DNA of 47,033 nucleotides, from NCBI RefSeq assembly GCF_900113135.1, contig NZ_FOOH01000032.1, positions 1-47,033 of the forward strand, written 5' to 3'. Shown here in pieces: positions 1 through 47,033 of this stretch; the first letter of the stretch is position 1, and each line of letters begins with the position of its first letter. Under the pieces are notes generated by a model. The model was not told the DNA's origin, searched no databases, and saw only the letters and a program-made list of their open reading frames with translations. The translations under genes were made by a program, and so were the position numbers. Origin of the DNA: Salegentibacter agarivorans. GTDB lineage: Bacteria; Bacteroidota; Bacteroidia; Flavobacteriales; Flavobacteriaceae.

Positions 1-204
1 AAGGAAAAAGCCAGGAACCTACTATTAAGTGAAGCGGGAATAGCACATCGTAAACGTCGGTGCTGGGATGTGGAAGCCGTCTTTGGGAATATCAAGCAAA
101 ATATGGGCTTCAAGCGATTTATGCTTCGGGGAATGGAGAAAGTAACTACTGAAATAGGGTTAATTGCTATGGCGCACAACTTAAGAAAATTCAGTATAGC
201 ATAG
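1..204 (+). mobile_element. C-terminal fragment of an IS1182-like DDE transposase
   Basis: The plus-strand frame open from base 1 gives 67 residues ending FSIA at a TAG (202-204). It contains RCWDVEAVFGNIKQN followed by FKRFMLRG and a final AMAHNLRK. This is the typical C-terminal block of IS1182/IS5-type DDE transposases in Flavobacteria, where the Glu of DVEAVF is the last acidic residue of the DDE triad. The 5' part lies outside the window, so it cannot be told whether the element is intact. The family call rests on remembered motif patterns. Confidence 0.8.
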
Positions 205-229
205 GAAGGGGGCTTCCTTGCCTTTTTTT
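203..229 (+). terminator. Hairpin plus T-tract at the transposase 3' end
   Basis: AGGAAG (203-208) pairs with CTTCCT (213-218) around a GGGG loop, and a run of seven T follows at 223-229. It overlaps the transposase stop codon. It may serve as terminator or as part of the right end of the insertion sequence. The exact IS border cannot be set from this copy. Confidence 0.5.
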
Positions 230-287
230 ATCATTAAGAATATCTACAAAAGAAGAAGCACTTCTCTCACAAAAACTTTTATCAATA

Positions 288-324
288 AAAAAGGCCATCT
301 AAATACTTTTTAGACGGCCTCTTT
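288..324 (-). terminator. Terminator of the CCC-motif/DUF2752 gene run
   Basis: AAAGGCC.TCTAAA (290-303) pairs with TTTAGA.GGCCT (309-320) with one A-C mismatch. On the minus strand the stem is followed by a T-run, the complement of the A-run at 287-292. It sits just downstream of the minus-strand gene ending at 348. Confidence 0.7.
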
Positions 325-347
325 CTTATTCTCAAAAAGAAAAAGAC

Positions 348-680
348 CTATTGATTTTGTTCTATTTCTCTTAAAATTTCATTTTGCATCTCATAAATCC
401 CATCTACTCCGCCATACATAATAAACATTACAATAGTGCTTATTAAACTAATAGCGCTTAGTATAAGGCCAATAATAGCAAGAATTTTCCCGGTTTTTAC
501 GTTCTGGTACCCGGTGTATAGTTCAGGTTGTGCATTATAGATTTCGGTAGCCCTTTTTGCCATTACAAGCGCAATAATTCCGAAGATAATTCCCAGAATA
601 CCGTAACAGCAGCATCCTATAATTGAGAGAATACCGAAAATTAAAATTAAAGTTGAATTTGGTAATTGTTGTCTTTCCAT
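348..680 (-). CDS. CCC-motif small membrane protein
   Basis: This 110-residue protein has two hydrophobic segments (about residues 8-38 and 64-90). The first carries a GCCC triple-cysteine motif, followed by the basic stretch MAKRA. The arrangement matches the small flavobacterial CCC-motif membrane protein family, also DUF4190-like in layout. No function is established. It is the last gene of a minus-strand run and begins 10 bases after the DUF2752 gene, so the two are probably co-transcribed. DUF2752 proteins are commonly found beside CCC-motif proteins in this phylum, which suggests a shared membrane role. It ends at a clear terminator. Confidence 0.75.
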   Translation of the reverse strand: MERQQLPNSTLILIFGILSIIGCCCYGILGIIFGIIALVMAKRATEIYNAQPELYTGYQNVKTGKILAIIGLILSAISLISTIVMFIMYGGVDGIYEMQNEILREIEQNQ

Positions 681-690
681 AAAGATTGGT

Positions 691-984
691 TTATTGGGTT
701 AGTTGTATTAATTGATTCATTTTTATTAAATAGCTAATTAGCATTACCGCTCCGCTCAAAATAATTAGCCCAATTTTTACTTGAAAATCGTATCTAAATT
801 TTACGAAGAGATTCAGGATGAGAAAGGCAAGTAAAAATAAAATGGGATAGATAGCCGGAAACATTAAAAATGCCTGGGTAAATTCTGCATTAAAAACAAG
901 TAATAAGGCGCGTTGACCCCCACAGCCAAAACAATCTACTCCAAAGAGGCTTTTGTTAAGACAGGGCAACATAAAATCTTCCAT
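691..984 (-). CDS. DUF2752 domain membrane protein
   Basis: The 97-residue product starts with a cysteine-containing segment including CFGCGGQRA, the Cys-x-x-Cys-Gly-x-x-Arg-Ala signature of DUF2752. Two hydrophobic segments follow (about residues 35-60 and 68-90). The family has no settled function. The start codon is 2 bases from the stop of the upstream T9SS protein and the stop is about 10 bases from the next gene, so all three appear to form one transcript. The conserved cysteines could be redox or metal ligands, which is inference. Confidence 0.8.
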   Translation of the reverse strand: MEDFMLPCLNKSLFGVDCFGCGGQRALLLVFNAEFTQAFLMFPAIYPILFLLAFLILNLFVKFRYDFQVKIGLIILSGAVMLISYLIKMNQLIQLTQ

Positions 985-986
985 AA

Positions 987-2732
987 TTAATTTTTAATGC
1001 TAATTTTTTTGGTAAATTCCATATTGCTAGAAGAAATTAATTTCAGGACATAAATTGCGTCCTGTAGTCCTGAAGTAGGCAATGTATAATTTGCACTTCC
1101 GCCTGGTAATGTTTTATTATAAATCATTTGTCCGTTAAGGTCGTATAACAAAATTTGTTTTACATCGGTTTCCACCATTTTAATCTCCAATTGCGCTTCT
1201 ATGTTATTTTGAACAATAAGAGCTTCAGGTATTGAAAAATCTAATTCTTCTACTGGTAATTCAGATTGCAAATTATCTTCTTTTTCCTCAATAAAACTAA
1301 TAAAAAATCGATTACTATAGTTTCCTTTTGGTAAATCTATTGAAAATATATCTTTATTTAATCGAAAATTAGATTCTAACTCAGCATCAAAAATATACAC
1401 ATTTTCATTCTCAAATTGTCTAAAATCATCAAGTTGAAAGCTTAATGAAGCATTTTCTGTTAAATTAATTAGCAACGGAATTTTATCATTTTTTCTACAC
1501 GGCCTTACCTGTATATTATAAAACGCTTCTTCAATATTCCATCCCACATCATTCTGCAAAACCCCATAGATCTTTGCATCCATTGCCCAATCATAATCTT
1601 TAGAAGAATCTTCCCTAAAAGCTAAAAGTAGGGCACGGGTGTAGAGGCTATTTACTATTACATTGAGTTTTAAAAGTGGAATCTCACTTTTTTGCTGATT
1701 TTTAAACTCTGAAGTTTGTGAATTTTCCTGTTGAAACCTTCTTTGCGAATTTTTAAAATGAATATAGCCATCGTTTCTTCCGCTTAACATAAAACCCTGT
1801 GCAATGGGGGCATATTCGCGAGCAATTTCACTACCGGTTTCTCCCGAACTTCCTGTTTCTTCACCTGCACCGTTATAAGTTTTAAAAACTGCGGGCGCAT
1901 AAGCATTTGGCCCCGGAGAGTAAGAACCATAACCACCTTCATAGTCTTTTAGATTATGAGAATCACCATTATTTTTAGAGTCCCAAAAATAAGCAATGCC
2001 TGTGCTGGCGGAATTTTCCATTAAAAAACTTTGTAAATGTAGGGCCGAAGGGTAAGGATTGCCCACCAAAACTGCCTGGTCCTTATTTATTGAAACTTTT
2101 ATCTCGCCATCATTAGGTAAACCTCTAAAATCGTATCGCTGGCTATTGCCTGGATTATTTTCAACTCCATTAACGAGTCTGGGGTCAGTGCCATTTACAC
2201 CTTTCATAGTAAAGCCTTCGGCCGGCGCAACATCAAAACTAACACCTACGTGCTGCCAGTCATTATAATCACTGCCAGAATATTTATAAATCCAGCGGCG
2301 AGAAATTCTTAAAGGGTGGGAAGTGCCTTCTAAACTTCCTGTAATATGGACCGGATTGCTATTGGTTTTGTTCTTGGGTTGAAAAATCACGGCACCAAAT
2401 TGGTCTTGACTAATATTATCTTTAACCGGCAAGGCCCAGTAATTATAATCAAAAGCATTAGACGTGCCTTCCTGGAAAACCGAGAGTAAGCCATTCCCAT
2501 AATTGAGATTTGTACTTTTTTCTCCCTGTAATAATTGCGATTCTTTTCTAAGGTAAATGCTTGCTTCAGTTTCTGGATTGTGGTTTTTTTCTAAATTGAT
2601 ATTGTCTTCAACATACAAAAAACGATCGCTAAGATAAATATAGGAGTCTCCGGAAGTCGAAGGCGAAATGTGTAATTGAGCATTTCCGTAGTAAAAAGAG
2701 AAAATAAAAGCTAAGAAGTATATTTGCCTCAT
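987..2732 (-). CDS. T9SS type A sorting domain protein, large extracellular
   Basis: This is a 581-residue secreted protein with an N-terminal signal peptide (MRQIYFLAFIFSF, cleavage near YYGNAQ). The last 80 or so residues have the shape of a Por secretion system C-terminal domain: LYDLNGQMIYN, then GLQDAIYVLKLISS and a terminal FTKKISIKN. That domain targets proteins through the type IX secretion system to the cell surface or medium. I do not recognise the roughly 480-residue middle part; it is rich in Asn, Ser and aromatic residues, as in adhesin-like flavobacterial surface proteins. It is first in a run with DUF2752 and CCC-motif genes, 2 bases away. Function beyond export is unknown. Confidence 0.8.
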   Translation of the reverse strand: MRQIYFLAFIFSFYYGNAQLHISPSTSGDSYIYLSDRFLYVEDNINLEKNHNPETEASIYLRKESQLLQGEKSTNLNYGNGLLSVFQEGTSNAFDYNYWALPVKDNISQDQFGAVIFQPKNKTNSNPVHITGSLEGTSHPLRISRRWIYKYSGSDYNDWQHVGVSFDVAPAEGFTMKGVNGTDPRLVNGVENNPGNSQRYDFRGLPNDGEIKVSINKDQAVLVGNPYPSALHLQSFLMENSASTGIAYFWDSKNNGDSHNLKDYEGGYGSYSPGPNAYAPAVFKTYNGAGEETGSSGETGSEIAREYAPIAQGFMLSGRNDGYIHFKNSQRRFQQENSQTSEFKNQQKSEIPLLKLNVIVNSLYTRALLLAFREDSSKDYDWAMDAKIYGVLQNDVGWNIEEAFYNIQVRPCRKNDKIPLLINLTENASLSFQLDDFRQFENENVYIFDAELESNFRLNKDIFSIDLPKGNYSNRFFISFIEEKEDNLQSELPVEELDFSIPEALIVQNNIEAQLEIKMVETDVKQILLYDLNGQMIYNKTLPGGSANYTLPTSGLQDAIYVLKLISSSNMEFTKKISIKN

Positions 2733-2808
2733 AATTCCTGTAACTTTGCAGAAAATACAAGAACCGTTATTTTAAACATTTTACAAATAAGGGATAACAG
2801 GTAAAAAA

Positions 2809-3006
2809 ATGAATAATTCTCAAGTAATAAATACAATTTTAATCGTAGTAGGTGGCGCACTTTTAATTTATGCTATTGCAGCTGAAGGTGCTCACGCTTA
2901 CTTTAAAATCATTGGTTTAGTCACTATTATGCTAGGTCTTTATCGTGCAACAAATTTTTGGGTAGAGACAAAAGACGATCATAAAGAAGACGAAAATAAC
3001 GAGTAA
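2809..3006 (+). CDS. Small two-helix membrane protein
   Basis: The 65-residue product has two predicted membrane segments (about residues 8-25 and 30-48) and a charged tail ending KEDENNE. No named family is recognised. Its stop codon overlaps the ATG of the Smr gene by one base (TAATG at 3004-3008), so the two are translationally coupled. A TAACTTTG -7-like box lies at 2741-2748, leaving a leader of about 55 bases, but its -33 partner is poor. The conserved-looking reading frame and the coupling support a real gene. Confidence 0.7.
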   Translation: MNNSQVINTILIVVGGALLIYAIAAEGAHAYFKIIGLVTIMLGLYRATNFWVETKDDHKEDENNE

Positions 3007-3551
3007 TGGAGCTGAAAAAAGGGGATAAAGTGGCGGTTTTAGATGATGTGCTGGAAGGTTATGTAATAAAAACTGAAGCCGGCACCGTTTATATTGAAAC
3101 TACCGATGGTTTTGAAATGGAATTTTCTGCAGCGGAATTAGTGAAAATTGAAACCCCAATTGAAGCTTTATCTGATGATGTTGATTTTGAAAAGGTTTTA
3201 GCTGAAAAAAAGTTACCTCCAAAACCCAAATCACAACGCATAAAGCCGAAAGAAAGAAATTTGCCTCCAATGGAAGTAGATTTGCATATTGAAAAACTTA
3301 CCACTTCTTCCCGCGGGATGAATAATTACGATATGCTGAACCTTCAATTAGAAACTGCAAAACGGCAAATAGAATTCGCAATGAGAAAACGAATTCAGAA
3401 AATTGTGTTTATTCACGGGGTAGGTGAGGGAGTCTTAAAAGCCGAATTGGATTTTTTACTGGGCCGATACGACAACCTTAAATTTTACGATGCCGATTAT
3501 CAAAAATATGGTCTGGGTGCTACAGAGGTCTATTTTTTTCAGAATGTTTAA
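3006..3551 (+). CDS. Smr domain protein (DUF2027/MutS2-like C-terminus)
   Basis: This 181-residue protein has an N-terminal SH3-like stretch ([17 protein letters not shown], about residues 5-50), a charged linker, and a C-terminal Smr domain (about 95-180). The Smr domain is recognised by [20 protein letters not shown] and the terminal [10 protein letters not shown]. Smr domains are nucleic-acid-binding, often nicking endonucleases. In Bacteroidota such standalone proteins are often annotated Smr/MutS family. The HGxG motif of the family is present as HGVG. Its 3' end overlaps the convergent lipoprotein gene by four bases. The biological substrate is unknown. Confidence 0.85.
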
Positions 3552-4606
3552 TCTTCTGTATTAGTTTCTTCTTCACCATTTTCGTTATCACTTTGTCCCT
3601 CTTCATTTTCCTGTTGAAGGTTAGTAAATTGCTGAAAAGGAATTCTTGTAACATCCAGCCTTCCCAGGATATAAGAATCAAACCGAATATCTTCGCCGCT
3701 TCCATCCTGTCTAATTAAATTAAAATTTTTAATCTCAATGGTAGATCTGTAACTTCTTGTAATATGATGATCTAACTGAAGATCGTGTTCAAAATTAGGA
3801 TCAAAAATATTTTCATTTAAATAATTTGGGAATCCATCAACTTCAGCCGTATTTATAGGACTTAAAAAGGCATCGTTATTTTCGTCAATAGCTCTTTGTA
3901 CATCCTCAGGATCAATTTCGTGGCGGGTTAAAACCCCATCATCATCATCATCGGGATCAAGATAATTGGGTATTCCATCTACATCTGTATCTAAATAACC
4001 TTCTTCTGTTGTAGGATCTTCAGGACTGGCATTTTTTTCATCAGCCGTAGGGACATTATCATTATCATCATCAATATCTAAATAATCTGGGATACCATCA
4101 CCATCAGTATCCAGATGGTCTCCGTTGGGATCATATCCTTCTTCGCCATTGGGTACGCCATCCCCATCGGCGTCGGCATCGAGGCTTATATCATTAAACC
4201 TGGTTCTAATTACCACAACTCCGCCGGCAGAAACATATTCTTCTAATACCCGCGGAGATCCTGGCGGTACTCCCTCACAAAAATATTCGCCTCCATTAAT
4301 CTCACTGTCATAAATTCTGTAAACCAGTCGGTTATCTTCGCCCGAGAGATTAATTACTATTGAATCATTTACCTCCAGCGTTAAAATTTTCTGCGTAAGC
4401 GTATCATTTAAACGATTATCTTTTAATTCTAAAGACATAGATTCATAAACATCTTCATTATTTACAGCCCAAAGCACTTTTTTACCATCAATTTCACATA
4501 AAGTTAGATCACTGTTTTCTAAATCGAAACTGGTCACGGTAATATCCCCGTCGTCACAGGAATAAAGGGCAAAAGAGAAAAATAAAGCTGCAAGAATCTT
4601 TTTCAT
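3548..4606 (-). CDS. Asp-rich lipoprotein with thrombospondin type-3-like repeats
   Basis: The 352-residue lipoprotein starts [17 protein letters not shown], where the Cys is the expected lipid anchor. Its middle (about residues 140-240) holds at least three calcium-binding type-3 repeats of the DxDxDGxPD kind, such as [24 protein letters not shown] and [12 protein letters not shown]. The C-terminus is acidic (EEETNTED). Such repeats normally bind calcium and stiffen extracellular proteins. No enzymatic domain is recognised. It is convergent with the Smr gene, overlapping by four bases. Position before a cysteine desulfurase gene gives no obvious functional clue. Confidence 0.8.
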
Positions 4607-4691
4607 AGTATGGTAATATATTCAAAGTGAAACAAAAATAGCGGAATTCAAGATTTTTAGGGCAGGTTCTTTTAAATAATTTTATTTCGTT

Positions 4692-4699
4692 TAATTTTG
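4692..4699 (+). promoter_or_regulatory. -7 box (TAATTTTG) very close to the desulfurase ATG
   Basis: TAATTTTG matches the Bacteroidota TAnnTTTG -7 element, and the ATG follows only 5 bases later at 4705. A start site at the usual distance would leave no or almost no 5' leader. The protein start itself is well supported by family alignment (YLDSAATT near the N-terminus). Confidence 0.45.
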
Positions 4700-4704
4700 C
4701 GGCA

Positions 4705-5853
4705 ATGAAAAATGTATATCTTGATTCTGCCGCGACCACGCAAATGCGTGATGAAGTAATTGACCGAATGACCTCTGTGATGAAAGAGGTTTATGGTAAT
4801 CCTTCTTCTACCCATTCTTTTGGAAGATCTGCTAAATCTTTAATAGAGCAGGCGCGTAAAACTGTTGCCGGTTATTTAAATGTAAAAGCTTCAGAAATAA
4901 TTTTCACTTCTGGTGGTACTGAAGCCGATAACCTGGCTTTAAATTCCGCGGTTCGTGATCTTGGAGTTAAGCGAATAATCACTTCAAAAATTGAACACCA
5001 CGCGGTTTTGTATACCGTAGAGCAGCTTCAGGATTGTTTTGATGTAGAGGTAGTTTATGTTGATTTAGATTCCCGCGGAAATATTGATGTAGCACATTTA
5101 GAAAAATTATTAAATGCTTCAGATAAAAAGACGTTGGTTAGCCTGATGCATGTAAATAACGAGATTGGGAATAAACTGGACATTAAAAAAGTCGGAGAAT
5201 TGTGTAAAAAACATCACGCCTTATTTCATTCAGATTGTGTACAATCGGTGGGACATTATGATCTTGATTTTAGTGAAATACCGGTAAATTTTACCGCGGT
5301 AAGCGCCCATAAATTTCACGGCCCAAAAGGTGTGGGATTTGCTTTTATTAGAAAAAACAGCGGATTAAAACCACTTATTTTTGGAGGAGAGCAGGAGCGT
5401 GGCCATCGTGCCGGCACAGAAGGGGTTCATAATATTGTAGGCCTGGAAGAAGCTTTAAAACTATCTTTAGATAATTTAGCCGAAGAAAAGGCCTATATAA
5501 GTGATCTAAAAGCTCATTTTATTTCAAAATTAAAAGCCGAAATTCCCGGGGTGAAATTCAACGGTGATTGTGACGATGCTTCAAAAAGTACCTATACTTT
5601 GGTAAATGTATGTTTGCCGGTGCCAGCCGATAAAGCTTTAATGTTATTATTTCAATTAGATTTAAAAGGAATTGCCTGTTCTAAAGGTAGTGCCTGCCAA
5701 AGTGGAAGTGATAAGGGATCTCATGTGCTAAATGCATTTTTAGAAGAAGAAGACCTTAAAAAACCATCGGTACGGTTTTCATTTTCGAGATTTAATACCA
5801 GGGATGAGCTGGATTATGTGGTAAATACGCTTAAAGAATTTATTGAATCTTAA
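4705..5853 (+). CDS. Cysteine desulfurase, NifS/IscS-like (class V aminotransferase)
   Basis: The 382-residue PLP enzyme is expected to remove sulfur from L-cysteine as a protein-bound persulfide for Fe-S cluster or thio-cofactor synthesis. Visible motifs are the start YLDSAATT, a phosphate-binding TSGGTEADN, the histidine region KIEHHAVL, the PLP lysine in SAHKFHGPKGVG, and the catalytic cysteine loop SKGSACQSG. The loop length and sequence fit group I (IscS/NifS) rather than SufS. No iscU or scaffold gene is adjacent, so it may feed tRNA thiolation. The tRNA methylthiotransferase mtaB lies downstream, but not in the same operon. Confidence 0.9.
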   Translation: MKNVYLDSAATTQMRDEVIDRMTSVMKEVYGNPSSTHSFGRSAKSLIEQARKTVAGYLNVKASEIIFTSGGTEADNLALNSAVRDLGVKRIITSKIEHHAVLYTVEQLQDCFDVEVVYVDLDSRGNIDVAHLEKLLNASDKKTLVSLMHVNNEIGNKLDIKKVGELCKKHHALFHSDCVQSVGHYDLDFSEIPVNFTAVSAHKFHGPKGVGFAFIRKNSGLKPLIFGGEQERGHRAGTEGVHNIVGLEEALKLSLDNLAEEKAYISDLKAHFISKLKAEIPGVKFNGDCDDASKSTYTLVNVCLPVPADKALMLLFQLDLKGIACSKGSACQSGSDKGSHVLNAFLEEEDLKKPSVRFSFSRFNTRDELDYVVNTLKEFIES

Positions 5854-5952
5854 AGTTTTTCCTGAAGCTGACCTGAATCATATTTTTTAGTTTTTAATCG
5901 CTGTTTCTTTGTAAAAGAAAATACCCCATTTGGGTTTAAAAAATATAAAGTT

Positions 5953-6405
5953 ATGGCTGAAAAACACGAATATCAGGTAGATCTTATCTGGTTAGAAGAT
6001 CGAAAAGGAGAAGTTAGCTCTCCTGAATTGACCGATATTATTGAAACAGCAACCCCGCCAGATTTTCCAAAAGGAATGCCCAACATTTGGTCTCCTGAAC
6101 ATTTTCTGGTTGCCGCGGTAGAAAGTTGTTTGATGACAACCTTCCTGGCTATTGCTGAAAATTCTAAACTGGAGTTTATCTCTTTTAAATCTAAAGCAAT
6201 AGGAAAACTGGATAAAGTTGAAGGTAAATTTCAAATGACTGAAATTATACTAAAACCAGTTTTGGAAATTTCCGACGAAAATAATGCTGAAAGAGCCAAA
6301 CGCATCATAGAAAAAAGTGAAAAAGCCTGTTTGATCTCCAATTCTATAAAAAGTAAAATTATACTGGAAGCTGAGGTTATAGTTGGTTCGGTTGAGAAAG
6401 TTTAA
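5953..6405 (+). CDS. OsmC/Ohr family protein
   Basis: The 150-residue protein carries the two cysteines of the OsmC fold in their usual settings: AVESCLMTTFLAIAE (first, start of the central helix) and EKACLISNSIK (second). The preceding WSPEHFLVAA is the family signature. OsmC-type proteins reduce organic hydroperoxides with thiols; this branch is generally called OsmC family because its substrate is not tested. It lies 99 bases after the desulfurase, perhaps with its own promoter. Confidence 0.9.
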   Translation: MAEKHEYQVDLIWLEDRKGEVSSPELTDIIETATPPDFPKGMPNIWSPEHFLVAAVESCLMTTFLAIAENSKLEFISFKSKAIGKLDKVEGKFQMTEIILKPVLEISDENNAERAKRIIEKSEKACLISNSIKSKIILEAEVIVGSVEKV

Positions 6406-6438
6406 TCATTCCTCTTCTTATATAATGTTAAGTTAATT

Positions 6439-6618
6439 CGTTATTGCGAGTGCAGCAATCTTCAGTTCAATGTTTTTGATCAAAACGTCAACCTGAACTT
6501 ATTTCAGAGCCTGCCCCGATTTTTCATCCGGGATCTAATTTATTAAACCCGGAATGACGTTTGAATGCGATTTTTAAGGACAGATTGCCACGTCGGCTAT
6601 CGCCTTCTCGCAATGACG
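6439..6618. repeat. Nested intergenic repeat: CGTTATTGCGAG..CTCGCAATGACG enclosing a CGTCA-type hairpin element
   Basis: The outer arms CGTTATTGCGAGTGCAGCAATC (from 6439) and AGATTGCCACG...CTCGCAATGACG (6583-6618) are imperfect inverted copies. Between them, 6486-6559 begins CGTCAACCTGAACTTATTTCAG and ends CCCGGAATGACG. The inner unit resembles the elements at 16614 and 43353. One repeat therefore seems to have landed inside another. No coding frame is supported in the 359-base gap 6406-6764. Confidence 0.65.
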
Positions 6619-6639
6619 ACTTAACCAAAACCGACAACT

Positions 6640-6674
6640 GAGAACCGAGAACCGAGTACCGAGTACCGAGTACC
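6640..6674 (+). repeat. Five tandem 7-base units (GAGAACC/GAGTACC)
   Basis: Two GAGAACC units (6640-6653) are followed by three GAGTACC units (6654-6674), with a degenerate GACAACT before and GAAATC after. It lies between the nested repeat and the mtaB promoter. Confidence 0.85.
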
Positions 6675-6713
6675 GAAATCAAAACAATGTTTTCCTAAAA
6701 CAATAATTGTTGG

Positions 6714-6721
6714 TATCTTTG
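6714..6721 (+). promoter_or_regulatory. -7 box TATCTTTG upstream of mtaB
   Basis: TATCTTTG matches TAnnTTTG and lies 43 bases before the mtaB ATG. The -33 region is T-rich (TGTTTTCC around 6689-6694) but has no clean TTTG. The small palindrome AACAATAATTGTT at 6699-6711 abuts the box and could be an operator, which is speculative. Confidence 0.5.
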
Positions 6722-6764
6722 CAGCCCTAAAAATCGTTTAACTTCTACAGAAACAGGCAGGTGT

Positions 6765-8096
6765 ATGAATACTAAGAAGGTCGCATTTTATACCTTGGGT
6801 TGTAAACTCAATTTTTCAGAAACTTCTACCATTGCAAGATCTTTTAAAGATGAAGGTTTTAAGCGTGTGGAATTCACTGAAGAAGCTGATATTTATGTGA
6901 TCAATACCTGTTCGGTTACCGAGAATGCCGATAAACGCTTTAAAACCATCGTAAAACAAGCGCAAAAAGTGAATGAAGATGCGTTTGTGATTGCCGTGGG
7001 TTGCTATGCCCAATTGAAACCGGAAGAACTTGCCGATGTAGATGGAGTAGATTTAGTGCTTGGGGCGACTGAAAAATTCAAAATCACCGATTACCTTAAC
7101 GATCTTTCTAAAAATGATCTTGGGGAAGTTCATTCCTGTGAAATTGATGAAGCCGACTTCTACGTGGGTGCTTATTCCATTGGTGACAGAACCCGTGCAT
7201 TTTTAAAGGTGCAGGATGGGTGTGATTATAAATGTACTTATTGTACCATTCCGTTAGCGCGTGGAATTTCCCGAAGCGATAAACTGGAAAATGTTTTAAC
7301 CAATGCCGCTGAAATTTCAGCAAAAGGAATTAAAGAAATTGTGCTTACCGGAGTAAATATTGGGGATTACGGAAAAGGTGAATTTGGCAATAAAAAGCAC
7401 GAACATACTTTTCTTGACCTTGTAAAAGCTTTAGATGAGGTAGATGGAATTGAACGTTTAAGAATCTCTTCTATTGAGCCTAATTTATTGAAAAACGAGA
7501 CCATAGATTTTGTTGCCGATAGTAATACGTTTGTGCCTCATTTTCATATCCCATTACAAAGCGGAAGTGACGATTTGCTTAAATTGATGAAGCGTCGTTA
7601 TATGAGTTCGCTTTATAGCGATAGGGTGGCGCAAATTAAGCGAGTAATGCCCAATGCCTGTATTGGTGTTGATGTTATTGTTGGCTTTCCCGGCGAAACC
7701 GAAGAACGCTTCCTGGAAACCTATAATTATTTGAATGAATTAGATATTTCTTACCTGCACGTTTTTACGTATTCTGAGCGTGATAATACTCCTGCAGCAG
7801 AAATGGAAGGTGTGGTTCCTACCAAAGTGAGAAAGAAACGAAGCAAAATGCTACGTGGCCTCTCAGCTAAAAAGAGACGGGCGTTTTATGAAAGTCAGTT
7901 AGGAAATACAAGTACCGTACTTTTTGAAGGGGAAAATAAAGAAGGATACATTCACGGTTTTACAGAGAACTATGTAAAGGTAAAAGCACCCTGGGACCCT
8001 GCATTGGTAAATACACTTCATCAAATAGAACTGACTTTAATTGACGAAGATGGATTGGTTAGGTTTGAATTTGCTTCAGAAAAAGTAGCGGTTTAA
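6765..8096 (+). CDS. mtaB: tRNA t6A37 methylthiotransferase MtaB
   Basis: The 443-residue radical SAM methylthiotransferase converts t6A37 of tRNAs reading ANN codons to ms2t6A. The N-terminal UPF0004 domain has cysteines in TLGCKLNFSE, INTCSVTENADKR and AVGCYAQL, ligating the auxiliary cluster. The radical SAM motif is DGCDYKCTYCTIP (CxxxCxxC). A C-terminal TRAM-like region follows about residue 370. TLGCKxN with NTCSVT and ADKR is the MtaB pattern rather than MiaB or RimO. Its stop overlaps the convergent small gene by four bases. Confidence 0.93.
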   Translation: MNTKKVAFYTLGCKLNFSETSTIARSFKDEGFKRVEFTEEADIYVINTCSVTENADKRFKTIVKQAQKVNEDAFVIAVGCYAQLKPEELADVDGVDLVLGATEKFKITDYLNDLSKNDLGEVHSCEIDEADFYVGAYSIGDRTRAFLKVQDGCDYKCTYCTIPLARGISRSDKLENVLTNAAEISAKGIKEIVLTGVNIGDYGKGEFGNKKHEHTFLDLVKALDEVDGIERLRISSIEPNLLKNETIDFVADSNTFVPHFHIPLQSGSDDLLKLMKRRYMSSLYSDRVAQIKRVMPNACIGVDVIVGFPGETEERFLETYNYLNELDISYLHVFTYSERDNTPAAEMEGVVPTKVRKKRSKMLRGLSAKKRRAFYESQLGNTSTVLFEGENKEGYIHGFTENYVKVKAPWDPALVNTLHQIELTLIDEDGLVRFEFASEKVAV

Positions 8097-8398
8097 ATAT
8101 TTATTCCTACCGGTAAAAGGTCTTTATATTTTCTTCTGTTCTTACGCATAAATTTAGCAACATCTGGACTGGTAGGCATTACGCGCGTATTTCGTTCTTT
8201 AATTTCTTCTAAAACAGCTTCAATAAAAATATCCATATAGCCTTCTTCTTTAAGAGTTTCAGGCATAAATACTTTTGTTAAAAATATTTTTCGTTCCTGC
8301 TGGGCGTACTCTATGGTAGCAAGTTGTTGATTTATAGTAGTTTCAAACTGTCTTAAAAATTCATTATCGGTAATTATAATTTCTTCGGCATTCATCAT
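8093..8398 (-). CDS. Small GNAT-like protein (YjdJ/Acetyltransf_CG type), degenerate CoA site
   Basis: The 101-residue protein has the layout of the short GCN5-related family: NEFLRQFETTINQQLATIEY at the start, a beta strand with the family's xxVP-like site as VFMPETL, then a helix AVLEEIKERN and a C-terminal VMPTSPDVAKFMRKN. In typical members the segment after VP carries a GxGxG/A acetyl-CoA loop; here it reads LKEEGYMDIF, so the loop looks lost. It may be non-catalytic or bind another ligand. The family call is moderate. The ATG at 8395 is an equally possible start. Confidence 0.6.
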   Translation of the reverse strand: MMNAEEIIITDNEFLRQFETTINQQLATIEYAQQERKIFLTKVFMPETLKEEGYMDIFIEAVLEEIKERNTRVMPTSPDVAKFMRKNRRKYKDLLPVGINI

Positions 8399-8756
8399 TT
8401 CTCTTTTTTGTTATTAACCATTGGGTCAGCCAATTTAATGGCATAAATCGGCAATAATTAGTTGTGAAAATTTTCTTTGGATGGTTATTGTAAAGGTAGG
8501 AAAATAAAGCCTTTAAAGCTGAATTATTAGCAGCAAACAATAAAATTATAGGCTTTGTAAAATTCTCCATTATTTTTAATCTTTCAACTGTGAAAGCCAA
8601 ATAAATAGCAGTAATTTTGGAGTGCAAACTACCCCGGGACAAGCTCCTGGAGTATTTTATGAAATATTAGAATTAAAAATTGAAAATATTTCAAAATTCA
8701 CTTCTTAGGTAAATTTACGGCATTAGCCCAATGTTAAGTGTTATATACTTGTTAAA
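8399..8756. other. Intergenic stretch without a supported gene
   Basis: A 92-codon minus-strand frame crosses this 358-base gap but overlaps the start of the GNAT-like gene and has no recognisable domain or sensible composition, so it is not called. ACCCCGGGACAAGCTCCTGG near 8631-8650 resembles the CGGGGCAAGCTC segment of a dispersed repeat (see 36117), so part of the gap may be repeat debris. Confidence 0.5.
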
Positions 8757-9458
8757 ATGACTGAAGAAAACCAGTTGATTCACGTTTATTTTATGCCCGG
8801 TATGGCTGCTAATTCTTCCATATTTGAATTTATAAAACTTCCAGAAGACCGTTTTAAAATGCATTTTTTAGAATGGATTATTCCTAAAAAAGAGGAAAGC
8901 CTTAAAAGTTATGCCTTGCGTATGAATAAATACGTAAAGCACGAAAATGTAGTCTTGATTGGTGTATCTTTTGGCGGGGTTATTGTGCAGGAAATGGCAA
9001 AGAGTCTTAATCTTAAAAGACTTATTATTATTTCTAGTGTAAAGTGTAGAGAAGAATTGCCAAGGCGTATGCGATACGCCGCCAGCACAGGTTTATTTAA
9101 ACTTATACCTACAAGTTTGTTTGATTATGTAGATCATTTTGAAAAGATTGCTGTAGGAGATTTTATTAAAAAAAGGGCGAAACTTTACCGGCAATATCTT
9201 TCAGTTAGGAATCAGCGTTATTTAGACTGGGCTATAGAAAATATGGTTTTATGGAATTGTGCCAAAGCCCAAAAAGGCATTGTTCATATTCACGGTGATA
9301 AAGACGAAATTTTTCCTATAAAATATATTCCGGAATGTATTACCGTAAAAGGTGGGACTCATATAATGATTTTGAATCGTTATCGTTGGTTTAATAAGTA
9401 TCTTCCTGAAATAATACTTTCAGGAAAAATTGAAGAGAAAAATAAAAAATTGAATTAA
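8757..9458 (+). CDS. Alpha/beta hydrolase
   Basis: The 233-residue cytosolic protein has an alpha/beta hydrolase core. The nucleophile elbow is IGVSFGGVIV (Ser), the acid is in HGDKDEIFP (Asp) and the histidine is in KGGTHIMIL. The oxyanion region is FMPGMAANSS near the N-terminus. The substrate is unknown; probably a small ester or lactone. It heads a very tight operon: one base separates it from the transglycosylase gene, which itself abuts cardiolipin synthase. This suggests envelope maintenance, but that link is only contextual. Confidence 0.85.
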   Translation: MTEENQLIHVYFMPGMAANSSIFEFIKLPEDRFKMHFLEWIIPKKEESLKSYALRMNKYVKHENVVLIGVSFGGVIVQEMAKSLNLKRLIIISSVKCREELPRRMRYAASTGLFKLIPTSLFDYVDHFEKIAVGDFIKKRAKLYRQYLSVRNQRYLDWAIENMVLWNCAKAQKGIVHIHGDKDEIFPIKYIPECITVKGGTHIMILNRYRWFNKYLPEIILSGKIEEKNKKLN

Positions 9459-9459
9459 T

Positions 9460-10419
9460 ATGAAAATTTTAAAATCTGTATTAGTTATAGTGGGACTTTT
9501 CACTATTGTGTTTGTAAGTATACAAGCTGCTCAACAGTCTCCAGATTCTAACAACGAGGCTACAGCTGAATCTTCTGTAGCCAATCAAAAAGAGCGTCCG
9601 GTAAAAGATTATAATATCTATGCACTCCCAATGCCTGAGAATATAAACTTTGCAGGAGAAGAGGTGCCAATTGATGATCCAGATATTTACGAAAGAATGG
9701 ACAGGGAATTGCTGGTAAATACCTACTGGCAATCTAATGCCTTGCTTTTAATAAAGCGGGCCAATCAATATTTTCCAATTATTGAACCTATTCTGAAGGA
9801 AGAAGGTGTGCCAGACGATTTTAAATACCTGGCTGTAATTGAAAGCGGTTTAACACAGGCAGTTTCTCCTGCAGGAGCCAAAGGTTTTTGGCAAATTATG
9901 GAAGGTACGGGGAAAGATTACGGTTTAGAGATAAATGGAAATGTAGACGAACGCTACCATATTGAAAAATCTACCCGTGTGGCTGCCGATTATCTAAAGA
10001 AATCTAAAGAAAAATTTGGTAGCTGGACAATGGCGGCTGCCGCTTATAACGCCGGGAATAGAGGCGTTGAAAGACAGTTAGAACGTCAAAAAGTAGATGA
10101 TTATTACGAATTATTGCTTGGGGAAGAAACCGGAAGATATATGTTTAGAATCCTTGCTATAAAAGAGATTTTAAGCAATCCTGAACAATACGGCTTCAAT
10201 TTTGAAGAAAAACATCTTTACAAACATATTTCAACCAAAACGGTAAAAGTTGATACCGTGGTTAAAGATTTCGCCGATTTTGCGCATCATTTTGATATTA
10301 ATTATAAGATCTTGAAAATCCATAATCCCTGGCTTAGGGAAGCACATTTAAATAATGCATCCAGAAAGGAATACGAGATTAAGATCCCTGCAGAGAAAAC
10401 TTACACCGCGGTAAAGTAA
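9460..10419 (+). CDS. Lytic transglycosylase, MltD-like SLT domain, no LysM
   Basis: The 319-residue exported protein has an N-terminal signal or anchor (about residues 1-25, VLVIVGLFTIVFVS). The SLT catalytic domain spans about residues 105-215: AVIESGLTQAVSPAGAKGFWQIM contains the catalytic Glu (ESG), followed by AAAYNAGNRGVERQL and the later GEETGRYMFRILA. It cleaves peptidoglycan glycan strands to anhydromuramyl ends. Unlike classical MltD, no LysM repeats are visible in the C-terminal 80 residues, although the fold there may be a divergent one. It is the middle gene of a three-gene operon. Confidence 0.9.
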   Translation: MKILKSVLVIVGLFTIVFVSIQAAQQSPDSNNEATAESSVANQKERPVKDYNIYALPMPENINFAGEEVPIDDPDIYERMDRELLVNTYWQSNALLLIKRANQYFPIIEPILKEEGVPDDFKYLAVIESGLTQAVSPAGAKGFWQIMEGTGKDYGLEINGNVDERYHIEKSTRVAADYLKKSKEKFGSWTMAAAAYNAGNRGVERQLERQKVDDYYELLLGEETGRYMFRILAIKEILSNPEQYGFNFEEKHLYKHISTKTVKVDTVVKDFADFAHHFDINYKILKIHNPWLREAHLNNASRKEYEIKIPAEKTYTAVK

Positions 10420-11883
10420 ATGAGTGCTTTCCTGGATAATTTTTGGTGGGTACTTCTAACTATCAATTTTATAATCGTTTTTATAACGGCCGGTTACGAA
10501 TTAATGCATTTTAGAGAACCGGTAAAAAGTATTTCGCTCATTTTTGCACTTTTTGTACTACCGGTTATAGGCCTATTGGTCTATTACTTTTTTGCCCAGG
10601 AATTTAGGAAAAGCAAGTTATTTAACCGTAAAAAACTGTACGACCAGAAGATTATTAAGCATTGGGAAGATAAACTAATGCTTAATAAAAAAGATCTGGT
10701 TAATTTAAATCAGGAGTGTGTTAATCAAAAGATCAAGCTGGTTCACTTACTGCAAAATAATCAAAAGAAACCGGTTACTTTCTTAAATAAAGTCCGTGTC
10801 CTTATAAATGGCGAAAATAAGTTCTCAGCCTTATTTGAAGATATTAAGAAAGCCCAGGATCATATTCATATAGAATATTATATTTTTAATAGTGGTAGAA
10901 TAGGAAATCGACTTATTTTATTACTGTGTGAAAAGGCTGAGGAAGGCGTGAAAGTACGGGTTAGTTACGATTACGTAGCGAGCAGACTTTCATCAAAAGC
11001 GGTTAAAAAAATGAAATCCTACGGAATTGAAATTTATCCGTTTATGCCGGTTTGGTTTCCCAATTTAACCCGAAAATTAAACTATCGCAATCATCGAAAA
11101 ATGGCGATTATAGACGGGAATATTGGGTTTATTGGAGGAATTAATATATGTGATGAATATGTGAATTTTGAAGAAAACCCGCAAGAAAAAATGTTCTGGC
11201 GAGATACTCATCTTAGAATTGAAGGCCACGCCGTAAAATCTTTGCAGGCTCAATTTTTACTGAATTTTAATTTTATTAGTGGAAAAGAACTTAAAATTAA
11301 AGATAGTTTTTTTCCGAAGATAGATTTAACCGAAAATACTGCGGTTCAAATTGCCGCCAGTGGCCCCGATACCGATTGGCAAAATATTATGGAAGCCATT
11401 CTAACCGCAATAAATACTGCTGATAAATATATTTATATAACCACACCTTATTTTATTCCAAACAATCAAATTCTTACCGCCTTGTGTATGGCAAGTAGGA
11501 TAGGAGTAGAAGTTAAAATTATTATTCCCGAAAAAGGAGATTCGGTGATTGCACGTTATGCCACCAATTCTTATATAGAAAAATTACTGGAATCTGGGGT
11601 TCAGGTTTTTCATTATCATAAAGGGATGGTCCACGCTAAGACTATGGTGGTAGATGGTGTACTAACCAGTATTGGTTCCTGTAATCTGGATAATCGCAGT
11701 TTTGATATTAACTTTGAGATCAATGCATTTTTATACGATAAAAAAGTGGCTGGAGAAATGACTGGGGTTTATAAAAATGACCTTAAAGAAACCACCGAGC
11801 TAACTATAAATGAATGGATGCAACGCCCGGCTTTAGAAAAAATAAGAGAAGCCCTGGCCAGGCTCTGGGCTCCATTGCTTTAA
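10420..11883 (+). CDS. cls: Cardiolipin synthase (PLD superfamily)
   Basis: The 487-residue membrane enzyme condenses two phosphatidylglycerols to cardiolipin and glycerol. Two N-terminal helices (about residues 8-30 and 38-60) form the PLDc_N region. HKD motifs are NHRKMAIIDG (about residue 225) and HAKTMVVDG (about 403), each with the downstream GSCN/GG pattern. The length is typical of bacterial ClsA (about 480-490). Its ATG directly follows the transglycosylase stop with no spacer, so translation is likely coupled. The C-terminus LARLWAPLL is the family's usual membrane-associated tail. Confidence 0.93.
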   Translation: MSAFLDNFWWVLLTINFIIVFITAGYELMHFREPVKSISLIFALFVLPVIGLLVYYFFAQEFRKSKLFNRKKLYDQKIIKHWEDKLMLNKKDLVNLNQECVNQKIKLVHLLQNNQKKPVTFLNKVRVLINGENKFSALFEDIKKAQDHIHIEYYIFNSGRIGNRLILLLCEKAEEGVKVRVSYDYVASRLSSKAVKKMKSYGIEIYPFMPVWFPNLTRKLNYRNHRKMAIIDGNIGFIGGINICDEYVNFEENPQEKMFWRDTHLRIEGHAVKSLQAQFLLNFNFISGKELKIKDSFFPKIDLTENTAVQIAASGPDTDWQNIMEAILTAINTADKYIYITTPYFIPNNQILTALCMASRIGVEVKIIIPEKGDSVIARYATNSYIEKLLESGVQVFHYHKGMVHAKTMVVDGVLTSIGSCNLDNRSFDINFEINAFLYDKKVAGEMTGVYKNDLKETTELTINEWMQRPALEKIREALARLWAPLL

Positions 11884-12597
11884 TTATTCCGGTGTAATGG
11901 CGCTCCATTTTATTTCTTCCTTCTTTTCTGAATTACCAATAAGATTATTGGTAATTGCGGAATTAATCGCTTCGTAATTAAGTTCAAAAGATTCTTCTTT
12001 AGATAAATTATAAGGATGAAAAATACTCCTTTTAATATCCCTAATTTCCCGGTCACCGCCAATTAAATAGCACGTTGGTAAACCTAAAGAATGTTTCAGG
12101 TTTTCTACCACAAAAGCGTGGTTGTTCCTGGTTTCATCTACATATAATACATTTATATGTGAATTAAATTGTTTGGAAAGTTTTTTGGCGGTTTCTTTTT
12201 TATCCCAAAACACAATTACAAAATCAATTTTATCCCGGTATTTATCGGCTAGTTCATTAAGTGCTGGTATTTCGCCTTTCCCCGGGATGCACCAGGAAGC
12301 ATAGGTTAATAAATAAACGGGCTTTTTATAATCGTATAGCGTAACTTTTTTTCCTTTGAGATTTAGAAATTTAAAATTGTCTATATATGTTCCCTGCAGT
12401 TTAGCGGTAACAAAGTTTTCAAATAACCGGTCGGCTTCTTCAAAGCGCCTGTATCTATAAGCCGCTTTTGCTTCCTTATTATATTCAGGTAAGTGCATAA
12501 CAAGTGCATCAGAGAAATAGAGCTTGTCGCTTTTCTCTGTTTGAGCCTGTATATTTAAGCCTAAAATTATAAAAAAGAGGAGTAAAAGTCTCTTCAT
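11884..12597 (-). CDS. TlpA-like thioredoxin-fold protein with CxxG active site
   Basis: The 237-residue exported protein has a signal peptide (KRLLLLFFIILGLNIQAQ). A thioredoxin domain spans about residues 75-205, with the usual LKGKKVTLYDYK, then TYASWCIPGKGEIPAL, and a cis-Pro region LGLPTCYLI. In TlpA/ResA proteins the motif is WCxPC; here bases 12285-12300 read Trp-Cys-Ile-Pro-Gly, so the resolving cysteine is Gly. It may act as a monothiol or isomerase-like protein, or another Cys (LGLPTC) may help. A TATCTTTG box lies upstream at 12630-12623. The periplasmic role is unknown. Confidence 0.85.
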   Translation of the reverse strand: MKRLLLLFFIILGLNIQAQTEKSDKLYFSDALVMHLPEYNKEAKAAYRYRRFEEADRLFENFVTAKLQGTYIDNFKFLNLKGKKVTLYDYKKPVYLLTYASWCIPGKGEIPALNELADKYRDKIDFVIVFWDKKETAKKLSKQFNSHINVLYVDETRNNHAFVVENLKHSLGLPTCYLIGGDREIRDIKRSIFHPYNLSKEESFELNYEAINSAITNNLIGNSEKKEEIKWSAITPE

Positions 12598-12622
12598 GCA
12601 CTTTGTTCTGTTTAGTTAAAAA

Positions 12623-12630
12623 CAAAGATA
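12623..12630 (-). promoter_or_regulatory. -7 box TATCTTTG for the TlpA-like gene
   Basis: Read on the minus strand the sequence is TATCTTTG, 26 bases before the ATG. A TTTC at 12654-12651 lies about 20 bases upstream, close to the expected -33 spacing. Confidence 0.5.
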
Positions 12631-12737
12631 CTTCGGAAGAAACTATTGCTGAAATATTATCGCTGAAGGGTCAATATTTTGGCCAAAAGTTGCGGAAAAA
12701 TTAATGAAAGCTGAAATTAACTAAATTTATGTAAAAA

Positions 12738-13253
12738 TTAGATTTTCTTCATTTGCTGCTTCATCATCTTAATCTGGTCTTTAAGCATTCCGTGCTTATC
12801 CAGTTTTTTAGCTTCAGCAAGTAAATTGGTAGCTTCTCTTTTTCGGCGTTTTGTCATTGCAATTCCCGCCAGGTTTAATTTTGCCATCGCCAGGTCCTGA
12901 TCCATTGCCAGGCCTAATTTAATAGCACGTTTAAAGAATTTTTCGGCTTGCGTAATATTGGTTTGGGAAACCATTAGCCCGTGTAGATACCAGTAATAAC
13001 CCTGTTGTTTTTGGGTAAGCGCGGTTTCTGGATTTTTAATTTTATCTAACCACTTTTTTGCGCCGGGAAAATCTTGTTTTCTAAGTCGCAAGAAAGCAAG
13101 TAATATCATTTCATTTTTAAAATACAGGAATATAAAAATTAAGGAAAGTAGGATGTACATAATACCATTTCCAATGTTTCCTTCTATAAACTGCCAAATG
13201 GCAAGACCTATTACAGCTCCCGCTAAAACTAATTTGATATTCTTATTAAACAT
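12738..13253 (-). CDS. Membrane-anchored TPR-like protein next to rpmH
   Basis: The 171-residue protein has two N-terminal membrane segments (about residues 8-22 and 28-50) followed by helical repeats. The repeats resemble TPR units, for example YYWYLHGLMVSQTNITQAEKFF and LAMAKLNLAGIAMTKRR, and the C-terminus KMMKQQMKKI is basic. The helices would lie in the cytoplasm. Flavobacterial genomes often carry a protein of this type beside the ribosomal protein L34 gene. No function is known. It is divergent from rpmH. Confidence 0.65.
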   Translation of the reverse strand: MFNKNIKLVLAGAVIGLAIWQFIEGNIGNGIMYILLSLIFIFLYFKNEMILLAFLRLRKQDFPGAKKWLDKIKNPETALTQKQQGYYWYLHGLMVSQTNITQAEKFFKRAIKLGLAMDQDLAMAKLNLAGIAMTKRRKREATNLLAEAKKLDKHGMLKDQIKMMKQQMKKI

Positions 13254-13317
13254 AAATGCTTTTATTTTGGAAGCGGCAAAGGTAAGAAAAACAATTAAAA
13301 ATAATTTAAATTACCTC

Positions 13318-13347
13318 TTGTAATAGTTAAAAAGCTTTGTATATTTG
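13318..13347 (+). promoter_or_regulatory. rpmH promoter, TTG-N19-TATATTTG
   Basis: CTTG (TTG at 13318-13320) and TATATTTG (13340-13347) are separated by exactly 19 bases, the canonical Bacteroidota primary sigma arrangement (TTTG-N19-TAnnTTTG). The rpmH ATG follows 59 bases after the -7 box. Confidence 0.8.
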
Positions 13348-13406
13348 CACGCAGTTTTACAGAGAGCTAAAAAAACGATTATTCAGAAGATTTAAAGATA
13401 TTTAAA

Positions 13407-13565
13407 ATGAAAAGAACGTTTCAACCATCCAAGAGAAAAAGAAAGAACAAGCACGGTTTTCGAGAAAGAATGGCTAGTGCAAACGGAAGAAAAGTCCTCG
13501 CCAGAAGAAGGGCTAAAGGAAGAAAGAAAATATCTGTCTCTTCTGAAAACAGACATAAGCACTAA
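13407..13565 (+). CDS. rpmH: 50S ribosomal protein L34
   Basis: The 52-residue basic protein begins [18 protein letters not shown] and continues [17 protein letters not shown]. This is the universal L34 pattern with slight extension at the C-terminus ([11 protein letters not shown]). It is part of the large ribosomal subunit. A canonical promoter lies upstream and a strong terminator downstream, so it is monocistronic. The usual neighbours rnpA and dnaA are not seen here. Confidence 0.97.
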
Positions 13566-13589
13566 TGAGAATTAGGATTTAAAATATTT

Positions 13590-13625
13590 AAAGGTGTTAC
13601 TTTTTTTAGTAACGCCTTTTTTTAT
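13590..13625 (+). terminator. rpmH terminator
   Basis: AAAGGTGTTACT (13590-13601) pairs with AGTAACGCCTTT (13608-13619), with one G-T pair, and is followed by a T-run to about 13624. Confidence 0.9.
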
Positions 13626-13677
13626 ATCCAATCGCTTCCTTACTTTTATGTTTCATATGCTACAATCCTGATAAAAA

Positions 13678-16530
13678 ATGCCCAAAAACAACAACCTTAA
13701 AAGTATCCTTATTATTGGCTCCGGACCTATTATTATAGGCCAGGCCTGCGAATTTGATTATGCCGGAACACAGTCTTTACGCTCCTTGCGTGAAGATGGG
13801 ATAGAGACTATCCTGCTTAACTCCAATCCGGCTACAATTATGACAGATCCGTCTATGGCAGATCACGTCTATCTAAAACCTTTAACTACAAAGTCTATTG
13901 TAGAAATTCTTAAAAAGCATCCCAATATAGATGCAGTTCTACCAACAATGGGTGGCCAAACTGCTTTAAATCTCTGTATTGAAGCCGATGAAAAAGGAAT
14001 TTGGGAAGATTTTGGAATAAAATTAATAGGGGTAGATATTGACGCCATTAATATTACCGAAGATCGCGAAAAGTTTAAACAGCTTATGGGGAGAATTGGA
14101 ATTCCAGTAGCCCCGGCAAAAACGGTGACCTCTTATCTTCAGGGAAAAGAAGTTGCGCAGGAGTTTGGTTTTCCTTTAGTGATTCGTGCCTCTTTTACTT
14201 TAGGTGGAAGTGGAGCTTCGTTTGTACACGGTCCAGATGAGTTTGATGAAAAACTTACCCACGGCCTGGAAGCTTCGCCAATTCACGAGGTGCTAATAGA
14301 CAAAGCACTTTTAGGTTGGAAGGAATATGAATTAGAACTTCTAAGAGACAAGAACGATAATGTGGTAATTATTTGTTCTATAGAAAATATGGATCCAATG
14401 GGGATCCACACCGGCGATTCTATTACAGTAGCTCCCGCAATGACATTAAGCGATACCGCTTACCAGCGTATGCGTGATATGGCGATAAAAATGATGCGTA
14501 GCATTGGCGATTTTGCCGGTGGATGTAACGTACAGTTTGCGGTGAGTCCAGACGAAAAGGAAGATATTATTGCGATAGAAATTAACCCAAGGGTTTCAAG
14601 ATCTTCTGCCTTAGCTTCTAAAGCAACCGGGTATCCCATAGCGAAAATTGCAACAAAACTGGCAATTGGGTATAACTTAGATGAATTGGAAAACCAGATT
14701 ACTAAATCTACATCGGCTTTATTTGAGCCTACTTTAGATTACGTGATCGTGAAAATCCCGCGCTGGAATTTCGATAAATTTGAGGGCGCAGACCGCACCT
14801 TAGGACTTCAAATGAAATCTGTGGGAGAGGTGATGGGAATTGGCCGTTCCTTTCAGGAGGCCTTACATAAAGCCACACAATCACTTGAGATTAAAAGAAA
14901 CGGACTTGGAGCTGACGGAAAAAGCTACACCAAGTACGACGAAATTATAGAAAAACTTACTTACGCTAGTTGGGATCGTGTTTTTGTGATTTATGATGCA
15001 ATACAGGCGGGAATTCCGTTAAGCCGCATTCACGAGATCACTAAAATAGATATGTGGTTCTTGCGTCAATACGAAGAGCTTTATGCTTTAGATGTAGAGA
15101 TCTCTAAGCACGATAAAGAATCTCTACCAAAAGATCTTTTGCTGGAAGCGAAACAAAAAGGTTTTGCCGATAGGCAAATAGCACATATGCTGGATTGTCT
15201 GGAAAGTGAAGTTTATAATAAACGGGTAGATCTGGGAATAAATAGGGTTTATAAACTTGTAGATACCTGTGCGGCTGAATTTAAAGCTGAAACCCCTTAT
15301 TACTATTCCACTTTTGAAGCCGAAATTGAAACTCCAGACGGCAAACGTTATGTAGATAACGAAAGTAAGGTGAGCGAGAAGAAAAAGATTGTAGTTCTTG
15401 GTTCTGGACCCAACCGAATAGGTCAGGGGATTGAATTTGACTACAGTTGTGTGCACGGTGTATTGGCCGCTTCAGAATGCGGTTACGAAACCATCATGAT
15501 AAACTGTAACCCTGAGACGGTTTCTACCGATTTTGATATTGCCGATAAACTTTATTTTGAACCGGTTTTCTGGGAACATATTTATGATATTATTCGTCAC
15601 GAAAAACCAGAAGGAGTGATCGTTCAGCTTGGTGGACAGACTGCACTGAAATTAGCTGAAAAACTGGATCGCTACGGAATTAAAATTATGGGAACCAGCT
15701 TTGAAGCTTTAGATCTTGCTGAAGATCGCGGAAGCTTCTCAAAGTTGCTTCAGGCTAACGATATTCCTTACCCTGAATTTGGAACCGCTGAAACTGCTGA
15801 AGAAGCCCTGGCATTAGCCGATGAACTTGATTTCCCAATCCTAGTTAGACCTTCATACGTATTAGGTGGGCAGGGGATGAAGATCGTGATCAATAAGGAC
15901 GAACTAGAAGAAACAGTAGTAGATTTACTTCGAAAAATCCCGAATAATAAATTGTTACTGGATCATTATTTAGATGGTGCTATAGAAGCTGAAGCAGATG
16001 CAATTTGTGACGGGGAAGATGTTCATATTATAGGAATAATGGAGCATATTGAACCTTGCGGAATCCACTCTGGAGATTCTAATGCCTTGTTACCTCCTTT
16101 TAACCTTGGAGACCTGGTGATGGAGCAGATAAAAGACCATACCCGTAAGATCGCTTTAGCGCTTAATACAGTTGGTTTAATAAATATCCAGTTCGCTATT
16201 AAAGATGATATGGTGTATATCATTGAGGCCAATCCTAGAGCTTCCAGAACGGTGCCGTTTATCGCGAAGGCTTATAAAGAACCTTATGTGAACTACGCGA
16301 CCAAAGTGATGCTTGGTGAAAAGAAAATCAAGGATTTCAAATTTAATCCGAAGTTAGAAGGTTATGCAATAAAACAACCGGTATTTTCTTTCAATAAGTT
16401 TCATAAAGTGAACAAGCAACTAGGTCCTGAAATGAAAAGTACAGGGGAAAGTATTCTCTTTATTGATAGCTTAAGGGACGATGCCTTTTACGACCTGTAT
16501 AGTAGGAGGAAGATGTATTTGAGTAAGTAG
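13678..16530 (+). CDS. carB: Carbamoyl-phosphate synthase large subunit, lacking the MGS-like domain
   Basis: The 950-residue enzyme makes carbamoyl phosphate from bicarbonate, ammonia from the CarA glutaminase, and 2 ATP, for pyrimidine and arginine synthesis. Both halves are visible: SILIIGSGPIIIGQACEFDY at the N-terminus and VVLGSGPNRIGQGIEFDYSC near residue 573, each followed by an ATP-grasp domain (for example EINPRVSRSSALASKATGYP and EANPRASRTVPFIAKAY). E. coli CarB is about 1073 residues; this one ends soon after FNKFHKVNKQLGPEMKSTGE, so the C-terminal regulatory MGS domain (UMP/ornithine site) is missing. That appears usual in flavobacteria. carA is not adjacent. Confidence 0.95.
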   Translation: MPKNNNLKSILIIGSGPIIIGQACEFDYAGTQSLRSLREDGIETILLNSNPATIMTDPSMADHVYLKPLTTKSIVEILKKHPNIDAVLPTMGGQTALNLCIEADEKGIWEDFGIKLIGVDIDAINITEDREKFKQLMGRIGIPVAPAKTVTSYLQGKEVAQEFGFPLVIRASFTLGGSGASFVHGPDEFDEKLTHGLEASPIHEVLIDKALLGWKEYELELLRDKNDNVVIICSIENMDPMGIHTGDSITVAPAMTLSDTAYQRMRDMAIKMMRSIGDFAGGCNVQFAVSPDEKEDIIAIEINPRVSRSSALASKATGYPIAKIATKLAIGYNLDELENQITKSTSALFEPTLDYVIVKIPRWNFDKFEGADRTLGLQMKSVGEVMGIGRSFQEALHKATQSLEIKRNGLGADGKSYTKYDEIIEKLTYASWDRVFVIYDAIQAGIPLSRIHEITKIDMWFLRQYEELYALDVEISKHDKESLPKDLLLEAKQKGFADRQIAHMLDCLESEVYNKRVDLGINRVYKLVDTCAAEFKAETPYYYSTFEAEIETPDGKRYVDNESKVSEKKKIVVLGSGPNRIGQGIEFDYSCVHGVLAASECGYETIMINCNPETVSTDFDIADKLYFEPVFWEHIYDIIRHEKPEGVIVQLGGQTALKLAEKLDRYGIKIMGTSFEALDLAEDRGSFSKLLQANDIPYPEFGTAETAEEALALADELDFPILVRPSYVLGGQGMKIVINKDELEETVVDLLRKIPNNKLLLDHYLDGAIEAEADAICDGEDVHIIGIMEHIEPCGIHSGDSNALLPPFNLGDLVMEQIKDHTRKIALALNTVGLINIQFAIKDDMVYIIEANPRASRTVPFIAKAYKEPYVNYATKVMLGEKKIKDFKFNPKLEGYAIKQPVFSFNKFHKVNKQLGPEMKSTGESILFIDSLRDDAFYDLYSRRKMYLSK

Positions 16531-16537
16531 GACAAAC

Positions 16538-16574
16538 AGACCTCACAGGTTTCTAAAACCTGTGAGGTCTTTAC
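16538..16574. terminator. Perfect 15-bp palindrome after carB
   Basis: AGACCTCACAGGTTT (16538-16552) and AAACCTGTGAGGTCT (16556-16570) pair perfectly around a CTA loop, followed by TTTA. It starts 8 bases after the carB stop and probably ends the transcript. It resembles the palindromes at 16727 and 20276 in its AGGTTT/AAACCT core. Confidence 0.8.
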
Positions 16575-16613
16575 TTATTATGAAAAATAAAGCTCTTGAA
16601 AGAATTAAATAAT

Positions 16614-16693
16614 CGTCATCCTGAATTTATTTCAGGATCTAAGATCTTAATAATTATAAAAATGTTAGAAGCTGAAACAAGTTCAGCTTGACG
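16614..16693. repeat. CGTCA..TGACG paired-hairpin repeat
   Basis: The left hairpin ATCCTGAA/TTCAGGAT and the right hairpin AGCTGAA/TTCAGCT are flanked by CGTCA (16614-16618) and TGACG (16689-16693). The inner TCTAA/TTAGA is also complementary. Same design as 43353-43421 but with different stem bases. Confidence 0.75.
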
Positions 16694-16726
16694 AAACCAG
16701 TTCTTTTTACTCAACACAATAAACCA

Positions 16727-16760
16727 AAAACCTACAAGGTGTTTAAACTTTGTAGGTTTT
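16727..16760. terminator. Terminator-like palindrome AAAACCTACAAGGT..ACTTTGTAGGTTTT
   Basis: A 14-bp stem (16727-16740 with 16747-16760) contains one G-T pair. It lies 43 bases before the DUF423 gene and belongs to the same family as the palindrome at 20276. Confidence 0.65.
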
Positions 16761-16802
16761 CTAACTTAAATAAATAACCTCTCAGGATTATAATTATAAC
16801 TA

Positions 16803-17195
16803 ATGAAAGAAATTGTACTCATAATAGGTGGAATCTACGGCACACTTGCAGTAGTTTTTGGTGCTTTTGGAGCCCACGCTTTAAAAAAGCGTTTTTCTGA
16901 AGATCAGCTAAAAAGTTTTGAATCAGGAGTAAAATACCAAATGTACCACGCAATTATGCTTATAATTTCCGGAATAGTTTTTCCGTTTATTGGTATTTCT
17001 CAGCAGCTTATTGCCTGGTTTTTTATAATTGGAATATTTCTGTTCTCTTTTAGTATTTATGGTTTAACCCTAAGCGATTCCGTTGGAAAGAAAATAAAGA
17101 TTTTAGGACCAATAACTCCACTTGGCGGACTTCTGTTAATTCTGGGTTGGATCTTTTTCACTATAAGTATCGCTGATATTGCGCTTTACTTATAA
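16803..17195 (+). CDS. DUF423 family membrane protein
   Basis: The 130-residue protein has four hydrophobic segments and the family start GGIYGTLAVVFGAFGAHALKK, then KYQMYHAIMLI, typical of DUF423 (E. coli YgdD). The C-terminal GPITPLGGLLLILGW is also family-like. No biochemical role is established. It converges on the SBF-like transporter gene and overlaps it by six bases. Confidence 0.9.
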   Translation: MKEIVLIIGGIYGTLAVVFGAFGAHALKKRFSEDQLKSFESGVKYQMYHAIMLIISGIVFPFIGISQQLIAWFFIIGIFLFSFSIYGLTLSDSVGKKIKILGPITPLGGLLLILGWIFFTISIADIALYL

Positions 17196-18164
17196 AGTTT
17201 CTTCTAAAGTTTCAGCTTTTAAAACTCGCTTTCTATAGTTTTCAGCATAAAAAGCGATTAGTATTAATTGCAGAGAATGATAGATCATTATAGGTAGTAA
17301 TAATAGTCCGGTATTGGCTGAATTTCCAAAGATTACTTTTACCATTACAGAGCCGTGCACCAGGGATTTTTTAGTACCGCAAAATTGGGTGGTGATCCTG
17401 TCTTTTAAACTAAAACCTAAAATATTACAGATTAAACCAAGTCCAAAGTAAACTATAAAAAACAATAAAATAACTATCCCGGTAAGCTTAAGTAAATCAA
17501 TAGTTTCTACGCTGCTAAATATATTGGATGTGAACGAGTTACTAAAGCTTGAGTAAACAATTAGTATAATAGTAGTTTTATCTAGCAAGCCTAATTTTCT
17601 ACTGTGCTTTCTTGCAAAATTCCCAAGAAATTTTTGTAGAAATAATCCAAGAATTAGCGGTATAATAATCTGCCAGCATAATTTTATAAGTACATCCAGG
17701 AATTCAAAATCGGTACTTCCACTAAGAAAAAAACTTAGCCAAATGGGAGTTGCGAAGATGCCTATTAAACCCGAAAGGCTGGCGTTGAAAATGGCGGTAG
17801 GCAAATTTCCTTTAGCCAAAGAAACCATCACTATAGAAGAAGAGACTGTAGAAGGAAGTGTTCCCAGAAAAAATAAAGCAATCCAAAGATCTGAACCTGT
17901 TCCTGCTTCAAAAAGCGGTAAGCATAGCAGAGCTAAAAGTGGGAAGGCTACAAAGGTGGCTAACTGAATTGCGATGTGAACTTTATAATTCAGAAAACCC
18001 AATTTAAACTCTGCGGGAGATAATTTTAGTCCGTAGAAAAAGAAAATAAAACCTATCCCAATGTCGGTGATGGTTTTTAGCGGAAAAATCACAATTCCCT
18101 CAGGGAATAAATAGGCGATTATTATCGCCACAAAAATAGCTGCTATAAATCCATTAAATTTCAA
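17190..18164 (-). CDS. Bile acid:sodium symporter-like transporter (SBF-like, YfeH type)
   Basis: The 324-residue polytopic protein has about ten membrane segments. The characteristic stretch GIGFIFFFYGLKLSPAEFKLG lies near residue 35, FLGTLPSTVSSSIVMVSLAKGN near 105, and FCGTKKSLVHGSVM near 255. This matches the SBF-like (PF13593) branch related to E. coli YfeH rather than true bile acid carriers. The substrate is unknown. It is the last gene of a four-gene minus-strand operon with 3-5 base spacers. Confidence 0.88.
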   Translation of the reverse strand: MKFNGFIAAIFVAIIIAYLFPEGIVIFPLKTITDIGIGFIFFFYGLKLSPAEFKLGFLNYKVHIAIQLATFVAFPLLALLCLPLFEAGTGSDLWIALFFLGTLPSTVSSSIVMVSLAKGNLPTAIFNASLSGLIGIFATPIWLSFFLSGSTDFEFLDVLIKLCWQIIIPLILGLFLQKFLGNFARKHSRKLGLLDKTTIILIVYSSFSNSFTSNIFSSVETIDLLKLTGIVILLFFIVYFGLGLICNILGFSLKDRITTQFCGTKKSLVHGSVMVKVIFGNSANTGLLLLPIMIYHSLQLILIAFYAENYRKRVLKAETLEETL

Positions 18165-18169
18165 ATTTT

Positions 18170-18712
18170 TTACTGCTCTATTTTAACCTTATATTCATCC
18201 AGTAAGTGCACATATTCTTTTGAAGAAAAATCGGTCTCATGAAATTCCTGTTTACGATTCAGCTTCATTTTATTACGTTTTATGCTTTTTGCAAAACGAC
18301 GAATATCGTGCTCATTACTAAGGATTAAGCCGGGAACCTGTAGCGATTTTCCGTCTTCAGCCTTAGCCACCATCGTGAAATAGGAAGAATTACAATGTTT
18401 TATCTCGCCGGTTCTAATATTTTCGGCTTCAACGCGAATTCCAATTACCATAGAACTATTACCCACGTAATTTACCGAAGCCTTCATCGTTACTAATTCG
18501 CCAATTTCTATAGGTTTTAGGAAATCTACGGTATCAACACTAGCGGTTACACAATAGGCTCCAGAGTGTTTGGAGGCACAGGCAAAAGCGATGCGATCCA
18601 TAAGTGAAAGCACATAGCCTCCGTGAATTTTTCCGTTGAAATTTGAATGAGAAGGCAGCATTAATTCTGAAATATCTACCTGTGAGTCTTTTACGTGTTT
18701 AAATTGAGTCAT
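18170..18712 (-). CDS. Acyl-CoA thioesterase, hotdog fold
   Basis: The 180-residue protein shows the BACH/YciA-type hotdog pattern: an N-terminal NFNGKIHGGYVLSLMDRIAF, then GAYCVTASVDTVDFLKPIEIGE and a strand segment NYVGNSSMVIGIRVEAEN. In YciA and related enzymes the conserved Asp of the helix (LMD) and the Asn/Thr region are catalytic. It should hydrolyse acyl-CoA to free acid and CoA in the cytosol. Upstream and downstream genes are 3 and 5 bases away. Confidence 0.88.
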   Translation of the reverse strand: MTQFKHVKDSQVDISELMLPSHSNFNGKIHGGYVLSLMDRIAFACASKHSGAYCVTASVDTVDFLKPIEIGELVTMKASVNYVGNSSMVIGIRVEAENIRTGEIKHCNSSYFTMVAKAEDGKSLQVPGLILSNEHDIRRFAKSIKRNKMKLNRKQEFHETDFSSKEYVHLLDEYKVKIEQ

Positions 18713-18715
18713 AAA

Positions 18716-19084
18716 TTATCTATCTCTAAAATGAGGGGATTCGGCTTCTTCTACTTCGGTTATAAAATATTTGGTATCACCCCAAAAGAAAAAAGTGGCG
18801 TAACGCTCAACATATTTTAGTCTAACATAATTACCTTCGTTCTCCTGTAGCGCTTCTATAGCTTCCTGGTTATTGTCTAATACTGAAAATTGAAAGATTT
18901 GCGCACCACTAATTCCCTGGCTAATTTCACCTTCCCAGGTTTTAGAAATCACACCTTTTTTACTGAATTTTATAAGTTCGCCGCTCCTTGTGCCTTCGCT
19001 GTAAGGCACGAAGTAGATAAATGCAAACCAGGCGATGAAGAGTAGTAAAATAGCTCCTAAAATACCAAAAAGTGTTTTTTTCAT
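18716..19084 (-). CDS. Small membrane-anchored hypothetical protein
   Basis: The 122-residue protein has one N-terminal membrane helix (ILGAILLLFIAWFAFIYF) and an extracytoplasmic domain of about 95 residues starting YSEGTRSGELIKFSKKG. The GTRSGELIKFSKKG-KTWEGE pattern is common to a conserved family in Bacteroidota, sometimes misnamed 6-phosphogluconate dehydrogenase in databases. Nothing supports that enzyme activity. It lies in an operon between a serine hydrolase and a thioesterase. Confidence 0.75.
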   Translation of the reverse strand: MKKTLFGILGAILLLFIAWFAFIYFVPYSEGTRSGELIKFSKKGVISKTWEGEISQGISGAQIFQFSVLDNNQEAIEALQENEGNYVRLKYVERYATFFFWGDTKYFITEVEEAESPHFRDR

Positions 19085-19088
19085 AATT

Positions 19089-20231
19089 CTAGTTATAGAT
19101 TTTCTGCACGAATTCTTCTATTTTAGAAGGTTCCAGCCAGCGGGTAACAATTACCAGGTTTTCTTTACGATCTACAATAATAAAATTTCCGCCGAAACCA
19201 GCCGCATAAAAAATGTTTTTATCTATATTTTTCCATTGTCTCGGGCCATCGGCATTTAACCACCACATATATCCGTAGTTTGGGTTTGTAGCTGAAGGCT
19301 GAATAGCTTCTTGAATAAGTGCTTCTGAAATTAATTGTTCGCCATTCCAATTGCCATTATTCATAAATAGTAAACCAAAACGCGCCATATCTTCGGTATT
19401 GATAAACATTCCGCCGCCGGAATGCCCGCCACCACTAACCGATTGCATTTTGTAGCCATCTATGGTAGTCCAGGAATTCTCGTACCCAAACCAGCGCCAG
19501 CTCGAAGAAGCGTTTATAGGATCCATAATTTTTTCTTTTAAAACCTTGGGAAGTGGTTTTCTAAAAACATTGAGTAAAGAATAGGCGAGTACATTAACCC
19601 GAACATCGTTGTACTTAAAATGCGTTCCAGGTTCGTTGAGTTTCCGGTTTCGCCAATCGTCTATTCCTGTATCCTGAGAAGGCCTGTCGGCCCAATCATA
19701 AGAACCCCAAAGTTCCCCGCTCCAATCTGAATTCTGCTCAAGCAAATGTTTCCAGGTGATTTTTGAGTTATGTTCGCCTTCAAAAGTATTGTCCCAAACG
19801 TAATTGATTACCGGGTCCTTAACATTAGTGATCAGGTTTTGATCTAAGGCGAGTAGGGCGGTGGTAGAGAGAAAACTTTTGGTAACGCTAAAAGTCATAT
19901 CCACACGCTTTGTATCTCCCCATTTTGCCACTAAGTAGCCATTTTTTAAAATTATTCCCGCCGGGCCACCGCGTCTTTTGGTAGGTCCTAAGATTTCGTG
20001 ATAAGGTTCGTGTTGGAAGCCCTTTAATATTGCCTGGCGTAAATCTTTGGATTCGGAATATTCGTTTGCTTCAGCAAGCTGAATAGCTTCGGAGAAATCT
20101 AAATTGAAAGATTTTGGATCTTTTTCTTCCCAGGTTCCGGCTTCAGGAAAATAAATATGCTGTGCTGAAATATTCAGCATAAAAAGGTTTATCAATAAAA
20201 AACTGAAAACTGATTTGTTATAGGTTTTCAT
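19089..20231 (-). CDS. Serine hydrolase, class C beta-lactamase-like
   Basis: The 380-residue exported protein has a signal peptide (SVFSFLLINLFMLNISA). The serine motif SVTKSFLS (SxxK) is near residue 110. The second motif region reads FKYNDVRVN, and HSGGGMFINTEDMARFG is the third-motif region, typical of the PBP4*/AmpC-like clan. A C-terminal YMWWLNADG and YAAGFGGNFIIVD follow. Members are esterases, DD-peptidases or beta-lactamases, so the activity is not assignable. It is the first gene of a four-gene operon (spacers 4, 3 and 5 bases). Confidence 0.88.
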   Translation of the reverse strand: MKTYNKSVFSFLLINLFMLNISAQHIYFPEAGTWEEKDPKSFNLDFSEAIQLAEANEYSESKDLRQAILKGFQHEPYHEILGPTKRRGGPAGIILKNGYLVAKWGDTKRVDMTFSVTKSFLSTTALLALDQNLITNVKDPVINYVWDNTFEGEHNSKITWKHLLEQNSDWSGELWGSYDWADRPSQDTGIDDWRNRKLNEPGTHFKYNDVRVNVLAYSLLNVFRKPLPKVLKEKIMDPINASSSWRWFGYENSWTTIDGYKMQSVSGGGHSGGGMFINTEDMARFGLLFMNNGNWNGEQLISEALIQEAIQPSATNPNYGYMWWLNADGPRQWKNIDKNIFYAAGFGGNFIIVDRKENLVIVTRWLEPSKIEEFVQKIYN

Positions 20232-20275
20232 ATTAATTTTTGGTTTTATTTTCTTGAATGCATAATAATTACAAA

Positions 20276-20302
20276 CCTACAAGGTTTTCAAAACCTTGCA
20301 GG
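20276..20302. terminator. Palindrome CCTACAAGGTTTT-C-AAAACCTTGCAGG after rmuC
   Basis: A 13-bp stem with a single mismatch lies immediately 3' of the minus-strand rmuC gene. It is a close relative of the palindrome at 16727 and is probably a terminator on a repeated element. Confidence 0.7.
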
Positions 20303-20309
20303 AGAGTGG

Positions 20310-21713
20310 TTAATTTTCATGATTTTCTTCAATTTCTTCCTCATCTATAGCTGATAGCATTTTAGGATCTATTTGTTTATTGGCTTTAGCACCCAGTTTT
20401 TTAAGTTTTTCTACCCGTCTAAGTAGATTTCCTTTTCCGGTAAGCTTTTTCATCGCGCCTTCATAGGAATTTTGAACCGTTCCCAATTGCCTGCCAATTT
20501 TTGTAAGCTCTTCGGTTAGAGCAGTGAAAGAATCGTATAAAGCCCCGGCCTGGGTTGCGATGGCAATGGCGTTTTGCTTTTGTTTTTCGTTTTGCCACAT
20601 ACTGTCTATGGTCTTGAGTACAGCGAGTAGAGTGGTGGGTGTAACGATAATTATATTCTTATCAAAAGCTTCAGAATACAGTCCTGGATATTCGTTGGAA
20701 GCGACAGCAAACGCAGCTTCAATGGGAATGAAAAGTAAAACGAAGTCGGGACTTTCCATCTCGTATAATTGGTGGTAATTTTTATTACCCAATTCACTTA
20801 CCCGGTTTCGAATAGCGGTAAGGTGATTTTTCAGATGTTGTTTTCTATCCTGCTCATCTGTTTCATTGCTGTAGCGTTCGTAGGCGTTTAGGGAGACTTT
20901 AGAATCTACGATCATTTTTTTATCGCCAGGAAGATTAATTACCACATCGGGCAAAACCCGTTTCCCGTCGGCATTGGTAAAACTTTGTTGTACACTGTAT
21001 TCGCTGCCTTTTTGGAGTCCGCTGCGTTCCAGAACCCGCTCCAGGATCATTTCGCCCCAGTTTCCCTGTGTTTTAGTGTCGCCTTTAAGCGCTTTAGTGA
21101 GATTGGTGGCTTCCTTGCTCATTTGCTCGTTAAGCTCTTTTAACCCAATAATTTGTTGTCGCAGCATAGCATGGCGATCTATACTTTCTTTATTTCCTTC
21201 TTCGATTCGTTTTTCAAAATGAAGGATTTTTTCCTGCAAAGGGTTTAGAATATTCTGAATATTTTCTTTATTCTGAAGGGTAAATTTCTCAGATTTTTGC
21301 TCTAAAATTTTATTGGCGAGGTTTTCAAATTCTTTCTCGAATTTCTCCTGAAGTTGTTCAACTTCGGCTTTTTGTTCTTTATTTCTTTGCTCTAAATTTT
21401 CAAATTCGGCATTACGGCGGGTGAGTTCTGTATTTAAAAAATCTTTCTCTCTTCGAATTTCTTCGCGTTCTTTTTCGAGTTTTTCAGTTTGTACCCGGAA
21501 TGTATTTTTATAATCTAATAATTCAGTTTTATAATTCTCTAAATTGCTATTCATATGATTTTTAAACTCATCAACCTGAAGTGATAATTGATTATTCTTT
21601 TCTTCAAGAATAGCTTCTTTATTTTTACTTTTTAATCCTGAAATTAATTTTCCGAAGTAAAGTCCGATTAAGAGTGTGACAAAAATTAAGGCGAAAAGTA
21701 AATAATCGTTCAT
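20310..21713 (-). CDS. rmuC: DNA recombination protein RmuC
   Basis: The 467-residue protein has one N-terminal membrane helix (LLFALIFVTLLIGLYFG). A long coiled coil follows (about residues 30-195), then the RmuC nuclease-like domain (about 200-420): KGDTKTQGNWGEMILERVLE, DGKRVLPDVVINLPGDKKMIVDSKVSL and FVLLFIPIEAAFAVA. RmuC limits inversions and rearrangements at repeats; the fold is restriction-endonuclease-like. A TATCTTTG box at 21740-21733 lies 20 bases upstream of the ATG. Confidence 0.93.
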   Translation of the reverse strand: MNDYLLFALIFVTLLIGLYFGKLISGLKSKNKEAILEEKNNQLSLQVDEFKNHMNSNLENYKTELLDYKNTFRVQTEKLEKEREEIRREKDFLNTELTRRNAEFENLEQRNKEQKAEVEQLQEKFEKEFENLANKILEQKSEKFTLQNKENIQNILNPLQEKILHFEKRIEEGNKESIDRHAMLRQQIIGLKELNEQMSKEATNLTKALKGDTKTQGNWGEMILERVLERSGLQKGSEYSVQQSFTNADGKRVLPDVVINLPGDKKMIVDSKVSLNAYERYSNETDEQDRKQHLKNHLTAIRNRVSELGNKNYHQLYEMESPDFVLLFIPIEAAFAVASNEYPGLYSEAFDKNIIIVTPTTLLAVLKTIDSMWQNEKQKQNAIAIATQAGALYDSFTALTEELTKIGRQLGTVQNSYEGAMKKLTGKGNLLRRVEKLKKLGAKANKQIDPKMLSAIDEEEIEENHEN

Positions 21714-21732
21714 TGAGAAAATGGAGTTTTCC

Positions 21733-21740
21733 CAAAGATA
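21733..21740 (-). promoter_or_regulatory. -7 box TATCTTTG for rmuC
   Basis: The minus-strand reading is TATCTTTG, 19 bases before the rmuC ATG. No clear -33 TTTG is seen. Confidence 0.45.
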
Positions 21741-21795
21741 CTTATTTGCCCGAATTGATTAAGAATTTAGGACCTGGATTATGCAGAGATATTAA

Positions 21796-22788
21796 TTATT
21801 CCCGGTCCTCAAAATATTGGTAACCGTCTATAATATCCAGGTAAACCCCGTCAAAACCTGCAGCGATAATTTTAGAGAGATAAGCGTTTTCGCTGCCGTA
21901 GATTAAATCTTTCCAGTCCTCGTTCCAGTACTCTACTTTAAAATTCCCTTCCCATTCCGGGTTTTCTTCAAGGAGCCAGGTTGGGGATTTGGAACTCCAA
22001 TTTTCTTCCCAGTAAAAACGATAATCTTCGGCTTCGCCAATAGACATATAAGATATAACTAAACGCTCAGCACCATTTTTTTTCTTCTTTAATTTTTGAA
22101 TGTCTTCGGCAGTAAAAGCTTCGTTATGAAAGAAAAGATCCATAATAATAAGATCGTAATTAGTAAAAGCAAGTTCGGTGATAAGATCGTATTTCGAAGA
22201 ATATTCAGCGTAATTTAAAAGATACAGGAAGTTTTTAGCTTCAGAAAGATGGCTTATATTTTTATTATTTTCATTAAAAACAGGATAAGCTGGAATTCTA
22301 TCAAGTTCCCGCCGTGGCGCCGCGAAAGAAGTATAATTGTTTTCCTCATTAAGCCTGTAGGAATTTTTCATAAGCTTAAAACCCGAACAATAATCAGTTA
22401 CCAATACTTGCTTGCCCTCGTCTTTTGCCAAATCAAGGTACTTTCTTAAATATAAATTATCGGCTTTTGGGGTGATTTTGTTTAACTTTGGATAACCATA
22501 AAAAAGATCTTCCTGGGCTACCGCATCTATAGCATTTAAATAATCTAAAGCAGGAGTTTTCTTTAATTTAGCTTCTTTGGAAACCAACTGAACTCCATTC
22601 TGTGGGACAACTATAAAATTAGGATTTTCTTCTTTTGCGATTTCACTTATTTCAATAACAAACTCCCGCATTTCCTGGCGGTAGTCAATATTATTATTAT
22701 TATTATTATTCGATTCCTGAGCCACGTGTTCACCGCAGGAAAGGAATAAGTAGCAAAGCATATAAATGCTTATTCTAAAGAAGTTCAT
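21796..22788 (-). CDS. GH114/TM1410-family lipoprotein, putative glycoside hydrolase
   Basis: The 330-residue lipoprotein has lipobox LFLSC and an Asn7 linker. The (beta/alpha)-barrel core shows features of the MJ1477/TM1410 branch related to GH114 endo-alpha-1,4-polygalactosaminidases: YDLIIMDLFFHNEAFTAEDI, RLVISYMSIGEAEDYRFYW, and AAGFDGVYLDIIDGYQYF with the acidic residues expected in the active site. The substrate is likely an amino-sugar glucan. It is divergent from the Pel-like operon, sharing the 175-base gap 22789-22963 with it. It may trim or degrade that polymer, which is inference. It begins 21 bases before a TATCTTTG box (22816-22809, minus strand). Confidence 0.8.
   Translation of the reverse strand: MNFFRISIYMLCYLFLSCGEHVAQESNNNNNNNIDYRQEMREFVIEISEIAKEENPNFIVVPQNGVQLVSKEAKLKKTPALDYLNAIDAVAQEDLFYGYPKLNKITPKADNLYLRKYLDLAKDEGKQVLVTDYCSGFKLMKNSYRLNEENNYTSFAAPRRELDRIPAYPVFNENNKNISHLSEAKNFLYLLNYAEYSSKYDLITELAFTNYDLIIMDLFFHNEAFTAEDIQKLKKKKNGAERLVISYMSIGEAEDYRFYWEENWSSKSPTWLLEENPEWEGNFKVEYWNEDWKDLIYGSENAYLSKIIAAGFDGVYLDIIDGYQYFEDRE
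22689..22710. repeat. ATT trinucleotide tract encoding poly-Asn
   Basis: Seven consecutive TTA/ATT units on the plus strand give seven Asn codons just after the lipoprotein anchor of the GH114-like protein. Length changes would keep the frame. Confidence 0.85.
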
Positions 22789-22808
22789 AGATATGGAGCA
22801 ATTTTAAA

Positions 22809-22816
22809 CAAAGATA
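22809..22816 (-). promoter_or_regulatory. -7 box TATCTTTG of the GH114 lipoprotein gene
   Basis: Minus-strand TATCTTTG lies 21 bases upstream of the ATG. A T-rich -33 region (TTT at about 22837-22835) lies at the right distance but without the G. Confidence 0.45.
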
Positions 22817-22916
22817 AGTTAAATTACCATCCCTAAATTACGCTTTATAGTAGGATTGTTATTCTATTTAAACAAATTATAATTTAGGGTTTTCTTGTAA
22901 AATTTATATCGCCGGG

Positions 22917-22947
22917 TTTTTAAGTAACTGATTTTTAATATATTTTT
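22917..22947 (+). promoter_or_regulatory. Promoter of the Pel-like operon
   Basis: TATTTTTG (22940-22947) fits TAnnTTTG, and a TTTT (22917-22920) precedes it by exactly 19 bases. The first ATG follows 17 bases after the box. The divergent GH114 lipoprotein promoter lies about 100 bases away, so both directions may share regulators. Confidence 0.6.
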
Positions 22948-22963
22948 GGCGCAAAACTTTTAA

Positions 22964-24487
22964 ATGGCAAAACCATCTGTATTGCTTATAATGGAAGGCA
23001 CTTATCCTTTTAATGGTGGCGGTGTTTCTACCTGGGCGCATATTTTATGTAACAGGGTTAGCAATGTAGATTTTAAACTGTATTCTATAAATGCTTCTTT
23101 TGAGACAGAGTATAAGTATAAACTTAGCGATAATATAAACGAAGTAATACAGGTGCCTCTTTGGACACCAGATGAACCTTACGATTATATAAGTTACGGT
23201 GAGGAATATTATAAAACGGTAGCTAAAAAAGAGTGGACTAATGATGAAGTAGTTGCTCAAAAGTTTATTCCTATTTTTAAAAGCTTACTGGAGTTTATTT
23301 ATAGCGACGACCGTGATATAGAAGACCTGGATATAATTTTTCATCAGTTGTGGTTTTATTTTGAAGATTATGATTATAAAGAAACCATTAGAAATGAGCA
23401 GGTTTGGCTAACTTATAGAGATACTCTCGCTAAATTTATTATTGGTGAGCGTAACCCCGATGCATCTTTAATAGATATTACCATAGGCTTGCGCTGGATT
23501 TACAGGTTTTTAATACCACTTGCCATAGTGAACATTCCAAAAGTAGATGTTTCTCATTTAACGCTAAGTGGCTTCCCGGTAATTCCGGCACTTATTGCCA
23601 ATTACAAATACGGGACCCCAATAATCCTCACAGAACACGGAGTTTTTATTAGAGAAAGGTTATTGGCTATAAACAATTCAGAATATCCATATTTTTTAAA
23701 GAGTTTACTTATAAGGTTTTCAGAAGCTATTACCCGTTTGGTTTATCATAAGGCCGAAGTAATTATTTCTGTAAATAAATTCAATCAAAAATGGGAAAAA
23801 TGGTACGGGGCAGATCCGTCTAAATTCAGAATAATATACAATGGTATTGATCCCGAAGTTTTTAAACCCGGCCCTAAACCTCCACATTTAAAAGACATTC
23901 CTACCGTAGTTGCTTTGGCGAGAATTTTTGAATTAAAGGATATTCTTACCATGATTAGATCTTGTGCGGTAGTTAAAAGAAGTATTCCCGAGGTACAATA
24001 CCTGGTTTATGGAGATAATGATGCCGTACCTGATTATACCAAAGAATGCCTTGAACTTATAGCCGAATTAGGATTGCAAAACAATTTTAAATTAATGGGC
24101 CCAAGGAACAACCCACAGGAAGTTTTTTTAGAGGGAGATATTTCTATCCTGACGTCTATTTCTGAAGGATTTCCATATACCGTAATTGAATCTATGGGTT
24201 GTGGTATTCCCGTGGTTTCTACTGATGTGGGCGGAGTTAAAGAAGCACTTGATAATAGCTGTGGTTTTACCTGTAAACCAAAAGATGCCGAAGAAATTGG
24301 TGACAATGTTTTAAAATTGCTGTTAGATGATGATTTGCGAAAGAGTATGGGAAGAAATGCCAGGGAAAAAGTTTTGAATAATTTCACCTTATCCAAGTTT
24401 ATTGGCGAATATGAAGCTATTTATGATGATATTGTGAAAATACCCAGGGCCAAAAAAAAACTTACCAAGATTGAAGATTTTTCCTGA
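22964..24487 (+). CDS. PelF-like glycosyltransferase (GT4, DUF3492 N-terminus)
   Basis: The 507-residue cytosolic glycosyltransferase has the same length as P. aeruginosa PelF. The N-terminus MEGTYPFNGGGVSTW (residues 10-24) is the PelF/DUF3492 signature, and TEHGVFIRER (about 223) is the family's conserved THG segment. The C-terminal GT4 Rossmann domain has NGIDPEVF, an E-x7-E motif in EGFPYTVIE (Glu401 and Glu409) and STDVGGV. In Pel systems PelF polymerises the galactosamine-rich polymer from a UDP-sugar. The next gene (PelG-like) starts 2 bases after its stop. Assignment to PelF is strong; the sugar is inferred. Confidence 0.88.
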   Translation: MAKPSVLLIMEGTYPFNGGGVSTWAHILCNRVSNVDFKLYSINASFETEYKYKLSDNINEVIQVPLWTPDEPYDYISYGEEYYKTVAKKEWTNDEVVAQKFIPIFKSLLEFIYSDDRDIEDLDIIFHQLWFYFEDYDYKETIRNEQVWLTYRDTLAKFIIGERNPDASLIDITIGLRWIYRFLIPLAIVNIPKVDVSHLTLSGFPVIPALIANYKYGTPIILTEHGVFIRERLLAINNSEYPYFLKSLLIRFSEAITRLVYHKAEVIISVNKFNQKWEKWYGADPSKFRIIYNGIDPEVFKPGPKPPHLKDIPTVVALARIFELKDILTMIRSCAVVKRSIPEVQYLVYGDNDAVPDYTKECLELIAELGLQNNFKLMGPRNNPQEVFLEGDISILTSISEGFPYTVIESMGCGIPVVSTDVGGVKEALDNSCGFTCKPKDAEEIGDNVLKLLLDDDLRKSMGRNAREKVLNNFTLSKFIGEYEAIYDDIVKIPRAKKKLTKIEDFS

Positions 24488-24489
24488 AA

Positions 24490-26103
24490 ATGACTAAAGA
24501 TCAAATTAAAGCTATTGCAAAACTTGTTGTTGCGGTTAAAGAACGTAATGGTAAACCCGTGAATGTTTATGTGGTAGCCGCCACAATAGAATCTTTTGGA
24601 ATTAGGGAAGTAGATGCGAAAGAAGATTATGGCTTTGAAAGTATAATGCATCTTTCAAATTATATTTATAAAGCTTATGATGCCATTACCCTGGCAAACC
24701 TTAAAAATAATAATCAGCGTGTTGCTGAAGCCAAAACTTATAAAAGACTCGCTCTAACCGAGTATATTACGACAAAAAATACCAAGCGCTTTCTTGTAGA
24801 TTATACTTCAGGACTTTTACATTTATTTCCGGTTTTCTTGCAGGTGGTTGCCATAATTTTATTCGGATTTTCCCTTTGGACTTACTCTCATTTTAATAAC
24901 CTACAATCTACCGCAGTGGTACTGGGGGTAATTATTGGTTTTATTAGCAGTGCGGGTTTTGTGCAGGTTTTGGGAAAACAGGTTTCCTATTACTGGTATA
25001 ATAAAGATTACCATATGGCGAAACATTCTACCGTCCAAATTATAAAAAACGGGACTATTGCTATATTAGGCTTTTTTATATTCTCTTTACTTATCAATTT
25101 AGTAATCCCACTTTATAGTCTTCTTTTTGTAGTTATAACCTTTATTTACGCCTTGTTTATAGGTTTTCTTCTTTTGGTTTTAGCGCCTTTATATGCGTTA
25201 AAACAACGATGGATGCTTTCTTTTAGCGTCTTTGCAGGTACGGTGTTAGCGCTTTTACTTCATTTTTATACTGATATGCACCCTTATTATATTCATTGGA
25301 CAGGGATTCTGGTTGCTTCTTTAATTTCGGTTGGTTATATCTATTCCTTCTTTCATTTTAAGCTGAAAAATGAAACCGCGGTAAAAAAGAAGCCAAAGGT
25401 AATGCTCTCGTTATATCGTAATTTCAACTACTTTTTATACGGTACTTTTATTTTTCTTTTTGTTTTCCTGGACAGGATAGTGGCCTGGTCTTCTACCTTA
25501 AACAGGGATATTCCCTATATAATTTATTATGAAAAAGATTATGAGATTGGAATGGATCTCGCTATTCTCATTTTCTTCCTTCTTGGCGGAGTAATGGAAT
25601 ACGCTATTCACTCTTATATTAGGCATATGGATTTTCATCAACTTCAAACAAAATATTCAGATTTTCAGCGTTTTAACGATAAAATGAAAAAGATGTATTA
25701 TAAACATTTACGTTTATTTGCTATTAGTGCCGCGGGTATTGCCGTATTATTATATTTAATTGTTACGCAACCCTGGGGCTACTCCAGAGGTTTTGATGAA
25801 ATTCTGAGTCCGTTGAGTATAAAAGTTTGTATTCTTGGAAGTATAGGTTACTTATTTCTTAGCCTGGGAATGTTAAATGTACTCTATCTATATACGCTGG
25901 GAAGACATAGGAAACCACTGGTGGCCATTATAAGTGCTTTTCTGGTTAATTTTATAATTGGAGTCTTTTTAAGCAGATGGGTTTCTTACGAATATAGTGT
26001 TATGGGAATGTTAGTGGGGTCTCTGTTATTTGCAATACTTACAACACGGGAAACATATAGTTTCTTTAAAAATCTGGACTATTATTACTATGCATCTTAT
26101 TAA
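24490..26103 (+). CDS. PelG-like polysaccharide transporter with extra N-terminal domain
   Basis: The 537-residue polytopic protein has about twelve membrane helices from residue 105 on. FLFVFLDRIVAWSS, YYEKDYEIGMDLAIL and the late LGMLNVLYLYTLGRHRKPL match the PelG pattern (conserved DRI/VAWS and YExGxDLA). PelG is a Wzx-like inner membrane component that associates with PelF. Compared with PelG (about 456 residues) it carries a soluble, mostly helical N-terminal extension of about 75-100 residues (TKDQIKAIAKLVVAVKERNG...). Position directly after the PelF-like gene, as in pelFG, strongly supports the call. Confidence 0.82.
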   Translation: MTKDQIKAIAKLVVAVKERNGKPVNVYVVAATIESFGIREVDAKEDYGFESIMHLSNYIYKAYDAITLANLKNNNQRVAEAKTYKRLALTEYITTKNTKRFLVDYTSGLLHLFPVFLQVVAIILFGFSLWTYSHFNNLQSTAVVLGVIIGFISSAGFVQVLGKQVSYYWYNKDYHMAKHSTVQIIKNGTIAILGFFIFSLLINLVIPLYSLLFVVITFIYALFIGFLLLVLAPLYALKQRWMLSFSVFAGTVLALLLHFYTDMHPYYIHWTGILVASLISVGYIYSFFHFKLKNETAVKKKPKVMLSLYRNFNYFLYGTFIFLFVFLDRIVAWSSTLNRDIPYIIYYEKDYEIGMDLAILIFFLLGGVMEYAIHSYIRHMDFHQLQTKYSDFQRFNDKMKKMYYKHLRLFAISAAGIAVLLYLIVTQPWGYSRGFDEILSPLSIKVCILGSIGYLFLSLGMLNVLYLYTLGRHRKPLVAIISAFLVNFIIGVFLSRWVSYEYSVMGMLVGSLLFAILTTRETYSFFKNLDYYYYASY

Positions 26104-26902
26104 AATAATTATGGTTACAGCAGCAATCTGTTTAAATACCGCCCAGTCCGTCGCTCAAAAGGTTACCCAGGAAAAACAAATACTTTTTACCTATGGCGAT
26201 TTTTACCCAGCAGAAGTTTCAGGATACGAAATTGTAGTAATAGAAAGCGCTCATTTTGACAGTGAAGACATTGCAATGCTAAAGCAAAATAATACTACCA
26301 TTCTGGGTTATATTAGCCTGGGAGAAGTTAATGAGGCTGCTGCTCATTTTCCCGAAATTAAAGATTTCACTTTTGGAAAAAATAAAATATGGAATAGCCA
26401 TATTTTAGACATTGAAAATGAAGAAACCCGGGAAGCTCTAATGGCAATTTTTGATTACAATATGAAAAAAGGACTGGACGGGATGTTTTTAGACAATATA
26501 GATAACTATACCGGTTTTGGACCTACACCAGAAAAGAAAGAAGCTTTAATAGATTTTTTAAAGATTTTAAACTTGGTTTATCCCAATATTCATTTAATGC
26601 AAAATGCCGGTGTTTCTATACTAAAAGATACCCATCCATTTATAGATTCTGTAGCAAAAGAAAGTATTGCTTCAGATTATAATTTTCAGGAGAAAAAATA
26701 TCAATTAAGAGAGGAAGCTATTTTTCAGCAACTTTTAAACGAGCTAAAGCAGGTGTATGATGAATACGAAGTCCCAGTGGTTTTAATAGAATATGCCGAA
26801 ACCCGAAAGTTAAAAAAAGATATTAAACAAAGATTAGCACAAACCCCCTGGCCTTATTTTATTGGGAAAATAGATTTGCAGGAAATCCCCGAAAAAGGTT
26901 GA
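26090..26902 (+). CDS. Secreted GH114 endo-alpha-1,4-polygalactosaminidase-like protein (PelA hydrolase half)
   Basis: From the ATG at 26090, which overlaps the PelG-like gene by 14 bases, the product is 270 residues with a clear signal peptide (MHLIKIIMVTAAICLNTAQS). An in-frame ATG at 26030 would place 20 non-signal residues first and is less likely. The barrel shows YISLGEV (residues 74-80), GLDGMFLDNIDNYTGFG (Asp135/Asp138), and KESIASDYNF with Glu191 as the candidate acid/base, in the order known for GH114 and the PelA hydrolase domain. VVLIEYAETRKLKKDI and TPWPYFIGKIDL match the PelA-type C-terminal part. It should hydrolyse the galactosamine polymer periplasmically. Unlike P. aeruginosa PelA, no deacetylase domain follows. 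Confidence 0.8.
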   Translation: MHLIKIIMVTAAICLNTAQSVAQKVTQEKQILFTYGDFYPAEVSGYEIVVIESAHFDSEDIAMLKQNNTTILGYISLGEVNEAAAHFPEIKDFTFGKNKIWNSHILDIENEETREALMAIFDYNMKKGLDGMFLDNIDNYTGFGPTPEKKEALIDFLKILNLVYPNIHLMQNAGVSILKDTHPFIDSVAKESIASDYNFQEKKYQLREEAIFQQLLNELKQVYDEYEVPVVLIEYAETRKLKKDIKQRLAQTPWPYFIGKIDLQEIPEKG

Positions 26903-26912
26903 ATTAATTTAT

Positions 26913-28904
26913 ATGTTTTTAGAACCCTACCTATTAACCGGTCCGTTAAGAATCATCCTGTTATTTGTATTAATTTTATTAATACATAGAATTGTTTCTA
27001 CACGAATTTCTGCACAATCTGCTTTAAATTTTCTGGTTCCTACTATTGCGCTTGTAATGGCAGCGGTATTACTAGGTGGTTTTATTTTAATACTAACCGG
27101 GATATTTGACATCTTTGTTATTATAAGCATTATAATTGGCCTGGCTGTTTTAGCCTTTATGAATCTTAATTTTAAGCAACCCTTAAAAGCTCAGTTACGT
27201 AAAATTTATACGCGTTCCCTTTTATATATTACTATTAAAATGGAAAAGGGACAGCGATTTCTGGATAGAGATAATATAATTAAACCAAAGCGTAAACATT
27301 CTGAACATGGCCTTTCTCAATATCATAGAAACTGGCAATTAGCCATAGGGCTTTTATTACCTGTGCTTACTTATATCTCGAGAAGTTCACTTTTTCAGGA
27401 AGATGTTTACACACTTTCCTCGAGTTGGTTTAGTAAGCTTAATTTTATAAATGGGATTTCTGCTAATACCTGGTTCTTTCAAACCGGGGAAATGATGGGA
27501 GATTATTTACTTATTAATTTATATGCAAAATTAACGCATATAACTAACGCCCAGGCTTTGCAATCTTTTGGATTATTAGAATCTGCATTGCTTTCTTTAA
27601 TAATATACTGGCTAGTTTTTAAAATTTCACGAAAGCAAGCTCCGGGCATATTCGCGGGCTTAAGTTTTGCCCTTTTTTACGGATTCCTCCCCATTAATAT
27701 TGATTTAATTGCTGAACATAAATCGGTTTTTACCGCTTTGATTATTGCTTTACCTACAATGTATTTTTGTATTTATCCGCAAAGTTTTAGTTACAGTAAA
27801 AAGGCGAAATTTTATTGGTTAATTACCTTGTTTAGCGCTATTCTTTTATTAGATCTTTTTGTGGGTGTATTACTTCTTCTTCCTTATTTGCTAGTACTTT
27901 TTATATTTAAACTTAAAGATAATTTAAAGCAAATCACTCAGGTTTTGCTGGCCTATTTCTTTTCGTTAGCCTTTATTGGAACAATATACGGCATCGCGGC
28001 TTTGCTTATAAAAGAAGATTTTGGCGCCTTTATTTTGTCTAACTTTTATTCTTTTGATACTTATACCTACAATCCTCATTTGGTTGCACCATTTAGAGAC
28101 CTGATGGATTATTACCAAATAGCCGCTGTAGTTTTTCTGCTTATTGCTATTTATAATTATTTTAAAAAATCGCATAAATGGTTGGCCAGTCTGGTATTCC
28201 TCAGTTTTATCAATTTAATGTTCGGGATTTACCAATTAGATACTGGTCTTGTAGACCTGGATATTTTAAGTCAGGTGCTTTGCATATTTCTCCCCATATT
28301 TTTTGGGATAATTCTAAATGTAATGGTTAACCTCTTTTCTATTTTTAATTTTTCTCCTAAAGTTGGCATACGTCTGGAAGTAATAATAGGTAGCATAGTA
28401 ATTACCGTGCTTACCATATTCACATTCCCTGGTGTAGCCACATTAAATTTTAAAGAAAATAAGACAGAAAATGTTGTTTTTAAAGCCTATTCAAAAATTC
28501 AATCTCAAAATTTACCATATTCCTATGCGGTTGTAAATGCTTTGCCATATTTCAGTTTTAGCAGAAACAGCCATTATTACTATAACTACGATTATTTTAA
28601 TAATACCTATATAGAGCTGGACAGGAGATTCAACAGATATAAAAATAATTTCGAATACCTACAAAATAACCCAGATATTATTTTACCCGAAACGATGTAT
28701 GTTTTTGTGTATAAAGACATACAGGAGGCTAACCAGGCTAAAAAAGCTATAGTAGAAAAGCAACGTAATTTAACCCTGGAAAGGCTGGAATTACTAAAAA
28801 TGAAAGGGAGAAATGTGGATGTATATTATGAGGATAAAAATTTAGAGGTTTACCAAATAGAAAACAGGGAACGGGCCAGTAATATTAATGAACTATTATT
28901 TTGA
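26913..28904 (+). CDS. Unrecognised large polytopic membrane protein of the Pel-like operon
   Basis: The 663-residue protein has three N-terminal helices (about residues 8-85) and a basic cytoplasmic linker (about 90-135). A second block of about ten helices (140-500) follows, then a soluble C-terminal domain (510-663) rich in Tyr and Asn. After the first helix of the second block there is an acidic extracytoplasmic loop RSSLFQEDVYTLSSSW, an arrangement seen in GT-C-type transferases. That is a weak analogy. No PelD, PelE, GAF or GGDEF feature is visible. Its TGATG stop/start overlap with the next gene and the operon position argue for a polymer-synthesis or modification role. I do not recognise the family. 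Confidence 0.7.
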   Translation: MFLEPYLLTGPLRIILLFVLILLIHRIVSTRISAQSALNFLVPTIALVMAAVLLGGFILILTGIFDIFVIISIIIGLAVLAFMNLNFKQPLKAQLRKIYTRSLLYITIKMEKGQRFLDRDNIIKPKRKHSEHGLSQYHRNWQLAIGLLLPVLTYISRSSLFQEDVYTLSSSWFSKLNFINGISANTWFFQTGEMMGDYLLINLYAKLTHITNAQALQSFGLLESALLSLIIYWLVFKISRKQAPGIFAGLSFALFYGFLPINIDLIAEHKSVFTALIIALPTMYFCIYPQSFSYSKKAKFYWLITLFSAILLLDLFVGVLLLLPYLLVLFIFKLKDNLKQITQVLLAYFFSLAFIGTIYGIAALLIKEDFGAFILSNFYSFDTYTYNPHLVAPFRDLMDYYQIAAVVFLLIAIYNYFKKSHKWLASLVFLSFINLMFGIYQLDTGLVDLDILSQVLCIFLPIFFGIILNVMVNLFSIFNFSPKVGIRLEVIIGSIVITVLTIFTFPGVATLNFKENKTENVVFKAYSKIQSQNLPYSYAVVNALPYFSFSRNSHYYYNYDYFNNTYIELDRRFNRYKNNFEYLQNNPDIILPETMYVFVYKDIQEANQAKKAIVEKQRNLTLERLELLKMKGRNVDVYYEDKNLEVYQIENRERASNINELLF

Positions 28905-31900
28905 TGGAAAAATTTTTACCAACTAAAATATTTAAGGCTGTTTTTTTAGTGTTTTCTATTATTTTAATAGGATGCGAAAAAGATATTAAGAAGGAGGAGG
29001 TTAAGGAAGCCAGTCCCAAGGTGCAGTATGATAATTTTAGTGAGAACCCGTGGATAACTTACCTGGTAGAGCCGGGAAATGATTTAAGTTTTAGAAACAG
29101 CAATCATATTAGAAAAGCTCTTAATTATGCAAAAATCCCTTATAATGAAATTAATAGGTTTGATTTTAATGAAAAGCCAGAAGTAGGCAATGCAGTTAAA
29201 GTAATTGTGGTCTATGATCTGGAACCACTAAATCAAGATGCAATGAATTTTTTAATTGAATTTGTTGCTAAAGGAGGTCATATTTTTATTCCCTCGGTCG
29301 CTACCAATAAAAATTTTGGTTTTTTAGCAGGCGTAAGGGGAGATGCAGACTTTGAAATAGATACCATAGCCCAGGGTTTTAAATTTCAGTCCAGTTTTCT
29401 ACCGGCTCTAAAAGGGAAAGTTTATAAAAACGAGAATAAACATTTTGGCCTGCAAACAGATAACTTTAAGGAAGATATAGAGATTCTGGCAACTTCAATT
29501 TCTGAAGAAGATTATCCTCTTATTATAAAAAATAAAATAGGGAATGGTTCGGTAATCACTTTTAATACCGATCAATATTCTCAGAAACAGGAGCGCGGAC
29601 TTTTCTTTGCAGCAATTTTGCAGGGTTTAGAAGGGGTTCCTTATCCTGTGGCTAATGCTTCAAGCATAATGTTAGACGATTTTCCTGCGCCGCTTTATAA
29701 CGTAAAGATGGAGCCGGTTACTTCAGAAATGGATATTAGTCAGGCGCGTTTTTATACTGAAGTTTGGTGGAAAGATATGCTTAAACTGGCCAGGGAAGAA
29801 GGTTTGGAATATTCTGCCTACGTATGTTTTGATTATTCTAATCGTACCTCGCCGCCATTTAATTTTCCCGAGTGGGAACAATCTGTATTAACAGGTTCTA
29901 ATGGAGCGAATGCTGCCGACAGACTTATGGTTGATTTCAAAGATTCTAAACATGAGGTAGCTTTACATGGTTATAATCACGCTTCACTTACCGATGAAGT
30001 TTGGCCTAATCAAAATTATATGGGTTTAAGCCTTAAGGCGGTTAAAAAACGCTGGGCAGCGCGTAATTACGGTGAATTACCGGTTTCATATGTTCCACCT
30101 TCAAATATTATAGACAGCACCGGTTTTCTTGCTTTAGAAGAAAACATCCCCGAAATTATTTATAATGCCAGTATTTACCTGGGAAATTTTGAAGAAGGTG
30201 GCGATAGAGAATTTGACAGGGAGCCTTATAACGATCATTTTTTCAATTTTCCACGAATTACCAGCGGGTTTGCTTTAACCTCTACCAGGCAATTCAATCA
30301 GCAATCTTTATATTTATATACAGGCGTTTGGACGCATTTTATTCACCCCGATGATATTTACCAAATTCCCGGAGAAGAACCTCGGGAAAGTGCCGGTGAT
30401 TATACTTTACGGAATATAAATTCTTATGGCTGGAGAGTTTCAGAAGATGGCTCACCGGGTTTGTTTCCACGATTTCGAAATTATATTAAAGATGTAAAGA
30501 ATACTTTTCCTTTAATTCGATTTTTAAAAGTTTCTGAAGCAGCTAAGATTACTCAAAACTGGAGAGAAATTCCTTATAATTTTACTGAAAATGAGAGTGA
30601 AGTTGAAGTTACTGCCAGCATTCAAAATAGTGAGAACCAAAATTTCTGGTTTGCATATGTTTCAGAAAAAAATACTGCTGAAGCTGAAAATTTTATAAAA
30701 AATAAACAACTAAAATTTACAAAAACACCATTCTTAGACGGCTATCTTTTTAATATTCAAACACAGGACAAAAAAATAATTTTTCCAAAATTTAAAAATA
30801 ATTTTTCTGAGGATTTTAGCAAAATCACTCAAAACTATGAATCTTACCTTTTAATAAAACCTTCAGAAGATTTAGGAGATATCCACAAAGAGATTAATGA
30901 ATTAAAATCTAAAATTGCGAAGAACAATCATTATGAACGCGAAGATTGGTTAAAATTATTTCAATATTTAGGCTGGGAAAATCGCCAAATGGAGATTTGG
31001 CCGTTGCTGGAAAGAAAATACAGTGAAAATAAATCATCTGCTTACATAAACCTTTCTTCAGAATTTACCACTCAGAGTGATTATCCTGATTTGGAAACCA
31101 GGAAACGCTGGATGTTGAGACAAATAGAATTAAATCCAGAAAGCCTAAAGCTTAGAAGAGATTTTATAGGTTACTTTGGAAGCAATACAGAGGTACAATT
31201 AACAAAAGAAGAATTATTGAACCTAATAGAGAATACTGAAGTAGATGAGGAGCGCTCCAGCTATTTTTCACTGTTAAATGAGAAACATCCCGAAGCTGCA
31301 TTTAATTTAGTGAAAAACATAGAGCACTGCCGTAAAGATTTTCGCTTTGCCGCTTCTACTATTTCCTGGATTTTCGCCGATGCTAAAAAATACAATGAGG
31401 CCATTAAATGGTCTAAGTGTAGTGACGATATAGCGGAAAGCGCAATAGATAACTGGCGGGTACAAACCGGGGAATATGAGTTTTTAAAAGAAAAGAACTT
31501 TCCGCTTTTTATAGAATATCTTATTGCCGATAATGATAAAAAAGCGGCGCAAAAACTTTTGGAGATAGAAGCTTGCCGGGAAGATTTAAAGCATTTGGCT
31601 ACGACTATTGCCTATACTTATAGCGACCAGGGAAGTTATAGAAAAGCGCTGGAATGGTCTTCTTGCGTGCCAAATTTCCCTGTAGTAGAAAGGATGCAAT
31701 GGTTTTATTCGTTGGAAAATTTCAGTGAAGTAGAGCGTTTGTATGCTAATTATACTAAAAAAGATAATCCAAAGGAAAAAGAAGCTATTCAGGTTTTTAT
31801 GACCGAATATTATTTGGGTCGTAGCGAAATGCTGAAAGCCTGGAACCTTGCCTCTCAACTGCCAGAATCAAGTAATAAAGAGCGTTTACGAAGGCAATTG

Positions 31901-32893
31901 AATAATACCGTGGTTTACCTTAATCCTGAAGAAAAAAGACAGCTTTTAAAAGAATATCCTTCACTTTTTTATCCTGAAGTAGCTTCTAAAATAGAGCAGA
32001 ATCTTAGAATAACACAGGGCGATTTTGTACAAATAGGGAGTAATATTATTAGCGATAGGTTAGATCCAACTTCTGTAGGTTTAGAAGCGGTTTATGGCAC
32101 TCGAGATAAGAAGTTCAATGAGCATCAATTTGGGTTAAGCCGCTATAATGCATATGCAATTCCATTTCAGGGTGAATTTGAAAATAATGGAGATATGGAG
32201 CTATACGGACTGGTTTACAGGTTTAAAACCAGGGAAAGAATAGAAAAATTTAATTTTGGATTTGGAAGTCGTCTTGAGTTTAACGAAGCAGGAAAAGCTT
32301 ATCTTCATTTGGAAGCTTCGGCGTCAATTGCAAAAGATAGTTTATATAGTTCTTTTCAGTTTTTTAGAAAACCCGCTATCACCGGCCCCGCGTATATCCT
32401 GGACATTTATCAAACGCAATTAAATGTTTATGAAGAACTTCAGTTTAAAGAGAAATTCCAGGCGGTTTTTTATATAGAAGGAAACCATTATGACGACGAA
32501 GATGTGATGGATGTACAGGCGCTTACCAGTTTATCTATGAATCTTAGACTGAATAAAATGGCGAAATTTAGACCTTATACCGAATTATCTGGAATGCTGG
32601 GTAATTCAAACAGGTCTAATGGCTTTCCATACTGGACTTTAGATGAACGTTTTTATGGTGGTTTAGGGTTGGCTTACGAATATGTAAATGAAAATAACTT
32701 CTGGAAAATTAATCTAGATGCCGGATATTTTCTGGATACGTTTTCAGATGAATTTCAGCGGTATCGTGGGATTGTGGTATGGCCAGTCACGAAGTATCTT
32801 CATCTTAATACCCAGGCCGAATTCTATACGCTTAAAAACTTTTATTCCAACAACTTTACCTTCGGTCTAAAATATTTTCTAAAAGATAATTAA
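28904..32893 (+). CDS. Fusion lipoprotein: polysaccharide deacetylase, TPR-like helices and beta-barrel (PelA-deacetylase/PelB-like)
   Basis: From the ATG at 28904 (TGATG overlap with the previous stop; a TTG at 28901 is unlikely), this gives 1329 residues. Lipobox LIGC anchors Cys24. Residues about 45-245 look like the Rossmann-like domain that precedes DUF2194/PelA deacetylases. Residues about 250-550 form a CE4-like deacetylase with IMLDDFPAPLY (Asp258, Asp259), EVALHGYNHASL (His355, His359) and WTHFIHPDDIYQ (His478, His481). Residues about 660-1020 are helical, TPR-like. The last 300 or so residues alternate polar/hydrophobic strands with aromatic girdles, ending FTFGLKYFLKDN, a beta-barrel signature as in the PelB C-terminus. 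It probably de-N-acetylates and exports the polymer through the outer membrane. Confidence 0.8.
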   Translation: MEKFLPTKIFKAVFLVFSIILIGCEKDIKKEEVKEASPKVQYDNFSENPWITYLVEPGNDLSFRNSNHIRKALNYAKIPYNEINRFDFNEKPEVGNAVKVIVVYDLEPLNQDAMNFLIEFVAKGGHIFIPSVATNKNFGFLAGVRGDADFEIDTIAQGFKFQSSFLPALKGKVYKNENKHFGLQTDNFKEDIEILATSISEEDYPLIIKNKIGNGSVITFNTDQYSQKQERGLFFAAILQGLEGVPYPVANASSIMLDDFPAPLYNVKMEPVTSEMDISQARFYTEVWWKDMLKLAREEGLEYSAYVCFDYSNRTSPPFNFPEWEQSVLTGSNGANAADRLMVDFKDSKHEVALHGYNHASLTDEVWPNQNYMGLSLKAVKKRWAARNYGELPVSYVPPSNIIDSTGFLALEENIPEIIYNASIYLGNFEEGGDREFDREPYNDHFFNFPRITSGFALTSTRQFNQQSLYLYTGVWTHFIHPDDIYQIPGEEPRESAGDYTLRNINSYGWRVSEDGSPGLFPRFRNYIKDVKNTFPLIRFLKVSEAAKITQNWREIPYNFTENESEVEVTASIQNSENQNFWFAYVSEKNTAEAENFIKNKQLKFTKTPFLDGYLFNIQTQDKKIIFPKFKNNFSEDFSKITQNYESYLLIKPSEDLGDIHKEINELKSKIAKNNHYEREDWLKLFQYLGWENRQMEIWPLLERKYSENKSSAYINLSSEFTTQSDYPDLETRKRWMLRQIELNPESLKLRRDFIGYFGSNTEVQLTKEELLNLIENTEVDEERSSYFSLLNEKHPEAAFNLVKNIEHCRKDFRFAASTISWIFADAKKYNEAIKWSKCSDDIAESAIDNWRVQTGEYEFLKEKNFPLFIEYLIADNDKKAAQKLLEIEACREDLKHLATTIAYTYSDQGSYRKALEWSSCVPNFPVVERMQWFYSLENFSEVERLYANYTKKDNPKEKEAIQVFMTEYYLGRSEMLKAWNLASQLPESSNKERLRRQLNNTVVYLNPEEKRQLLKEYPSLFYPEVASKIEQNLRITQGDFVQIGSNIISDRLDPTSVGLEAVYGTRDKKFNEHQFGLSRYNAYAIPFQGEFENNGDMELYGLVYRFKTRERIEKFNFGFGSRLEFNEAGKAYLHLEASASIAKDSLYSSFQFFRKPAITGPAYILDIYQTQLNVYEELQFKEKFQAVFYIEGNHYDDEDVMDVQALTSLSMNLRLNKMAKFRPYTELSGMLGNSNRSNGFPYWTLDERFYGGLGLAYEYVNENNFWKINLDAGYFLDTFSDEFQRYRGIVVWPVTKYLHLNTQAEFYTLKNFYSNNFTFGLKYFLKDN

Positions 32894-33684
32894 GGATTAA
32901 TTTTAAATGAGGCTGAAGCTTTATCAAAAACGATCAAGCCTTCTGGAAAAACAGTAGCAAATGCTCCAGATTCCAATAATTCTTTAGGGGAACCGGTGGT
33001 CACGCTATTATTTTGCATGAGAATAATTTTATCGCAAAGCTGGATGGCCAAATTGATTTCGTGGGAAGCAAAAACTATAGCTTTATTGGTTTTTCGGGTG
33101 AGTTTTTTGAGCAGTTTTAGTACATATGCTTTATGGTAAAGATCTAAATGGGTGGTAGGTTCATCCAGGATAACCAGAGGCGTATTTTGTGCAATGGCGC
33201 GTGCAATTAAAACTTTTTGTAGCTGGCCGTCACTCAATTCGTAGCACTTTTTGTTTTGTAAATCTTCGATTCCTACATTTTGCAAAGATTTCTTGATTTG
33301 CCGTAAATCGGTTTTGCTTAACCTGCCAATCCAATTGGTATAGGGTTGTCGGCCAAGTGCCACGAGCTCGAAAACACTTAAGTTTTTAGAAATAGGTTGT
33401 TCGGTGAGTACGAGACTCACTAAAGATGCCAGCTCCAAAGAACCTATCTGCTGAATTTGTTCATTTTTAACCAGAACTTTTCCCTCTAGCGCATCCTGAA
33501 CACCACTTAGGGTTCGTAAAAATGTAGATTTTCCGACTCCATTAACACCAATAACAGCAACCAGTTCTCCTTCGTGAACTTCAATATTAATAGCTTCAGT
33601 AATAATCGTTTTCTCGGTTTTATTACTGTACCCGATATCAAGACCAATGGTTTTAAGAATGCTATGTTTTTTAGGTTGGTTCAA
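32890..33684 (-). CDS. btuD: ABC transporter ATPase, BtuD/FecE type
   Basis: The 264-residue ATPase has Walker A GVNGVGKST, the signature SDGQLQKVLIARA (SDGQ in place of SGGQ), Walker B LVILDEPTTHLD and a switch His in ASHEINLAI. It matches cobalamin/siderophore importer ATPases. It follows the FecCD-type permease by 2 bases and overlaps the convergent Pel-like fusion gene by four bases. Assignment to B12 rather than iron comes from the adjacent cobalamin riboswitch and BtuB/BtuG genes; it is not visible in this gene alone. Confidence 0.85.
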   Translation of the reverse strand: MNQPKKHSILKTIGLDIGYSNKTEKTIITEAINIEVHEGELVAVIGVNGVGKSTFLRTLSGVQDALEGKVLVKNEQIQQIGSLELASLVSLVLTEQPISKNLSVFELVALGRQPYTNWIGRLSKTDLRQIKKSLQNVGIEDLQNKKCYELSDGQLQKVLIARAIAQNTPLVILDEPTTHLDLYHKAYVLKLLKKLTRKTNKAIVFASHEINLAIQLCDKIILMQNNSVTTGSPKELLESGAFATVFPEGLIVFDKASASFKINP

Positions 33685-33686
33685 CT

Positions 33687-34718
33687 TCAGAATAAAAATT
33701 TACGTTTACGCACCAAGAGCCAGATTACCACCGGCGCGCCAATTAACGAAGTTATGGCATTTATAGGTAAAGTGTATTCCTGTCCCGGCATTTGTGCCGC
33801 AATATCGCAAATAAGCATGAGCGCCGCACCACCTAAAATAACTGCTGGCACTAAAATGCTATGATTATTTACAGGAATTATTTGCCTAATTAAATGCGGA
33901 ACTGCTAAACCTACAAATGCAATTGGCCCTGCAAAAGCAGTAATGCTTCCGGCAAGTAAACTGGTGGCTATAATGATGATTAAACGGTTTTTTTGAATAC
34001 TTACCCCAAGGCTTTTAGCATATTGTTCGCCAAGCAACAAAGTGTTGAGGTTTTTAATACAGGAAATGGCTAAAATTATTCCCACAAACCAAAACATGGC
34101 GAGAATTCCCACCTCGTTCCAGGAAAGATCACCCAAACTTCCAAAAGACCAAAATACATATTGCTGAAGCTGTGCCGCGGGACTAAAATAGGAAAGAACG
34201 CTAACCACTGCCGCGGTTAAACTGGCAAACATTAAACCTATAATAAGAATTGCCATAGTATCTCGAAGCCGGAGGGAAGCCAGCATAACAGCAATTAATA
34301 CTAATAAACTTCCCAGGCTGGAAGCAATTACCAAGCTCCATTTGGAAAGTAAAATTCCAGCAAAAGCACCTCCAAAAACTGAAGCACCCATAATAACGAT
34401 TGCCACACCCAAACTGGCACCGCTACTTAAGCCTAAAACATACGGTCCAGCTAAGGGGTTACGAAATAAAGTCTGCATTAACAGTCCGCTAATGGCGAGT
34501 CCAGAGCCGGTTATTATTGCTGTAATAGCTTTAGGTAAGCGGTATTCCACTACAATATATCGCCAGGTTTCTTTTGAAACTTCTAAATTAAAGATTGAAG
34601 CAAAAACATCTTTAAAAGGAATATTGACTGAGCCCAAACTAATATTTAAAAAAACCAGGATAATTACTCCTATAAAAAGGAGTAGAAGTGGAAGTACATA
34701 TTTTTGGGACTGCAACAA
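33687..34718 (-). CDS. btuC: ABC importer permease, BtuC/FecCD family
   Basis: The 343-residue permease has about ten membrane helices. The family's VEYRLPKAITAIITGSGLAISGLLMQTLFRNPLAGPYVLG lies near residues 60-95, followed by FAGPIAFVGLAVPHLIR near 265. Those blocks identify FecCD/BtuC permeases of periplasmic-binding-protein-dependent importers. It is co-transcribed with the ATPase (2-base gap). The 177-base gap to the binding protein contains no supported gene. Confidence 0.88.
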   Translation of the reverse strand: MLQSQKYVLPLLLLFIGVIILVFLNISLGSVNIPFKDVFASIFNLEVSKETWRYIVVEYRLPKAITAIITGSGLAISGLLMQTLFRNPLAGPYVLGLSSGASLGVAIVIMGASVFGGAFAGILLSKWSLVIASSLGSLLVLIAVMLASLRLRDTMAILIIGLMFASLTAAVVSVLSYFSPAAQLQQYVFWSFGSLGDLSWNEVGILAMFWFVGIILAISCIKNLNTLLLGEQYAKSLGVSIQKNRLIIIIATSLLAGSITAFAGPIAFVGLAVPHLIRQIIPVNNHSILVPAVILGGAALMLICDIAAQMPGQEYTLPINAITSLIGAPVVIWLLVRKRKFLF

Positions 34719-34895
34719 GGCTGGTGATTTATTTCGGTGTAAATATCTGAAATAAATTGAGTAGATAAAATTAATGAAGAACGATAATGGGATTTTACTC
34801 GATAATCTAGATTTAATTGATCCGGAATTTGTTTCGAAATCAAGCTATATTTAGAAGGATAGTCCACTAAGTTTTTTAGAACCAAATCTCCATAA

Positions 34896-36050
34896 TTATT
34901 CTTCCAAAGCCTTAAAAAACCTGTTTTCATAATCTCCCAATAGCTCTGGATGAAAAATGGATACCAGATCTTTTAATACCAAATCTGGACGTTGCGGGCC
35001 TAATTCAAAATAAAGTACACCCCCTGTTTCTCCTTTGGTTAGGCTTACGCTGTAGACATTTTTATTCTGTACTGCTTCAAACTGTTCATAATGTTGCGAT
35101 TCTTTTAAAAGTTGGGTATAAGAAGTGTATTGTCCTGCACTAATCCAATAATCGGCATCCTGGGCTTTGTCTAACACATTTTCAAAAGATAAAGCCATAC
35201 TTCCATTCCCTTGAGTATCGGCATAGACATAATTTGCATTGGCATCTTTAATAAATTGGGCTTGCCACGAATTTCCGTGGGGTAAATACCACTGGTCTTT
35301 ATACATAGCGCCGCTTAATACTTTAGGCGTTTCTGCTGCCGACTTTGCTAATTCTTTGGCTTCAGTATAATCGGTTTCTATTTTATTAAAAATCTTTTCA
35401 GCTTCATCTAATTTATTATAAAAAACGCCAAAGAATTTAATCCATTCCGCCTTTCCCAGCGGAGTTTTTTCGGTCCAGTCGCCATTGTACATCACCGGAA
35501 TTCCGGTTTTTTGAATGGTTTCAAATGTTTTATTGTTTCCGTCAATTGCAAAACCAATCACCACTTCTGGATCCAGATCAATAAGAACCTCGGTATTTAT
35601 ATTTTTATTTTTCCCCAGCTCTTTAATTTTTCCTGAATTAATCAATTTCCTGGTTTTTTCTGAAGAAATATAATCGAGACCTGGAAATCCTTTTAAGCTG
35701 TTTTCTTCATTTAAAGCTTCCAAAGCCGGAATATGCGTGGTAGAAGTCACCACCATTTTTTCTATCGGAATTTGCACTTTTTGGTCATAATCTAAACCGG
35801 AAGGAATTTCAGTATTTTCTTTAGTTAATAAATAGGTAAAAGCTTTATCGACATCGGGCCAGGCGGTTTCTATTTTTAAAATATAATAATCTCCAAAATC
35901 ATTGATGCTGAAATTAGTAGCGTGTTTTAAATCAACTGAATCTTGAGGTGTTTCTGAAGCAATATTTTTATCTTTTTGCTCGTTTTTACAGGCGGAAAAT
36001 ACTAGAAAAAGGAGTAGAAGATTAAGTGCTTTTACAGTCTTTATTTTCAT
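34896..36050 (-). CDS. btuF: Periplasmic binding lipoprotein, BtuF/FepB type
   Basis: The 384-residue lipoprotein has lipobox VFSAC. Two lobes of the helical-backbone periplasmic-binding fold (PF01497) are visible: EKMVVTSTTHIPALEALN near residue 105, DLDPEVVIGFAIDGNN near 165, and SFENVLDKAQDADYWI near 285. It would deliver cobalamin, or a related corrinoid or siderophore, to the BtuC permease. It is divergent from the cobalamin riboswitch/btuB unit, supporting B12. No riboswitch is seen in its own leader. Confidence 0.85.
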   Translation of the reverse strand: MKIKTVKALNLLLLFLVFSACKNEQKDKNIASETPQDSVDLKHATNFSINDFGDYYILKIETAWPDVDKAFTYLLTKENTEIPSGLDYDQKVQIPIEKMVVTSTTHIPALEALNEENSLKGFPGLDYISSEKTRKLINSGKIKELGKNKNINTEVLIDLDPEVVIGFAIDGNNKTFETIQKTGIPVMYNGDWTEKTPLGKAEWIKFFGVFYNKLDEAEKIFNKIETDYTEAKELAKSAAETPKVLSGAMYKDQWYLPHGNSWQAQFIKDANANYVYADTQGNGSMALSFENVLDKAQDADYWISAGQYTSYTQLLKESQHYEQFEAVQNKNVYSVSLTKGETGGVLYFELGPQRPDLVLKDLVSIFHPELLGDYENRFFKALEE

Positions 36051-36116
36051 TTTATGGTAGTTTAAAGGAATTGAATTTATATAATGCTATCTTCTTTTAG
36101 CCCCCTAAATAAATTA

Positions 36117-36149
36117 CGGGGCAAGCTCTGAAACAAGTTAAGGATGACG
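36117..36149. repeat. Solo half of the CGTCA-type repeat
   Basis: Its reverse complement (CGTCATCCTTAACTTG...GAGCTTGCCCCG) matches the left arm of the 6486 element at 29 of 33 positions. It sits in the btuF/btuB intergenic region. Confidence 0.6.
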
Positions 36150-36255
36150 AAAACTTTTATATAGAATATTTATAATTAGGAATTTTCAAAAGTAAGATTA
36201 TTTAGAATTTAATGGTCGCAACTAAAATAAATGTTTAATTTCGCATTGAAATTTT

Positions 36256-36506
36256 TGGTTCGGATGTGTTTTTCACGCCGATTAAAAGGGAATCAGGAAA
36301 AGTATGATTTTGGAAGTACAAAATATGAAGCACGAAGTTTTCTTCGTATTTCAAACTTCTACCATTTAACTTTATTAAGCCTGAGCTGTTCCCGCAACTG
36401 TAAGCTAAGTCCCGAAAGGGATGCTTGTTGTTATCACTTCAAAAACCACTGTTCTTATTTGGAATGGGAAGGTAAACAACAAGACGCGAGCCAGGAGACC
36501 TGCCAA
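36256..36506 (+). ncRNA. Cobalamin riboswitch upstream of btuB
   Basis: The conserved elements are in order: GGTTCGGATGTG at about 36258, AAAAGGGAATCAGG, then GCCTGAGCTGTTCCCGCAAC with TGTAAGC near 36380, AAGTCCCGAAAGGGATGC, CCACTG, GGGAAGG, AAACAACAAGACGCGAGCC and the B12-box partner AGGAGACCTGCC at 36493-36504. The layout is that of the AdoCbl-type (RF00174) riboswitch. It ends about 50 bases before the btuB ATG, so it probably controls translation or termination of the btuB-btuG transcript in response to B12. Short plus-strand frames over it are spurious. Confidence 0.93.
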
Positions 36507-36555
36507 AATATAACCAATAAATTCTTAGACTTTCGGGATAAAAGTCAGAGTGCAG

Positions 36556-38397
36556 ATGAAAATAACGCGATTTTACATTCTATTCCTTGGCCTGCTATGC
36601 AGTTTGCCTGTATTTGCTCAAAACGATACAATTAACGTTTTAGACGAAGTATTTTTGACAGATATCAAGCTGAAAGACTTTTCTACCGGCCAACAGGTTA
36701 CCGTTTTAAACGATTCAGTTTTAAAGAAAAACGGGGCGCTGCTTACTTCAGCATTAAATTTCAACACCAATATCTATTTTAAAGAGAATGGACTGGGAAT
36801 GGTTTCCTCACCTTCCTTCCGCGGAACAACAGCCTCACAAACAGCGGTTTTATGGAACGGGATTAATATAAATTCACAATTTAACGGCCAAACCGATTTT
36901 AATGCTCTAAACGCAGGCGGATTTGATAATATTAGTGTTCGTGGTGGCGGCGGAAGTGTAGTTTATGGTACCGGAGCCATTGGAGGAACCGTTCATTTAA
37001 ATACCAATCTTGATTTTACCGGAAAAACAAAGCAGGATATTTTCTTTCAATATGGCAGTTTTAATACCCTCGATGCCCGGTATAAAATAAAGACTTCAAG
37101 AAAAAAATGGAGTTTAAGTCTTGCTGCGGCTAGAAATTCATCAGATAATGATTATGAATGGCCCATTGAAGACAGAAAGAACGAGAATGGGGAGTTCTAC
37201 AATAGCAATTTAAATCTTGGATTCGCGTATCGGTTAAATGAAAAAAACACTTTAAAATTTTATAGTGAAATTTTTGATGGGGAGCGGCATTTCTCCCTGA
37301 TTCGCCCGTCAGAAACCAAAACAAAATACCAGAATTTTGATACCCGAAATTTATTGGAATGGGTAGGAGAGTTTGGTGATTTTATTTCGGTTGCAAGGTT
37401 AGCCCATCTAAATGAAAATTATAAGTTCTACGGGAATATTACTGAAAATCAATCTTCCTCTGGCAAAGCGCAAATCTTGATTGGCAAATACGATTTAAAT
37501 TATTCAATTTCAAAAACTTTAGAGCTAAATGCTGTACTCACGAACACGTACACCGATGGTAGCGGCTCTGGAATTACCGAAAATATCCGAAATATATTTT
37601 CTTCGGCATTCTTAATGAAGCATAGGCCATTTCAAAAATTTCAATATGAATTGGGAATCAGAAAAGAGATAACCGAAAATTATGAAAGTCCGTTACTATT
37701 TTCTGCAGGAACACATTATGATTTTACCGATTTCTATAGTCTAAAAATGAATATTTCCAGAAATTTTAGAATTCCCACTTACAACGATCTTTACTGGGCC
37801 GGTGCCGGTAATCTTAATTTACGCCCCGAAACTTCTAACCAGGTTGAGCTTGGAAACCATTTTAAACATAGAAACCTGAAGTTTAGTCTAACCGGTTATT
37901 ATATTAAAATTGATGATATGATACGCTGGTTACCTTCCAGTAATAATATTTGGCGTCCAAGAAATGAAGAAAAGGTAGAAACCTACGGTATTGAGGTTTT
38001 GGCAGGCTGGGGAAAAGAGATTTTTAAAGATCACCAAATTAGCGCCTCTGGTACTTATGCCTATACGGTTTCAGAAAATATGAATAAGGGATACCAACTT
38101 ATTTATGTACCGTTTCATAAAGCCACAGGTGCACTTACTTATGCTTTTAAAGATTTCAGTATAGATTATCAGCTTTTATATAACGGAGAGATTTTTACCA
38201 GATCTGATAATAATTCCCGCTATAATATGGATGCTTATACGGTTTCAAACCTTGGAATTTCATATGATTTGGGAAAAACAAGTACTTACAAGATTGGAGC
38301 GAGGGTGCTCAATATTTTAAACGAAGAATATCAAAGTGTAGAAAACCGGTGGATGCCCGGCAGAAACTTTAATATATACCTAAACCTTAATTTTTAA
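36556..38397 (+). CDS. btuB: TonB-dependent cobalamin receptor
   Basis: The 613-residue outer-membrane receptor has signal peptide MKITRFYILFLGLLCSLPVFAQ. The ATG at 36556 is preferred over an in-frame GTG at 36550. A plug domain (about residues 25-150) includes SPSFRGTTASQTAVLWNG and GGGGSVVYGTGAIGGTVHLN. A 22-strand barrel follows, ending with the terminal aromatic NIYLNLNF. BtuB-family proteins are about 600 residues, as here, and no SusC-type N-terminal CarboxypepD_reg domain is seen. The cobalamin riboswitch directly upstream makes B12 or related corrinoids the substrate with good confidence. Confidence 0.92.
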   Translation: MKITRFYILFLGLLCSLPVFAQNDTINVLDEVFLTDIKLKDFSTGQQVTVLNDSVLKKNGALLTSALNFNTNIYFKENGLGMVSSPSFRGTTASQTAVLWNGININSQFNGQTDFNALNAGGFDNISVRGGGGSVVYGTGAIGGTVHLNTNLDFTGKTKQDIFFQYGSFNTLDARYKIKTSRKKWSLSLAAARNSSDNDYEWPIEDRKNENGEFYNSNLNLGFAYRLNEKNTLKFYSEIFDGERHFSLIRPSETKTKYQNFDTRNLLEWVGEFGDFISVARLAHLNENYKFYGNITENQSSSGKAQILIGKYDLNYSISKTLELNAVLTNTYTDGSGSGITENIRNIFSSAFLMKHRPFQKFQYELGIRKEITENYESPLLFSAGTHYDFTDFYSLKMNISRNFRIPTYNDLYWAGAGNLNLRPETSNQVELGNHFKHRNLKFSLTGYYIKIDDMIRWLPSSNNIWRPRNEEKVETYGIEVLAGWGKEIFKDHQISASGTYAYTVSENMNKGYQLIYVPFHKATGALTYAFKDFSIDYQLLYNGEIFTRSDNNSRYNMDAYTVSNLGISYDLGKTSTYKIGARVLNILNEEYQSVENRWMPGRNFNIYLNLNF

Positions 38398-38412
38398 CCA
38401 GCATGGTGCTGG
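38398..38412 (+). other. Intercistronic hairpin between btuB and btuG-like genes
   Basis: CCAGCA-TGG-TGCTGG begins at the base after the btuB stop. It is short (6 bp) with no T-run, so it is not a terminator. It could protect or modulate the downstream transcript, which is speculative. Confidence 0.35.
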
Positions 38413-38481
38413 AAGCAAATATTCTTAAAATCAGATTTTTAAACTGCTTATTTGCTCCGCTCTTTGCTAAAATTCTAACCA

Positions 38482-39573
38482 ATGAAAAGAATTAGTAAAC
38501 TATTAACTATGGCCGTGATAAGTGGCTTATTTTTGAATTCCTGTAGCAGCGATGACGATGTTGTGGATCCTGAAATAGAGCAACCTGAAAGCACCTATGC
38601 AGATGGATTGTTTGTGCTTAATGAAGGTGGTTTCGGTAACAATAATAGTTCAATATCATATATTGATAATGATTTTTCTAATCTAGAATCCGATATATTT
38701 TCTACAGTAAATGGTTCTTCTCTGGGAGATACAGGGCAGAGTCTCACATTGGATGATAATTATGCATATATCGTTATGAATGTTTCCAATATAGTTCAAA
38801 TTGTTGATCGGTATACTTTTGAGCACATTCATACAATTGAGGAGGGATTAAGTAATCCACGGTATCTTACTTTGGTAGACGAGAAGATATATGTTACCAA
38901 TTGGGGAGATGCCTCTAATGATACAGATGATTATATCGCTATATATAATGCAAGTACCTATGAATCTACTGGAACAATTAGTGTAGGAGAAGGGCCTGAA
39001 AAGATTATTAATGATAATAATAAACTATATGTAGCTTTACAGGGCGGCTATAATTATAATAATAAGATTGTGATTATAGATCCTATTTCCAATACTGTGG
39101 AAGTAAGTATAGAAATTGGTGATTCTCCTAATGCAATAGAGATATCAGATGGCTTCTTGTGGGTAATGTCTGGAGGAGTACCCGGTTATGCTCAAGGAGT
39201 TGGTGAAACAGCTGGCAGTATTTCTAAAATAGACTTATCAAATAATGAAATAACAGAAGAGTTGATTTTTCCAAATACCACAGATCATCCTTCAAATTTT
39301 GAAATTGAAGATGATACTATTTATTATACTCTCAATGGATCTGTTTACTCTATGGAAGAATCTGCTACAGAGTTACCTGAGGAGAGTCTTTTTACTTTTA
39401 CTGATATTACTTCTTTTTACGGATTTGAAATCGAGGATGGATATTTATATACTGGCGATGCAGGAGATTATAGCTCAAATGGTGTGGTAAGAATATATAA
39501 TTTTGAAGGAGAAATAATTTCACAATTTGATTCCGGAGGCGTAAGCCCAAACGGTTTCTACTTTACCGATTAA
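38482..39573 (+). CDS. BtuG-like beta-propeller lipoprotein (YncE/DUF5074)
   Basis: The 363-residue lipoprotein has lipobox FLNSC and acidic SSDDD. FVLNEGGFGNNNSSISYID opens a seven-blade propeller with repeated blade motifs such as YIVMNVSNIVQIVD, YVTNWGDASNDTDDYIAIY and YVALQGGYNY...IVIID. DUF5074/YncE propellers of Bacteroidota include BtuG, the surface protein that captures B12 with very high affinity and lids BtuB. It starts 84 bases after btuB under the same riboswitch. This supports a BtuG-equivalent, although sequence alone does not prove B12 binding. Confidence 0.85.
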   Translation: MKRISKLLTMAVISGLFLNSCSSDDDVVDPEIEQPESTYADGLFVLNEGGFGNNNSSISYIDNDFSNLESDIFSTVNGSSLGDTGQSLTLDDNYAYIVMNVSNIVQIVDRYTFEHIHTIEEGLSNPRYLTLVDEKIYVTNWGDASNDTDDYIAIYNASTYESTGTISVGEGPEKIINDNNKLYVALQGGYNYNNKIVIIDPISNTVEVSIEIGDSPNAIEISDGFLWVMSGGVPGYAQGVGETAGSISKIDLSNNEITEELIFPNTTDHPSNFEIEDDTIYYTLNGSVYSMEESATELPEESLFTFTDITSFYGFEIEDGYLYTGDAGDYSSNGVVRIYNFEGEIISQFDSGGVSPNGFYFTD

Positions 39574-39607
39574 AAACTGTTTTTTTGTTTATTCAAATTT
39601 GAATAAA

Positions 39608-39645
39608 AAAGCCCCGTTTCACAACTGAATCGGGGCTTTGCATTA
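39608..39645. terminator. Bidirectional terminator AAAGCCCCG..CGGGGCTTT
   Basis: A 9-bp stem (39608-39616 with 39631-39639) is flanked by A- and T-runs. It lies between the convergent btuG-like and S41 peptidase genes. A small ATTCAAATTTGAAT palindrome lies just upstream. Confidence 0.85.
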
Positions 39646-39660
39646 AATATACTTTTAAAA

Positions 39661-41145
39661 TTACTGCTTAAATTCAGCAGCTTTTTTCCTTATTTCTTCA
39701 GGAATTTCGTCTATATACATTCTTTGGTAATCTACATCAGTCTCACCACGTTCACCAATTTTAGTAAATCTTGAATCGTAAGATGTAGCGGGAATTGCCA
39801 TTCTGTTACCGGTAATATCAGCAAGAGCAGCAGCAAGTAAAGTTTCTACAGGTGTCCCCAATTCTATTAGGTTCGTAATATCTTCTTCAGTTTCAATATC
39901 CGGAATTAAACCTTCTTCAGAATAGGCATCTTCATTCGCATTAACAGATTCATAAATTAATGGCTGAATCACATATTTATGATTTGGGTTTCTATTTTGT
40001 CTGTCCCAATCAGGAGAATCATATAAAGGGGCAGCAGCCTGAAATTTTCCAACCGTATTGCTTCCCACGTGTACTACCTCTATATAAGGAGCAAGACCAT
40101 TTATTACTAACTCGCTGGCAGAAGCCGTGGAAGCCGTACCAATAATATAAACCTTGCTAAGGTTTAAGCTATTGATCATTTCGCCAGTTCTAATCTTATC
40201 GTTGAATCTATCTACTAATCGATCTTCAGATAATTGAGACTGTAAGAAATTGTTCCAGCTTTGTTTAGAGAAAATTTCACCGTTAAACTGCCCGGTAATC
40301 ATACTGGAAAGATCTACCGCACTTTCTACAGAACCACCACCGTTGTACCTAAGATCTAAAACCAGTTCATCTATACCTTCAGCTTTTAAATCTCCAAAAG
40401 CAGCATTTAGTTCATCATCAAAATCGGCGGTAAAACTATTATACATAATGTAGCCAACACTTATTCCATCTACTTCTACTACTTTAGATAAAAGAACCGG
40501 ATTTTCGGTAATTTCTATTCTGTTTAGTGCTATGGTTTCATCGGTATTACTAATAATATTATCGTTAATTTCAGCTACTGTAATTTCATAGCCATCTCTC
40601 CCCAAAAGAGATTGATAATTATCAAGGTTCATAGTTTCCCCATCAATATCGGTAAAAAGAGTACCACGAGTAACGCCGGCTTCATCGGCAGGACTATTTG
40701 GTATTACATATCGTACATAGGCTAAAACCCCATTACTTCCAAATCTTACCAATCCATAATCCATTCCGGTTGTAGTTTGAATTCCAGCTTGATTATTTTC
40801 CAAAATAGTATAATCATCAATAATAAAGCTAAAACGATCTTTTGGCGCAGGAACTTTTAATCCGTTATTAAAAAGATCTTCGGGAGAATCAAAACTAGCC
40901 AGCCATTCATTTTTATCGGCTTCAGAATCAAAATAATTCTCACCTAATTCTGGAACATCGGCTTCATATACATAGTAGATGCTCATTGCATCATATAAAT
41001 AATTTTCGATTTCTAAATTAGGAGTTTCCCCGGGCTTATCGCCTCCTGGTTCAACCGGGAAGCGTTCGTCATTGTCATCTTTGGAGCAACTGCTCAAGAC
41101 TCCTGTAGCCAGGAATAAAAGTAAAATTAGTTTATTAATCTTCAT
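39661..41145 (-). CDS. S41 family C-terminal-processing-type peptidase lipoprotein
   Basis: The 494-residue lipoprotein has lipobox LSSC. An N-terminal helical domain is followed by a PDZ domain (about residues 120-215, YVIPNSPADEAGVTRGTLF). The S41 catalytic core (about 240-420) includes ELVLDLRYNGGGSVESA, with the nucleophile in STASASELVINGL and the downstream Lys in NTVGKFQ. CTP/Tsp-type proteases use a Ser-Lys dyad. It is a periplasmic or surface protease, possibly housekeeping of envelope proteins. It converges with the btuG-like gene. Confidence 0.88.
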   Translation of the reverse strand: MKINKLILLLFLATGVLSSCSKDDNDERFPVEPGGDKPGETPNLEIENYLYDAMSIYYVYEADVPELGENYFDSEADKNEWLASFDSPEDLFNNGLKVPAPKDRFSFIIDDYTILENNQAGIQTTTGMDYGLVRFGSNGVLAYVRYVIPNSPADEAGVTRGTLFTDIDGETMNLDNYQSLLGRDGYEITVAEINDNIISNTDETIALNRIEITENPVLLSKVVEVDGISVGYIMYNSFTADFDDELNAAFGDLKAEGIDELVLDLRYNGGGSVESAVDLSSMITGQFNGEIFSKQSWNNFLQSQLSEDRLVDRFNDKIRTGEMINSLNLSKVYIIGTASTASASELVINGLAPYIEVVHVGSNTVGKFQAAAPLYDSPDWDRQNRNPNHKYVIQPLIYESVNANEDAYSEEGLIPDIETEEDITNLIELGTPVETLLAAALADITGNRMAIPATSYDSRFTKIGERGETDVDYQRMYIDEIPEEIRKKAAEFKQ

Positions 41146-41265
41146 AAATTTAAGTTTGTTTTAGATTGCTAAAAATACCCACATTAAATTAAATTCAAAA
41201 TCCTATTGTAACAAATATTACCGCTAATCGTTTTAAAGGTAAGAAGGTTATTAAACCAACCATAC

Positions 41266-41781
41266 ATGAGACAACAAGCCTTCCTGGAAAAAATTAACCC
41301 GGTGAAAGATAAAATGTACCGGCTTGCATTGAGACTGCTTATTTCTAAAGAAGCTGCCGAAGATGCTACCCAGGAAGTAATCTATAAACTATGGGCTCGC
41401 AAAGATAAACTCAAGGATTATACCAATGTTGAAGCTTTTGCAATGACAACAACAAAAAACTATTGTTTAGATGAGTTAAAAGCAAAAAAGAATAATAATT
41501 TAAGAATTGTTCATCAGAATTATGAGAATAATTCAATTTCGCTCCAAACAGAACTGGAGGTTAAAGATGAAATGCTGTGGATAAACCAAATTTTAAATGA
41601 GTTGCCAGAACAGCAAAAAATTGTTTTTCAGCTTAGGGATATTGAGCAACTGGAGTTTGAAGAAATTATAGAAATCACTAAAATGAAGTCTACCGCTATT
41701 AGGGTAGCCTTATCTAGAGCTAGAAAAAAAATAAGAGAAAGCTTAACAAACAAGCATAATTATGGAATTACAAAAGATTAG
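41266..41781 (+). CDS. ECF RNA polymerase sigma factor
   Basis: The 171-residue protein has sigma-70 region 2 (AEDATQEVIYKLWARKD, with DYTNVEAFAMTTTKNYCLDELK) and region 4 (LPEQQKIVFQLRDIEQLEFEEIIEITKMKSTAIRVALSRARKKIRE). This is the extracytoplasmic-function layout lacking region 3. It overlaps the next gene by 20 bases and heads a four-gene module with a membrane protein and two DUF4252 exported proteins, so it probably responds to an envelope cue and may self-regulate. The target regulon is unknown. Confidence 0.92.
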   Translation: MRQQAFLEKINPVKDKMYRLALRLLISKEAAEDATQEVIYKLWARKDKLKDYTNVEAFAMTTTKNYCLDELKAKKNNNLRIVHQNYENNSISLQTELEVKDEMLWINQILNELPEQQKIVFQLRDIEQLEFEEIIEITKMKSTAIRVALSRARKKIRESLTNKHNYGITKD

Positions 41782-42214
41782 AGAATTACTGGAAAAATAT
41801 GATGCCGGTGAAACATCTCTGGCTGAAGAAAATGCACTTCGAGAATATTTTCAAAAAAATGAGGTGCCAGCCGATTTAAAAAGTTATGGGTTATTATTTT
41901 CTTTTTCAGAAAAAAACAAAACACAAAAAATGCAACGGGAAGTAGAACTTCCATCGCAAGCAAAGGGGAATAAATACCTTTGGACAGCCATAGCGGCAAG
42001 TATTATTGTAATAGTGGGACTTTTCTTTTTTCAGAATAAACCTATGGAAATGAATCATAGCGATCTTGGTACGGTTCAGGATAAAGAGGAGGCTTTGCAA
42101 AAAAGCATGGAAGCTTTAAAAATGGTTTCCGAATTAATGAATGAAGGGAAAGAAGACCTTATATACCTAAAAGAATTTAATAACACCAAAGATAAATTTA
42201 TAAAAACCGAATAA
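41762..42214 (+). CDS. Single-pass membrane protein, likely anti-sigma-like
   Basis: The 150-residue protein has a short cytosolic N-terminus (IRELLEKYDAGETSLAEENALREYF), a membrane helix (YLWTAIAASIIVIVGLFFF, about residues 75-93) and an extracytoplasmic tail. The start resembles zinc-finger-less anti-sigma partners in flavobacterial ECF operons. It overlaps the sigma gene by 20 bases, so coupling is expected. The function is inferred from position and topology, not from a recognised domain. Confidence 0.72.
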   Translation: MELQKIRELLEKYDAGETSLAEENALREYFQKNEVPADLKSYGLLFSFSEKNKTQKMQREVELPSQAKGNKYLWTAIAASIIVIVGLFFFQNKPMEMNHSDLGTVQDKEEALQKSMEALKMVSELMNEGKEDLIYLKEFNNTKDKFIKTE

Positions 42215-42215
42215 T

Positions 42216-42743
42216 ATGAAAAAGATAGCAATAGTTATTATTATTGGCCTTTTACCAGTAATAACGCAAGCCCAGTCGTTTGCCAAGTACGAAAATATGA
42301 AGGATGTTGATGCGATGGTAATGACCAGCAAGATGTTTAAAATGCTTGCTAAAGTAGATTTAAGCGAAGATAACCCAGAAGCCAGGGAATACCTGAAACT
42401 CATTGAAAACCTTGATGAGATTAAAATGTTTACCAGCACCACGGCTTCAGTGAGAAATGAAATGCAAAAAGATGTTGAGCGTTATTTAAACTCAAATTCT
42501 TTAGAGCAGTTAATGCGAGTAAACGAAGACGGGAAAAATATTCGGTTTTATTCTAAAGGAGGAAAAAACGATAATTATGTAAGTGAGCTGTTTATGTTTA
42601 TGGAAGGTGAAAAAGAAGGTGAACTAATTTCTGTGATTTTGAGTATCACGGGAGAAATAGACCTTTCGCAATTATCCCGCTTAACATCAGACCTTAAAAT
42701 ACCAGGTGCTGAAGAGCTTAAAAATGTAGAAAATAAATCTTAG
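42216..42743 (+). CDS. DUF4252 domain exported protein
   Basis: The 175-residue protein has signal peptide MKKIAIVIIIGLLPVITQAQ. VTSKMFKMLAKVDLSEDN, then MFTSTTASVRNEMQKDVERYL and DNYVSELFMFME are typical of DUF4252. One base separates it from the anti-sigma-like gene. The family is common after ECF sigma genes in Flavobacteriaceae, with unknown biochemical role. Confidence 0.82.
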   Translation: MKKIAIVIIIGLLPVITQAQSFAKYENMKDVDAMVMTSKMFKMLAKVDLSEDNPEAREYLKLIENLDEIKMFTSTTASVRNEMQKDVERYLNSNSLEQLMRVNEDGKNIRFYSKGGKNDNYVSELFMFMEGEKEGELISVILSITGEIDLSQLSRLTSDLKIPGAEELKNVENKS

Positions 42744-42765
42744 ATCAACTTAAAATCAATATAAA

Positions 42766-43311
42766 ATGAAATCAATAAAAATTTTAGGCTTGGCACTGGC
42801 GGCTGCAGCTTTTGTTTCGTGTGCGAACGAGCCGAGTTTGCAGGAGTATTATGTAGAAAATCAGCAGGACAATAAGTTCATTGCTTTAGATGTACCTACC
42901 AGTATGTTTACCAACGCTGATGCCCTGGATGAAAATCAAAGAACTACGCTGGAAAGTGTGAAGAAAATTAATGTTTTGGCTTTGCCGGTTAAAGAAAGCA
43001 AAGAGGAATATGAAGCCGAAAAAGCTAAACTAAGTAGCATTTTGCAGGATAAAAAGTACCAGCTATTAATGAAATATGGCTCAAACGATCGTAAGGCAGA
43101 AATTTATTTTACCGGAGACGAAGAGGCCATAGACGAAATTATTGTTTACGGGTATGATGATACCAAAGGAGTGGGAGTAGCTCGGGTATTAGGTGAAGAT
43201 ATGAATCCGAAGAAATTGATGGAACTTATGAAATCGCTTGAAAAAGGAGACGTAGATGTAGACGGTTTAAAAGGAATTACCGGTATGTTTAAAACAGAAA
43301 TTGAAGAATAG
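42766..43311 (+). CDS. DUF4252 domain lipoprotein
   Basis: The 181-residue lipoprotein has lipobox AFVSC. The pattern SMFTNADALDEN, ESVKKINVLALP and KPQYQLLMKYGS-like strands follow the same DUF4252 layout as its neighbour, so the two are likely paralogous. It is the final gene of the ECF module and ends before the nested hairpin at 43332. Confidence 0.82.
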   Translation: MKSIKILGLALAAAAFVSCANEPSLQEYYVENQQDNKFIALDVPTSMFTNADALDENQRTTLESVKKINVLALPVKESKEEYEAEKAKLSSILQDKKYQLLMKYGSNDRKAEIYFTGDEEAIDEIIVYGYDDTKGVGVARVLGEDMNPKKLMELMKSLEKGDVDVDGLKGITGMFKTEIEE

Positions 43312-43331
43312 TTTTTTAGTTGAATTTATTG

Positions 43332-43446
43332 AAGAGGTTGTTTGAAAAGAATCGTCAATCTGAACTCGTTTCAGATTCTAAGTTCATTAGAATTAGACCC
43401 TGAAACGAGTTCAGGGTGACGTGGGAAAATTCTCAAACAACCTCTT
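43332..43446. repeat. Nested palindrome: 14-bp outer stem enclosing a CGTCA-type paired-hairpin element
   Basis: AAGAGGTTGTTTGA (43332-43345) pairs with TCAAACAACCTCTT (43433-43446). Inside, 43353-43421 is CGTCA-AATCTGAA..TTCAGATT-CTAA then TTAGA-CCCTGAA..TTCAGGG-TGACG. The outer stem ends in a T-run in both directions and probably terminates both convergent units (DUF4252 and purB). Confidence 0.8.
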
Positions 43447-43452
43447 TTTAAT

Positions 43453-44790
43453 TTATATCCCCGTATAATTTTGCGGGGTTATTTTTTTAAGTTCCTCTTT
43501 TACTGCATCAGAAACCTCTAAGGTTTCAATAAAATCGGCGATACTCTTTTTATTGATCTTTTCGTTAGTTCTGGTAAGACCTTTAAGCGTTTCATATGGA
43601 TTTTTAAATCCTTCGCGGCGTAATATAGTTTGAATAGCTTCAGCAACAACCGCCCAATTAGCTTCAAGATCAGCATTTAGTTTTTCTTCATTCAGCAATA
43701 ATTTATCCAGTCCTTTTAATGTACTTTTAAACGCGATGCTGGTGTGGCCCATAGGTACACCAATATTTCTTAGTACCGTGCTATCGGTAAGATCTCTTTG
43801 CAGCCGGCTAAGCGGTAATTTTGCTGAAAGATGCTCAAAAATAGCGTTAGCTATTCCTAAATTTCCTTCACTGTTTTCAAAATCTATAGGATTCACCTTA
43901 TGCGGCATTGCCGAAGAACCTATTTCACCTTTTTTAATTTTCTGCTTAAAATAATCCATAGAAACATAGGTCCAGATATCACGATCTAAATCTATTAAAA
44001 TCGTGTTTATTCTTTTTAAGCCATCAAACAGCCCAGCCATATGATCGTAATGCTCAATTTGCGTGGTTGGGAAAGAATGGTGCAACCCTAGTTTTTGCTG
44101 GACAAAATTAGTTCCAAATTCTTTCCAGTCGGTATTTGGGTAAGCCACTTTATGAGCGTTAAAGTTACCAGTGGCTCCGCCAAATTTGGCGGCGTGTGGA
44201 ACTTTATTTAAAAGATCTAATTGAGCTTCTAAACGGGTGATAAAAACTTCTATTTCTTTACCTAAACGAGTAGGGGAAGCCGGCTGCCCGTGAGTTCTTG
44301 CCAGTAACGGAACATTTGCCCAATCCTGGGAGAGCTGCGTGAGTTTAGAAATTATTTGTTCTATTTCAGGAATATACTCGGCTTCAATTGCATCTTTTAA
44401 ACTTAATGGAACCGCGGTATTATTGATGTCCTGTGAGGTTAATCCAAAATGGATAAATTCTTTATGAGCTTCCAGGCCTAGTTCATCAAACTTGTTTTTT
44501 ATAAGATATTCTACCGCCTTTACATCGTGATTGGTAGTTTTTTCAATCTCTTTTACCGCCTGTGCATCAATCGTAGTGAAGTTTTCATAAATGGCGCGCA
44601 AATCACTAAAAACCGAATGATCTACATCTTTAAGCTGGGGTAGTGGTAATTCGCAAAGCGCAATAAAATATTCAACTTCAACCTTTACACGATATTTTAT
44701 TAGGGCTTCTTCGCTAAAATACTGCGAGAGCTGTTTGGTTTTGGAATGATATCTTCCATCTATTGGAGAAATGGCGGTTAGCGGTGTCAT
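43453..44790 (-). CDS. purB: Adenylosuccinate lyase
   Basis: The 445-residue enzyme of purine synthesis cleaves SAICAR and adenylosuccinate to release fumarate. Motifs are SPIDGRYHSKTKQLSQYFSEEALIKY at the start, ARTHGQPASPTRLGKE, the fumarase/ASL signature GSSAMPHKVNPIDFENSEG and a C-terminal ILRREGFKNPYETLKGLTR. Its length agrees with the PurB family. A TATATTTA -7-like box is at 44824-44817. Confidence 0.97.
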   Translation of the reverse strand: MTPLTAISPIDGRYHSKTKQLSQYFSEEALIKYRVKVEVEYFIALCELPLPQLKDVDHSVFSDLRAIYENFTTIDAQAVKEIEKTTNHDVKAVEYLIKNKFDELGLEAHKEFIHFGLTSQDINNTAVPLSLKDAIEAEYIPEIEQIISKLTQLSQDWANVPLLARTHGQPASPTRLGKEIEVFITRLEAQLDLLNKVPHAAKFGGATGNFNAHKVAYPNTDWKEFGTNFVQQKLGLHHSFPTTQIEHYDHMAGLFDGLKRINTILIDLDRDIWTYVSMDYFKQKIKKGEIGSSAMPHKVNPIDFENSEGNLGIANAIFEHLSAKLPLSRLQRDLTDSTVLRNIGVPMGHTSIAFKSTLKGLDKLLLNEEKLNADLEANWAVVAEAIQTILRREGFKNPYETLKGLTRTNEKINKKSIADFIETLEVSDAVKEELKKITPQNYTGI

Positions 44791-44887
44791 GTATTTGATT
44801 TAGAAATTAAAAGCCGTAAATATACTGCTTCCAAATAATCTTTAAAACCGCTGTAGCATTTCTTTTTCTATGAATAGTATGAAATTT

Positions 44888-45574
44888 TTATGCTGAATTC
44901 TTTAATTCCTTTACCAGCTGAGGAACGCCAATGGAAGCTTTTTCTGCAATAATATGAAGATTCCCTTTTTCCTGAATATTAGGTTTCGGGTCTATAAAAT
45001 AAATGGGAATTCCTTCGGGAGCAAAATCTACCAGGCCTGCTGCCGGGTACACCTGCATTGAGGTTCCTATAATCATAAGTATTTCTGCTTCAGCAACAAT
45101 TTTCATAGCTTTCTCAAACATAGGCACTGCTTCTCCAAACCAAACAACGTGGGGTCTGAGCTGATAGTTAAATTCACAGAAATCTCCGGGGTTTATATCC
45201 TGTTTCCAATCGAGTACAAGATTTTCATTAAAAGTACTTCTGGCTTTCAATAGCTCGCCGTGCAAATGGGTAACTTTTGTACTGCCGGCCCTTTCGTGAA
45301 GATCATCTATATTTTGAGTAATTATTTCTACGTCAAATTCTTTTTCAAGTTCAACCAGTGCAGTATGCGCAGCATTAGGATCTACCGTTAATAATTGCCG
45401 GCGCCTTTTATTGTAAAAATCTAAAACTAATTCCTGGTTCTTTTTCCACCCAATTGGTGAGGCTACTTCCATAACATCGTGGCCTTCCCACAAGCCATCA
45501 ACGTCCCGAAAGGTTTGAATACCACTTTCTGCACTAACTCCCGCGCCTGTAAGAATTACTATTTTCTTTTGCAT
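44888..45574 (-). CDS. cobB: Sir2 family NAD-dependent deacylase, CobB-like
   Basis: The 228-residue class III sirtuin has GAGVSAESGIQTFRDVDGLWEGH (NAD-binding), FYNKRRRQL with the Tyr and Arg that favour succinyl/malonyl substrates in SIRT5/CobB, TQNIDDLHERAG, LHGEL and PHVVWFGE. The family's zinc tetrad (two CxxC pairs) is not present: between HGEL and LRPHVVW only one Cys (GDFCEF) is found. It probably removes acyl groups from lysines. It is a single gene on the minus strand. Confidence 0.93.
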   Translation of the reverse strand: MQKKIVILTGAGVSAESGIQTFRDVDGLWEGHDVMEVASPIGWKKNQELVLDFYNKRRRQLLTVDPNAAHTALVELEKEFDVEIITQNIDDLHERAGSTKVTHLHGELLKARSTFNENLVLDWKQDINPGDFCEFNYQLRPHVVWFGEAVPMFEKAMKIVAEAEILMIIGTSMQVYPAAGLVDFAPEGIPIYFIDPKPNIQEKGNLHIIAEKASIGVPQLVKELKNSA

Positions 45575-45781
45575 ACTTTGGGTTTAGGTTATTAATTCTA
45601 AGGTAGTGTTAATCTCAAATAATTAAAAATGTTAAAGGTTGATTATTATATCACTGAAGCTCAGTATATTATTTAAAATACTACGTTAAAATATTCAAAA
45701 CACCTTAAATATGACGCAACCTTTTACTGTTATTCGTATCTCTAAAGAGAATGATTAATAACCCAAAAATTAAAATTTGAA

Positions 45782-46636
45782 ATGAAAAAATTAGCATTTG
45801 CTTTAATGATGGTCGCAGGATTCACAAGTTGTGATAGTGACGATGATGGCGTAGACACTCCAGATTTTGAAGGAGAAACAAAAGAGTACACACTTAATGA
45901 AATGAGTGATTCTGGCGTTAGCGGGACTGTTACTTTTATAGAAAATGAAGATGGAAGCGCTACCGTAGAATTTGATCTTGAAGGTACTCCAGACGATGGA
46001 ATGCACCCAGCTCATATTCACATGGGAACTGCTGCTGAAACTGGAGATATTGCTGTTACTTTTACTCCTATTGATGGAGCTACAGGGATGAGTACTACTG
46101 AAGTATCAGCTTTGGATAATGGCACCGATATTACTTATGAAGAACTGGTTACCTATGACGGGTATATCAATGTTCACCTAAGTGAGGAGGAATTAGATAC
46201 TATTGTAGCTCAAACCGATATTGGTGAAAATGAACTTACTGGAGAGTCTGTGAGTTATGATCTTGAGGAAAGAGATATTCCGGGTGTAAGTGGTGTAGCT
46301 ATTTTTGAAGAACGTGAAAATGGTGAAACTCTAGTAACTTTAGATCTTGAAGGAACTGAAGAAGGTGGAGAGCACCCAGCTCACATTCACATGGGATCTA
46401 TCGATGATGCTCCTGGAGCTATCGCAATTACTTTTACTCCTGTTAATGGAGCTACTGGTACGAGTATGACTAATGTTAGTATGACCGATGGTTCTGATGA
46501 AGTAGAAGCAGTAGCAATTACTTATGAAGAATTGCTAACTTATGATGGTTACATTAATGTACACAAAAGTGCTGAAGAACTAGACGTTCTAGCTGCACAG
46601 GGAAATATGGGAGCGAACGCTTCTTCTGAAGAGTAA
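45782..46636 (+). CDS. CHRD domain lipoprotein with two tandem domains
   Basis: The 284-residue lipoprotein has lipobox GFTSC followed by acidic DSDDDG. Two CHRD-like domains follow (about residues 35-145 and 150-275), each with HPAHIHMG, ITFTPV/IDGATG and YDGYINVH. The domains are near copies, indicating internal duplication. CHRD domains are found in chordin and bacterial surface proteins of unknown role; the HxHxG-type histidines might bind metal. Composition is acidic, fitting a secreted protein in a marine organism. Confidence 0.88.
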   Translation: MKKLAFALMMVAGFTSCDSDDDGVDTPDFEGETKEYTLNEMSDSGVSGTVTFIENEDGSATVEFDLEGTPDDGMHPAHIHMGTAAETGDIAVTFTPIDGATGMSTTEVSALDNGTDITYEELVTYDGYINVHLSEEELDTIVAQTDIGENELTGESVSYDLEERDIPGVSGVAIFEERENGETLVTLDLEGTEEGGEHPAHIHMGSIDDAPGAIAITFTPVNGATGTSMTNVSMTDGSDEVEAVAITYEELLTYDGYINVHKSAEELDVLAAQGNMGANASSEE

Positions 46637-46659
46637 TCTCTAATAATATTTCTTAATTT

Positions 46660-46686
46660 AAAAGCCTGGCATTAAGTCGGGTTTTT
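46660..46686 (+). terminator. Terminator hairpin of the CHRD gene
   Basis: AAAAGCCTGGC (46660-46670) pairs with GTCGGGTTTTT through several G-T pairs around an ATTAA loop, followed by a T-run. The group II intron begins a few bases later. Confidence 0.65.
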
Positions 46687-46690
46687 TAGT

Positions 46691-47033
46691 GTGCGCCGTG
46701 CATGGCGTATCACTTGACGGTGCAAGTCCGTTATGAGGGTTTATAGCTACCTATCATTAGCCAAAGGCAAGGGTGTCCACCGCGAGGTGGAATCTGAAGG
46801 AAGCCGGCGGCAAAGTTCCGGTCCGAGGAACACGAACATCATATGAGGCATATCTGATCTGGATGAGCTTGCACTACAAAGCGAAATCCTAAAGCTATAC
46901 GGAGATCAGGGTGTAAATGATGCGGATATATGGAATGAAAGTGATACGTCTTACCGCGGGAGATCTCACAGACATAGGCGAAACAGCGTATGAACCTATG
47001 GTTGAAACAAGATTTACTGTGAGAGGTCAGCTG
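46691..47033 (+). mobile_element. 5' part of a group II intron (truncated by the window end)
   Basis: GTGCGCC at 46691 starts the intron consensus GUGYG. The following domain I sequence has the usual blocks ACTTGACGGTGCAAGTCCG, AAGGGTGTCCACCGCGAGGTGG, GGAAGCCGGCGGCAAA and TCCGAGGAACACGAAC. No intron-encoded protein is reached before 47033. Placement right after a terminator-like hairpin is the habit of class C introns, but the class cannot be settled from this 343-base fragment. Confidence 0.85.

Follow-up and report, generated by a model that had tools for sequence, protein, structure and literature searches.

Positions 21,796 to 32,893 of the Salegentibacter agarivorans DNA analyzed here (47,033 nucleotides, referred to as the window) were described in a first-pass annotation as a rearranged Pel-like exopolysaccharide locus. 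This raises the question of whether these genes encode a Pel-type system and, if so, how that system departs from those already described. The reading put forward here, given a probability of roughly 0.75, is that these genes encode a synthase-dependent exopolysaccharide system of the Pel type, in which the deacetylase-exporter is tethered, a GT-C-fold protein is an obligate partner and the system works independently of c-di-GMP. Its basis lies in the protein families, gene order, co-occurrence, conserved active-site residues and predicted folds of the following features:

21796..22788, minus strand: divergent lipoprotein, a GH114/TM1410 (GH191-like) hydrolase (GH114 60.0 bits; TIGR01370 180.7 bits)
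22964..24487, plus strand: pelF, GT4 polymerase, predicted poly-GalNAc synthase, 507 aa (NF038011 175.9 bits, DUF3492 185.2 bits)
24490..26103, plus strand: pelG, divergent inner-membrane exporter (PF16933 31.9 bits)
26090..26902, plus strand: stand-alone secreted GH114 hydrolase, 270 aa (GH114 66.7 bits)
26913..28904, plus strand: M663, a 663-aa protein with 13 membrane helices and a predicted GT-C fold (structure model, hydropathy)
28904..32893, plus strand: predicted lipoprotein, a fusion of a DUF2194 (PelADA-type) deacetylase, a TPR solenoid and a 16-strand barrel
29054..30679, plus strand: DUF2194 deacetylase domain within the fused gene (237.9 bits)
30881..32017, plus strand: TPR solenoid within the fused gene (model pLDDT 91.2)
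32024..32890, plus strand: 16-strand outer-membrane barrel within the fused gene (top folds PgaA, BcsC, PelB)

All six open reading frames named in the first-pass annotation were found in place, with the starts of two being corrected. The stand-alone GH114 gene most likely begins at ATG 26090 and not at TTG 26030, because several relatives are also 270 aa long with the same start; from this codon it overlaps pelG by 14 nt, which is the median in 69 relatives. The fused gene begins with the ATG at 28904 and has one base in common with the TGA of M663 (28902–28904). From pelF to the fused gene, neighbours on the plus strand overlap or lie no more than 10 bases apart, and a minus-strand ABC transporter gene meets the end of the operon at 32890. 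Promoter and terminator scans gave no excess over shuffled sequences. The GC content of the operon in 2-kb bins (0.329–0.348) is at the low end of the window range (0.329–0.409), which says little.

The proposal of a Pel-type locus was borne out by matches to the family models for PelF, PelG, GH114 and DUF2194. The glycosyltransferase, noted earlier for its PelF signature, passes the NCBI equivalog model NF038011 (cut-off 100 bits) as well as matching DUF3492. Two proteobacterial PelF proteins score 688 and 777.5 bits with the same NF038011 model, and the PelF of Cetobacterium scores 349.5. The PelG-like transporter was confirmed weakly, its alignment to PF16933 (residues 108–534) passing a cut-off of 29 bits by a small amount, while a proteobacterial PelG scores 459 bits. 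As these PelF and PelG scores are far below the proteobacterial ones, the Bacteroidota proteins are considered distant members of their families. PelG is the weakest link of the Pel assignment. PF16933 matches eight of 20 PelG members at E ≤ 0.01, with 12 missing it at this threshold, and none of the 20 matches another family; a comparison with three proteobacterial PelG proteins using hhalign was not significant (E 0.51). PelG also carries an extra N-terminal stretch of about 80–100 aa, which among the loci compared is significant only in those of Bacteroidota, the best match of its profile outside them being to Thermus (E 0.11). A phylogenetic tree built from 34 proteins placed the 22 PelF of Bacteroidota together in a single group (support 99/98). 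The tree sampled 17 of 70 Flavobacteriaceae-type PelF (window included), five from other families, five second GT4 proteins and seven from other phyla, of which Thermus and Deinococcus form long branches. These seven come from eight fetched loci; that of Cereibacter, whose pelF was not separated by ORF calling, was left out. The PelF alignment has 77 rows, two of them fusobacterial. It should also be noted that pelF is already nameable by NCBI's own model.

The impression of a one-off rearrangement in a single genome did not hold, the arrangement being a standing one within a wide group. Named genomes were scanned with the DUF2194 alignment and the best 80 of 120 relatives kept. In 69 of these 80 loci the five genes directly follow one another in the order pelF-pelG-GH114-M663-DUF2194 and share a strand, while in the remaining 11 a contig end lies inside the operon; such strict adjacency, strand and order indicate that the operon is not due to chance. 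Carriers among these best 80 of 120 include Salegentibacter, Gillisia, Christiangramia, Mesonia, Leeuwenhoekiella, Flavobacterium, Maribacter, Aquimarina, Cellulophaga, Wenyingzhuangia, Roseivirga and others, with the nearest named locus being that of S. salinarum (92% over the deacetylase domain). Several carrier loci are binned contigs with doubtful names, and since many of the named loci are closely related, the counts do not represent independent events. A recent one-off import was ruled out, the gene order being common to several genera.

Among 296 Bacteroidota genomes drawn evenly from the phylum, DUF3492, the M663 profile and DUF2194 (E < 1e-50) were each found in 23 genomes, which were identical. 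M663 was scored in this draw on at most four first-look candidates per genome; full scoring of the candidates in 21 genomes (around G011) gave the same two carriers. Weak and short DUF2194 matches were seen in 14 further genomes, one of which (G196, 30.8 bits) lies just above the family cut-off of 30.4 bits. Within the genus group of the window, M663 was present in nine of 15 genomes, its own genome included. The conserved Bacteroidota variant of Pel is real, and it is apparently undescribed.

The fused gene was confirmed to encode a deacetylase and a TPR-barrel exporter in one polypeptide. Its DUF2194 domain is, by alignment, of the same family as B. cereus PelADA (9zau, E 1.5e-62). Comparison with proteobacterial PelA by hhalign gave nothing significant, and its kinship with Pel thus rests on 9zau. 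Residues D259, D260, H356, H360, R452, H482 and D485 of the active site are invariant in an alignment of 75 rows, consisting of the window and 74 of the 80 named loci; six that were too short or split were dropped, among them L104, in which the gene lies in two frames, yet which is counted in the 69 loci. The description of the exporter as PelB-like stood with respect to fold, a PelB-type TPR and 16-strand barrel being present, but not with respect to sequence. The PelB barrel model PF24604 did not match the fused protein at E ≤ 1, nor anything in the genome-wide search, in which no control matched either (a proteobacterial PelB does match, with 123.2 bits), and hhalign found no sequence link between the TPR-barrel and PelB. 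PgaA and BcsC, exporters alike in having TPRs and a 16-strand barrel, fit the barrel fold as well as PelB does. The partner genes of PgaA and BcsC differ from those found here, and neither exporter is known to carry a fused deacetylase. A lipid anchor is predicted from the motif at Cys25, which is present in 74 of the 75 rows but in only 13 of 20 other-family copies.

The stand-alone secreted GH114 protein was likewise confirmed, its nearest solved relative being the hydrolase domain of PelA (9cgy, E 1.5e-16; 5tcb, E 3.2e-16). Asp155 and Glu211 (290-aa numbering), which the PelA alignment suggests to be the catalytic pair, are kept in 78 of 78 rows (window, 72 named loci and five other-family loci). 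The functions of PelA are therefore spread over separate genes, in agreement with the split previously proposed.

M663 had been called an unrecognised polytopic membrane protein, which holds at the level of families but not of fold. It had no match at E ≤ 1 in Pfam and NCBIfam, none of 17 members matched Pfam, and no match was found among the sequences of solved structures or in the plasmid collection. Comparison of its profile with PelA, PelB, PelD, PelE, PelG and fusobacterial PelG also gave nothing. However, searches with a structure model of moderate quality (pLDDT 71.5) returned GT-C structures, judged by their titles, at ranks 1–12 and rows 1–47, with residues 1–131 being barely covered. 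M663, for which a hydropathy count gives the 13 helices, is thus recognisable as a protein with a predicted GT-C glycosyltransferase fold. It would be an obligate partner of the Pel-type operon in Bacteroidota.

With regard to regulation, the lack of PelD seen in the operon extended to whole genomes. PelD (PF16963) was detected in none of 17 carrier genomes and none of 14 standard control genomes, while two Pel plasmid controls matched. As had been noted, PelC and PelE were not visible at the level of the operon; no Pfam model matches a proteobacterial PelC above cut-off and PelE has no family model. What had been missed is that the diguanylate cyclase domain is also absent from the Flavobacteriaceae carriers. 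GGDEF (PF00990) was found in none of 12, one of which (G304) has a broken operon, and the same model matches eight of 14 control genomes. Among carriers of other families, it was present in two of five and not found in three. With neither PelD nor GGDEF in the tested Flavobacteriaceae carriers, control through a c-di-GMP switch like that of P. aeruginosa is unlikely there.

The five-gene operon is likely to produce and export a sticky biofilm polysaccharide of the Pel type, which would be partly deacetylated alpha-1,4 GalNAc. As to the location and division of labour, we infer that polymerisation, most likely of GalNAc, is carried out by PelF in the cytosol, and that the divergent PelG carries the chain over the inner membrane, where M663 would be an obligate partner. 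Once in the periplasm, the chain would be threaded along the TPR solenoid of the lipid-anchored fused polypeptide, partly deacetylated there and exported through the 16-strand barrel of the same polypeptide, with the stand-alone GH114 hydrolase trimming or clearing chain in the periplasm. The lipoprotein hydrolase, where present, could act as a second trimming or release enzyme. M663 itself may transfer sugar from a polyprenyl-phosphate donor or may serve as a scaffold.

Two GH114-type hydrolases and a deacetylase could also belong to a locus that degrades a galactosamine polymer instead of making it, and a Zobellia GH114 gene of unassigned role is reported to be agar-responsive (PMC5613140). 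However, this was rejected as highly improbable, as all 69 untruncated loci (best 80 of 120) have PelF and PelG at the start of the operon and the barrel is an export-type one. More weight is given to the possibility that machinery derived from Pel makes a polymer that is not plain Pel. Asp164, in the first long loop of M663, is present in all 76 copies of the Flavobacteriaceae type and in none of 20 other-family copies, which include the five loci first examined as L053–L057; the alignment of 81 rows holds the window, 75 named loci and five other-family loci. This position may correspond to the acidic residue that GT-C enzymes carry in their first long loop on the periplasmic side. The other-family genomes without this Asp are those with a second PelF-like domain (20 of 20). 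All 20 have two extra PelF-domain matches beside the main one, which none of the three Flavobacteriaceae genomes of the draw has, and the second protein is GT4-like and 389–401 aa long in the five other-family loci examined in full. Together with the predicted fold of M663, this would suit a GT-C enzyme in Flavobacteriaceae that attaches a branch sugar or transfers the chain onto a lipid or protein anchor, with a second GT4 enzyme in other families giving a hetero-backbone. This is judged unlikely, with both hydrolases and the deacetylase lying in Pel-acting families with conserved active-site residues, and no polyprenyl-phosphate glycosyltransferase being seen in the operon. Quite doubtful, too, is a separate Bacteroidota mode of synthase-dependent secretion, in which the GT-C protein would act on the exported chain in the periplasm (by branching, or by transfer to a lipid or protein anchor) and a single lipoprotein would both deacetylate and export, in Flavobacteriaceae without c-di-GMP.

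A tentative but possible alternative for M663 is that of a non-catalytic GT-C-fold scaffold in the role of PelD/PelE, holding PelF and PelG together. It was present in 23 of 23 PelF-domain genomes of the 296-genome draw, even though 20 of these lack the loop Asp, and PelD was not found in carriers. PIG-U of GPI transamidase is a non-catalytic subunit with a GT-C fold, and chains U of GPI transamidase are among the fold matches of M663 (rows 38, 45 and 46). Against this, the retention of Asp164 in every copy of one group suggests selection for chemistry, and D448, D450 and D570 are conserved in nearly all copies, so that another catalytic site is possible.

The preferred reading, a Pel-type system, was also compared with known systems. 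The locus resembles pelABCDEFG of P. aeruginosa in its PelF, PelG, GH114-type hydrolase, deacetylase, TPRs and 16-strand barrel, but differs in that the hydrolase and deacetylase are separate, the deacetylase is fused to the exporter, PelD was not found, PelC and PelE were not seen in the operon, and a GT-C-fold protein and an N-terminal addition on PelG are present. With Gram-positive pelDEADAFG (B. cereus) it shares the DUF2194/PelADA-type deacetylase and a stand-alone hydrolase (there a separate pelAH), and it differs in the fusion of the TPR-barrel to the deacetylase and in the lack of PelD; according to the parts of PMC7112168 and PMC13254593 covered, the Gram-positive loci have PelD and PelE, and PelADA stands alone as a 593-residue chain (9zau). 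Fusobacterial pel loci (a Cetobacterium somerae plasmid and Fusobacterium vincentii) also have PelF, DUF2194 and a hydrolase with the same swapped order as the divergent lipoprotein described below. However, their PelG is long (703 and 772 aa), their DUF2194 protein of 612–621 aa has no barrel, neither locus has a match to M663, and that of Cetobacterium has a GAF-domain protein. The split of PelA is thus already known from Gram-positives, and what is new is that the deacetylase is fused to the exporter, that a GT-C-fold protein is an obligate partner and that Flavobacteriaceae lack a c-di-GMP input.

No description of this Bacteroidota arrangement was found among the literature matches listed, long lists of which were covered in part, which agrees with the earlier suggestion that it may be undescribed. 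The main texts of PMC7112194, PMC7112168, PMC12141448, PMC12022489, PMC9894940 and PMC13254593 contain no word starting with 'Bacteroid'. In the parts of the sources covered, full-length PelA is reported in 16 phyla (PMC12022489), an expression table lists pelF, pelG and a DUF2194 gene of F. nucleatum (PMC9848294), and a paper with a Bacteroidota strain lists PelC–PelG in a matrix/signalling annotation table, with the strain left unstated in that passage (PMC8305213). The Pel systems in this literature, as far as covered, are those of Proteobacteria and Gram-positives, with c-di-GMP acting via PelD in the best studied cases. A Bacteroidota form without PelD and, in Flavobacteriaceae, without the diguanylate cyclase domain suggests that the polymer machine could run on another control. 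Binding of PelA to the PelB TPRs is reported in P. aeruginosa (PMC12141448 and PMC12022489, in the parts covered), and with deacetylase and exporter in a single chain this hand-over, so far deduced from two proteins, could be tested within one polypeptide. The obligate GT-C-fold partner is a component not mentioned in the Pel literature covered.

The divergent GH114-like lipoprotein was also confirmed, its TIGR01370 score lying just below the cut-off of 181.25 bits. Residues 239–327 match residues 55–139 of the TM_1410 chain (i-Evalue 3.8e-23), and residues 38–97 weakly match residues 151–203 (i-Evalue 0.038). This reversed order indicates a circular permutation, and the hydrolase looks to have its barrel halves swapped, a feature absent from the first-pass annotation. 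It resembles the GH191/TM1410 family in its match to TM_1410 and its aligned Asp/Glu pair, but not in the linear order of the barrel; the part of the GH191 paper covered (PMC12054363) has no word starting with 'permut'. The two residues aligned to the catalytic pair, Glu93 and Asp318, are kept in 31 of 31 rows (window, 28 named loci and two fusobacterial). Of the 69 loci (best 80 of 120 relatives), 26 have this second lipoprotein upstream and two have it downstream, while the other 41 lack it in the locus. Proteins of Cetobacterium and Fusobacterium align with it end to end; one profile set was built with fusobacterial PelF and lipoprotein and matches there by construction, the independent matches coming from other searches. 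Against an ordinary GH114 profile these relatives align in two pieces in the same swapped order, and with the swap common to them the permutation is therefore probably old.

By sequence comparison, the two halves of the barrel appear in swapped order in the GH114/GH191-like hydrolases of both Bacteroidota and Fusobacteriota, including the divergently transcribed lipoprotein of the window and the proteins from the two fusobacterial relatives L059 and L060.

GH114/GH191-like hydrolases with apparently swapped barrel halves
window 21796-22788, minus strand
L059 6678-7577
L060 15898-16857

The Bacteroidota PelG proteins carry an additional conserved N-terminal stretch of approximately 80-100 residues (window 24490-24800), for which no significant match was detected among the loci of other phyla that were compared. 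Domain matches place a second PelF-like GT4 glycosyltransferase next to the pel core in all 20 loci from Bacteroidota families other than the Flavobacteriaceae (L147-L166), and in the five of them first read as L053-L057 the gene itself was identified. The loop aspartate of M663, the 13-TM membrane protein, is missing from its counterparts in these same loci (L053-L057, L147-L166). It should also be mentioned that HD, GAF, SpoIIE or two-component genes adjoin the pel core in L053 and L055.

Within the genus group of the window, the relative L043 (genome G304, 10317-17922) has a broken pel locus, with three transposase genes, each of another type, cutting into the operon.

Transposase genes in the L043 operon
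DDE_Tnp_1 transposase, inside the hydrolase gene
Mutator family transposase, inside pelG
IS1595 type transposase, inside pelF

The gene for the fused DUF2194/TPR/barrel lipoprotein is made up of two frames (813 and 452 aa) in L104 from an uncultured Aquimarina, unlike in L101 of Aquimarina agarilytica, where its product is 1337 aa. The flavobacterial-type operon, whole or partial, was also located on contigs titled Bifidobacterium breve (L094), Limnohabitans (L136) and Sphingobacterium thalpophilum (L106), all being MAGs, with the first two titles probably representing misnamed or mixed bins.

Adjoining the operon in the window (32890-38397) are genes for an ABC ATPase, a FecCD permease, a periplasmic binding protein and a TonB-dependent receptor, which form an iron- or cobalamin-type uptake set. 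In the flavobacterium Zobellia galactanivorans, the GH114 gene ZGAL_1272 is described in PMC5613140 as agar-responsive and as having no known link to agar breakdown; this gene might be a candidate member of a similar pel locus.
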